Below, in pieces: positions 1 to 64,000 of a DNA stretch of 64,000 bases. The stretch lies in NCBI GenBank assembly GCA_037783545.1, contig JBBELK010000213.1:1054001-1118000 (forward strand), in the 5' to 3' direction. Position 1 is the stretch's first letter. Each line of letters begins with the position of its first letter. The DNA comes from Henricia sp. BOLD:AAB3569. Its lineage: Eukaryota; Echinodermata; Asteroidea; Spinulosida; Echinasteridae. Both the position numbers and the translations under genes were made by a program. A model generated the notes under the pieces. It saw only the letters and a list, made by a program, of their open reading frames with translations. It did no database searches and was not told the DNA's origin.

Positions 1-1
1 A

Positions 2-2923
2 AGCAAACTTAAAGAAATTCTCAAAGAGTATGGTAAAGAAAAATCACTTAAATATAATCAACAGACAAAGGCTGTTCAAAATAAGTATAGGGATCTCACA
101 CATAATCCAAACCATAATACTGATGAATTAAATCGCCTTGAACAACAGCTGAAAACCATTGAAACTAACGAGTGGGAAAAGGCTCGTGTAAGGACACATT
201 TGAAAAATAAGTCTGAAGGTGAAAAACCTAGCAAGTTCTTTCTTGCTATCGAAAAACAAAGAACCAAGAATAATGCTATGGCAACTATAAAAGACGCTGA
301 GGGCGTCCCACTTACAGAATTTAGATATATTGTTAAGCGTATCAATGAGTTTTACTCCCAGTTATATTCTACTGATGGCACTGACCCCCATGAGCAACAA
401 ACAATTATAGATGATGTCAACTCACACGAAATCGAGGAACCTGAGATTTTGGAAAGTAATATTTCAGGAGCTGAAATTACACTTGCTCTCCAGCAAATGA
501 ATAAAGATAAATCACCCGGTATTGATGGGCTGACAGTAGAGTTTTATCTCAAGTTTTGGACTATTCTTAAAGATGATCTTTTGAGTGTTTTTCAAGAATG
601 CAAAGAAGGAGGTTCACTTCCCAATACAATGAGCACTGCTCTTATTAGATTAATATACAAAAACAAAAGGGATAGGGAAGACCTAAAAAATTGGCGTCCA
701 ATTAGTTTATTGACAGTAGATTACAAAATACTTGCTAAAGTCTTAACTAACCGACTTCGCAAATGTATGCCTAATTTGATTGGAGAAGAGCAAAGCAGTG
801 GGGTATCAGGTAGAAATATTCACGATAATCTAATGATTCTAAGAGATGTTGTAGATGACCTTAACATGAACAATAAACAAGGGGGGCTCCTAAGTATTGA
901 TCAAGAAAAAGCCTTTGACAGGATAGAATGGGATTACATGTATGAAATTATGAATAAGCTCGGCATTCCTCAGGGGTTCATTGATTACATAATGGTTTTG
1001 TACAGCAGACCGAAAAGTTGCGTCATTGTGAATAACTATATAACTCGTCCCTTTGACGTAACCAGAGGTATCCGGCAGGGTTGCCCCTTGTCACCGCTTT
1101 TGTACACCATCTGTGCAGAAGGATTGGCCTGTCTAATTAGAAATAATACAAACTTAACGGGTATCCCAATTCCATACACTGATGATCAAGTCAAATTAAT
1201 ACAGCATGCTGATGACACGACGGTTTTTATTTCTCGTGATGAAGATTTTCCGATTTTAGCAAACATTCTAAATATATACAATGAAGGCACGGGATCCAAA
1301 ACAAATATTCAGAAATCAACAGGGCTCTGGCTTGGAACCTGGAAATCGAGGACAGATTGCCCAGGGGGGTATAATTGGGTCAATGACAAGATTAAGATTT
1401 TAGGGGTTTATATTGGCAATGAAGTAACCCAGTCTGACAACTGGGACCCCAGAATAAACAAGATTAAGAGTGTTTTTAACAGTTTTAAGGGAAGGAATTT
1501 AACTTTAAAAGGAAAAGCAGTCATCATCAACACTTATGCTGGAGCTAGTATTAATTATGTGGGAAGTGTTGTGCCATGTAATGATGATTCAATAAAAAAA
1601 ATGGATAAATGTATTTGGGACTTTTATTGGAACAGTAAACCTGATAAAATTAACAGAGATACAGTCAGAGGTCCTAAGGAAAGAGGAGGTACAGAGGTTT
1701 TGAATGTAAAACATAGATTAACTTGTCTGAAATTAAATTGGTTCACCCGTTTTAGCACATGTACTGGAAAATGGAAACAATATTTTGATTATTGGATCAA
1801 GAGAGCTAGTGCTAAAGGTTTAGGTTGGTATGTTTTAGGGAATTACCCTACAGCCTTAAATACCAGTGAATTTTATCGAGAGGTAATTAAAGCATTTCAT
1901 AACTGCGGAGGACGTATTAACTTAGTTATATCCTGTAAGCAAGAAGCACACAACGTCCCACTGTGGCAAAATGCCCTACTAACGGGCAACAAACAAAAAA
2001 AACTTGTTGGTAACATTTTAAGTGAAAATGGAATAAAAAAACTAGGTGATGTTATGTCAGGTGATAAACTCAAGTCACTCACATTGATTTCCAAACAATA
2101 TGATATTAGACCTGGTACTGTTACCAGAACAATGAATGATTTAAGAGTAAATATTAGACCAAACCTTTTAAAGGAAACAAGGAGTGGACCAGAAAACCAT
2201 ATATGCAATATGCTAGAAATTAGTAATTATGAAAATGATGCAGATTATTATGTTCTTAACAAATCATTAATGAAATTCATGTATAGAAACTTGGTAATAA
2301 AGACCTTTGTAAAACCCAAAGCCGAACAAAAATGGGAAATAATTTTTAATAGGACTTCTCCTCCGAACTGGACCTTAAGTTGGAAAAGGGGATATAGTAA
2401 ATTAATTGATCCAAATGATAGAGATTTATGGTTTAAAATTAAACACAGGATTTTGCCAACAAGAGATCTATTGTATAAAATAGGGATTACTGAAAATGAC
2501 AGATGTTTAATTTGTAATGAAAATCAAGAGACTACAGAGCACCTTTTTATTTATTGCTGTAAAACCTTTGAGACATGGAATTTTGTTGAAAATTTGCTCC
2601 GAATATACGGTGATGACAAACATTTTTATTTAAATGATATTTGTAGAATCCTTGGTATTGGTCCAGGAATTAATAGTACTGCTTGTGTGCTTTTTTGTAA
2701 GGTTTTTCGTGTTATTTGGAACTTAAGGGTTCAAATATCTCTGTCTGCAGCGCAAGAGAAAAATACATACGTTCCTGACATACTTGGTGTATATAAAAGA
2801 CAACTAAAACAATACTTACGTATGGAAGTCAAAAGATTACACCGCAGGGATTTTGAACAAATTTACACTCAAAATAGGGCTATTTGTTGGATGGATGGGG
2901 AACAATTGAACTATGCATTCTAG
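2..2923 (+). CDS. ORF2 protein (reverse transcriptase, C-terminal zinc knuckle), 5'-partial, open reading frame
   Basis: The reading frame is open from the first codon in the window (position 2) to TAG at 2921-2923, so the true start lies upstream. By alignment to copy 2, the endonuclease domain and ORF2 start are missing. The visible part holds the reverse transcriptase. Motifs are NWRPISLL, a motif A with the first catalytic Asp (SIDQEKAFDRIEW), the RQGCPLSPLLY block, and the catalytic box QHADDTTVF with HADD encoded at 1205-1216. A C-terminal CX2CX8HX4C knuckle (CLICNENQETTEHLFIYC, about 2503-2556) follows. The role is target-primed reverse transcription of the element RNA into 5S genes. 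Copy 2 has lost one T at the position of the TTTT run near 1246-1249, so this copy keeps the frame there. HADD in place of FADD or YADD is uncommon but keeps both aspartates. It could encode active enzyme if the unseen 5' part is intact. Confidence 0.95.
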   Translation, partial: SKLKEILKEYGKEKSLKYNQQTKAVQNKYRDLTHNPNHNTDELNRLEQQLKTIETNEWEKARVRTHLKNKSEGEKPSKFFLAIEKQRTKNNAMATIKDAEGVPLTEFRYIVKRINEFYSQLYSTDGTDPHEQQTIIDDVNSHEIEEPEILESNISGAEITLALQQMNKDKSPGIDGLTVEFYLKFWTILKDDLLSVFQECKEGGSLPNTMSTALIRLIYKNKRDREDLKNWRPISLLTVDYKILAKVLTNRLRKCMPNLIGEEQSSGVSGRNIHDNLMILRDVVDDLNMNNKQGGLLSIDQEKAFDRIEWDYMYEIMNKLGIPQGFIDYIMVLYSRPKSCVIVNNYITRPFDVTRGIRQGCPLSPLLYTICAEGLACLIRNNTNLTGIPIPYTDDQVKLIQHADDTTVFISRDEDFPILANILNIYNEGTGSKTNIQKSTGLWLGTWKSRTDCPGGYNWVNDKIKILGVYIGNEVTQSDNWDPRINKIKSVFNSFKGRNLTLKGKAVIINTYAGASINYVGSVVPCNDDSIKKMDKCIWDFYWNSKPDKINRDTVRGPKERGGTEVLNVKHRLTCLKLNWFTRFSTCTGKWKQYFDYWIKRASAKGLGWYVLGNYPTALNTSEFYREVIKAFHNCGGRINLVISCKQEAHNVPLWQNALLTGNKQKKLVGNILSENGIKKLGDVMSGDKLKSLTLISKQYDIRPGTVTRTMNDLRVNIRPNLLKETRSGPENHICNMLEISNYENDADYYVLNKSLMKFMYRNLVIKTFVKPKAEQKWEIIFNRTSPPNWTLSWKRGYSKLIDPNDRDLWFKIKHRILPTRDLLYKIGITENDRCLICNENQETTEHLFIYCCKTFETWNFVENLLRIYGDDKHFYLNDICRILGIGPGINSTACVLFCKVFRVIWNLRVQISLSAAQEKNTYVPDILGVYKRQLKQYLRMEVKRLHRRDFEQIYTQNRAICWMDGEQLNYAF

Positions 2924-3056
2924 TTTCAGACGTCCTATTGTTGCAATTTTTATCATATACATACATATAAAGTAACTTAATTATGTACGAAGTACGTAAA
3001 TTGTAGATACTGTATGCATGGAGATGTGTTAATAAATGGAGTCTAACTCCTCTCAG
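2924..3056 (+). other. Retrotransposon 3' UTR, copy 1
   Basis: The 133-bp UTR between the ORF2 stop and the A tail is AT-rich. It contains an AATAAA signal at 3031-3036 and GTACGAAGTAC, whose CGAAGTAC (2988-2995) is the exact complement of 5S nucleotides 75-82 across the insertion point. By eye it is identical to the copy 2 UTR. Confidence 0.85.
3031..3036 (+). promoter_or_regulatory. Polyadenylation signal AATAAA, copy 1
   Basis: A canonical AATAAA hexamer lies 20 nt before the A tail at 3057, the normal spacing for a Pol II polyadenylation signal. This suggests the element RNA is a Pol II mRNA. Confidence 0.85.
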
Positions 3057-3063
3057 AAAAAAA

Positions 3064-3105
3064 CTTCGGTGGGAGACCACCTGGGAATACCGAGTGTCGT
3101 AGGCA
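3064..3105 (+). pseudogene. 5S rRNA 3' fragment (nt 78-119) interrupted by copy 1
   Basis: These 42 bases run from CTTCGGTGGG to the end of the 5S gene. The 5' 77 nt of the same gene must lie upstream of copy 1, outside the window. The gene cannot make 5S rRNA because TFIIIA boxes A and C are separated by the element. Confidence 0.95.
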
Positions 3106-3145
3106 CTTTTGTTTTGTCGAGTAAAATATTGTTCTTCAGTAAACG

Positions 3146-3155
3146 TTTCAAATTA
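3146..3155 (+). promoter_or_regulatory. TATA-like upstream element of the 5S unit (-30 to -21)
   Basis: TTTCAAATTA here, TTTAAAATTA in most units, lies 30 to 21 bp before the gene start in every unit. A TATA-like element at this distance is known to help Pol III transcription of 5S genes in several invertebrates. That this one works the same way is inference from position and conservation. Confidence 0.5.
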
Positions 3156-3175
3156 CGCAAACCTGTTAAGCATTC

Positions 3176-3294
3176 GTCTACGACCATACCACATTGAATA
3201 CACCGGTTCCCGTCTGATCACCGCAGTTAAGCAACGTTGGGCTCGGTCAGTACTTCGGTGGGAGACCACCTGGGAATACCAAGTGTCGTAGGCA
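3176..3294 (+). rRNA. 5S ribosomal RNA (first complete gene of the left arm, type example)
   Basis: This 119-nt gene encodes the 5S component of the large ribosomal subunit, transcribed by RNA polymerase III. Nt 1-9 (GTCTACGAC) pair perfectly with nt 110-118 (GTCGTAGGC) to form helix I. The inner region GTTAAGCAACGTTG (nt 51-64) fits box A, and TCGGTGGGAGACCACCTGG (nt 80-98) fits box C. Helix IV, GGTGG (82-86) with CCACC (91-95), is perfectly paired around a GAGA loop. This stem is stronger than in the common animal form with GGATGG and CCGCC. This unit carries ACCAAG near the 3' end, where most have ACCGAG. The same description applies to the other genes of the array. Confidence 0.95.
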
Positions 3295-3295
3295 C

Positions 3296-3304
3296 TTTTG
3301 TTTT
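3296..3304 (+). terminator. Pol III terminator TTTTGTTTT after the 5S gene
   Basis: Two T4 runs separated by one G begin one base after the gene end, which fits RNA polymerase III termination. Many units have the first run changed to TTGT (CACTTGTGTTTT) and keep only the second. Short-spacer units have TTTTGTTTTT. Confidence 0.85.
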
Positions 3305-4678
3305 GTCGAGTAAAATATTGTTCTTCAGTAAACGTTTAAAATTACGCAAACCTGTTAAGCATTCGTCTACGACCATACCACATTGAATACACCGGTTCCC
3401 GTCTGATCACCGCAGTTAAGCAACGTTGGGCTCGGTCAGTACTTCGGTGGGAGACCACCTGGGAATACCGAGTGTCGTAGGCACTTTTGTTTTGTCGAGT
3501 AAAATATTGTTCTTCAGTAAACGTTTAAAATTACGCAAACCTGTTAAGCATTCGTCTACGACCATACCACATTGAATACACCGGTTCCCGTCTGATCACC
3601 GCAGTTAAGCAACGTTGGACTCGGTCAGTACTTCGGTGGGAGACCACCTGGGAATACCGAGTGTCGTAGGCACTTTTGTTTTTAGTAAAATATTGTTCTT
3701 CTGTAAACGTTTCAAATTACGCAAACCTGTTAAGCATTCGTCTACGACCATACCACATTGAATACACCGGTTCCCGTCTGATCACCGCAGTTAAGCAACG
3801 TTGGGCTCGGTCAGTACTTCGGTGGGAGACCACCTGGGAATACCGAGTGTCGTAGGCACTTGTGTTTTGTCGAGTAAAATATTGTTCTTTAGTAAACGTT
3901 TAAAATTACGCAAACCTGTTAAGCATTCGTCTACGACCATACCACATTGAATACACCGGTTCCCGTCTGATCACCGCAGTTAAGCAACGTTGGGATCGGT
4001 CAGTACTTCGGTGGGAGACCACCTGGGAATACCGAGTGTCGTAGGCACTTTTGTTTTTAGTAAAATATTGTTCTTCTGTAAACGTTTCAAATTACGCAAA
4101 CCTGTTAAGCATTCGTCTACGACCATACCACATTGAATACACCGGTTCCCGTCTGATCACCGCAGTTAAGCAACGTTGGGCTCGGTCAGTACTTCGGTGG
4201 GAGACCACCTGGGAATACCGAGTGTCGTAGGCACTTGTGTTTTGTCGAGTAAAATATTGTTCTTTAGTAAACGTTTAAAATTACGCAAACCTGTTAAGCA
4301 TTCGTCTACGACCATACCACATTGAATACACCGGTTCCCGTCTGATCACCGCAGTTAAGCAACGTTGGGATCGGTCAGTACTTCGGTGGGAGACCACCTG
4401 GGAATACCGAGTGTCGTAGGCACTTTTGTTTTTAGTAAAATATTGTTCTTCTGTAAACGTTTCAAATTACGCAAACCTGTTAAGCATTCGTCTACGACCA
4501 TACCACATTGAATACACCGGTTCCCGTCTGATCACCGCAGTTAAGCAACGTTGGGCTCGGTCAGTACTTCGGTGGGAGACCACCTGGGAATACCGATTGT
4601 CGTAGGCACTTTTGTTTTGTCGAGTAAAATATTGTTCTTCAGTAAACGTTTAAAATTACGCAAACCTGTTAAGCATTC

Positions 4679-4797
4679 GTCTACGACCATACCACATTGA
4701 ATACACCGGTTCCCGTCTGATCACCGCAGTTAAGCAACGTTGGGCTCGGTCAGTACTTCGGTGGGATACCACCTGGGAATACCAAGTGTCGTAGGCA
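4679..4797 (+). rRNA. 5S rRNA gene, variant class with nt 89 G to T (example)
   Basis: This is one of many left-arm genes with GGGATACC in place of GGGAGACC, usually with ACCAAG further on. The change at nt 89 (4767) converts the helix IV loop from GAGA to GATA and alters the box C core that TFIIIA reads. The class recurs in a fixed neighbourhood: it usually follows a GATTGTC unit and often precedes an ACATGG unit. It may be expressed poorly or be a pseudogene class; the sequence alone cannot say. Confidence 0.8.
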
Positions 4798-5074
4798 CTT
4801 TTGTTTTGTCGAGTAAAATATTGTTCTTCAGTAAACGTTTAAAATTACGCAAACCTGTTAAGCATTCGTCTACGACCATACCACATTGAATACACCGGTT
4901 CCCGTCTGATCACCGCAGTTAAGCAACGTTGGGCTCGGTCAGTACTTCGGTGGGAGACCACATGGGAATACCGAGTGTCGTAGGCACTTTTGTTTTGTCG
5001 AGTAAAATATTGTTCTTCAGTAAACGTTTAAAATTACGCAAACCTGTTAAGCATTCGTCTACGACCATACCACA

Positions 5075-8000
5075 TTGAATACACCGGTTCCCGTCTAATC
5101 ACCGCAGTTAAGCAACGTTGGCCTCGGTCAGTACTTCGGTGGGAGACCACCTGGGAATACCGAGTTTCGTAGGCACTTTTGTTTTGTCGAGTAAAATATT
5201 GTTTAATTGTAAACGTTTAAAATTGCGCAAACCTGTTAAGCATTCGTCTACGACCATACCCCATTGAATACACCGTTTCCCGTCTGATCACCGCAGTTAA
5301 GCAACGTTGGGCTCGGTCAGTACTTCGGTGGGAGACCACCTGGGAATACCGAGTGTCGTAGGCACTTTTGTTTTGTCGAGTAAAATATTGTTCTTCAGTA
5401 AACGTTTAAAATTACGCAAACCTGTTAAGCATTCGTCTACGACCATACCACATTGAATACACCGGTTCCCGTCTGATCACCGCAGTTAAGCAACGTTGGA
5501 CTCGGTCAGTACTTCGGTGGGAGACCACCTGGGAATACCGAGTGTCGTAGGCACTTTTGTTTTTAGCAAAATATTGTTCTTCTGTAAACGTTTCAAATTA
5601 CGCAAACCTGTTAAGCATTCGTCTACGACCATACCACATTGAATACACCGGTTCCCGTCTGATCACCGCAGTTAAGCAACGTTGGGCTCGGTCAGTACTT
5701 CGGTGGGAGACCACCTGGGAATACCGAGTGTCGTAGGCACTTGTGTTTTGTCGAGTAAAATATTGTTCTTCAGTAAACGTTTAAAATTACGCAAACCTGT
5801 TAAGCATTCGTCTACGACCATACCACATTGAATACACCGGTTCCCGTCTGATCACCGCAGTTAAGCAACGTTGGGCTCGGTCAGTACTTCGGTGGGAGAC
5901 CACCTGGGAATACCGAGTGTCGTAGGCACTTTTGTTTTTAGTAAAATATTGTTCTTCTGTAAACATTTCAAATTACGCAAACCTGTTAAGCATTCGTCTA
6001 CGACCATACCACATTGAATACACCGGTTCCCGTCTGATCACCGCAGTTAAGCAACGTTGGGCTCGGTCAGTACTTCGGTGGGAGACCACCTGGGAATACC
6101 GAGTGTCGTAGGCACTTGTGTTTTGTCGAGTAAAATATTGTTCTTCAGTAAACGTTTAAAATTACGCAAACCTGTTAAGCATTCGTCTACGACCATACCA
6201 CATTGAATACACCGGTTCCCGTCTGATCACCGCAGTTAAGCAACGTTGGGCTCGGTCAGTACTTCGGTGGGAGACCACCTGGGAATACCGAGTGTCGTAG
6301 GCACTTTTGTTTTTAGTAAAATATTGTTCTTCAGTAAACGTTTAAAATTACGCAAACCTGTTAAGCATTCGTCTACGACCATACCACATTGAATACACCG
6401 GTTCCCGTCTGATCACCGCAGTTAAGCAACGTTGGGCTCGGTCAGTACTTCGGTGTGAGACCACCTGGGAATACCGAGTGTCGTAGGCACTTGTGTTTTG
6501 TCGAGTAAAATATTGTTCTTCAGTAAACGTTTAAAATTACGCAAACCTGTTAAGCATTCGTCTACGACCATACCACATTGAATACACCGGTTCCCGTCTG
6601 ATCACCGCAGTTAAGCAACGTTGGGCTCGGTCAGTACTTCGGTGGGATACCACCTGGGAATACCAAGTGTCGTAGGCACTTTTGTTTTGTCGAGTAAAAT
6701 ATTGTTCTTCAGTAAACGTTTAAAATTACGCAAACCTGTTAAGCATTCGTCTACGACCATACCACATTGAATACACCGGTTCCCGTCTGATCACCGCAGT
6801 TAAGCAACGTTGGGCTCGGTCAGTACTTCGGTGGGAGACCACCTGGGAATACCGAGTGTCGTAGGTACTTTTGTTTTGTCGAGTAAAATATTGTTCTTCA
6901 GTAAACGTTTAAAATTACGCAAACCTGTTAAGCATTCGTCTACGACCATACCACATTGAATACACCGGTTCCCGTCTGATCACCGCAGTTAAGCAACGTT
7001 GGCCTCGGTCAGTACTTCGGTGGGAGACCACCTGGGAATACCGAGTGTCGTAGGCACTTTTGTTTTGTCGAGTAAAATATTGTTTAATTGTAAACGTTTA
7101 AAATTACGCAAACCTGTTAAGCATTCGTCTACGACCATACCCCATTGAATACACCGGTTCCCGTCTGATCACCGCAGTTAAGCAACGTTGGGCTCGGTCA
7201 GTACTTCGGTGGGAGACCACCTGGGAATACCGAGTGTCGTAGGCACTTTTGTTTTGTCGAGTAAAATATTGTTCTTCAGTAAACGTTTCAAATTACGCAA
7301 ACCTGTTAAGCATTCGTCTACGACCATACCACATTGAATACACCGGTTCCCGTCTGATCACCGCAGTTAAGAAACATTGGGCTCGGTCAGTACTTCGGTG
7401 GGAGACCAACTGGGAATACCGAGTGTCGTAGGCACTTTTGTTTTGTCGAGTAAAATATTGTTCTTCAGTAAACGTTTCAAATTACGCAAACCTGTTAAGC
7501 ATTCGTCTACGACCATACCACATTGAATACACCGGTTCCCGTCTGATCACCGCAGTTAAGCAACGTTGGGCTCGGTCAGTACTTCGGTGGGAGACCACCT
7601 GGGAATACCGAGTGTCGTAGGCACTTTTGTTTTTAGTAAAATATTGTTCTTCTGTAAACGTTTCAAATTACGCAAACCTGTTAAGCATTCGTCTACGACC
7701 ATACCACATTGAATACACCGGTTCCCGTCTGATCACCGCAGTTAAGCAACGTTGGGCTCGGTCAGTACTTCGGTGGGAGACCACCTGGGAATACCGATTG
7801 TCGTAGGCACTTTTGTTTTGTCGAGTAAAATATTGTTCTTCAGTAAACGTTTAAAATTACGCAAACCTGTTAAGCATTCGTCTACGACCATACCACATTG
7901 AATACACCGGTTCCCGTCTGATCACCGCAGTTAAGCAACGTTGGGCTCGGTCAGTACTTCGGTGGGATACCACCTGGGAATACCAAGTGTCGTAGGCACT

Positions 8001-10225
8001 TTTGTTTTGTCGAGTAAAATATTGTTTTTCAGTAAACGTTTAAAATTACGCAAACCTGTTAAGCATTCGTCTACGACCATACCACATTGAATACACCGGT
8101 TCCCGTCTGATCACCGCAGTTAAGCAACGTTGGGCTCGGTCAGTACTTCGGTGGGACACCACATGGGAATACCGAGTGTCGTAGGCACTTTTGTTTTGTC
8201 GAGTAAAATATTGTTCTTCAGTAAACGTTTAAAATTACGCAAACCTGTTAAGCATTCGTCTACGACCAAACCACATTGAATACACCGGTTCCCGTCTGAT
8301 CACCGCAGTTAAGCAACGTTGGGCTCGGTCAGTACTTCGGTGGGAGACCACCTGGGAATACCGAGTGTCGTAGGTACTTTTGTTTTGTCGAGTAAAATAT
8401 TGTTCTTCAGTAAACGTTTAAAATTAGGCAAACCTGTTAAGCATTCGTCTACGACCATACCACATTGAATACACCGGTTCCCGTCTGATCACCGCAGTTA
8501 AGCAACGTTGGGCTCGGTCAGTACTTCGGTGGGAGACCACCTGGGAATACCGAGTGTCGTAGGCACTTTTGTTTTGTCGAGTAAAATATTGTTCTTCTGT
8601 AAACGTTTCAAATTACGCAAACCTGTTAAGCATTCGTCTACGACCATACCCCATTGAATACACCGGTTCCCGTCTGATCACCGCAGTTAAGCAACGTTGG
8701 GCTCGGTCAGTACTTCGGTGGGAGACCACCTGGGAATACCGAGTGTCGTAGGCACTTTTGTTTTGTCGAGTAAAATATTGTTTAATTGTAAACGTTTAAA
8801 ATTACGCAAACCTGTTAAGCATTCGTCTACGACCATACCCCATTGAATACACCGGTTCCCGTCTGATCACCGCAGTTAAGCAACGTTGGGCTCGGTCAGT
8901 ACTTCGGTGGGAGACCACCTGGGAATACCGAGTGTCGTAGGCACTTTTGTTTTGTCGAGTAAAATATTGTTCTTCAGTAAACGTTTCAAATTACGCAAAC
9001 CTGTTAAGCATTCGTCTACGACCATACCACATTGAATACACCGGTATCCGTCTGATCACCGCAGTTAAGAAACATTGGGCTCGGTCAGTACTTCGGTGGG
9101 AGACCAACTGGGAATACCGAGTGTCGTAGGCACTTTTGTTTTGTCGAGTAAAATATTGTTCTTCAGTAAACGTTTCAAATTACGCAAACCTGTTAAGCAT
9201 TCGTCTACGACCATACCACATTGAATACACCGGTTCCCGTCTGATCACCGCAGTTAAGCAACGTTGGGCTCGGTCAGTACTTCGGTGGGAGACCACCTGG
9301 GAATACCGAGTGTCGTAGGCACTTTTGTTTTTAGTAAAATATTGTTCTTCTGTAAACGTTTCAAATTAAGCAAACCTGTTAAGCATTCGTCTACGACCAT
9401 ACCACATTGAATACACCGGTTCCCGTCTGATCACCGCAGTTAAGCAACGTTGGGCCCGGTCAGTACTTCGGTGGGAGACCACCTGGGAATACCGATTGTC
9501 GTAGGCACTTTTGTTTTGTCGAGTAAAATATTGTTCTTCAGTAAACGTTTAAAATTACGCAAACCTGTTAAGCATTCGTCTACGACCATACCACATTGAA
9601 TACACCGGTTCCCGTCTGATCACCGCAGTTAAGCAACGTTGGGCTCGGTCAGTACTTCGGTGGGATACCACCTGGGAATACCAAGTGTCGTAGGCACTTT
9701 TGTTTTGTCGAGTAAAATATTGTTCTTCAGTAAACGTTTAAAATTACGCAAACCTGTTAAGCATTCGTCTACGACCATACCACATTGAATACACCGGTTC
9801 CCGTCTGATCACCGCAGTTAAGCAACGTTGGGCTCGGTCAGTACTTCGGTGGGAGACCACATGGGAATACCGAGTGTCGTAGGCACTTTTGTTTTGTCGA
9901 GTAAAATATTGTTCTTCAGTAAACGTTTAAAATTACGCAAACCTGTTAAGCATTCGTCTACGACCAAACCACATTGAATACACCGGTTCCCGTCTGATCA
10001 CCGCAGTTAAGCAACGTTGGGCTCGGTCAGTACTTCGGTGGGAGACCACCTGGGAATACCGAGTGTCGTAGGTACTTTTGTTTTTTCGAGTAAAATATTG
10101 TTCTTCATTAAACGTTTAAAATTAGGCAAACCTGTTAAGCATTCGTCTACGACCATACCACATTGAATACACCGGTTCCCGTCTGATCACCGCAGTTAAG
10201 CAACGTTGGGCTCGGTCAGTACTTC
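5075..10225 (+). repeat. Higher-order repeat: 5.15-kb block, first copy (offset 9,981 bp)
   Basis: The ordered series of unit variants here recurs 9,981 bp later at about 15056-20206. The offset equals 41 x 189 + 12 x 186, i.e. 53 units. Shared rare markers include GCGCAAACC at 5223/15204, the GAAACATTG genes at 7371/17352 and 9069/19050, and the CATTAAACG with TTAGGC unit near 10110/20090. A few single-base differences were seen, for example at 8025, 9044, 9368 and 9455. Limits are approximate because units are so alike. Confidence 0.85.
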
Positions 10226-12660
10226 GGTGGGAGACCACCTGGGAATACCGAGTGTCGTAGGCACTTTTGTTTTGTCGAGTAAAATATTGTTCTTCAGTAA
10301 ACGTTTAAAATTACGCAAACCTGTTAAGCATTCGTCTACGACCATACCACATTGAATACACCGGTTCCCGTCTGATCACCGCAGTTAAGCAACGTTGGAC
10401 TCGGTCAGTACTTCGGTGGGAGACCACCTGGGAATACCGAGTGTCGTAGGCACTTTTGTTTTTAGTAAAATATTGTTATTCTGTAAACGTTTCAAATTAC
10501 GCAAACCTGTTAAGCATTCGTCTACGACCATACCACATTGAATACACCGGTTCCCGTCTGATCACCGCAGTTAAGCAACGTTGGGCTCGGTCAGTACTTC
10601 GGTGGGAGACCACCTGGGAATACCGAGTGTCGTAGGCACTTGTGTTTTGTCGAGTAAAATATTGTTCTTTAGTAAACGTTTAAAATTACGCAAACCTGTT
10701 AAGCATTCGTCTACGACCATACCACATTGAATACACCGGTTCCCGTCTGATCACCGCAGTTAAGCAACGTTGGGATCGGTCAGTACTTCGGTGGGAGACC
10801 ACCTGGGAATACCGAGTGTCGTAGGCACTTTTGTTTTTAGTAAAATATTGTTCTTCTGTAAACGTTTCAAATTACGCAAACCTGTTAAGCATTCGTCTAC
10901 GACCATACCACATTGAATACACCGGTTCCCGTCTGATCACCGCAGTTAAGCAACGTTGGGCTCGGTCAGTACTTCGGTGGGAGACCACCTGGGAATACCG
11001 AGTGTCGTAGGCACTTGTGTTTTGTCGAGTAAAATATTGTTCTTTAGTAAACGTTTAAAATTACGCAAACCTGTTAAGCATTCGTCTACGACCATACCAC
11101 ATTGAATACACCGGTTCCCGTCTGATCACCGCAGTTAAGCAACGTTGGGATCGGTCAGTACTTCGGTGGGAGACCACCTGGGAATACCGAGTGTCGTAGG
11201 CACTTTTGTTTTTAGTAAAATATTGTTCTTCTGTAAACGTTTCAAATTACGCAAACCTGTTAAGCATTCGTCTACGACCATACCACATTGAATACACCGG
11301 TTCCCGTCTGATCACCGCAGTTAAGCAACGTTGGGCTCGGTCAGTACTTCGGTGGGAGACCACCTGGGAATACCGATTGTCGTAGGCACTTTTGTTTTGT
11401 CGAGTAAAATATTGTTCTTCAGTAAACGTTTAAAATTACGCAAACCTGTTAAGCATTCGTCTACGACCATACCACATTGAATACACCGGTTCCCGTCTGA
11501 TCACCGCAGTTAAGCAACGTTGGGCTCGGTCAGTACTTCGGTGGGATACCACCTGGGAATACCAAGTGTCGTAGGCACTTTTGTTTTGTCGAGTAAAATA
11601 TTGTTCTTCAGTAAACGTTTAAAATTACGCAAACCTGTTAAGCATTCGTCTACGACCATACCACATTGAATACACCGGTTCCCGTCTGATCACCGCAGTT
11701 AAGCAACGTTGGGCTCGGTCAGTACTTCGGTGGGAGACCACATGGGAATACCGAGTGTCGTAGGCACTTTTGTTTTGTCGAGTAAAATATTGTTCTTCAG
11801 TAAACGTTTAAAATTACGCAAACCTGTTAAGCATTCGTCTACGACCATACCACATTGAATACACCGGTTCCCGTCTAATCACCGCAGTTAAGCAACGTTG
11901 GCCTCGGTCAGTACTTCGGTGGGAGACCACCTGGGAATACCGAGTTTCGTAGGCACTTTTGTTTTGTCGAGTAAAATATTGTTTAATTGTAAACGTTTAA
12001 AATTACGCAAACCTGTTAAGCATTCGTCTACGACCATACCCCATTGAATACACCGGTTCCCGTCTAATCACCGCAGTTAAGCAACGTTGGCCTCGGTCAG
12101 TACTTCGGTGGGAGACCACCTGGGAATACCGAGTTTCGTAGGCACTTTTGTTTTGTCGAGTAAAATATTGTTTAATTGTAAACGTTTAAAATTGCGCAAA
12201 CCTGTTAAGCATTCGTCTACGACCATACCCCATTGAATACACCGTTTCCCGTCTGATCACCGCAGTTAAGCAACGTTGGGCTCGGTCAGTACTTCGGTGG
12301 GAGACCACCTGGGAATACCGAGTGTCGTAGGCACTTTTGTTTTGTCGAGTAAAATATTGTTCTTCAGTAAACGTTTAAAATTACGCAAACCTGTTAAGCA
12401 TTCGTCTACGACCATACCACATTGAATACACCGGTTCCCGTCTGATCACCGCAGTTAAGCAACGTTGGACTCGGTCAGTACTTCGGTGGGAGACCACCTG
12501 GGAATACCGAGTGTCGTAGGCACTTTTGTTTTTAGCAAAATATTGTTCTTCTGTAAACGTTTCAAATTACGCAAACCTGTTAAGCATTCGTCTACGACCA
12601 TACCACATTGAATACACCGGTTCCCGTCTGATCACCGCAGTTAAGCAACGTTGGGCTCGG
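9649..12660 (+). repeat. Higher-order repeat: 3,012-bp tandem segment, first copy
   Basis: Sixteen units (12 x 189 + 4 x 186) are duplicated directly next to each other. The following 3,012 bp carry the same ordered variants, including the ACCAAACC gene, the CATTAAACG spacer and the paired CTAATC/TTGGCC genes. The join lies inside a 5S gene; the exact crossover point cannot be fixed. Confidence 0.85.
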
Positions 12661-15600
12661 TCAGTACTTCGGTGGGATACCACCTGGGAATACCAAGTGT
12701 CGTAGGCACTTTTGTTTTGTCGAGTAAAATATTGTTCTTCAGTAAACGTTTAAAATTACGCAAACCTGTTAAGCATTCGTCTACGACCATACCACATTGA
12801 ATACACCGGTTCCCGTCTGATCACCGCAGTTAAGCAACGTTGGGATCGGTCAGTACTTCGGTGGGAGACCACATGGGAATACCGAGTGTCGTAGGCACTT
12901 TTGTTTTGTCGAGTAAAATATTGTTCTTCAGTAAACGTTTAAAATTACGCAAACCTGTTAAGCATTCGTCTACGACCAAACCACATTGAATACACCGGTT
13001 CCCGTCTGATCACCGCAGTTAAGCAACGTTGGGCTCGGTCAGTACTTCGGTGGGAGACCACCTGGGAATACCGAGTGTCGTAGGTACTTTTGTTTTTTCG
13101 AGTAAAATATTGTTCTTCATTAAACGTTTAAAATTAGGCAAACCTGTTAAGCATTCGTCTACGACCATACCACATTGAATACACCGGTTCCCGTCTGATC
13201 ACCGCAGTTAAGCAACGTTGGGCTCGGTCAGTACTTCGGTGGGAGACCACCTGGGAATACCGAGTGTCGTAGGCACTTTTGTTTTGTCGAGTAAAATATT
13301 GTTCTTCAGTAAACGTTTAAAATTACGCAAACCTGTTAAGCATTCGTCTACGACCATACCACATTGAATACACCGGTTCCCGTCTGATCACCGCAGTTAA
13401 GCAACGTTGGACTCGGTCAGTACTTCGGTGGGAGACCACCTGGGAATACCGAGTGTCGTAGGCACTTTTGTTTTTAGTAAAATATTGTTTTTCTGTAAAC
13501 GTTTCAAATTACGCAAACCTGTTAAGCATTCGTCTACGACCATACCACATTGAATACACCGGTTCCCGTCTGATCACCGCAGTTAAGCAACGTTGGGCTC
13601 GGTCAGTACTTCGGTGGGAGACCACCTGGGAATACCGAGTGTCGTAGGCACTTGTGTTTTGTCGAGTAAAATATTGTTCTTTAGTAAACGTTTAAAATTA
13701 CGCAAACCTGTTAAGCATTCGTCTACGACCATACCACATTGAATACACCGGTTCCCGTCTGATCACCGCAGTTAAGCAACGTTGGGATCGGTCAGTACTT
13801 CGGTGGGAGACCACCTGGGAATACCGAGTGTCGTAGGCACTTTTGTTTTTAGTAAAATATTGTTCTTCTGTAAACGTTTCAAATTACGCAAACCTGTTAA
13901 GCATTCGTCTACGACCATACCACATTGAATACACCGGTTCCCGTCTGATCACCGCAGTTAAGCAACGTTGGGCTCGGTCAGTACTTCGGTGGGAGACCAC
14001 CTGGGAATACCGAGTGTCGTAGGCACTTGTGTTTTGTCGAGTAAAATATTGTTCTTTAGTAAACGTTTAAAATTACGCAAACCTGTTAAGCATTCGTCTA
14101 CGACCATACCACATTGAATACACCGGTTCCCGTCTGATCACCGCAGTTAAGCAACGTTGGGATCGGTCAGTACTTCGGTGGGAGACCACCTGGGAATACC
14201 GAGTGTCGTAGGCACTTTTGTTTTTAGTAAAATATTGTTCTTCTGTAAACGTTTCAAATTACGCAAACCTGTTAAGCATTCGTCTACGACCATACCACAT
14301 TGAATACACCGGTTCCCGTCTGATCACCGCAGTTAAGCAACGTTGGGCTCGGTCAGTACTTCGGTGGGAGACCACCTGGGAATACCGATTGTCGTAGGCA
14401 CTTTTGTTTTGTCGAGTAAAATATTGTTCTTCAGTAAACGTTTAAAATTACGCAAACCTGTTAAGCATTCGTCTACGACCATACCACATTGAATACACCG
14501 GTTCCCGTCTGATCACCGCAGTTAAGCAACGTTGGGCTCGGTCAGTACTTCGGTGGGATACCACCTGGGAAAACCAAGTGTCGTAGGCACTTTTGTTTTG
14601 TCGAGTAAAATATTGTTCTTCAGTAAACGTTTAAAATTACGCAAACCTGTTAAGCATTCGTCTACGACCATACCACATTGAATACACCGGTTCCCGTCTG
14701 ATCACTGCAGTTAAGCAACGTTGGGCTCGGTCAGTACTTCGGTGGGAGACCACATGGGAATACCGAGTGTCGTAGGCACTTTTGTTTTGTCGAGTAAAAT
14801 ATTGTTCTTCAGTAAACGTTTAAAATTACGCAAACCTGTTAAGCATTCGTCTACGACCATACCACATTGAATACACCGGTTCCCGTCTAATCACCGCAGT
14901 TAAGCAACGTTGGCCTCGGTCAGTACTTCGGTGGGAGACCACCTGGGAATACCGAGTTTCGTAGGCACTTTTGTTTTGTCGAGTAAAATATTGTTTAATT
15001 GTAAACGTTTAAAATTACGCAAACCTGTTAAGCATTCGTCTACGACCATACCCCATTGAATACACCGGTTCCCGTCTAATCACCGCAGTTAAGCAACGTT
15101 GGCCTCGGTCAGTACTTCGGTGGGAGACCACCTGGGAATACCGAGTTTCGTAGGCACTTTTGTTTTGTCGAGTAAAATATTGTTTAATTGTAAACGTTTA
15201 AAATTGCGCAAACCTGTTAAGCATTCGTCTACGACCATACCCCATTGAATACACCGTTTCCCGTCTGATCACCGCAGTTAAGCAACGTTGGGCTCGGTCA
15301 GTACTTCGGTGGGAGACCACCTGGGAATACCGAGTGTCGTAGGCACTTTTGTTTTGTCGAGTAAAATATTGTTCTTCAGTAAACGTTTAAAATTACGCAA
15401 ACCTGTTAAGCATTCGTCTACGACCATACCACATTGAATACACCGGTTCCCGTCTGATCACCGCAGTTAAGCAACGTTGGACTCGGTCAGTACTTCGGTG
15501 GGAGACCACCTGGGAATACCGAGTGTCGTAGGCACTTTTGTTTTTAGCAAAATATTGTTCTTCTGTAAACGTTTCAAATTACGCAAACCTGTTAAGCATT

Positions 15601-15672
15601 CGTCTACGACCATACCACATTGAATACACCGGTTCCCGTCTGATCACCGCAGTTAAGCAACGTTGGGCTCGG
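12661..15672 (+). repeat. Higher-order repeat: 3,012-bp tandem segment, second copy
   Basis: This is the second copy of the 16-unit segment that begins near 9649. Small differences (such as TTTTTC at 13487 and CACTGC at 14704) show some divergence since duplication. The previous unit has the TTTTTAGC spacer and the next GGGATACC, a class junction consistent with unequal crossing over within the gene. Confidence 0.85.
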
Positions 15673-18600
15673 TCAGTACTTCGGTGGGAGACCACCTGGG
15701 AATACCGAGTGTCGTAGGCACTTGTGTTTTGTCGAGTAAAATATTGTTCTTCAGTAAACGTTTAAAATTACGCAAACCTGTTAAGCATTCGTCTACGACC
15801 ATACCACATTGAATACACCGGTTCCCGTCTGATCACCGCAGTTAAGCAACGTTGGGCTCGGTCAGTACTTCGGTGGGAGACCACCTGGGAATACCGAGTG
15901 TCGTAGGCACTTTTGTTTTTAGTAAAATATTGTTCTTCTGTAAACATTTCAAATTACGCAAACCTGTTAAGCATTCGTCTACGACCATACCACATTGAAT
16001 ACACCGGTTCCCGTCTGATCACCGCAGTTAAGCAACGTTGGGCTCGGTCAGTACTTCGGTGGGAGACCACCTGGGAATACCGAGTGTCGTAGGCACTTGT
16101 GTTTTGTCGAGTAAAATATTGTTCTTCAGTAAACGTTTAAAATTACGCAAACCTGTTAAGCATTCGTCTACGACCATACCACATTGAATACACCGGTTCC
16201 CGTCTGATCACCGCAGTTAAGCAACGTTGGGCTCGGTCAGTACTTCGGTGGGAGACCACCTGGGAATACCGAGTGTCGTAGGCACTTTTGTTTTTAGTAA
16301 AATATTGTTCTTCAGTAAACGTTTAAAATTACGCAAACCTGTTAAGCATTCGTCTACGACCATACCACATTGAATACACCGGTTCCCGTCTGATCACCGC
16401 AGTTAAGCAACGTTGGGCTCGGTCAGTACTTCGGTGTGAGACCACCTGGGAATACCGAGTGTCGTAGGCACTTGTGTTTTGTCGAGTAAAATATTGTTCT
16501 TCAGTAAACGTTTAAAATTACGCAAACCTGTTAAGCATTCGTCTACGACCATACCACATTGAATACACCGGTTCCCGTCTGATCACCGCAGTTAAGCAAC
16601 GTTGGGCTCGGTCAGTACTTCGGTGGGATACCACCTGGGAATACCAAGTGTCGTAGGCACTTTTGTTTTGTCGAGTAAAATATTGTTCTTCAGTAAACGT
16701 TTAAAATTACGCAAACCTGTTAAGCATTCGTCTACGACCATACCACATTGAATACACCGGTTCCCGTCTGATCACCGCAGTTAAGCAACGTTGGGCTCGG
16801 TCAGTACTTCGGTGGGAGACCACCTGGGAATACCGAGTGTCGTAGGTACTTTTGTTTTGTCGAGTAAAATATTGTTCTTCAGTAAACGTTTAAAATTACG
16901 CAAACCTGTTAAGCATTCGTCTACGACCATACCACATTGAATACACCGGTTCCCGTCTGATCACCGCAGTTAAGCAACGTTGGCCTCGGTCAGTACTTCG
17001 GTGGGAGACCACCTGGGAATACCGAGTGTCGTAGGCACTTTTGTTTTGTCGAGTAAAATATTGTTTAATTGTAAACGTTTAAAATTACGCAAACCTGTTA
17101 AGCATTCGTCTACGACCATACCCCATTGAATACACCGGTTCCCGTCTGATCACCGCAGTTAAGCAACGTTGGGCTCGGTCAGTACTTCGGTGGGAGACCA
17201 CCTGGGAATACCGAGTGTCGTAGGCACTTTTGTTTTGTCGAGTAAAATATTGTTCTTCAGTAAACGTTTCAAATTACGCAAACCTGTTAAGCATTCGTCT
17301 ACGACCATACCACATTGAATACACCGGTTCCCGTCTGATCACCGCAGTTAAGAAACATTGGGCTCGGTCAGTACTTCGGTGGGAGACCAACTGGGAATAC
17401 CGAGTGTCGTAGGCACTTTTGTTTTGTCGAGTAAAATATTGTTCTTCAGTAAACGTTTCAAATTACGCAAACCTGTTAAGCATTCGTCTACGACCATACC
17501 ACATTGAATACACCGGTTCCCGTCTGATCACCGCAGTTAAGCAACGTTGGGCTCGGTCAGTACTTCGGTGGGAGACCACCTGGGAATACCGAGTGTCGTA
17601 GGCACTTTTGTTTTTAGTAAAATATTGTTCTTCTGTAAACGTTTCAAATTACGCAAACCTGTTAAGCATTCGTCTACGACCATACCACATTGAATACACC
17701 GGTTCCCGTCTGATCACCGCAGTTAAGCAACGTTGGGCTCGGTCAGTACTTCGGTGGGAGACCACCTGGGAATACCGATTGTCGTAGGCACTTTTGTTTT
17801 GTCGAGTAAAATATTGTTCTTCAGTAAACGTTTAAAATTACGCAAACCTGTTAAGCATTCGTCTACGACCATACCACATTGAATACACCGGTTCCCGTCT
17901 GATCACCGCAGTTAAGCAACGTTGGGCTCGGTCAGTACTTCGGTGGGATACCACCTGGGAATACCAAGTGTCGTAGGCACTTTTGTTTTGTCGAGTAAAA
18001 TATTGTTCTTCAGTAAACGTTTAAAATTACGCAAACCTGTTAAGCATTCGTCTACGACCATACCACATTGAATACACCGGTTCCCGTCTGATCACCGCAG
18101 TTAAGCAACGTTGGGCTCGGTCAGTACTTCGGTGGGACACCACATGGGAATACCGAGTGTCGTAGGCACTTTTGTTTTGTCGAGTAAAATATTGTTCTTC
18201 AGTAAACGTTTAAAATTACGCAAACCTGTTAAGCATTCGTCTACGACCAAACCACATTGAATACACCGGTTCCCGTCTGATCACCGCAGTTAAGCAACGT
18301 TGGGCTCGGTCAGTACTTCGGTGGGAGACCACCTGGGAATACCGAGTGTCGTAGGTACTTTTGTTTTGTCGAGTAAAATATTGTTCTTCAGTAAACGTTT
18401 AAAATTAGGCAAACCTGTTAAGCATTCGTCTACGACCATACCACATTGAATACACCGGTTCCCGTCTGATCACCGCAGTTAAGCAACGTTGGGCTCGGTC
18501 AGTACTTCGGTGGGAGACCACCTGGGAATACCGAGTGTCGTAGGCACTTTTGTTTTGTCGAGTAAAATATTGTTCTTCTGTAAACGTTTCAAATTACGCA

Positions 18601-21600
18601 AACCTGTTAAGCATTCGTCTACGACCATACCCCATTGAATACACCGGTTCCCGTCTGATCACCGCAGTTAAGCAACGTTGGGCTCGGTCAGTACTTCGGT
18701 GGGAGACCACCTGGGAATACCGAGTGTCGTAGGCACTTTTGTTTTGTCGAGTAAAATATTGTTTAATTGTAAACGTTTAAAATTACGCAAACCTGTTAAG
18801 CATTCGTCTACGACCATACCCCATTGAATACACCGGTTCCCGTCTGATCACCGCAGTTAAGCAACGTTGGGCTCGGTCAGTACTTCGGTGGGAGACCACC
18901 TGGGAATACCGAGTGTCGTAGGCACTTTTGTTTTGTCGAGTAAAATATTGTTCTTCAGTAAACGTTTCAAATTACGCAAACCTGTTAAGCATTCGTCTAC
19001 GACCATACCACATTGAATACACCGGTTCCCGTCTGATCACCGCAGTTAAGAAACATTGGGCTCGGTCAGTACTTCGGTGGGAGACCAACTGGGAATACCG
19101 AGTGTCGTAGGCACTTTTGTTTTGTCGAGTAAAATATTGTTCTTCAGTAAACGTTTCAAATTACGCAAACCTGTTAAGCATTCGTCTACGACCATACCAC
19201 ATTGAATACACCGGTTCCCGTCTGATCACCGCAGTTAAGCAACGTTGGGCTCGGTCAGTACTTCGGTGGGAGACCACCTGGGAATACCGAGTGTCGTAGG
19301 CACTTTTGTTTTTAGTAAAATATTGTTCTTCTGTAAACGTTTCAAATTACGCAAACCTGTTAAGCATTCGTCTACGACCATACCACATTGAATACACCGG
19401 TTCCCGTCTGATCACCGCAGTTAAGCAACGTTGGGCTCGGTCAGTACTTCGGTGGGAGACCACCTGGGAATACCGATTGTCGTAGGCACTTTTGTTTTGT
19501 CGAGTAAAATATTGTTCTTCAGTAAACGTTTAAAATTACGCAAACCTGTTAAGCATTCGTCTACGACCATACCACATTGAATACACCGGTTCCCGTCTGA
19601 TCACCGCAGTTAAGCAACGTTGGGCTCGGTCAGTACTTCGGTGGGATACCACCTGGGAATACCAAGTGTCGTAGGCACTTTTGTTTTGTCGAGTAAAATA
19701 TTGTTCTTCAGTAAACGTTTAAAATTACGCAAACCTGTTAAGCATTCGTCTACGACCATACCACATTGAATACACCGGTTCCCGTCTGATCACCGCAGTT
19801 AAGCAACGTTGGGCTCGGTCAGTACTTCGGTGGGAGACCACATGGGAATACCGAGTGTCGTAGGCACTTTTGTTTTGTCGAGTAAAATATTGTTCTTCAG
19901 TAAACGTTTAAAATTACGCAAACCTGTTAAGCATTCGTCTACGACCAAACCACATTGAATACACCGGTTCCCGTCTGATCACCGCAGTTAAGCAACGTTG
20001 GGCTCGGTCAGTACTTCGGTGGGAGACCACCTGGGAATACCGAGTGTCGTAGGTACTTTTGTTTTTTCGAGTAAAATATTGTTCTTCATTAAACGTTTAA
20101 AATTAGGCAAACCTGTTAAGCATTCGTCTACGACCATACCACATTGAATACACCGGTTCCCGTCTGATCACCGCAGTTAAGCAACGTTGGGCTCGGTCAG
20201 TACTTCGGTGGGATACCACCTGGGAATACCAAGTGTCGTAGGCACTTTTGTTTTGTCGAGTAAAATATTGTTCTTCAGTAAACGTTTAAAATTACGCAAA
20301 CCTGTTAAGCATTCGTCTACGACCATACCACATTGAATACACCGGTTCCCGTCTGATCACCGCAGTTAAGCAACGTTGGGCTCAGTCAGTACTTCGGTGG
20401 GAGACCACATGGGAATACCGAGTGTCGTAGGCACTTTTGTTTTGTCGAGTAAAATATTGTTCTTCAGTAAACGTTTAAAATTACGCAAACCTGTTAAGCA
20501 TTCGTCTACGACCATACCACATTGAATACACCGGTTCCCGTCTGATCACCGCAGTTAAGCAACGTTGGGCTCGGTCAGTACTTCGGTGGGAGACCACCTG
20601 GGAATACCGAGTGTCGTAGGTACTTTTGTTTTGTCGAGTAAAATATTGTTCTTCAGTAAACGTTTAAAATTACGCAAACCTGTTAAGCATTCGTCTACGA
20701 CCATACCACATTGAATACACCGGTTCCCGTCTGATCACCGCAGTTAAGCAACGTTGGGCTCGGTCAGTACTTCGGTGGGAGACCACCTGGGAATACCGAG
20801 TGTCGTAGGCACTTTTGTTTTCAGTAAAATATTGTTCTTCTGTAAATGTTTCAAATTACGCAAACCTGTTAAGCATTCGTCTACGACCATACCACATTGA
20901 ATACACCGGTTCCCGTCTGATCACCGCAGTTAAGCAACGTTGGGCTCGGTCAGTACTTCGGTGGGAGACCACCTGGGAATACCGAGTGTCGTAGGCACTT
21001 GTGTTTTGTCGAGTAAAATATTGTTCTTCAGTAAACGTTTAAAATTACGCAAACCTGTTAAGCATTCGTCTACGACCATACCACATTGAATACACCGGTT
21101 CCCGTCTGATCACCGCAGTTAAGCAACGTTGGGCTCGGTCAGTACTTCGGTGGGAGACCACCTGGGAATACCGAGTGTCGTAGGTACTTTTGTTTTGTCG
21201 AGTAAAATATTGTTCTTCAGTAAACGTTTAAAATTACGCAAACCTGTTAAGCATTCGTCTACGACCATACCACATTGAATACACCGGTTCCCGTCTGATC
21301 ACCGCAGTTAAGCAACGTTGGGCTCGGTCAGTACTTTGGTGGGAGACCACCTGGGAATACCGAGTGTCGTAGGCACTTTTGTTTTTAGTAAAATATTGTT
21401 CTTCTGTAAATGTTTCAAATTACGCAAACCTGTTAAGCATTCGTCTACGACCATACCACATTGAATACACCGGTTCCCGTCTGATCACCGCAGTTAAGCA
21501 ACGTTGGGCTCGGTCAGTACTTCGGTGGGAGACCACCTGGGAATACCGAGTGTCGTAGGCACTTGTGTTTTGTCGAGTAAAATATTGTTCTTCAGTAAAC

Positions 21601-22244
21601 GTTTAAAATTACGCAAACCTGTTAAGCATTCGTCTACGACCATACCACATTGAATACACCGGTTCCCGTCTGATCACCGCAGTTAAGCAACGTTGGGCTC
21701 GGTCAGTACTTCGGTGGGATACCACCTGGGAATACCAAGTGTCGTAGGCACTTTTGTTTTGTCGAGTAAAATATTGTTCTTCAGTAAACGTTTAAAATTA
21801 CGCAAACCTGTTAAGCATTCGTCTACGACCATACCACATTGAATACACCGGTTCCCGTCTGATCACCGCAGTTAAGCAACGTTGGGCTCGGTCAGTACTT
21901 CGGTGGGAGACCACATGGGAATACCGAGTGTCGTAGGCACTTTTGTTTTGTCGAGTAAAATATTGTTCTTCAGTAAACGTTTAAAATTACGCAAACCTGT
22001 TAAGCATTCGTCTACGACCAAACCACATTGAATACACCGGTTCCCGTCTGATCACCGCAGTTAAGCAACGTTGGGCTCGGTCAGTACTTCGGTGGGAGAC
22101 CACCTGGGAATACCGAGTGTCGTAGGTACTTTTGTTTTGTCGAGTAAAATATTGTTCTTCAGTAAACGTTTAAAATTACGCAAACCTGTTAAGCATTCGT
22201 CTACGACCATACCACATTGAATACACCGGTTCCCGTCTTATCAC

Positions 22245-24010
22245 CGCAGTTAAGCAACGTTGGGCTCGGTCAGTACTTCGGTGGGAGACCACCTGGGAAT
22301 ACCGAGTGTCGTAGGCACTTTTGTTTTTAGTAAAATATTGTTCTTCTGTAAACGTTTCAAATTACGCAAACCTGTTAAGCATTCGTCTACGACCATACCA
22401 CATTGAATACACCGGTTCCCGTCTGATCACCGCAGTTAAGCAACGTTGGGCTCGGTCAGTACTTCGGTGGGAGACCACCTGGGAATACCGATTGTCGTAG
22501 GCACTTTTGTTTTGTCGAGTAAAATATTGTTCTTCAGTAAACGTTTAAAATTACGCAAACCTGTTGAGCATTCGTCTACGACCATACCACATTGAATACA
22601 CCGGTTCCCGTCTGATCACCGCAGTTAAGCAACGTTGGGCTCGGTCAGTACTTCGGTGGGATACCACCTGGGAATACCAAGTGTCGTAGGCACTTTTGTT
22701 TTGTCGAGTAAAATATTGTTCTTCAGTAAACGTTTAAAATTACGCAAACCTGTTAAGCATTCGTCTACGACCATACCACATTGAATACACCGGTTCCCGT
22801 CTGATCACCGCAGTTAAGCAACGTTGGGCTCGGTCAGTACTTCGGTGGGAGACCACCTGGGAATACCGAGTGTCGTAGGCACTTTTGTTTTTAGTAAAAT
22901 ATTGTTCTTCTGTAAACGTTTCAAATTACGCAAACTTGTTAAGCATTCGTCTACGACCATACCACATTGAATACACCGGTTCCCGTCTGATCACCGCAGT
23001 TAAGCAACGTTGGGCTCGGTCAGTACTTCGGTGGGAGACCACCTGGGAATACCGAGTGTCGTAGGCACTTGTGTTGTGTCGAGTAAAATATTGTTCTTCA
23101 GTAAACGTTTAAAATTACGCAAACCTGTTAAGCATTCGTCTACGACCATACCACATTGAATACACCGGTTCCCGTCTGATCACCGCAGTTAAGCAACGTT
23201 GGGCTCGGTCAGTACTTCGGTGGGAGACCACCTGGGAATACCGAGTGTCGTAGGCACTTTTGTTTTTATTAAAATATTGTTCTTCTGTAAACGTTTCAAA
23301 TTACGCAAACCTGTTAAGCATTCGTCTACGACCATACCACATTGAATACACCGGTTCCCGTCTGATCACCGCAGTTAAGCAACGTTGGGCTCGGTCAGTA
23401 CTTCGGTGGGAGACCACCTGGGAATACCGATTGTCGTAGGCACTTTTGTTTTGTCGAGTAAAATATTGTTCTTCAGTAAACGTTTAAAATTACGCAAACC
23501 TGTTAAGCATTCGTCTACGACCATACCACATTGAATACACCGGTTCCCGTCTGATCACCGCAGTTAAGCAACGTTGGGCTCGGTCAGTACTTCGGTGGGA
23601 GACCACCTGGGAATACCAAGTGTCGTAGGCACTTTTGTTTTGTCGAGTAAAATATTGTTCTTCAGTAAACGTTTAAAATTACGCAAACCTGTTAAGCATT
23701 CGTCTACGACCATACCACATTGAATACACCGGTTCCCGTCTGATCACCGCAGTTAAGCAACGTTGGGCTCGGTCAGTACTTCGGTGGGAGACCACCTGGG
23801 AATACCGAGTGTCGTAGGCACTTTTGTTTTGTCGAGTAAAATATTGTTCTTCAGTAAACGTTTAAAATTACGCAAACCTGTTAAGCATTCGTCTACGACC
23901 ATACCACATTGAATACACCGGTTCCCGTCTGATCACCGCAGTTAAGCAACGTTGGACTCGGTCAGTACTTCGGTGGGAGACCACCTGGGAATACCGAGTG
24001 TCGTAGGCAC
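22245..24010 (+). repeat. Higher-order repeat block with offset 3,573 bp
   Basis: Ordered variants here recur at about 25818-27583, an offset of 3,573 bp (19 units, 6 of them short). Markers are CTGTTGAGC at 22566/26139, CAAACTTG, the TTGTGTTGTGTCG spacer, and TTTTTATT. Confidence 0.8.
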
Positions 24011-26149
24011 TTTTGTTTTTAGCAAAATATTGTTCTTCTGTAAACGTTTCAAATTACGCAAACCTGTTAAGCATTCGTCTACGACCATACCACATTGAAT
24101 ACACCGGTTCCCGTCTGATCACCGCAGTTAAGCAACGTTGGACTCGGTCAGTACTTCGGTGGGAGACCACCTGGGAATACCGAGTGTCGTAGGCACTTTT
24201 GTTTTTAGTAAAATATTGTTCTTCAGTAAACGTTTAAAATTACGCAAACCTGTTAAGCATTCGTCTACGACCATACCACATTGAATACACCGGTTCCCGT
24301 CTGATCACCGCAGTTAAGCAACGTTGGACTCGGTCAGTACTTCGGTGGGATACCACCTGGGAATACCAAGTGTCGTAGGCACTTTTGTTTTGTCGAGTAA
24401 AATATTGTTCTTCAGTAAACGTTTAAAATTACGCAAACCTGTTAAGCATTCGTCTACGACCATACCACATTGAATACACCGGTTCCCGTCTGATCACCGC
24501 AGTTAAGCAACGTTGGGCTCGGTCAGTACTTCGGTGGGAGACCACATGGGAATACCGAGTGTCGTAGGCACTTTTGTTTTGTCGAGTAAAATATTGTTCT
24601 TCAGTAAACGTTTAAAATTACGCAAACCTGTTAAGCATTCGTCTACGACCATACCACATTGAATACACCGGTTCCCGTCTAATCACCGCAGTTAAGCAAC
24701 GTTGGCCTCGGTCAGTACTTCGGTGGGAGACCACCTGGGAATACCGAGTTTCGCAGGCACTTTTGTTTTGTCGAGTAAAATATTGTTTAATTGTAAACGT
24801 TTAAAATTACGCAAACCTGTTAAGCATTCGTCTACGACCATACCCCATTGAATACACCGGTTCCCGTCTGATCACCGCAGTTAAGCAACGTTGGGCTCGG
24901 TCAGTACTTCGGTGGGAGACCACCTGGGAATACCGAGTGTCGTAGGCACTTGTGTTTTGTCGAGTAAAATATTGTTCTTCAGTAAACGTTTAAAATTACG
25001 CAAACCTGTTAAGCATTCGTCTACGACCATACCACATTGAATACACCGGTTCCCGTCTGATCACCGCAGTTAAGCAACGTTGGGCTCGGTCAGTACTTCG
25101 GTGGGAGACCACCTGGGAATACCGAGTGTCGTAGGCACTTTTGTTTTTAGTAAAATATTGTTCTTCAGTAAACGTTTAAAATTACGCAAACCTGTTAAGC
25201 ATTCGTCTACGACCATACCACATTGAATACACCGGTTCCCGTCTGATCACCGCAGTTAAGCAACGTTGGGCTCGGTCAGTACTTCGGTGGGAGACCACCT
25301 GGGAATACCGAGTGTCGTAGGCACTTGTGTTTTGTCGAGTAAAATATTGTTCTTCAGTAAACGTTTAAAATTACGCAAACCTGTTAAGCATTCGTCTACG
25401 ACCATACCACATTGAATACACCGGTTCCCGTCTGATCACCGCAGTTAAGCAACGTTGGGCTCGGTCAGTACTTCGGTGGGATACCACCTGGGAATACCAA
25501 GTGTCGTAGGCACTTTTGTTTTGTCGAGTAAAATATTGTTCTTCAGTAAACGTTTAAAATTACGCAAACCTGTTAAGCATTCGTCTACGACCATACCACA
25601 TTGAATACACCGGTTCCCGTCTGATCACCGCAGTTAAGCAACGTTGGGCTCGGTCAGTACTTCGGTGGGAGACCACATGGGAATACCGAGTGTCGTAGGC
25701 ACTTTTGTTTTGTCGAGTAAAATATTGTTCTTCAGTAAACGTTTAAAATTACGCAAACCTGTTAAGCATTCGTCTACGACCATACCACATTGAATACACC
25801 GGTTCCCGTCTGATCACCGCAGTTAAGCAACGTTGGGCTCGGTCAGTACTTCGGTGGGAGACCACCTGGGAATACCGAGTGTCGTAGGCACTTTTGTTTT
25901 TAGTAAAATATTGTTCTTCTGTAAACGTTTCAAATTACGCAAACCTGTTAAGCATTCGTCTACGACCATACCACATTGAATACACCGGTTCCCGTCTGAT
26001 CACCGCAGTTAAGCAACGTTGGGCTCGGTCAGTACTTCGGTGGGAGACCACCTGGGAATACCGATTGTCGTAGGCACTTTTGTTTTGTCGAGTAAAATAT
26101 TGTTCTCCAGTAAACGTTTAAAATTACGCAAACCTGTTGAGCATTCGTC

Positions 26150-29100
26150 TACGACCATACCACATTGAATACACCGGTTCCCGTCTGATCACCGCAGTTA
26201 AGCAACGTTGGGCTCGGTCAGTACTTCGGTGGGATACCACCTGGGAATACCAAGTGTCGTAGGCACTTTTGTTTTGTCGAGTAAAATATTGTTCTTCAGT
26301 AAACGTTTAAAATTACGCAAACCTGTTAAGCATTCGTCTACGACCATACCACATTGAATACACCGGTTCCCGTCTGATCACCGCAGTTAAGCAACGTTGG
26401 GCTCGGTCAGTACTTCGGTGGGAGACCACCTGGGAATACCGAGTGTCGTAGGCACTTTTGTTTTTAGTAAAATATTGTTCTTCTGTAAACGTTTCAAATT
26501 ACGCAAACTTGTTAAGCATTCGTCTACGACCATACCACATTGAATACACCGGTTCCCGTCTGATCACCGCAGTTAAGCAACGTTGGGCTCGGTCAGTACT
26601 TCGGTGGGAGACCACCTGGGAATACCGAGTGTCGTAGGCACTTGTGTTGTGTCGAGTAAAATATTGTTCTTCAGTAAACGTTTAAAATTACGCAAACCTG
26701 TTAAGCATTCGTCTACGACCATACCACATTGAATACACCGGTTCCCGTCTGATCACCGCAGTTAAGCAACGTTGGGCTCGGTCAGTACTTCGGTGGGAGA
26801 CCACCTGGGAATACCGAGTGTCGTAGGCACTTTTGTTTTTATTAAAATATTGTTCTTCTGTAAACGTTTCAAATTACGCAAACCTGTTAAGCATTCGTCT
26901 ACGACCATACCACATTGAATACACCGGTTCCCGTCTGATCACCGCAGTTAAGCAACGTTGGGCTCGGTCAGTACTTCGGTGGGAGACCACCTGGGAATAC
27001 CGATTGTCGTAGGCACTTTTGTTTTGTCGAGTAAAATATTGTTCTTCAGTAAACGTTTAAAATTACGCAAACCTGTTAAGCATTCGTCTACGACCATACC
27101 ACATTGAATACACCGGTTCCCGTCTGATCACCGCAGTTAAGCAACGTTGGGCTCGGTCAGTACTTCGGTGGGAGACCACCTGGGAATACCAAGTGTCGTA
27201 GGCACTTTTGTTTTGTCGAGTAAAATATTGTTCTTCAGTAAACGTTTAAAATTACGCAAACCTGTTAAGCATTCGTCTACGACCATACCACATTGAATAC
27301 ACCGGTTCCCGTCTGATCACCGCAGTTAAGCAACGTTGGGCTCGGTCAGTACTTCGGTGGGAGACCACCTGGGAATACCGAGTGTCGTAGGCACTTTTGT
27401 TTTGTCGAGTAAAATATTGTTCTTCAGTAAACGTTTAAAATTACGCAAACCTGTTAAGCATTCGTCTACGACCATACCACATTGAATACACCGGTTCCCG
27501 TCTGATCACCGCAGTTAAGCAACGTTGGACTCGGTCAGTACTTCGGTGGGAGACCACCTGGGAATACCGAGTGTCGTAGGCACTTTTGTTTTTAGTAAAA
27601 TATTGTTCTTCTGTAAACGTTTCAAATTACGCAAACCTGTTAAGCATTCGTCTACGACCATACCACATTGAATACACCGGTTCCCGTCTGATCACCGCAG
27701 TTAAGCAACGTTGGGCTCGGTCAGTACTTCGGTGGGAGACCACCTGGGAATACCGAGTGTCGTAGGCACTTGTGTTTTGTCGAGTAAAATATTGTTCTTT
27801 AGTAAACGTTTAAAATTACGCAAACCTGTTAAGCATTCGTCTACGACCATACCACATTGAATACACCGGTTCCCGTCTGATCACCGCAGTTAAGCAACGT
27901 TGGGATCGGTCAGTACTTCGGTGGGAGACCACCTGGGAATACCGAGTGTCGTAGGCACTTTTGTTTTTAGTAAAATATTGTTCTTCTGTAAACGTTTCAA
28001 ATTACGCAAACCTGTTAAGCATTCGTCTACGACCATACCACATTGAATACACCGGTTCCCGTCTGATCACCGCAGTTAAGCAACGTTGGGCTCGGTCAGT
28101 ACTTCGGTGGGAGACCACCTGGGAATACCGATTGTCGTAGGCACTTTTGTTTTGTCGAGTAAAATATTGTTCTTCAGTAAACGTTTAAAATTACGCAAAC
28201 CTGTTAAGCATTCGTCTACGACCATACCACATTGAATACACCGGTTCCCGTCTGATCACCGCAGTTAAGCAACGTTGGGCTCGGTCAGTACTTCGGTGGG
28301 ATACCACCTGGGAATACCAAGTGTCGTAGGCACTTTTGTTTTGTCGAGTAAAATATTGTTCTTCAGTAAACGTTTAAAATTACGCAAACCTGTTAAGCAT
28401 TCGTCTACGACCATACCACATTGAATACACCGGTTCCCGTCTGATCACCGCAGTTAAGCAACGTTGGGCTCGGTCAGTACTTCGGTGGGAGACCACATGG
28501 GAATACCGAGTGTCGTAGGCACTTTTGTTTTGTCGAGTAAAATATTGTTCTTCAGTAAACGTTTAAAATTACGCAAACCTGTTAAGCATTCGTCTACGAC
28601 CATACCACATTGAATACACCGGTTCCCGTCTAATCACCGCAGTTAAGCAACGTTGGCCTCGGTCAGTACTTCGGTGGGAGACCACCTGGGAATACCGAGT
28701 TTCGTAGGCACTTTTGTTTTGTCGAGTAAAATATTGTTTAATTGTAAACGTTTAAAATTACGCAAACCTGTTAAGCATTCGTCTACGACCATACCCCATT
28801 GAATACACCGGTTCCCGTCTGATCACCGCAGTTAAGCAACGTTGGGCTCGGTCAGTACTTCGGTGGGAGACCACCTGGGAATACCGAGTGTCGTAGGCAC
28901 TTTTGTTTTGTCGAGTAAAATATTGTTCTTCAGTAAACGTTTAAAATTACGCAAACCTGTTAAGCATTCGTCTACGACCATACCACATTGAATACACCGG
29001 TTCCCGTCTGATCACCGCAGTTAAGCAACGTTGGACTCGGTCAGTACTTCGGTGGGAGACCACCTGGGAATACCGAGTGTCGTAGGCACTTTTGTTTTTA

Positions 29101-29770
29101 GCAAAATATTGTTCTTCTGTAAACGTTTCAAATTACGCAAACCTGTTAAGCATTCGTATACGACCATACCACATTGAATACACCGGTTCCCGTCTGATCA
29201 CCGCAGTTAAGCAACGTTGGGCTCGGTCAGTACTTCGGTGGGAGACCACCTGGGAATACCGAGTGTCGTAGGCACTTGTGTTTTGTCGAGTAAAATATTG
29301 TTCTTCAGTAAACGTTTAAAATTACGCAAACCTGTTAAGCATTCGTCTACGACCATACCACATTGAATACACCGGTTCCCGTCTGATCACCGCAGTTAAG
29401 CAACGTTGGGCTCGGTCAGTACTTCGGTGGGAGACCACCTGGGAATACCGAGTGTCGTAGGCACTTTTGTTTTTAGTAAAATATTGTTCTTCTGTAAACA
29501 TTTCAAATTACGCAAACCTGTTAAGCATTCGTCTACGACTATACCACATTGAATACACCGGTTCCCGTCTGATCACCGCAGTTAAGCAACGTTGGGCTCG
29601 GTCAGTACTTCGGTGGGAGACCACCTGGGAATACCGATTGTCGTAGGCACTTTTGTTTTGTCGAGTAAAATATTGTTCTTCAGTAAACGTTTAAAATTAC
29701 GCAAACCTGTTAAGCATTCGTCTACGACCATACCACATTGAATACACCGGTTCCCGTCTGATCACCGCAG
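26150..29770 (+). repeat. Higher-order repeat block with offset 4,701 bp
   Basis: The ordered variants recur at about 30851-34471, an offset of 4,701 bp (25 units, 8 short). Markers are the TTGTGTTGTGTCG spacer (26641/31342), TTTTTATT, and the CGACTATACC gene (29540/34241). Confidence 0.8.
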
Positions 29771-32700
29771 TTAAGCAACGTTGGGCTCGGTCAGTACTTC
29801 GGTGGGAGACCACCTGGGAATACCGAGTGTCGTAGGCACTTTTGTTTTTAGTAAAATATTGTTCTTCAGTAAACGTTTAAAATTACGCAAACCTGTTAAG
29901 CATTCGTCTACGACCATACCACATTGAATACACCGGTTCCCGTCTGATCACCGCAGTTAAGCAACGTTGGGCTCGGTCAGTACTTCGGTGGGAGACCACC
30001 TGGGAATACCGAGTGTCGTAGGCACTTGTGTTTTGTCGAGTAAAATATTGTTCTTCAGTAAACGTTTAAAATTACGCAAACCTGTTAAGCATTCGTCTAC
30101 GACCATACCACATTGAATACACCGGTTCCCGTCTGATCACCGCAGTTAAGCAACGTTGGGCTCGGTCAGTACTTCGGTGGGATACCACCTGGGAATACCA
30201 AGTGTCGTAGGCACTTTTGTTTTGTCGAGTAAAATATTGTTCTTCAGTAAACGTTTAAAATTACGCAAACCTGTTAAGCATTCGTCTACGACCATACCAC
30301 ATTGAATACACCGGTTCCCGTCTGATCACCGCAGTTAAGCAACGTTGGGCTCGGTCAGTACTTCGGTGGGAGACCACATGGGAATACCGAGTGTCGTAGG
30401 CACTTTTGTTTTGTCGAGTAAAATATTGTTCTTCAGTAAACGTTTAAAATTACGCAAACCTGTTAAGCATTCGTCTACGACCAAACCACATTGAATACAC
30501 CGGTTCCCGTCTGATCACCGCAGTTAAGCAACGTTGGGCTCGGTCAGTACTTCGGTGGGAGACCACCTGGGAATACCGAGTGTCGTAGGTACTTTTGTTT
30601 TGTCGAGTAAAATATTGTTCTTCAGTAAACGTTTAAAATTACGCAAACCTGTTAAGCATTCGTCTACGACCATACCACATTGAATACACCGGTTCCCGTC
30701 TGATCACCGCAGTTAAGCAACGTTGGGCTCGGTCAGTACTTCGGTGGGAGACCACCTGGGAATACCGAGTGTCGTAGGCACTTTTGTTTTTAGTAAAATA
30801 TTGTTCTTCTGTAAACGTTTCAAATTACGCAAACCTGTTAAGCATTCGTCTACGACCATACCACATTGAATACACCGGTTCCCGTCTGATCACCGCAGTT
30901 AAGCAACGTTGGGCTCGGTCAGTACTTCGGTGGGATACCACCTGGGAATACCAAGTGTCGTAGGCACTTTTGTTTTGTCGAGTAAAATATTGTTCTTCAG
31001 TAAACGTTTAAAATTACGCAAACCTGTCAAGCATTCGTCTACGACCATACCACATTGAATACACCGGTTCCCGTCTGATCACCGCAGTTAAGCAACGTTG
31101 GGCTCGGTCAGTACTTCGGTGGGAGACCACCTGGGAATACCGAGTGTCGTAGGCACTTTTGTTTTTAGTAAAATATTGTTCTTCTGTAAACGTTTCAAAT
31201 TACGCAAACTTGTTAAGCATTCGTCTACGACCATACCACATTGAATACACCGGTTCCCGTCTGATCACCGCAGTTAAGCAACGTTGGGCTCGGTCAGTAC
31301 TTCGGTGGGAGACCACCTGGGAATACCGAGTGTCGTAGGCACTTGTGTTGTGTCGAGTAAAATATTGTTCTTCAGTAAACGTTTAAAATTACGCAAACCT
31401 GTTAAGCATTCGTCTACGACCATACCACATTGAATACACCGGTTCCCGTTTGATCACCGCAGTTAAGCAACGTTGGGCTCGGTCAGTACTTCGGTGGGAG
31501 ACCACCTGGGAATACCGAGTGTCGTAGGCACTTTTGTTTTTATTAAAATATTGTTCTTCTGTAAACGTTTCAAATTACGCAAACCTGTTAAGCATTCGTC
31601 TACGACCATACCACATTGAATACACCGGTTCCCGTCTGATCACCGCAGTTAAGCAACGTTGGGCTCGGTCAGTACTTCGGTGGGAGACCACCTGGGAATA
31701 CCGATTGTCGTAGGCACTTTTGTTTTGTCGAGTAAAATATTGTTCTTCAGTAAACGTTTAAAATTACGCAAACCTGTTAAGCATTCGTCTACGACCATAC
31801 CACATTGAATACACCGGTTCCCGTCTGATCACCGCAGTTAAGCAACGTTGGGCTCGGTCAGTACTTCGGTGGGAGACCACCTGGGAATACCAAGTGTCGT
31901 AGGCACTTTTGTTTTGTCGAGTAAAATATTGTTCTTCAGTAAACGTTTAAAATTACGCAAACCTGTTAAGCATTCGTCTACGACCATACCACATTGAATA
32001 CACCGGTTCCCGTCTGATCACCGCAGTTAAGCAACGTTGGGCTCGGTCAGTACTTCGGTGGGAGACCACCTGGGAATACCGAGTGTCGTAGGCACTTTTG
32101 TTTTGTCGAGTAAAATATTGTTCTTCAGTAAACGTTTAAAATTACGCAAACCTGTTAAGCATTCGTCTACGACCATACCACATTGAATACACCGGTTCCC
32201 GTCTGATCACCGCAGTTAAGCAACGTTGGACTCGGTCAGTACTTCGGTGGGAGACCACCTGGGAATACCGAGTGTCGTAGGCACTTTTGTTTTTAGTAAA
32301 ATATTGTTCTTCTGTAAACGTTTCAAATTACGCAAACCTGTTAAGCATTCGTCTACGACCATACCACATTGAATACACCGGTTCCCGTCTGATCACCGCA
32401 GTTAAGCAACGTTGGGCTCGGTCAGTACTTCGGTGGGAGACCACCTGGGAATACCGAGTGTCGTAGGCACTTGTGTTTTGTCGAGTAAAATATTGTTCTT
32501 TAGTAAACGTTTAAAATTACGCAAACCTGTTAAGCATTCGTCTACGACCATACCACATTGAATACACCGGTTCCCGTCTGATCACCGCAGTTAAGCAACG
32601 TTGGGATCGGTCAGTACTTCGGTGGGAGACCACCTGGGAATACCGAGTGTCGTAGGCACTTTTGTTTTTAGTAAAATATTGTTCTTCTGTAAACGTTTCA

Positions 32701-32799
32701 AATTACGCAAACCTGTTAAGCATTCGTCTACGACCATACCACATTGAATACACCGGTTCCCGTCTGATCACCGCAGTTAAGCAACGTTGGGCTCGGTCA

Positions 32800-35700
32800 G
32801 TACTTCGGTGGGAGACCACCTGGGAATACCGATTGTCGTAGGCACTTTTGTTTTGTCGAGTAAAATATTGTTCTTCAGTAAACGTTTAAAATTACGCAAA
32901 CCTGTTAAGCATTCGTCTACGACCATACCACATTGAATACACCGGTTCCCGTCTGATCACCGCAGTTAAGCAACGTTGGGCTCGGTCAGTACTTCGGTGG
33001 GATACCACCTGGGAATACCAAGTGTCGTAGGCACTTTTGTTTTGTCGAGTAAAATATTGTTCTTCAGTAAACGTTTAAAATTACGCAAACCTGTTAAGCA
33101 TTCGTCTACGACCATACCACATTGAATACACCGGTTCCCGTCTGATCACCGCAGTTAAGCAACGTTGGGCTCGGTCAGTACTTCGGTGGGAGACCACATG
33201 GGAATACCGAGTGTCGTAGGCACTTTTGTTTTGTCGAGTAAAATATTGTTCTTCAGTAAACGTTGAAAATTACGCAAACCTGTTAAGCATTCGTCTACGA
33301 CCATACCACATTGAATACACCGGTTCCCGTCTAATCACCGCAGTTAAGCAACGTTGGCCTCGGTCAGTACTTCGGTGGGAGACCACCTGGGAATACCGAG
33401 TTTCGTAGGCACTTTTGTTTTGTCGAGTAAAATATTGTTTAATTGTAAACGTTTAAAATTACGCAAACCTGTTAAGCATTCGTCTACGACCATACCCCAT
33501 TGAATACACCGGTTCCCGTCTGATCACCGCAGTTAAGCAACGTTGGGCTCGGTCAGTACTTCGGTGGGAGACCACCTGGGAATACCGAGTGTCGTAGGCA
33601 CTTTTGTTTTGTCGAGTAAAATATTGTTCTTCAGTAAACGTTTAAAATTACGCAAACCTGTTAAGCATTCGTCTACGACCATACCACATTGAATACACCG
33701 GTTCCCGTCTGATCACCGCAGTTAAGCAACGTTGGACTCGGTCAGTACTTCGGTGGGAGACCACCTGGGAATACCGAGTGTCGTAGGCACTTTTGTTTTT
33801 AGCAAAATATTGTTCTTCTGTAAACGTTTCAAATTACGCAAACCTGTTAAGCATTCGTCTACGACCATACCACATTGAATACACCGGTTCCCGTCTGATC
33901 ACCGCAGTTAAGCAACGTTGGGCTCGGTCAGTACTTCGGTGGGAGACCACCTGGGAATACCGAGTGTCGTAGGCACTTGTGTTTTGTCGAGTAAAATATT
34001 GTTCTTCAGTAAACGTTTAAAATTACGCAAACCTGTTAAGCATTCGTCTACGACCATACCACATTGAATACACCGGTTCCCGTCTGATCACCGCAGTTAA
34101 GCAACGTTGGGCTCGGTCAGTACTTCGGTGGGAGACCACCTGGGAATACCGAGTGTCGTAGGCACTTTTGTTTTTAGTAAAATATTGTTCTTCTGTAAAC
34201 ATTTCAAATTACGCAAACCTGTTAAGCATTCGTCTACGACTATACCACATTGAATACACCGGTTCCCGTCTGATCACCGCAGTTAAGCAACGTTGGGCTC
34301 GGTCAGTACTTCGGTGGGAGACCACCTGGGAATACCGATTGTCGTAGGCACTTTTGTTTTGTCGAGTAAAATATTGTTCTTCAGTAAACGTTTAAAATTA
34401 CGCAAACCTGTTAAGCATTCGTCTACGACCATACCACATTGAATACACCGGTTCCCGTCTGATCACCGGAGTTAAGCAACGTTGGGCTCGGTCAGTACTT
34501 CGGTGGGATACCACCTGGGAATACCAAGTGTCGTAGGCACTTTTGTTTTGTCGAGTAAAATATTGTTCTTCAGTAAACGTTTAAAATTACGCAAACCTGT
34601 TAAGCATTCGTCTACGACCATACCACATTGAATACACCGGTTCCCGTCTGATCACCGCAGTTAAGCAACGTTGGGCTCGGTCAGTACTTCGGTGGGAGAC
34701 CACATGGGAATACCGAGTGTCGTAGGCACTTTTGTTTTGTCGAGTAAAATATTGTTCTTCAGTAAACGTTTAAAATTACGCAAACCTGTCAAGCATTCGT
34801 CTACGACCATACCACATTGAATACACCGGTTCCCGTCTAATCACCGCAGTTAAGCAACGTTGGCCTCGGTCAGTACTTCGGTGGGAGACCACCTGGGAAT
34901 ACCGAGTTTCGTAGGCACTTTTGTTTTGTCGAGTAAAATATTGTTTAATTGTAAACGTTTAAAATTACGCAAACCTGTTAAGCATTCGTCTACGACCATA
35001 CCACATTGAATACACCGGTTCCCGTCTGATCACCGCAGTTAAGCAACGTTGGGCTCGGTCAGTACTTCGGTGGGAGACCACCTGGGAATACCGATTGTCG
35101 TAGGCACTTTTGTTTTGTCGAGTAAAATATTGTTCTTCAGTAAACGTTTAAAATTACGCAAACCTGTTAAGCATTCGTCTACGACCATACCACATTGAAT
35201 ACACCGGTTCCCGTCTGATCACCGCAGTTAAGCAACGTTGGGCTCGGTCAGTACTTCGGTGGGATACCACCTGGGAATACCAAGTGTCGTAGGCACTTTT
35301 GTTTTGTCGAGTAAAATATTGTTCTTCAGTAAACGTTTAAAATTACGCAAACCTGTTAAGCATTCGTCTACGACCATACCACATTGAATACACCGGTTCC
35401 CGTCTGATCACCGCAGTTAAGCAACGTTGGGCTCGGTCAGTACTTCGGTGGGAGACCACATGGGAATACCGAGTGTCGTAGGCACTTTTGTTTTGTCGAG
35501 TAAAATATTGTTCTTCAGTAAACGTTTAAAATTACGCAAACCTGTTAAGCATTCGTCTACGACCATACCACATTGAATACACCGGTTCCCGTCTAATCAC
35601 CGCAGTTAAGCAACGTTGGCCTCGGTCAGTACTTCGGTGGGAGACCACCTGGGAATACCGAGTTTCGTAGGCACTTTTGTTTTGTCGAGTAAAATATTGT

Positions 35701-37326
35701 TTAATTGTAAACGTTTAAAATTACGCAAACCTGTTAAGCATTCGTCTACGACCATACCCCATTGAATACACCGGTTCCCGTCTGATCACCGCAGTTAAGC
35801 AACGTTGGGCTCGGTCAGTACTTCGGTGGGAGACCACCTGGGAATACCGAGTGTCGTAGGCACTTTTGTTTTGTCGAGTAAAATATTGTTCTTCAGTAAA
35901 CGTTTAAAATTACGCAAACCTGTTAAGCATTCGTCTACGACCATACCACATTGAATACACCGGTTCCCGTCTGATCACCGCAGTTAAGCAACGTTGGACT
36001 CGGTCAGTACTTCGGTGGGAGACCACCTGGGAATACCGAGTGTCGTAGGCACTTTTGTTTTTAGCAAAATATTGTTCTTCTGTAAACGTTTCAAATTACG
36101 CAAACCTGTTAAGCATTCGTCTACGACCATACCACATTGAATACACCGGTTCCCGTCTGATCACCGCAGTTAAGCAACGTTGGGCTCGGTCAGTACTTCG
36201 GTGGGAGACCACCTGGGAATACCGAGTGTCGTAGGCACTTGTGTTTTGTCGAGTAAAATATTGTTCTTCAGTAAACGTTTAAAATTACGCAAACCTGTTA
36301 AGCATTCGTCTACGACCATACCACATTGAATACACCGGTTCCCGTCTGATCACCGCAGTTAAGCAACGTTGGGCTCGGTCAGTACTTCGGTGGGAGACCA
36401 CCTGGGAATACCGAGTGTCGTAGGCACTTTTGTTTTTAGTAAAATATTGTTCTTCTGTAAACATTTCAAATTACGCAAACCTGTTAAGCATTCGTCTACG
36501 ACCATACCACATTGAATACACCGGTTCCCGTCTGATCACCGCAGTTAAGCAACGTTGGGCTCGGTCAGTACTTCGGTGGGAGACCACCTGGGAATACCGA
36601 TTGTCGTAGGCACTTTTGTTTTGTCGAGTAAAATATTGTTCTTCAGTAAACGTTTAAAATTACGCAAACCTGTTAAGCATTCGTCTACGACCATACCACA
36701 TTGAATACACCGGTTCCCGTCTGATCACCGGAGTTAAGCAACGTTGGGCTCGGTCAGTACTTCGGTGGGATACCACCTGGGAATACCAAGTGTCGTAGGC
36801 ACTTTTGTTTTGTCGAGTAAAATATTGTTCTTCAGTAAACGTTTAAAATTACGCAAACCTGTTAAGCATTCGTCTACGACCATACCACATTGAATACACC
36901 GGTTCCCGTCTGATCACCGCAGTTAAGCAACGTTGGGCTCGGTCAGTACTTCGGTGGGAGACCACATGGGAATACCGAGTGTCGTAGGCACTTTTGTTTT
37001 GTCGAGTAAAATATTGTTCTTCAGTAAACGTTTAAAATTACGCAAACCTGTCAAGCATTCGTCTACGACCATACCACATTGAATACACCGGTTCCCGTCT
37101 AATCACCGCAGTTAAGCAACGTTGGCCTCGGTCAGTACTTCGGTGGGAGACCACCTGGGAATACCGAGTTTCGTAGGCACTTTTGTTTTGTCGAGTAAAA
37201 TATTGTTTAATTGTAAACGTTTAAAATTACGCAAACCTGTTAAGCATTCGTCTACGACCATACCCCATTGAATACACCGGTTCCCGTCTGATCACCGCAG
37301 TTAAGCAACGTTGGGCTCGGTCAGTA
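32800..37326 (+). repeat. Higher-order repeat: 2,262-bp segment in two tandem copies next to copy 2
   Basis: Twelve units (10 long, 2 short) are present twice in tandem, with the join near 35060. Shared markers include CACCGGAG at 34469/36731 and CTGTCAAG at 34790/37052. The second copy ends at the retrotransposon insertion, so this duplication directly borders the element. Confidence 0.8.
37250..37326 (+). pseudogene. 5S rRNA 5' fragment (nt 1-77) interrupted by copy 2
   Basis: The gene starts normally and stops after GGTCAGTA, nt 77, where the element begins with GACACGG. Box A and the intermediate element are kept; box C is moved nearly 6 kb downstream. Pol III initiation here is therefore unlikely, and any transcript would meet a T5 run at 37338-37342. 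Confidence 0.95.
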
Positions 37327-37529
37327 GACACGGATAGTTTTTCGGCTCTTAAATTTATGTCTTTTTGAGGCCTATATCCTGCTCCTTTTGCACAGCTAAT
37401 AGTTTCATCTTCAGTACAAACTCTAAGAACACCGGATTGAGGTGAGATTGACTGTTTTTCGAGGGCCTTTGGCCCTACTTCCTGTGGTCAAGTACAGGAG
37501 ACTTGCGTGTAGCCGCCATCTTGGCCACG
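37327..37529 (+). promoter_or_regulatory. Retrotransposon 5' UTR / presumed internal Pol II promoter
   Basis: This 203-bp leader precedes the first good ATG of ORF1. It holds two T5 runs (37338-37342 and about 37361-37365) that could stop Pol III coming from the split 5S gene. It also holds a minimal upstream ORF (ATG TCT TTT TGA, 37357-37368). Two small hairpins follow, AGGGCC/GGCCCT at 37462-37476 and CCTGT/ACAGG at 37481-37498, and a YY1-like site at 37512. LINEs generally carry an internal promoter in this region. The start of transcription is assumed to be the first base of the element. Confidence 0.65.
37512..37523 (+). promoter_or_regulatory. YY1-like binding site GCCGCCATCTTG
   Basis: The 12 bases match the classical YY1 motif in its GCCGCCAT orientation. 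In human L1 a YY1 site in the 5' UTR positions transcription initiation, and in many animal genes a YY1 site lies just after the start site. Here it lies 7 bp before the ORF1 ATG. Binding is inferred from sequence only. Confidence 0.5.
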
Positions 37530-39323
37530 ATGTATGCCGCCAAGGCTAACCGTCAGGTACTACGGAGACCGAATACCATCAAGTTTTATCCGAAGGATCT
37601 CGGAAATGTAATTTCAAGAGAAGTGTATGACGCCATAAGGAAGGAATTAGGCACAGTAGAAACCACAAAATGCATCGCCCCCCTCGACAGCGGCTGGTAC
37701 AATGTGACTTTCAACAACGAACGGGACTGCGAACAAATAGCTCAGCGAGGGCTAATCATACAAGATCTACTGATGCAATGTGAACGAGCCAACATTCAAA
37801 ATTCGCTTGTTGTTTACGCAAAGGTGCCTTATGAGATGAGCGATAATACCGTCATTGGTGCATTATTGCCGTACGGGACTGTGGTTAATGTTAGGCACCA
37901 AGTGCATGATTTCGACCCTAACATTGCAACTGGAGTTAGGAGTATGCTAGTCAATAATGTTAAAAAGCCAATACCCAGTTTTGTGAAAATAGCCGGCTTC
38001 TCACTCCCCATGAAATACCGTGGACAGCAAAAAACGTGCAAAATTTGTCAGAAACCAGGCCATTTTGCAAGAGACTGTGAACTAAAAGGCAGGTGCTTTG
38101 TTTGTGGTAGTTATGACCACAGATCAACTTGGCATGACCGACAGGAAAAGGTGGAGCTGGAAAGTCCTACGATTGTCATACCGGAAGAGGAGAATGCAAG
38201 TTCAGATGAGGACGATATCACCCAAGACGAAGACACCAACACAGAGGACGAGGAGGACATGACCAGAGATGAGGAAGACACTACCGAAGATGAGCAAGAC
38301 ACCACCAAAGATGAGCAAGACACCACCAAAGATGGAGAGGACACCACCAACGATGAGGAGGACACTCGCAAAGATGAGGAGGACACTCGCAAAGATGAGG
38401 AGGACACTCGCAAAGATGAGGAGGACACTCGCAAAGATAAAAAGGACACTCGCAAAGATAAAGAGGACACTCGCAAAGATAAAGAGGACACTCGCAAAGA
38501 TAAAAAGGACACCCGAAAAGATAAAGAGGACACTCGCAAAGATAAAGAGGACACTCGCAAAGATAAAGAGGACACTCGCAAAGATAAAGAGGACACCCGC
38601 AAAGATAAAGAGGGCACCCGCAAAGATGAGGAAGGCACTCGCAAAGATAAAAAGGACACTCGCAAAGATAAAGAGGACACTCGCAAAGATAAAGAGGACA
38701 CTCGCAAAGATAAAAAGGACACCCGCAAAGATAAAGAGGACACTCGCAAAGATAAAGAGGACACTCGCAAAGATAAAGAGGACACTCGCAAAGATAAAGA
38801 GGATACGAGTCAAGGTGACAAGAACAACAAGAAGGGTAACACTCAAAAAGGGAAAGGAACTCCCTCAAAAACCAACCAAGACAAAACTCCAGTTCAAAAG
38901 TCGAACAAACTAGCAAATAAAAACACTCGAGCCACAAATCTTCCTGAAGATCACAACATGTATACAGCCAAAGCCCCCGTAAATGAACCTACAGCAGAAG
39001 ACTTTGAAGACATGGAAACGACGCAAGATGCTGAAAGTCACGACCGCGAGGATAGTCCAAGTCCATCCTGTGCAGACCGAGTCAAACAACACCCCTCTGG
39101 GAAAATAACCCACGAAAAGCACCACGAAACAAATACAAACCCTGAAAACGTACCTGCCGAGGGAAGTGATGAGCAAGGACCATGGAAAGAACTAAAAAGT
39201 CACAAGAAACGAATTGGGAGAACAACACCCTACCCACAACCCAGAGGACGGGGCAGAGGCAGGAACAGAGAAATTCAAGCACAACCAGTTGGTCGCGAGT
39301 GTACATCAACCCAGAAAAAATAA
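37530..39323 (+). CDS. ORF1 protein: zinc-knuckle nucleic-acid-binding (gag-like) protein with charged heptad repeats
   Basis: The chosen start is ATG at 37530 (A at -3), giving 597 residues; the frame is open nine codons further up but has no earlier ATG. The N-terminal ~165 residues form a folded-looking region like that preceding the knuckles in Tx1-type ORF1 and ZCCHC3-like proteins. Next come a CX2CX4HX4C knuckle (CKICQKPGHFARDC) and a second CX2CX4HX4H knuckle (CFVCGSYDHRSTWH). An acidic stretch follows, then about 21 copies of the heptad EDTRKDK coded by a 21-bp minisatellite (38355-38795). The tail is basic and ends in an RG-rich segment (RGRGRGRNR). The role is binding the element RNA to form the ribonucleoprotein and assisting strand exchange, inferred from the family. 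The ORF is intact. It ends in TAA, in the same frame as ORF2. Confidence 0.9.
   Translation: MYAAKANRQVLRRPNTIKFYPKDLGNVISREVYDAIRKELGTVETTKCIAPLDSGWYNVTFNNERDCEQIAQRGLIIQDLLMQCERANIQNSLVVYAKVPYEMSDNTVIGALLPYGTVVNVRHQVHDFDPNIATGVRSMLVNNVKKPIPSFVKIAGFSLPMKYRGQQKTCKICQKPGHFARDCELKGRCFVCGSYDHRSTWHDRQEKVELESPTIVIPEEENASSDEDDITQDEDTNTEDEEDMTRDEEDTTEDEQDTTKDEQDTTKDGEDTTNDEEDTRKDEEDTRKDEEDTRKDEEDTRKDKKDTRKDKEDTRKDKEDTRKDKKDTRKDKEDTRKDKEDTRKDKEDTRKDKEDTRKDKEGTRKDEEGTRKDKKDTRKDKEDTRKDKEDTRKDKKDTRKDKEDTRKDKEDTRKDKEDTRKDKEDTSQGDKNNKKGNTQKGKGTPSKTNQDKTPVQKSNKLANKNTRATNLPEDHNMYTAKAPVNEPTAEDFEDMETTQDAESHDREDSPSPSCADRVKQHPSGKITHEKHHETNTNPENVPAEGSDEQGPWKELKSHKKRIGRTTPYPQPRGRGRGRNREIQAQPVGRECTSTQKK
38355..38795 (+). 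repeat. 21-bp minisatellite within ORF1 (about 21 units)
   Basis: Near-identical 21-bp units (AAAGAGGACACTCGCAAAGA plus T) code for the heptad KEDTRKD, with KKDTRKD, EEDTRKD and KEGTRKD variants. Some more diverged acidic units precede it (about 38220-38354). Because 21 is a multiple of three, length changes keep the frame. The KK-KE-KE-KK pattern itself repeats, indicating expansion by whole blocks. No frame of the unit has a stop codon, so long spurious ORFs arise on both strands. Confidence 0.95.
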
Positions 39324-39344
39324 AATGGTAAATTATCCTTAATG
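39321..39344 (+). promoter_or_regulatory. ORF1/ORF2 junction with five-codon ORF and TAATG stop-start overlap
   Basis: ORF1 ends with TAA at 39321-39323. ATG at 39325 opens a five-codon ORF (M V N Y P) whose TAA at 39340-39342 shares its last A with the first ATG of ORF2 (39342-39344), giving TAATG. In the silkworm LINE SART1 a UAAUG overlap between the two ORFs is known to support translational coupling. Here the overlap involves a relay ORF rather than ORF1 itself. ORF1 and ORF2 are also in the same frame with only one stop between them. The mechanism is inference. Confidence 0.6.
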
Positions 39345-42300
39345 TTTATGAAAGGTGTTTTATTCACTGTGAGTCTCTTCATTATGGCGCTTAATGTAGT
39401 AACACTCAATTGCAATGGATTGAGAAATAATATGAAAAGAGATACAATATTTAATTACATGCATAGAAGGAAAATCGATGTTGCTCTTTTGCAAGAGACT
39501 CACAGTGAAAAAGAGGACGAGAGCTTTTGGAGTAAGCAGTGGGGTGGTGAAATCGCCTTTAGTCATGGACTGAGAAATTCAAGGGGGGTTGGAATTCTTA
39601 TTTCGAATAAAATTACAGCAAAACTCACCAACATCAAGCGAGATGATGAAGGCAGATTTATTATTGGCGAACTAAACTTGGACAACCAAAAAATTACTGT
39701 TGCTTCAGTGTATGCTCCAAATGCTCTCGGCCCCAGAAACTGCTTTTTTGGGAAACTTTGTGATGTCCTTGTTGATTCTGAAAATCTAATTATTGGAGGA
39801 GATTTCAATTGTAATATTGATCTTGGTATGAGTAAGGAAAAGAGTAGTATTGCCTTTCTAAAATTGGTTCAACAAAATAATTTGATTGATGTGTGGCGTT
39901 CAATCCATCCTAGTGAGTTGGGCTACACACATTACAATAAAAGTACTAAAACAAGTAGCAGAATTGATTACTTCCTAATGTCGGCCAAATTAATATGCAA
40001 CCTTGAACACATACTTATTAATGCTGTCGGGTTTTCTGATCACAACCTCATTTTAATGAAGTTAATTGACAAAAAAACAGTAAGCGGACCAGGCAGATGG
40101 ATGTGTAATAACGATAATCTTGAAGATCCGGAATGTGTTAACAGAGTAACACATTTTTGGAAATACTGGCAAACCAAACAATTCTGCTATAACACCATCA
40201 CTGACTGGTGGGAAATGGGGAAAAGCAAACTTAAAGAAATTCTTAAAGAGTATGGTAAAGAAAAATCACTTAAATATAATCAACAGACAAAGGCTGTTCA
40301 AAAGAAGTACAGGGATCTCACAAATAATCCAAACCATAATACTGATGAATTAAATCGCCTTGAACAACAGCTGAAAACCATTGAAACTAACGAGTGGGAA
40401 AAGGCTCGTGTAAGGACACATTTGAAAAATAAGTCTGAAGGTGAAAAACCTAGCAAGTTCTTTCTTGCTATCGAAAAACAAAGAACCAAGAATAATGCTA
40501 TGGCAACTATAAAAGACGCTGAGGGCGTCCCACTTACAGAATTTAGATATATTGTTAAGCGTATCAATGAGTTTTACTCCCAGTTATATTCTACTGATGG
40601 CACTGACCCCCATGAGCAACAAACAATTATAGATGATGTCAACTCACACGAAATCGAGGAACCTGAGATTTTGGAAAGTAATATTTCAGGAGCTGAAATT
40701 ACACTTGCTCTCCAGCAAATGAATAAAGATAAATCACCCGGTATTGATGGGCTGACAGTAGAGTTTTATCTCAAGTTTTGGACTATTCTTAAAGATGATC
40801 TTTTGAGTGTTTTTCAAGAATGCAAAGAAGGAGGTTCACTTCCCAATACAATGAGCACTGCTCTTATTAGATTAATATACAAAAACAAAGGGGATAGGGA
40901 AGACCTAAAAAATTGGCGTCCAATTAGTTTATTGACAGTAGATTACAAAATACTTGCTAAAGTCTTAACTAACCGACTTCGCAAATGTATGCCTAATTTG
41001 ATTGGAGAAGAGCAAAGCAGTGGGGTATCAGGTAGAAATATTCACGATAATCTAATGATTCTAAGAGATGTTGTAGATGACCTTAACATGAACAATAAAC
41101 AAGGGGGGCTCCTAAGTATTGATCAAGAAAAAGCCTTTGACAGGATAGAATGGGATTACATGTATGAAATTATGAATAAGCTCGGCATTCCTCAGGGGTT
41201 CATTGATTACATAATGGTTTTGTACAGCAGACCGAAAAGTTGCGTCATTGTGAATAACTATATAACTCGTCCCTTTGACGTAACCAGAGGTATCCGGCAG
41301 GGTTGCCCCTTGTCACCGCTTTTGTACACCATCTGTGCAGAAGGATTGGCCTGTCTAATTAGAAATAATACAAACTTAACGGGTATCCCAATTCCATACA
41401 CTGATGATCAAGTCAAATTAATACAGCATGCTGATGACACGACGGTTTTTATTTCTCGTGATGAAGATTTCCGATTTTAGCAAACATTCTAAATATATAC
41501 AATGAAGGCACGGGATCCAAAACAAATATTCAGAAATCAACAGGGCTCTGGCTTGGAACCTGGAAATCGAGGACAGATTGCCCAGGGGGGTATAATTGGG
41601 TCAATGACAAGATTAAGATTTTAGGGGTTTATATTGGCAATGAAGTAACCCAGTCTGACAACTGGGACCCCAGAATAAACAAGATTAAGAGTGTGTTTAA
41701 CAGTTTTAAGGGAAGGAATTTAACTTTAAAAGGAAAAGCAGTCATCATCAACACTTATGCTGGAGCTAGTATTAATTATGTGGGAAGTGTTGTGCCATGT
41801 AATGATGATTCAATAAAAAAAATGGATAAATGTATTTGGGACTTTTATTGGAACAGTAAACCTGATAAAATTAACAGAGATACAGTCAGAGGTCCTAAGG
41901 AAAGAGGAGGTACAGAGGTTTTGAATGTAAAACATAGATTAACTTGTCTGAAATTAAATTGGTTCACCCGTTTTAGCACATGTACTGGAAAATGGAAACA
42001 ATATTTTGATTATTGGATCAAGAGAGCTAGTGCTAAAGGTTTAGGTTGGTATGTTTTAGGGAATTACCCTACAGCCTTAAATACCAGTGAATTTTATCGA
42101 GAGGTAATTAAAGCATTTCATAACTGCGGAGGACGTATTAACTTAGTTATCTCCTGTAAGCAAGAAGCACACAACGTCCCACTGTGGCAAAATGCCCTAC
42201 TAACGGGCAACAAACAAACAAAACTTGTTGGTAAAATTTTAAGTGAAAATGGAATAAAAAAACTAGGTGATGTTATGTCAGGTGATAAACTCAAGTCACT

Positions 42301-43144
42301 CACATTGATTTCCAAACAATATGATATTAGACCTGGTACTGTTACCAGAACAATGAATGATTTAAGAGTAAATATTAATCCAAACCTTTTAAAGGAAACA
42401 AGGAGTGGACCAGAAAACCATATATGCAATATGCTAGAAATTAGTAATTATGAAAATGATGCAGATTATTATGTTCTTAACAAATCATTAACGAAATTCA
42501 TGTATAGAAACTTGGTAATAAAGACCTTTGTAAAACCCAAAGCCGAACAAAAATGGGAAATAATTTTTAATAGGACTTCTCCTCCGAACTGGACCTTAAG
42601 TTGGAAAAGGGGATATAGTAAATTAATTGATCCAAATGATAGAGATTTATGGTTTAAAATTAAACACAGGATTTTGCCAACAAGAGATCTATTGTATAAA
42701 ATAGGGATTACTGAAAATGACAGATGTTTAATTTGTAATGAAAATCAAGAGACTACAGAGCACCTTTTTATTTATTGCTGTAAAACCTTTGAGACATGGA
42801 ATTTTGTTGAAAATTTGCTCCGAAAATACGGTGATGACAAACATTTTTATTTAAATGATATTTGTAGAGTCCTTGGTATTGGTCCAGGAATTAATAGTAC
42901 TGCTTGTGTGCTTTTTTGTAAGGTTTTCCGTGTTATTTGGAACTTAAGGGTTCAAATATCTCTGTCTGCAGCGCAAGAGAAAAATACATACGTTCCTGAC
43001 ATACTTGGTGTATATAAAAGACAACTAAAACAATACTTACGTATGGAAGTCAAAAGATTACACCGCAGGGATTTTGAACAAATTTACACTCAAAATAGGG
43101 CTATTTGTTGGATGGATGGGGAACAATTGAAATATGCATTCTAG
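39342..43144 (+). pseudogene. ORF2 (APE endonuclease - reverse transcriptase - zinc knuckle), broken by a one-base frameshift
   Basis: ORF2 runs from ATG 39342, or more likely ATG 39384 (A at -3, G at +4, just before the endonuclease), to TAG at 43142-43144, about 1,250-1,270 codons in all. The APE-type endonuclease has NCNGLR, QETH (Glu ~52), GGDFNC (~152-157), RIDYF and SDHN (His ~234). The reverse transcriptase has motif A Asp ~594 and HADD ~696-699. The CX2CX8HX4C knuckle lies near 42725-42778. The frame is lost just after the HADD box: copy 1 has four Ts where this copy has three (41468-41470), so translation ends at TAG 41478-41480 after 712 codons. The rest (from about 41471) is open in another frame. 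The endonuclease and part of the RT could still be made. A homopolymer sequencing error is a real alternative. Confidence 0.92.
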
Positions 43145-43277
43145 TTTCAGACGTCCTATTGTTGCAATTTTTATCATATACATACATATAAAGTAACTTA
43201 ATTATGTACGAAGTACGTAAATTGTAGATACTGTATGCATGGAGATGTGTTAATAAATGGAGTCTAACTCCTCTCAG
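43145..43277 (+). other. Retrotransposon 3' UTR, copy 2
   Basis: The 133-bp UTR holds CGAAGTAC at 43209-43216, complementary to 5S nt 75-82 across the insertion point, within the near-palindrome GTACGAAGTAC. By eye it is identical to the copy 1 UTR, although the coding regions differ. In site-specific LINEs the 3' UTR is usually what the ORF2 protein recognises. Confidence 0.85.
43252..43257 (+). promoter_or_regulatory. Polyadenylation signal AATAAA, copy 2
   Basis: A canonical hexamer lies 20 nt before the start of the A tail, as in copy 1. Confidence 0.85.

Positions 43278-43310
<33 letters not shown>
43278..43310 (+). other. 33-base poly(A) tail of copy 2
   Basis: An uninterrupted run of 33 A joins the 3' UTR to 5S nt 78. 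The tail is pure, which suggests a recent insertion; copy 1 has only 7 A. Confidence 0.95.
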
Positions 43311-43312
<2 letters not shown>

Positions 43313-43352
43313 TCGGTGGGAGACCACCTGGGAATACCGAGTGTCGTAGGCA
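43311..43352 (+). pseudogene. 5S rRNA 3' fragment (nt 78-119) downstream of copy 2
   Basis: This is the other half of the gene at 37250-37326. Together the two halves make 119 nt with nothing missing, which shows a clean insertion. Confidence 0.95.
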
Positions 43353-43422
43353 CTTTTGTTTTGTCGAGTAAAATATTGTTCTTCAGTAAACGTTTAAAAT
43401 TACGCAAACCTGTTAAGCATTC

Positions 43423-43541
43423 GTCTACCACCATACCACATTGAATACACCGGTTCCCGTCTGATCACCGCAGTTAAGCAACGTTGGCCTCGGTCAGTAC
43501 TTCGGTGGGAGACCACCTGGGAATACCGAGTGTCGTAGGCA
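43423..43541 (+). rRNA. 5S rRNA gene with altered helix I (nt 7 G to C)
   Basis: This is the first complete gene after copy 2. It starts GTCTACCACC in place of GTCTACGACC; the change at 43429 breaks one pair of helix I, and the opposite strand (nt 112) is unchanged. TTGGCC replaces TTGGGC. The following spacer is the TTTAATTG class. It may be a pseudogene. Confidence 0.85.
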
Positions 43542-43611
43542 CTTTTGTTTTGTCGAGTAAAATATTGTTTAATTGTAAACGTTTAAAATTACGCAAACCT
43601 GTTAAGCATTC

Positions 43612-43730
43612 GTCTACGACCATACCCCATTGAATACACCGGTTCCCGTCTGATCACCGCAGTTAAGCAACGTTGGGCTCGGTCAGTACTTCGGTGGGAG
43701 ACCACCTGGGAATACCGAGTGTCGTAGGCA
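43612..43730 (+). rRNA. 5S rRNA gene (+ strand, second after copy 2)
   Basis: A complete gene with ATACCCCATTG in place of ATACCACATTG, a change linked to the TTTAATTG spacer before it, as throughout the left arm. Confidence 0.9.
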
Positions 43731-43800
43731 CTTTTGTTTTGTCGAGTAAAATATTGTTCTTCAGTAAACGTTTCAAATTACGCAAACCTGTTAAGCATTC

Positions 43801-43919
43801 GTCTACGACCATACCACATTGAATACACCGGTTCCCGTCTGATCACCGCAGTTAAGAAACGTTGGGCTCGGTCAGTACTTCGGTGGGAGACCAACTGGGA
43901 ATACCGAGTGTCGTAGGCA
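43801..43919 (+). rRNA. Last + strand 5S rRNA gene before the orientation switch
   Basis: A complete gene with GAAACGTTG and ACCAACTGG, resembling the GAAACATTG genes at 7371 and 17352. It is followed by CACTTTTGTTTTT and then directly by inverted 5S sequence. Confidence 0.9.
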
Positions 43920-43940
43920 CTTTTGTTTTTACCGAAGTAC
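43920..43940. other. Orientation-switch junction of the 5S array (tail to tail)
   Basis: The terminator T-run of the last + gene ends at 43930, and from 43931 the sequence is reverse-complement 5S, starting at nt 84 (ACCGAAGTACTGACC). No foreign sequence lies between. The shared A makes the join ambiguous by a base. Everything to the right is on the - strand. Confidence 0.9.
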
Positions 43941-44014
43941 TGACCGAGCCCAACGTTGCTAAACTGCGGTGATCAGACGGGAACCGGTGTATTCAATGTG
44001 GTATGGTCGTAGAC
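43931..44014 (-). pseudogene. 5S rRNA gene truncated at nt 84 by the inversion junction
   Basis: Only nt 1-84 remain on the minus strand; the last 35 nt, including most of box C, are missing. Its truncated end lies 7 nt beyond the retrotransposon insertion point (77/78). It also carries an altered box A (GTTTAGCAAC), so it is not functional. Confidence 0.9.
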
Positions 44015-44081
44015 GAATGCTTAACAGGTTTGCGTAATTTTAAACGTTTACTGAAGAACAAAATTTTACTAAAAACAAAAG

Positions 44082-44200
44082 TGCCTACGACACTCGGTAT
44101 TCCCAGGTGGTCTCCCACCGAAGTACTGACCGAGCCCAACGTTGCTTAACTGCGGTGATCAGACAGGAACCGGTGTATTCAATGTGGTATGGTCGTAGAC
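44082..44200 (-). rRNA. 5S rRNA gene (first complete minus-strand gene, type example)
   Basis: A complete 119-nt gene on the minus strand with helix I, boxes A and C, and the downstream T-tracts (read as AAAACAAAA on the + strand). It has one change, CCTGTC for CCCGTC near nt 37. It is separated from the truncated junction gene by a 67-bp spacer, so this is a 186-bp unit. Confidence 0.93.
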
Positions 44201-47200
44201 GAATGCTTAACAGGTTTGCGTAATTTTAAACGTTTACTGAAGAACAATATTTTACTCGACAAAACACAAGTGCCTACGACACTCGGTATTCCCAGGTGGT
44301 CTCCCACCGAAGTACTGACCGAGCCCAACGTTGCTTAACTGCGGTGATCAGACGGGAACCGGTGTATTCAATGTGGTATGGTCGTAAACGAATGCTTAAC
44401 AGGTTTGCGTAATTTGAAACGTTTACTGAAGAACAATATTTTACTCGACAAAACAAAAGTGCCTACGACACTCGGTATTCCCAGGTGGTCTCCCACCGAA
44501 GTACTGACCGAGCCCAACGTTGCTTAACTGCGGTGATCAGACGGGAACCGGTGTATTCAATGTGGTATGGTCGTAGACGAATGCTTAACAGGTTTGCGTA
44601 ATTTTAAACGTTTACTGAAGAACAATATTTTACTCGACAAAACACAAGTGCCTACGACACTCGGTATTCCCAGGTGGTCTCCCACCGAAGTACTGACCGA
44701 GCCCAACGTTGCTTAACTGCGGTGATCAGACGGGAACCGGTGTATTCAATGTGGTATGGTCGTAGACGAATGCTTAACAAGTTTGCGTAATTTGAAACGT
44801 TTACAGAAGAACAATATTTTACTAAAAACAAAAGTGCCTACGACACTCGGTATTCCCAGGTGGTCTCCCACCGAAGTACTGACCGAGCCCAACGTTGCTT
44901 AACTGCGGTGATCAGACGGGAACCGCTGTATTCAATGTGGTATGGTCGTAGACGAATGCTTAACAGGTTTGCGTAATTTTAAACGTTTACTGAAGAACAA
45001 TATTTTACTCGACAAAACAAAAGTGCCTACGACACTTGGTATTCCCAGGTGGTATCCCACCGAAGTACTGACCGAGCCCAACGTTGCTTAACTGCGGTGA
45101 TCAGACGGGAACCGGTGTATTCAATGTGGTATGGTCGTAGACGAATGCTTAACAGGTTTGCGTAATTTTAAACGTTTACTGAAGAACAATATTTTACTCG
45201 ACAAAACAAAAGTGCCTACGACAATCGGTATTCCCAGGTGGTCTCCCACCGAAGTACTGACCGAGCCCAACGTTGCTTAACTGCGGTGATCAGACGGGAA
45301 CCGGTGTATTCAATGTGGTATGGTCGTAGACGAATGCTTAACAGGTTTGCGTAATTTGAAACGTTTACAGAAGAACAATATTTTACTAAAAACAAAAGTG
45401 CCTACGACACTCGGTATTCCCAGGTGGTCTCCCACCGAAGTACTGACCGAGCCCAACGTTGCTTAACTGCGGTGATCAGACGGGAACCGGTGTATTCAAT
45501 GTGGTATGGTCGTAGACGAATGCTTAACAGGTTTGCGTAATTTTAAACGTTTACTGAAGAACAATATTTTACTCGACAAAACAAAAGTACCTACGACACT
45601 CGGTATTCCCAGGTGGTCTCCCACCGAAGTACTGACCGAGCCCAACGTTGCTTAACTGCGGTGATCAGACGGGAACCGATGTATTCAATGTGGTATGGTC
45701 GTAGACGAATGCTTAACAGGTTTGCGTAATTTTAAACGTTTACTGAAGAACAATATTTTACTCGACAAAACAAAAGTGCCTACGACACTCGGTATTCCCA
45801 GGTGGTCTCCCACCGAAGTACTGACCGAGCCCAACGTTGCTTAACTGCGGTGATCAGACGGGAACCGGTGTATTCAATGTGGTATGGTCGTAGACGAATG
45901 CTTAACAGGTTTGCGTAATTGGAAACGTTTACAGAAGAACAATATTTTACTCGACAAAACAAAAGTGCCTACGACACTAGGTATTCCCAGGTGTTCTCCC
46001 ACCGAAGTACTGACCGAGCCCAACGTTGCTTAACTGCGGTGATCAGACGGGAACCGGTGTATTCAATGTGGTATGGTCGTAGACGAATGCTTAACAGGTT
46101 TGCGTAATTTTAAACGTTTACTGAAGAACAATATTTTACTCGACAAAACAAAAGTGCATACGACACTCGGTATTCCCAGGTGGTCTCCCACCGAAGTACT
46201 GACCGAGCCCAACGTTGCTTAACTGCGGTGATCAGACGGGAACCGGTGTATTCAATGTGGTATGGTCGTAGACGAATGCTTAACAGGTTTGCGTAATTTT
46301 AAACGTTTACTGAAGAACAATATTTTACTAAAAACAAAAGTACCTACGACACTCGGTATTCCCAGGTGGTCTCCCACCGAAGTACTGACCGAGCCCAACG
46401 TTGCTTAACTGCGGTGATCAGACGGGAACCGGTGTATTCAATTTGGTATGGTCGTAGACGAATGCTTAACAGGTTTGCGTAATTGGAAACGTTTACTGAA
46501 GAACAATATTCTACTCGACAAAACAAAAGTGCCTACGACACTAGGTATTCCCAGGTGGTCTCCCACCGAAGTACTGACCGAGCCCAACGTTGCTTAACTG
46601 CGGTGATCAGACGGGAACCGGTGTATTCAATGTGGTATGGTCGTAGACGAATGCTTAACAGGTTTGCGTAATTTTAAACGTTTACTGAAGAACAATATTT
46701 TACTCGACAAAACAAAAGTGCCTACGACACTCGGTATTCCCAGGTGGTCTCCCACCGAAGTACTGACCGAGCCCAACGTTGCTTAACTGCGGTGATCAGA
46801 CGGGAACCGGTGTATTCAATGTGGTATGGTCATAGACGAATGCTTAACAGGTTTGCGTAATTTTGAACGTTTACTGAAGAACAATATTTTACTAAAAACA
46901 AAAGTGCCTACGACACTCGGTATTCCCAGGTGGTCTCCCACCGAAGTACTGACCGAGCCCAACGTTGCTTAACTGCGGTGATCAGACGGGAACCGGTGTA
47001 TTCAATGTGGTATGGTCGTAGACGAATGCTTAACAGGTTTGCGTAATTTTGAACGTTTACTGAAGAACAATATTTTACTAAAAACAAAAGTGCCTACGAC
47101 ACTCGGTATTCCCAGGTGGTCTCCCACCGAAGTACTGACCGAGCCCAACGTTGCTTAACTGCGGTGATCAGACGGGAACCGGTGTATTCAATGTGGTATG

Positions 47201-47399
47201 GTCGTAGACGAATGCTTAACAGGTTTGCGTAATTTTAAACGTTTACTGAAGAACAATATTTTACTCGACAAAACAAAAGTGCCTACGACACTCGGTATTC
47301 CCAGGTGGTCTCCCACCGAAGTACTGACCGAGCCCAACGTTGCTTAACTGCGGTGATCAGACGGGAACCGGTGTATTCAATGTGGTATGGTCGTAGACG

Positions 47400-50300
47400 A
47401 ATGCTTAACAGGTTTGCGTAATTGGAAACGTTTACTGAAGAACAATATTCTACTCGACAAAACAAAAGTGCCTACGACACTAGGTATTCCCAGGTGGTCT
47501 CCCACCGAAGTACTGACCGAGCCCAACGTTGCTTAACTGCGGTGATCAGACGGGAACCGGTGTATTCAATGTGGTATGGTCGTAGACGAATGCTTAACAG
47601 GTTTGCGTAATTTTAAACGTTTACTGAAGAACAATATTTTACTCGACAAAACAAAAGTGCCTACGACACTCGGTATTCCCAGGTGGTCTCCCACCGAAGT
47701 ACTGACCGAGCCCAACGTTGCTTAACTGCGGTGATCAGACGGGAACCGGTGTATTCAATGTGGTATGGTCGTAGACGAATGCTTAACAGGTTTGCGTAAT
47801 TTTGAACGTTTACTGAAGAACAATATTTTACTAAAAACAAAAGTGCCTACGACACTCGGTATTCCCAGGTGGTCTCCCACCGAAGTACTGACCGAGCCCA
47901 ATGTTGCTTAACTGCGGTGATCAGACGGGAAACGGTGTATTCAATGTGTTATGGTCGTAGACGAATGCTTAACAGGTTTGCGTAATTTTGAACGTTTACT
48001 GAAGAACAATATTTTACTAAAAACAAAAGTGCCTACGACACTCGGTATTCCCAGGTGGTCTCCCACCGAAGTACTGACCGAGCCCAACGTTGCTTAACTG
48101 CGGTGATCAGACGGGAACCGGTGTATTCAATGTGGTATGGTCGTAGACGAATGCTTAACAGGTTTGCGTAATTTTAAACGTTTACTGAAGAACAATATTT
48201 TACTCGACAAAACAAAAGTGCCTACGACACTCGGTATTCCCAGGTGGTCTCCCACCGAAGTACTGACCGAGCCCAACGTTGCTTAACTGCGGTGATCAGA
48301 CGGGAACCGGTGTATTCAATGTGGTATGGTCGTAGACGAATGCTTAACAGGTTTGCGTAATTTTAAACGTTTACTGAAGAACAATATTTTACTAAAAACA
48401 AAAGTGCCTACGACACTCGGTATTCCCAGGTGGTCTCCCACCGAAGTACTGACCGAGCCCAACGTTGCTTAACTGCGGTGATCAGACGGGAACCGGTGTA
48501 TTCAATGTGGTATGGTCGTAGACGAATGCTTAACAGGTTTGCGTAATTTTAAACGTTTACTGAAGAACAATATTTTACTCGACAAAACAAAAGTGCCTAC
48601 GACACTCGGTATTCCCAGGTGGTCTCCCACCGAAGTACTGACCGAGCCCAACGTTGCTTAACTGCGGTGATCAGACGGGAACCGGTGTATTCAATGTGGT
48701 ATGGTCGTAGACGAATGCTTAACAGGTTTGCGTAATTTTAAACGTTTACTGAAGAACAATATTTTACTCGACAAAACAAAAGTGCCTACGACACTCGGTA
48801 TTCCCAGGTGGTCTCCCACCGAAGTACTGACCGAGCCCAACGTTGCTTAACTGCGGTGATCAGACGGGAACCGGTGTATTCAATGTGGTATGGTCGTAGA
48901 CGAATGCTTAACAGATTTGCGTAATTGGAAACGTTTACAGAAGAACAATATTTTACTCGACAAAACAAAAGTGCCTACGACACTCGGTATTCCCAGGTGG
49001 TCTCCCACCGAAGTACTGACCGAGCCCAACGTTGCTTAACTGCGGTGATCAGACGGGAACCGGTGTATTCAATGTGGTATGGTCGTAGACGAATGCTTAA
49101 CAGGTTTGCGTAATTTTAAACGTTTACTGAAGAACACTATTTTACTCGACAAAACAAAAGTGCCTACGACACTCGGTATTCCCAGGTGGTCTCCCACCGA
49201 AGTACTGACCGAGCCCAACGTTGCTTAACTGCGGTGATCAGACGGGAACCGGTGTATTCAATGTGGTATGGTCGTAGACGAATGCTTAACAGGTTTGCGT
49301 AATTTTGAACGTTTACTGAAGAACAATATTTTACTAAAAACAAAAGTGCCTACGACACTCGGTATTCCCAGGTGGTCTCCCACCGAAGTACTGACCGAGC
49401 CCAACGTTGCTTAACTGCGGTGATCAGACGGGAAACGGTGTATTCAATGTGTTATGGTCGTAGACGAATGCTTAACAGGTTTGCGTAATTTTGAACGTTT
49501 ACTGAAGAACAATATTTTACTAAAAACAAAAGTGCCTACGACACTCGGTATTCCCAGGTGGTCTCCCACCGAAGTACTGACCGAGCCCAACGTTGCTTAA
49601 CTGCGGTGATCAGACGGGAACCGGTGTATTCAATGTGGTATGGTCGTAGACGAATGCTTAACAGGTTTGCGTAATTTTAAACGTTTACTGAAGAACAATA
49701 TTTTACTCGACAAAACAAAAGTGCCTACGACACTCGGTATTCCCAGGTGGTCTCCCACCGAAGTACTGACCGAGCCCAACGTTGCTTAACTGCGGTGATC
49801 AGACGGGAACCGGTGTATTCAATGTGGTATGGTCGTAGACGAATGCTTAACAGGTTTGCGTAATTTTAAACGTTTACTGAAGAACAATATTTTACTAAAA
49901 ACAAAAGTGCCTACGACACTCGGTATTCCCAGGTGGTCTCCCACCGAAGTACTGACCGAGCCCAACGTTGCTTAACTGCGGTGATCAGACGGGAACCGGT
50001 GTATTCAATGTGGTATGGTCGTAGACGAATGCTTAACAGGTTTGCGTAATTTTAAACGTTTACTGAAGAACAATATTTTACTCGACAAAACAAAAGTGCC
50101 TACGACACTCGGTATTCCCAGGTGGTCTCCCACCGAAGTACTGACCGAGCCCAACGTTGCTTAACTGCGGTGATCAGACGGGAACCGGTGTATTCAATGT
50201 GGTATGGTCGTAGACGAATGCTTAACAGGTTTGCGTAATTTTAAACGTTTACTGAAGAACAATATTTTACTCGACAAAACAAAAGTGCCTACGACACTCG

Positions 50301-50640
50301 GTATTCCCAGGTGGTCTCCCACCGAAGTACTGACCGAGCCCAACGTTGCTTAACTGCGGTGATCAGACGGGAACCGGTGTATTCAATGTGGTATGGTCGT
50401 AGACGAATGCTTAACAGATTTGCGTAATTGGAAACGTTTACAGAAGAACAATATTTTACTCGACAAAACAAAAGTGCCTACGACACTCGGTATTCCCAGG
50501 TGGTCTCCCACCGAAGTACTGACCGAGCCCAACGTTGCTTAACTGCGGTGATCAGACGGGAACCGGTGTATTCAATGTGGTATGGTCGTAGACGAATGCT
50601 TAACAGGTTTGCGTAATTTTAAACGTTTACTGAAGAACAC
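47400..50640 (-). repeat. Right-arm higher-order repeat, period 1,503 bp
   Basis: Ordered variants recur at 1,503 bp (8 units, 3 short): GTGTTATGG at 47947/49450, ACAGATTTG at 48912/50415, and GAACACTAT at 49132/50635. A related 939-bp (5-unit) offset links 46344 and 47283. Confidence 0.75.
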
Positions 50641-51794
50641 TATTTTACTCGACAAAACAAAAGTGCCTACGACACTCGGTATTCCCAGGTGGTCTCCCAC
50701 CGAAGTACTGACCGAGCCCAACGTTGCTTAAATGCGGTGATCAGACGGGAACCGGTGTATTCAATGTGGTATGGTCGTAGACGAATGCTTAACAGGTTTG
50801 CGTAATTTTAAACGTTTACTGAAGAACAATATTTTACTCGACAAAACAAAAGTGCCTACGACACTCGGTATTCCCAGGTGGTCTCCCACCGAAGTACTGA
50901 CCGAGCCCAACGTTGCTTAACTGCGGTGATCAGACGGGAACCGGTGTATTCAATGTGGTATGGTCGTAGACGAATGCTTAACAGGTTTGCGTAATTGGAA
51001 ACGTTTACTGAAGAACAATATTTTACTCGACAAAACAAAAGTGGCTACGACACTAGGTATTCCCAGGTGGTCTCCCACCGAAGTACTGACCGAGCCCAAC
51101 GTTGCTTAACTGCGGTGATCAGACGGGAACCGGTGTATTCAATGTGGTATGGTCGTAGACGAATGCTTAACAGGTTTGCGTAGTTTTAAACGTTTACTGA
51201 AGAACAATATTTTACTCGACAAAACAAAAGTGCCTACGACACTCGGTATTCCCAGGTGGTCTCCCACCGAAGTACTGACCGAGCCCAACGTTGCTTAACT
51301 GCGGTGATCAGACGGGAACCGGTGTATTCAATGTGGTATGGTCGTAGACGAATGCTTAACAGGTTTGCGTAATTTTAAACGTTTACTGAAGAACAATATT
51401 TTACTAAAAACAAAAGTGCCTACGACACTCGGTATTCCCAGGTGGTCTCCCACCGAAGTACTGACCGAGCCCAACGTTGCTTAACTGCGGTGATCAGACG
51501 GGAACCGGTGTATTCAATGTGGTATGGTCGTAGACGAATGCTTAACAGGTTTGCGTAATTGGAAACGTTTACTGAAGAACAATATTTTACTCGACAAAAC
51601 AAAAGTGCCTACGACACTAGGTATTCCCAGGTGGTCTCCCACCGAAGTACTGACCGAGCCCAACGTTGCTTAACTGCGGTGATCAGACGGGAACCGGTGT
51701 ATTCAATGTGGTATGGTCGTAGACGAATGCTTAACAGGTTTGCATAATTTTAAACGTTTACTGAAGAACAATATTTTACTCGACAAAACAAAAG

Positions 51795-51902
51795 TGCCTA
51801 CGACACTCGGTATTCCCAGGTGGTCTCCTGACCGAGCCCAACGTTGCTTAACTGCGGTGATCAGACGGGAACCGGTGTATTCAATGTGGTATGGTCGTAG
51901 AC
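51795..51902 (-). pseudogene. 5S rRNA gene with 11-bp deletion across the retrotransposon target (first)
   Basis: This gene is 108 nt long. On the + strand it reads GGTCTCCTGACCGAG, so on the gene strand GGTCAG is followed directly by GAGACC. Nt 75-85 (or 76-86) are lost, with a one-base ambiguity. The lost stretch contains the 77/78 insertion point and the 5' part of box C, so TFIIIA binding should be impaired. Confidence 0.92.
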
Positions 51903-52161
51903 GAATGCTTAACAGGTTTGCGTAATTTGAAACGTTTACTGAAGAACAATATTTTACTCGACAAAACAAAAGTGCCTACGACACTCGGTATTCCCAGGTG
52001 GTCTCCCACCGAAGTACTGACCGAGCCCAACGTTGCTTAACTGCGGTGATCAGACGGGAACCGGTGTATTCAATGTGGTATGGTCGTAGACGAATGCTAA
52101 ACAGGTTTGCATAATTTTAAACGTTTACTGAAGAACAATATTTTACTCGACAAAACAAAAG

Positions 52162-52269
52162 TGCCTACGACACTCGGTATTCCCAGGTGGTCTCCTGACC
52201 GAGCCCAACGTTGCTTAACTGCGGTGATCAGACGGGAACCGGTGTATTCAATGTGGTATGGTCGTAGAC
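52162..52269 (-). pseudogene. 5S rRNA gene with 11-bp deletion across the retrotransposon target (second)
   Basis: The same 11-bp deletion recurs 367 bp away, with the same neighbours (TTTGCATAATTTT spacer), so the pair arose by duplication of a two-unit block. Confidence 0.92.
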
Positions 52270-52899
52270 GAATGCTTAACAGGTTTGCGTAATTTGAAAC
52301 GTTTACTGAAGAACAATATTTTACTAGACAAAACAAAAGTGCCTACGACACTCGGTATTCCCAGGTGGTCTCCCACCGAAGTACTGACCGAGCCCAACGT
52401 TGCTTAACTGCGGTGATCAGACGGGAACCGGTGTATTCAATGTGGTATGGTCGTAGACGAATGCTTAACAGGTTTGCGTAATTTGAAACGTTTACTGAAG
52501 AACAATATTTTACTAAAAACAAAAGTGCCTACGACACTCGGTATTCCCAGGTGGTCTACCACCGACGTACTGACCGAGCCCAACGTTGCTTAACTGCGGT
52601 GATCAGACGGGAACCGGTGTATTGATTGTGGTATGGTCGTAGACGAATGCTTAACAGGTTTGCGTAATTTTAAACGTTTACTGAAGAACAATATTTTACT
52701 CGACAAAACAAAAGTGCCTACGACACTCGGTATTCCCAGGTGGTCTCCCACCGAAGTACTGACCGAGCCCAACGTTGCTTAACTGCGGTGATCAGACGAG
52801 ATCCGGTGTATTCAATGTGGTATGGTCGTAGACGAATGCTTAACAGCTTTGCGTAATTGTAAACGTTTACTGAAGAACAATATTTTACTCGACAAAACA

Positions 52900-55800
52900 A
52901 AAGTGCCTACGACACTCGGTATTCCCAGGTGGTCTCCCACCGAAGTACTGACCGAGCCCAACGTTGCTTAACTGCGGTGATCAGACGGGATCCGGTGTAT
53001 TCAATGTGGTATGGTCGTAGACGAATGCTTAACAGGTTTGCGTAATTTGAAACGTTTACTGAAGAACAATATTTTACTCGACAAAACAAAAGTGCCTACG
53101 ACACTCGGTATTCCCAGGTGGTCTCCCACCGAAGTACTGACCGAGCCCAACGTTGCTTAACTGCGGTGATCAGACGGGAACCGGTGTATTCAATGTGGTA
53201 TGGTCGTAGACGAATGCTTAACAGGTTTGCGTAATTTTAAACGTTTACTGAAGAACAATATTTTACTCGACAAAACAAAAGTGCCTACGACACTCGGTAT
53301 TCCCAGGTGGTCTCCCACCGAAGTACTGACCGAGCCCAACGTTGCTTAACTGCGGTGATCAGACGGGAACCGGTGTATTCAATGTGGTATGGTCGTAGAC
53401 GAATGCTTAACAGGTTTGCGTAATTTGAAAAGTTTACTGAAGAACAATATTTTACTAAAAACAAAAGTGCCTACGACACTCGGTATTCCCAGGTGGTCTC
53501 CCACCGAAGTACTGACCGAGCCCAACGTTGCTTAACTGCGGTGATCAGACGGGAACCGGTGTATTCAATGTGGTATGGTCGTAGACGAATGCTTAACAGG
53601 TTTGCGTAATTTTAAACGTTTACTGAAGAACAATATTTTACTCGACAAAACAAAAGTGCCTACGACACTCGGTATTCCCAGGTGGTCTCCCACCGAAGTA
53701 CTGACCGAGCCCAACGTTGCTTAACTGCGGTGATCAGACGGGAACCGGTGTATTCAATGTGGTATGGTCGTAGACGAATGCTTAACAGGTTTGCGTAATT
53801 TGAAACGTTTACTGAAGAACAATATTTTACTAAAAACAAAAGTGCCTACGACACTCGGTATTCCCAGGTGGTCTCCCACCGACGTACTGACCGAGCCCAA
53901 CGTTGCTTAACTGCGGTGATCAGACGGGAACCGGTGTATTCAATGTGGTATGGTCGTAGACGAATGCTTAACAGGTTGGCGTAATTTGAAACGTTTACTG
54001 AAGAACAATATTTTACTCGACAAAACAACAGTGCCTACGACACTCGGTATTCCCAGGTGGTCTCCCACCGAAGTACTGACCGAGCCCAACGTTGCTTAAC
54101 TGCGGTGATCAGACGGGAACCGGTGTATTCAATGTGGTATGGTCGTAGACGAATGCTTAATAGGTTTGCGTGATTTGAAACGTTTACTGAAGAACAATAT
54201 TTTACTAAAAACAAAAGTGCCTACGACACTCGGTATTCCCAGGTGGTCTCCCACCGAAGTACTGACCGAGCCCAACGTTGCTTAACTGCGGTGATCAGAC
54301 GGGAACCGGTGTATTCAATGTGGTATGGTCGTAGACGAAAGCTTAATAGGTTTGCGTAATTTGAAACGTTTACTGAAGAACAATATTTTACTAAAAACAA
54401 AAGTGCCTACGACACTCGGTATTCCCAGGTGGTCTCCCACCGAAGTACTGACCGAGCCCAACGTTGCTTAACTGCGGTGATCAGACGGGAACCGGTGTAT
54501 TCAATGTGGTATGGTCGTAGACGAATGCTTAACAGGTTTGCGTAATTTTAAACGTTTACTGAAGAACAATATTTTACTCGACAAAACAAAAGTGCCTACG
54601 ACACTCGGTATTCCCAGGTGGTCTCCCACCGAAGTACTGACCGAGCCCAACGTTGCTTAACTGCGGTGATCAGACGGGATCCGGTGTATTCAATGTGGTA
54701 TGGTCGTAGACGAATGCTTAACAGGTTTGCGTAATTTGAAACGTTTACTGAAGAACAATATTTTACTCGACAAAACAAAAGTGCCTACGACACTCGGTAT
54801 TCCCAGGTGGTCTCCCACCGAAGTACTGACCGAGCCAAACGTTGCTTAACTGCGGTGATCAGACGGGAACCGGTGTATTCAATGTGGTATGATCGTAGAC
54901 GAATGCTTAACAGGTTTGCGTAATTTTAAACGTTTACTGAAGAACAATATTTTACTCGACAAAACAAAAGTGCCTACGACACTCGGTATTCCCAGGTGGT
55001 CTCCCACCGAAGTACTGACCGAGCCCAACGTTGCTTAACTGCGGTGATCAGACGGGAACCGGTGTATTCAATGTGGTATGGTCGTAGACGAATGCTTAAC
55101 AGGTTTGCGTAATTTGAAACGTTTACTGAAGAACAATATTTTACTAAAAACAAAAGTGCCTACGACACTCGGTATTCCTAGGTGGTCTCCCACCGAAGTA
55201 CTGACCGAGCCCAACGTTGCTTAACTGCGGTGATCAGACGGGAACCGGTGTATTCAATGTGGTATGGTCGTAGACGAATGCTTAACAGGTTTGCGTAATT
55301 TTAAACGTTTACTGAAGAACAATATTTTACTCGACAAAACAAAAGTGCCTACGACACTCGGTATTCCCAGGTGGTCTCCCACCGAAGTACTGACCGAGCC
55401 CAACGTTGCTTAACTGCGGTGATCAGACGGGAACCGGTGTATTCAATGTGGTATGGTCGTAGACGAATGCTTAACAGGTTTGCGTAATTTGAAACGTTTA
55501 CTGAAGAACAATATTTTACTAAAAACAAAAGTGCCTACGACACTCGGTATTCCCAGGTGGTCTCCCACCGACGTACTGACCGAGACCAACGTTGCTTAAC
55601 TGCGGTGATCAGACGGGAACCGGTGTATTCAATGTGGTATGGTCGTAGACGAATGCTTAACAGGTTGGCGTAATTTGAAACGTTTACTGAAGAACAATAT
55701 TTTACTCGACAAAACAACTGTGCCTACGACACTCGGTATTCCCAGGTGGTCTCCCACCGAAGTACTGACCGAGCCCAACGTTGCTTAACTGCGGTGTTCA

Positions 55801-55950
55801 GACGGGAACCGGTGTATTCAATGTGGTATGGTCGTAGACGAATGCTTAATAGGTTTGCGTGATTTGAAACGTTTACTGAAGAACAATATTTTACTAAAAA
55901 CAAAAGTGCCTACGACACTCGGTATTCCCAGGTGGTCTCCCACCGAAGTA
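52900..55950 (-). repeat. Right-arm higher-order repeat, offset 1,689 bp
   Basis: Units at 52907 and 53846 recur at 54596 and 55535 with their variants (GGATCC for GGTTCC, CGACGTACTG, GTTGGCGTAA, AAACAAC before the gene). This is a nine-unit duplication with a few private changes. Confidence 0.75.
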
Positions 55951-56092
55951 CTGACCGAGCCCAACGTTGCTTAACTGCGGTGATCAGACGCGATCCGGTG
56001 TATTCAATGCGGTATGGTCGTAGACGAATGCTTAACAGGTTTGCGTAATTTGAAACGTTTACAGAAGAACAATATTTTACTAAAAACAAAAG

Positions 56093-56146
56093 TGCCTGCG
56101 GTGATCAGACGGGAACCGGTGTATTCAATGTGGTATGGTCGTAGAC
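56093..56146 (-). pseudogene. 54-nt 5S rRNA remnant (nt 52-116 deleted), copy 1 of 5
   Basis: On the gene strand, GATCACCGCAG (to nt 51) is joined to GCACTTTTG (from nt 117), removing 65 nt that include nearly all of boxes A and C. The unit before it carries GCGATCCGG and CAATGCGG, a linked variant. It cannot encode 5S rRNA. Confidence 0.93.
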
Positions 56147-58658
56147 GAATGCTTAACAGGTTTGCGTAATTTGAAACGTTTACTGAAGAACAATATTTTA
56201 CTCGACAAAACAAAAGTGCCTACGACACTCGGTATTCCCAGGTGGTCTCCCACCGAAGTACTGACCGAGCCCAACGTTGCTTAACTGCGGTGATCAGACG
56301 GGAACCGGTGTATTCAATGTGGTATGGTCGTAGACGAATGCTTAACAGGTTTCCGTAATTTTAAACGTTTACTGAAGAACAATATTTTACTCGACAAAAC
56401 AAAAGTGCCTACGACACTCGGTATTCCCAGGTGGTCTCCCACCGAAGTACTGCCCGAGCCCAACGTTGCTTAACTGCAGTGATCTGACGGGAACCGGTGT
56501 ATTCATTGTGGTATGGTCGTAGACGAATTCTTAACAGGTTTGCGTAATTTTAAACGTTTACTGAAGAACAATATTTTACTCGACAAAACAAAAGTGCCTA
56601 CGACACTCGGTATTCCCAGGTGGTCTCCCACCGAAGTACTGACCGAGCCCAACGTTGCTTAACTGCGGTGATCAGACGGGAACCGGTGTATTCAATGTGG
56701 TATGGTCGTAGACGAATGCTTAACAGGTTGGCGTAATTTGAAACGTTTACTGAAGAACAATATTTTACTCGACAAAACAAAAGTGCCTAAGACACTCGGT
56801 ATTCCCAGGTGGTCTCCCACCGAAGTACTGACCGAGCCCAACTTTGCTTAACTGCGGTGATCAGACGGGAACCGGTGTATTCAATGTGGTATGGTCGTAG
56901 ACGAATGCTTAACAGGTTTGCGTAATTTTAAACGTTTACTGAAGAACAATATTTTACTCGACAAAACAAAAGTGCCTACGACACTCGGTATTTCCAGGTG
57001 GTCTCCCACCGAAGTACTGACCGAGCCCAACGTTGCTTAACTGCGGTGATCAGACGGGAACCGGTGTATTCAATGTGGTATGGTCGTAGACGAATGCTTA
57101 ACAGGTTTGCGTAATTTGAAACGTTTACTGAAGAACAATATTTTACTCGACAAAACAAAAGTGCCTACGACACTCGGTATTCCCAGGTGGTCTCCCACCG
57201 AAGTACTGACCGAGCCCAACGTTGCTTAACTGCGGTGATCAGACGGGAACCGGTGTATTCAATGTGGTATGGTCGTAGACGAATGCTTAATAGGTTTGCG
57301 TAATTTGAAACGTTTACTGAAGAACAATATTTTACTAAAAACAAAAGTGCCTACGACACTCGGTATTCCCAGGTGGTCTCCCACCGAAGTACTGACCGAG
57401 CCCAACGTTGCTTAACTGCGGTGATCAGACGGGAACCGGTGTATTCAATGTGGTATGGTCGTAGACGAAAGCTTAATAGGTTTGCGTAATTTGAAACGTT
57501 TACTGAAGAACAATATTTTACTAAAAACAAAAGTGCCTACGACACTCGGTATTCCCAGGTGGTCTCCCACCGAAGTACTGACCGAGCCCAACGTTGCTTA
57601 ACTGCGGTGATCAGACGGGAACCGGTGTATTCAATGTGGTATGGTCGTAGACGAATGCTTAACAGGTTTGCGTAATTTTAAACGTTTACTGAAGAACAAT
57701 ATTTTACTCGACAAAACAAAAGTGCCTACGACACTCGGTATTCCCAGGTGGTCTCCCACCGAAGTACTGACCGAGCCAAACGTTGCTTAACTGCGGTGAT
57801 CAGACGGGAACCGGTGTATTCAATGTGGTATGGTCGTAGACGAATGCTTAACAGGTTTGCGTAATTTTAAACGTTTACTGAAGAACAATATTTTACTCGA
57901 CAAAACAAAAGTGCCTACGACACTCGGTATTCCCAGGTGGTCTCCCACCGAAGTACTGACCGAGCCCAACGTTGCTTAACTGCGGTGATCAGACGGGAAC
58001 CGGTGTATTCAATGTGGTATGGTCGTAGACGAATGCTTAACAGGTTTGCGTAATTTGAAACGTTTACTGAAGAACAATATTTTACTAAAAACAAAAGTGC
58101 CTACGACACTCGGTATTCCTAGGTGGTCTCCCACCGAAGTACTGACCGAGCCCAACGTTGCTTAACTGCGGTGATCAGACGGGAACCGGTGTATTCAATG
58201 TGGTATGGTCGTAGACGAATGCTTAACAGGTTTGCGTAATTTTAAACGTTTACTGAAGAACAATATTTTACTCGACAAAACAAAAGTGCCTACGACACTC
58301 GGTATTCCCAGGTGGTCTCCCACCGAAGTACTGACCGAGCCCAACGTTGCTTAACTGCGGTGATCAGACGGGAACCGGTGTATTCAATGTGGTATGGTCG
58401 TAGACGAATGCTTAACAGGTTTGCGTAATTTGAAACGTTTACTGAAGAACAATATTTTACTAAAAACAAAAGTGCCTACGACACTCGGTATTCCCAGGTG
58501 GTCTCCCACCGACGTACTGACCGAGCCCAACGTTGCTTAACTGCGGTGATCAGACGCGATCCGGTGTATTCAATGCGGTATGGTCGTAGACGAATGCTTA
58601 ACAGGTTTGCGTAATTTGAAACGTTTACAGAAGAACAATATTTTACTAAAAACAAAAG

Positions 58659-58712
58659 TGCCTGCGGTGATCAGACGGGAACCGGTGTATTCAATGTGGT
58701 ATGGTCGTAGAC
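58659..58712 (-). pseudogene. 54-nt 5S rRNA remnant, copy 2 of 5
   Basis: The same 65-nt deletion with the same linked GCGATCCGG/CAATGCGG neighbour, 2,566 bp from the first copy. Confidence 0.93.
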
Positions 58713-60099
58713 GAATGCTTAACAGGTTTGCGTAATTTGAAACGTTTACTGAAGAACAATATTTTACTCGACAAAACAAAAGTGCCTACGACACTCGGTA
58801 TTCCCAGGTGGTCTCCCACCGAAGTACTGACCGAGCCCAACGTTGCTTAACTGCGGTGATCAGACGGGAACCGGTGTATTCAATGTGGTATGGTCGTAGA
58901 CGAATGCTTAACAGGTTTCCGTAATTTTAAACGTTTACTGAAGAACAATATTTTACTCGACAAAACAAAAGTGCCTACGACACTCGGTATTCCCAGGTGG
59001 TCTCCCACCGAAGTACTGCCCGAGCCCAACGTTGCTTAACTGCAGTGATCTGACGGGAACCGGTGTATTCATTGTGGTATGGTCGTAGACGAATTCTTAA
59101 CAGGTTTGCGTAATTTTAAACGTTTACTGAAGAACAATATTTTACTCGACAAAACAAAAGTGCCTACGACACTCGGTATTCCCAGGTGGTCTCCCACCGA
59201 AGTACTGACCGAGCCCAACGTTGCTTAACTGCGGTGATCAGACGGGAACCGGTGTATTCAATGTGGTATGGTCGTAGACGAATGCTTAACAGGTTGGCGT
59301 AATTTGAAACGTTTACTGAAGAACAATATTTTACTCGACAAAACAAAAGTGCCTACGACACTCGGTATTCCCAGGTGGTCTCCCACCGAAGTACTGACCG
59401 AGCCCAACTTTGCTTAACTGCGGTGATCAGACGGGAACCGGTGTATTCAATGTGGTATGGTCGTAGACGAATGCTTAACAGGTTTGCGTAATTTTAAACG
59501 TTTACTGAAGAACAATATTTTACTCGACAAAACAAAAGTGCCTACGACACTCGGTATTTCCAGGTGGTCTCCCACCGAAGTACTGACCGAGCCCAACGTT
59601 GCTTAACTGCGGTGATCAGACGGGAACCGGTGTATTCAATGTGGTATGGTCGTAGACGAATGCTTAACAGGTTTGCGTAATTTGAAACGTTTACTGAAGA
59701 ACAATATTTTACTCGACAAAACAAAAGTGCCTACGACACTCGGTATTCCCAGGTGGTCTCCCACCGAAGTACTGACCGAGCCCAACGTTGCTTAACTGCG
59801 GTGATCAGACGGGAACCGGTGTATTCAATGTGGTATGGTCGTAGACGAATGCTTAATAGGTTTGCGTAATTTGAAACGTTTACTGAAGAACAATATTTTA
59901 CTAAAAACAAAAGTGCCTACGACACTCGGTATTCCCAGGTGGTCTCCCACCGAAGTACTGACCGAGCCCAACGTTGCTTAACTGCGGTGATCAGACGCGA
60001 TCCGGTGTATTCAATGCGGTATGGTCGTAGACGAATGCTTAACAGGTTTGCGTAATTTGAAACGTTTACAGAAGAACAATATTTTACTAAAAACAAAAG

Positions 60100-60153
60100 T
60101 GCCTGCGGTGATCAGACGGGAACCGGTGTATTCAATGTGGTATGGTCGTAGAC
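60100..60153 (-). pseudogene. 54-nt 5S rRNA remnant, copy 3 of 5
   Basis: The same deletion and neighbour, 1,441 bp after copy 2; the surrounding block has lost one or more units. Confidence 0.93.
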
Positions 60154-61165
60154 GAATGCTTAACAGGTTTGCGTAATTTGAAACGTTTACTGAAGAACAA
60201 TATTTTACTCGACAAAACAAAAGTGCCTACGACACTCGGTATTCCCAGGTGGTCTCCCACCGAAGTACTGACCGAGCCCAACGTTGCTTAACTGCGGTGA
60301 TCAGACGGGAACCGGTGTATTCAATGTGGTATGGTCGTAGACGAATGCTTAACAGGTTTCCGTAATTTTAAACGTTTACTGAAGAACAATATTTTACTCG
60401 ACAAAACAAAAGTGCCTACGACACTCGGTATTCCCAGGTGGTCTCCCACCGAAGTACTGCCCGAGCCCAACGTTGCTTAACTGCGGTGATCAGACGGGAA
60501 CCGGTGTATTCAATGTGGTATGGTCGTAGACGAATGCTTAACAGGTTGGCGTAATTTGAAACGTTTACTGAAGAACAATATTTTACTCGACAAAACAAAA
60601 GTGCCTACGACACTCGGTATTCCCAGGTGGTCTCCCACCGAAGTACTGACCGAGCCCAACTTTGCTTAACTGCGGTGATCAGACGGGAACCGGTGTATTC
60701 AATGTGGTATGGTCGTAGACGAATGCTTAACAGGTTTGCGTAATTTTAAACGTTTACTGAAGAACAATATTTTACTCGACAAAACAAAAGTGCCTACGAC
60801 ACTCGGTATTTCCAGGTGGTCTCCCACCGAAGTACTGACCGAGCCCAACGTTGCTTAACTGCGGTGATCAGACGGGAACCGGTGTATTCAATGTGGTATG
60901 GTCGTAGACGAATGCTTAACAGGTTTTCGTAATTTGAAACGTTTACTGAAGAACAATATTTTACTCGACAAAACAAAAGTGCCTACGACACTCGGTATTC
61001 CCAGGTGGTCTCCCACCGAAGTACTGACCGAGCCCAACGTTGCTTAACTGCGGTGATCAGACGCGATCCGGTGTATTCAATGCGGTATGGTCGTAGACGA
61101 ATGCTTAACAGGTTTGCGTAATTTGAAACGTTTACAGAAGAACAATATTTTACTAAAAACAAAAG

Positions 61166-61219
61166 TGCCTGCGGTGATCAGACGGGAACCGGTGTATTCA
61201 ATGTGGTATGGTCGTAGAC
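61166..61219 (-). pseudogene. 54-nt 5S rRNA remnant, copy 4 of 5
   Basis: The same deletion and neighbour, but followed by the TTTTAAACG spacer and GCTTGACAGG rather than TTTGAAACG, so it has recombined with another unit class. Confidence 0.92.
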
Positions 61220-61664
61220 GAATGCTTGACAGGTTTGCGTAATTTTAAACGTTTACTGAAGAACAATATTTTACTCGACAAAACAAAAGTGCCTACGACA
61301 CTCGGTATTCCCAGGTGGTCTCCCACCGAAGTACTGACCGAGCCCAACGTTGCTTAACTGCGGTGATCAGACGGGAACCGGTGTATTCAATGTGGTATGG
61401 TCGTAGACGAATGCTTAACATGTTTGCGTAATTTTAAACGTTTACTGAAGAACAATATTTTACTCGACAAAACAAAAGTGCCTACGACACTCGGTATTCC
61501 CAGGTGGTCTCCCACCGAAGTACTGACCGAGCCCAACGTTGCTTAACTGCGGTGATCAGACGCGATCCGGTGTATTCAATGCGGTATGGTCGTAGACGAA
61601 TGCTTAACAGGTTTGCGTAATTTGAAACGTTTACAGAAGAACAATATTTTACTAAAAACAAAAG

Positions 61665-61718
61665 TGCCTGCGGTGATCAGACGGGAACCGGTGTATTCAA
61701 TGTGGTATGGTCGTAGAC
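61665..61718 (-). pseudogene. 54-nt 5S rRNA remnant, copy 5 of 5
   Basis: The same deletion and neighbour, 499 bp after copy 4. The shrinking spacings (2,566, 1,441, 1,066, 499 bp) show repeated exchange around this defective unit. Confidence 0.93.
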
Positions 61719-64000
61719 GAATGCTTAACAGGTTTGCGTAATTTGAAACGTTTACTGAAGAACAATATTTTACTCGACAAAACAAAAGTGCCTACGACAC
61801 TCGGTATTCCCAGGTGGTCTCCCACCGAAGTACTGACCGAGCCCAACGTTGCTTAACTGCGGTGATCAGACGGGAACCGGTGTATTCAATGTGGTATGGT
61901 CGTAGACGAATGCTTAACAGGTTTCCGTAATTTTAAACGTTTACTGAAGAACAATATTTTACTCGACAAAACAAAAGTGCCTACGACACTCGGTATTCCC
62001 AGGTGGTCTCCCACCGAAGTACTGACCGAGCCCAACGTTGCTTAACTGCGGTGATCAGTCGGGAACCGGTGTATTCAATGTGGTATGGTCGTAGACGAAT
62101 GCTTAATAGGTTTGCGTAATTTGAAACGTTTACTGAAGAACAATATTTTACTAAAAACAAAAGTGCCTACGACACTCGGTATTCCCAGGTGGTCTCCCAC
62201 CGAAGTACTGACCGAGCCCAACGTTGCTTAACTGCGGTGATCAGACGGGAACCGGTGTATTCAATGTGGTATGGTCGTAGACGAATGCTTAACAGGTTGG
62301 CGTAATTTGAAACGTTTACTGAAGAACAATATTTTACTCGACAAAACAACAGTGCCTGCGACACTCGGTATTCCCAGGTGGTCTCCCACCGAAGTACTGA
62401 CCGAGCCCAACGTTGCTTAACTGCGGTGATCAGACGGGAACCGGTGTATTCAATGTGGTATGGTCGTAGACGAATGCTTAATAGGTTTGCGTGATTTGAA
62501 ACGTTTACTGAAGAACAATATTTTACTAAAAACAAAAGTGCCTACGACACTCGGTATTCCCAGGTGGTCTCCCACCGAAGTACTGACCGAGCCCAACGTT
62601 GCTTAACTGCGGTGATCAGACGGGAACCGGTGTATTCAATGTGGTATGGTCGTAGACGAAAGCTTAATAGGTTTGCGTAATTTGAAACGTTTACTGAAGA
62701 ACAATATTTTACTAAAAACAAAAGTGCCTACGACACTCGGTATTCCCAGGTGGTCTCCCACCGAAGTACTGACCGAGCCCAACGTTGCTTAACTGCGGTG
62801 ATCAGACGGGAACCGGTGTATTCAATGTGGTATGGTCGTAGACGAATGCTTAACAGGTTTGCGTAATTTTAAACGTTTACTGAAGAACAATATTTTACTC
62901 GACAAAACAAAAGTGCCTACGACACTCGGTATTCCCAGGTGGTCTCCCACCGAAGTACTGACCGAGCCCAACGTTGCTTAACTGCGGTGATCAGACGGGA
63001 TCCGGTGTATTCAATGTGGTATGGTCGTAGACGAATGCTTAACAGGTTTGCGTAATTTGAAACGTTTACTGAAGAACAATATTTTACTCGACAAAACAAA
63101 AGTGCCTACGACACTCGGTATTCCCAGGTGGTCTCCCACCGAAGTACTGACCGAGCCCAACGTTGCTTAACTGCGGTGATCAGACGGGAACCGGTGTATT
63201 CAATGTGGTATGGTCGTAGACGAATGCTTAACAGGTTTGCGTAATTTTAAACGTTTACTGAAGAACAATATTTTACTCGACAAAACAAAAGTGCCTACGA
63301 CACTCGGTATTCCCAGGTGGTCTCCCACCGAAGTACTGACCGAGCCCAACGTTGCTTAACTGCGGTGATCAGACGGGAACCGGTGTATTCAATGTGGTAT
63401 GGTCGTAGACGAATGCTTAACAGGTTTGCGTAATTTGAAACGTTTACTGAAGAACAATATTTTACTAAAAACAAAAGTGCCTACGACACTCGGTATTCCC
63501 AGGTGGTCTCCCACCGAAGTACTGACCGAGCCCAACGTTGCTTAACTGCGGTGATCAGACGGGAACCGGTGTATTCAATGTGGTATGGTCGTAGACGAAT
63601 GCTTAACAGATTTGCGTAATTTTAAACGTTTACTGAAGAACAATATTTTACTCGACAAAACAAAAGTGCCTACGACACTCGGTATTCCCAGGTGGTCTCC
63701 CACCGAAGTACTGACCGAGCCCAACGTTGCTTAACTGCGGTGATCAGACGGGAACCGGTGTATTCAATGTGGTATGGTCGTAGACGAATGCTTGACAGGT
63801 TTGCGTAATTTGAAACGTTTACTGAAGAACAATATTTTACTAAAAACAAAAGTGCCTACGACACTCGGTATTCCCAGGTGGTCTCCCACCGACGTACTGA
63901 CCGAGCCCAACGTTGCTTAACTGCGGTGATCAGACGGGAACCGGTGTATTCAATGTGGTATGGTCGTAGACGAATGCTTAACAGGTTGGCGTAATTTGAA

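What the first reader, a model, noticed from the sequence alone, without database searches (positions are those of the whole stretch)
37250..43352. A LINE inserted precisely at 5S rRNA nt 77/78, two independent views of the same target
Both copies end their A tails at CTTCGGTGGG (nt 78), and copy 2 begins immediately after GGTCAGTA (nt 77). The two halves of the gene add to 119 nt, so the insertion made no duplication or deletion. Site-specific LINEs in RNA genes are known (R2 in 28S, Mutsu in zebrafish 5S, Keno in U2), but this combination of target base, clean join and invertebrate-type 5S may be an undescribed family. The target bases are the palindrome GTAC plus TTCG, between the intermediate element and box C of the TFIIIA control region.
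Basis: partly seen in the sequence, partly recalled or inferred. Interest (0 to 1): 0.8.

Follow-up and report, generated by a model that had tools for sequence, protein, structure and literature searches.

The report
LINE that targets 5S rRNA genes
This is a young jumping element (a LINE) that inserts at one exact point inside 5S ribosomal RNA genes, while a few decayed relatives in the same genome sit at one exact point of a quite different repeat, so the group has apparently changed targets, which is useful for learning how such elements choose their sites.

Summary
Copy 2 sits between nt 77 and 78 of a 119-nt 5S gene; copy 1 ends at the same point. In the 740.7-Mb host assembly, 65 places join the 5S left half straight to the element's 5' end, and 60 of 62 element 5' ends are at this junction. 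Of 65 tabulated 3' ends in 5S, 61 fall at nt 78 or 79. All 61 poly(A)|nt-78 places found are this family. Copies are young (median divergence 0.48%), and 15 of 20 fetched copies keep an open ORF2. It is an L1/Tx1-type LINE; kinship with Mutsu could not be tested.

New: decayed relatives, five independent insertions, all sit at one point of a MITE-like dispersed repeat with 832 empty sites; the two with both ends seen carry a ~15-bp duplication. So one lineage has had two fixed targets with different cut stagger. The direction of the switch is inferred. The assembly holds 33,058 intact 5S target sites. The host was not identified.

The parts
37250..37326 (+). 5S rRNA gene, left part (nt 1-77) of the interrupted gene
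   Evidence: sequence; Rfam 5S genes of 119 nt around it
37327..43310 (+). LINE copy 2, full length, including the A tail
   Evidence: junctions; 65 genome places with the same 5' junction
37327..37529 (+). 5' UTR if ORF1 starts at the ATG at 37530; no Rfam match
37530..39323 (+). ORF1, 597 aa: CCHC zinc knuckle (aa 168-183), then a 7-residue acidic/basic repeat whose copy number varies between copies
   Evidence: translation, Pfam PF00098 E 2.5e-06, open in 19 of 20 fetched copies, 579-632 aa
39342..41480 (+). ORF2, first part: L1-type endonuclease and reverse transcriptase; ends early because of one missing base near 41.47 kb
41693..43144 (+). ORF2, rest, in another frame; zf-RVT region
   Evidence: ORF list; zf-RVT found in the homologous part of copy 1
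43145..43277 (+). 3' UTR, AATAAA near its end
43278..43310 (+). A tail
43311..43352 (+). 5S rRNA gene, right part (nt 78-119)
1..3063 (+). LINE copy 1, 3' part (ORF2 open from window start to 2923) and A tail; 5' part lies outside the window
   Evidence: (L023)
3064..3105 (+). 5S right part after copy 1

Best explanation
It is an active or very recently active, sequence-specific non-LTR retrotransposon of L1/Tx1 type. Its ORF2 endonuclease nicks the bottom strand of a 5S gene opposite A77|C78 (recognised in part as A|CTT), the poly(A) end of its RNA is reverse-transcribed from that nick, and the top strand is cut at or within 1 nt of the same point, so the insertion leaves no target duplication and splits the gene between the intermediate element and box C (box positions recalled). 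Shown: fixed junctions at both ends, strand, tails, young age, open ORFs, domain content. Inferred: the order of nicking, the base contacts, and present activity. A sister lineage in the same genome used the same 5' and 3' ends on another fixed target, a palindrome-ended dispersed repeat, with about 15-bp duplication, so the specificity has changed within the lineage.
For: 65 genome places with GGTCAGTA joined to GACACGGATAG (62 exact, 3 with one mismatch; reversed-pattern control 3). 62 element 5' ends (control 0), 60 of them at this junction; the 2 others are sister copies. 3' ends: 64 places by pattern, control 0, 61 in 5S and 3 not; with 4 more that have variant ends, 65 in 5S: 48 at C78, 9 at T79, 4 at AG|CTTTGG (one shared flank), 4 further downstream. 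Converse test: 61 poly(A)|nt-78 places, control 0; 60 match listed 3' ends and the 61st, L108, is the same family. 41 distinct right flanks among the 65. Three copies use earlier poly(A) sites and still land at nt 78 or 79 (L010, L021; L108). Four fetched stretches show only 5S where a 5' end was expected, read as 5'-truncated copies (L103, L104, L105, L109). EN, RT and zf-RVT by Pfam; best solved relatives are LINE-1 ORF2p. Empty-site prediction for the sister target found 832 times, control 0.
Against: Some copies are array duplicates and not separate insertions: 32 of the 65 fall into 8 groups with identical 105-nt right flanks (sizes 8, 7, 4, 3, 3, 3, 2, 2), although the group of 8 mixes C78 and T79 joins. 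So the number of events is below 65. Four of 65 copies have the 3' join 16-42 nt downstream (L012, L055, L057, L069). 5 of 20 fetched copies and window copy 2 have a broken ORF2. No expression or biochemical data; endonuclease specificity is inferred from junctions only.
Confidence: 0.93

Rival explanations
1. One or a few old insertions were multiplied by unequal exchange in the huge 5S array, so the shared position reflects array duplication and not target choice.
For: 32 of 65 copies share their right flank with another copy, for example 7 copies on two contigs with the same flank; the window array has a higher-order repeat of 9,981 bp.
Against: 41 distinct right flanks among 65 copies, both C78 and T79 joins, different tail lengths, and three upstream poly(A) sites used at the same place; window copies 1 and 2 differ in ORF1 repeat number and sequence; five independent sister insertions at one point of a dispersed repeat.
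Confidence: 0.05
2. It is simply a Mutsu element, the 5S-targeting Tx1-group LINE of zebrafish, in another host.
For: Same target gene (PMC3706591 passage); Mutsu has two ORFs and about 5.5 kb (PMC11202950 passage) against about 6.0 kb here.
Against: Not testable here: no Mutsu sequence or insertion coordinate on hand. Passages in PMC5513064 say zebrafish maternal and somatic 5S differ mainly in the 5' half and that the differences gave different retrotransposon target sites, which hints at a site other than nt 77/78 but does not settle it.
Confidence: 0.35
3. Targeting comes from tethering to pol III factors or 5S chromatin, and the endonuclease adds only weak local preference.
For: The four off-site 3' joins all stay within the 5S unit.
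Against: Strand and nucleotide are fixed; two of the four off-site joins are at CTTTTG, which resembles CTTCGG; close relatives hit a non-5S repeat at a fixed nucleotide.
Confidence: 0.1

Closest known systems
Mutsu (5S rRNA genes, zebrafish)
   Same: LINE in 5S rRNA genes with two ORFs (PMC3706591 and PMC11202950, passages seen)
   Different: Insertion point and sequence relation not testable here; relatives in this genome use a MITE-like target. Tx1-group membership of Mutsu is recalled.
Tx1L of Xenopus (recalled: inserts into the MITE-like Tx1D)
   Same: The decayed sister copies here also sit at one point of a palindrome-ended dispersed repeat
   Different: Recalled only; the relation was not tested
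Keno and Utopia (U2 snRNA genes)
   Same: Fixed target in a small RNA gene; PMC4640811 passages describe two distinct lineages reaching the same U2 site
   Different: Other RNA gene; Utopia uses a restriction-like endonuclease, here an APE type
LINE-1 (ORF2p)
   Same: Closest solved ORF2 relatives, EN and RT aligned over about 690 residues
   Different: LINE-1 is dispersed (recalled); here ORF1 carries a CCHC knuckle and a long 7-residue repeat, and ORF2 a zf-RVT region
Jockey-like elements in Tribolium freemani 5S arrays (PMC11202950, passages)
   Same: LINEs interrupting 5S-containing arrays
   Different: Described as Jockey-like within satellite arrays; no fixed nucleotide is given in the passages seen

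Membership tests
Non-LTR retrotransposon with APE-type endonuclease | EN and RT in one ORF | tested here: met
   Pfam Exo_endo_phos E 2.8e-16 and RVT_1 E 3.4e-32 in P0002
Non-LTR retrotransposon with APE-type endonuclease | A tail at the 3' end and some 5'-truncated copies | tested here: met
   tails; stretches without the expected 5' end
L1/Tx1 superfamily | ORF2 closest to L1-type elements | tested here: met
   PDB: LINE-1 ORF2p E 1.2e-86 against R2 1.5e-23; few LINE types are in that library, so this is a weak test
L1/Tx1 superfamily | RT phylogeny with Tx1, Mutsu, Keno, Kibi, Koshi | not testable with these tools
   no sequences of these elements on hand
Mutsu | Target is the 5S rRNA gene | tested here: met
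Mutsu | Same insertion nucleotide as zebrafish Mutsu subfamilies | not testable with these tools
   defining papers not held
Mutsu | Sequence clade with zebrafish Mutsu | not testable with these tools
   no Mutsu sequence on hand
R2-like (rDNA) | Restriction-like endonuclease in place of an APE-type one | tested here: not met
   APE-type endonuclease found
R2-like (rDNA) | HDV-like ribozyme at the 5' end | tested here: not met
   no Rfam match up to E 1 in window 37327-37700

The most novel reading that the evidence does not exclude
Within one genome, a single LINE lineage moved from one fixed target (a MITE-like dispersed repeat, with ~15-bp staggered cut) to another fixed target (5S rRNA gene nt 77/78, blunt to within 1 nt), keeping its own 5' and 3' ends, and then expanded in an exceptionally large 5S array. 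This would be a recent, traceable switch of both endonuclease specificity and cut stagger.
Probability: 0.45. Interest if true: 0.75.

Novelty: new variant of a known kind. Interest (0 to 1): 0.55.

Why it matters
How site-specific LINEs acquire and change targets is an open question. Here one genome holds a young family at one site and decayed relatives (91% identical in the longest stretch compared) at another, with different target duplications, so the endonuclease changes can be mapped and tested directly. The 5S target also gives a precise, high-copy landing site, of interest for safe gene insertion.

Tried and rejected
Array duplication as the sole cause of the shared position: rejected because of 41 distinct flanks among 65 copies, varied joins and varied poly(A) sites. 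My first count of flanks (45) was too high because C78 and T79 copies were keyed at different lengths; one search replaces it. A recount script used too strict a motif and put 3 copies wrongly among the off-site ones; one search gives 48, 9, 4 and 4, as one search did. Ribozyme at the 5' end as in R2: no Rfam match. RNA gene as the sister target: no Rfam match on L073-L075; a dispersed palindrome-ended repeat was found instead. Pairing of element RNA with the target: no shared word of 10 to 12 bases between element and 5S on either strand; an 8-base word in the 3' UTR (CGAAGTAC), noticed by eye and complementary to the top strand across the target, also stands in several MITE-site relatives, so I treat it as chance. 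Structure of the ORF1 N-terminal part: mean pLDDT 33, useless. Relatives in viral and prokaryote collections: none encoding a relative. Rooting the direction of the target switch: not possible with the few overlapping decayed copies; I judged this from the alignment and built no tree. Host identification by COX1: the request did not complete.

Papers: PMC3706591, PMC11202950, PMC4640811, PMC3747384, PMC5513064, PMC5437419, PMC2684134, PMC10886601 and PMC4585706 were seen as passages only, besides the abstract starts in search listings; Kojima and Fujiwara 2004 and Locati et al. 2017 are not held. Searches for print: 30 of 121 rows shown; 12 of 12; 6 of 6; 1 of 1; 15 of 17; 3 of 3; 25 of 38; 7 of 7. 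In the rows and passages seen I met no 5S-inserted LINE other than Mutsu and the Tribolium Jockey-like elements; this is an open-licence library, and most listed papers were not opened.
Full report
What is there. The window is a stretch of G000 contig C213 (1,054,001-1,118,000) of a 740.7-Mb assembly in 2,104 contigs. Apart from two LINE copies it is a tandem 5S rDNA array with units mostly of 189 or 186 bp. Copy 2 lies between nt 77 (37326) and nt 78 (43311) of one 119-nt gene. Copy 1 is cut by the window start, and its A tail also ends at nt 78 (3064).

Anatomy. ORF1 (597 aa) has a CCHC knuckle and a long 7-residue repeat; ORF2 has an APE-type endonuclease, reverse transcriptase and a zf-RVT region. 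The closest solved relatives are LINE-1 ORF2 proteins (E 1.2e-86), far ahead of R2 (1.5e-23). A DNA search with 2.1 kb of ORF2 gave 140 candidates in the genome, of which 40 were scored, at 99-100% identity. ORF1 is open in 19 of 20 fetched copies; its length is 583-632 aa in steps of 7, except one of 579 with a changed end, and L024 is interrupted there. ORF2 (1,253 codons) is open in 15 of those 20, among them window copy 1 (L023); two of the 15 (L026, L027) are identical; window copy 2 is frameshifted. Over ORF2 and 3' UTR, 21 copies differ by a median of 0.48% and at most 0.67%. This is a young, probably active family.

Genome-wide test of the target. The 5' junction GGTCAGTA|GACACGGATAG occurs at 65 places (62 exact, 3 with one mismatch; reversed-pattern control 3). 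The element's 5' end alone gives 62 places (control 0), of which 60 are in the former list; the other two are C1051 and C2. The 3'-end pattern gives 64 places (control 0): 61 in 5S and 3 not. With four more copies that have variant 3' ends, 65 distinct 3' ends in 5S were tabulated: 48 at C78, 9 at T79, 4 at AG|CTTTGG (same flank, perhaps one event) and 4 further downstream (the table has 66 rows because L023 and window copy 1 are the same). The four deviants are L012 and L069 at CTTTTG just past the gene, L057 at nt 94 and L055 at about nt 100-102. L012, L057 and L069 are paired with a normal 5' junction, L069 with one mismatch; L055 is a scrambled copy. Read the other way, poly(A) followed by CTTCGGTGGGAGACC occurs at 61 places (control 0): 60 match listed 3' ends and the last, L108, proved to be the same family. 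Not recovered by that pattern were the four deviants, one copy with a more mutated flank (L067) and the three non-5S ends. So no other tailed element was found at this site. The assembly holds 33,058 exact uninterrupted target sites, so roughly 0.2% are occupied.

Independence. Copies in an array can be duplicated with it. Among the 65 there are 41 distinct right flanks (105 nt from T79; the four off-site ends counted as four); shared groups hold 8, 7, 4, 3, 3, 3, 2 and 2 copies. The group of 8 mixes C78 and T79 joins, so a shared flank does not always mean a shared insertion. Three copies use upstream poly(A) sites and still join at nt 78 or 79 (L010, L021; L108). Of 59 5'/3' pairs, 50 span 5.4-6.1 kb, 8 are longer and one, a sister copy, is shorter, so most copies are complete. 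Four fetched stretches show only 5S where a 5' end was expected, read as 5'-truncated copies; two of them belong to copies with the same flank.

The sister lineage. The three 3' ends outside 5S, and the two 5' ends outside 5S, are diverged relatives: 84-95% identical by piece, 91.0% over the longest piece of 1,533 positions, with stops and frameshifts. Searching their 3' junction with up to 3 mismatches gave 17 places (control 6); 7 carry the element's end and 10 do not. The 7 collapse to 5 independent insertions because two pairs are duplicated segments. All five join at the same point, |CTGGTT. For two copies both ends are known (C1051, C2); they show a duplication of about 15 bp, and in C2 both duplicates carry the variant TTCAAAA. 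Joining the flanks predicts an empty site, and that sequence occurs 832 times (at most 2 mismatches, control 0). In the 8 of these loci that I looked at, it lies inside a roughly 290-bp repeat with inverted ends of about 30 bp, judged by eye (the inverted ends also match between L076 and L073). So this lineage has had two fixed targets in one genome. The 5' end GACACGG is shared (GACGCGG in C2), and because the empty MITE-like site reads GGTC while the occupied ones read GTA|GAC, the element probably begins with A. In 5S, A77 can therefore belong to target, element or tail, and the 'clean join' is exact to about 1 nt.

How it most likely works. Target-primed reverse transcription: a bottom-strand nick opposite A77|C78, priming on the poly(A) end, then a top-strand cut at or next to the same place in 5S but about 15 nt away in the MITE-like target. 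The fixed junctions are shown; the nick chemistry and order are inferred from established knowledge of LINEs. The tail seems sufficient for 3' priming, since copies with earlier poly(A) sites land at the same nucleotide. One copy (L056) carries 5S nt 78 to about 100 between two A tails, which reads as a read-through transcript of an older insertion that was tailed and re-inserted at the same site.

Against what is known. Mutsu is the known 5S-targeting LINE (PMC3706591 and PMC11202950 passages), and the U2 site has been reached by two distinct lineages (PMC4640811 passages). What could not be tested is whether this family is Mutsu by descent or uses Mutsu's nucleotide. I therefore call it a new variant of a known kind. 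The new part is the pair of fixed targets with different cut stagger within one lineage. Direction (MITE to 5S) is suggested by the decay of the MITE-site copies and the youth of the 5S copies, but concerted evolution could keep the 5S set young, and the tree could not be rooted.

Noticed in passing
whole assembly; window array 3064-64000: 33,058 exact copies of a 23-base stretch across the 5S target, about 6.2 Mb or 0.84% of the assembly at 188 bp per unit. A passage of the pike 5S paper calls more than 20,000 copies one of the highest rRNA gene numbers in animals (PMC5437419; its slot blot gave more than 200,000).
   Followed up: partly
window 43920-43935: The array flips polarity here: + strand genes to the left, - strand genes to the right. 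The joint is at 5S nt 84 of the right-hand gene, 7 nt from the LINE target and about 620 bp from copy 2. Could be a break at the target site or chance.
   Followed up: partly
window 3064-37249: Higher-order repeat in the array: best self-shift 9,981 bp among shifts of 9,000-16,000 tried.
   Followed up: no
L056: Element, A tail, 5S nt 78 to about 100, second A/T-rich tail, then nt 78 again: looks like a read-through transcript re-inserted at the same site.
   Followed up: partly
L015, about 6,640-6,740 after orientation: Second A-rich tail begins right after GGCACTTTT, the presumed pol III terminator of the 5S gene, and joins the spacer; hints at an RNA that ended at a pol III terminator. Single case.
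   Followed up: no
window 51726-61720 (- strand): Five 5S starts spaced 121 bp and two spaced 178 bp instead of 185-190 bp.
   Followed up: no
L078, L080, L082: Very short MITE-site relatives: only the last 41 nt (L078) or about 105 nt (L080, L082) of the element.
   Followed up: partly
L024: A 5S-site copy whose ORF1 region is interrupted by foreign sequence.
   Followed up: no
L107: No element and no 5S where a 5' end was expected; by eye an open frame resembling a mobile-element protein, not checked.
   Followed up: no
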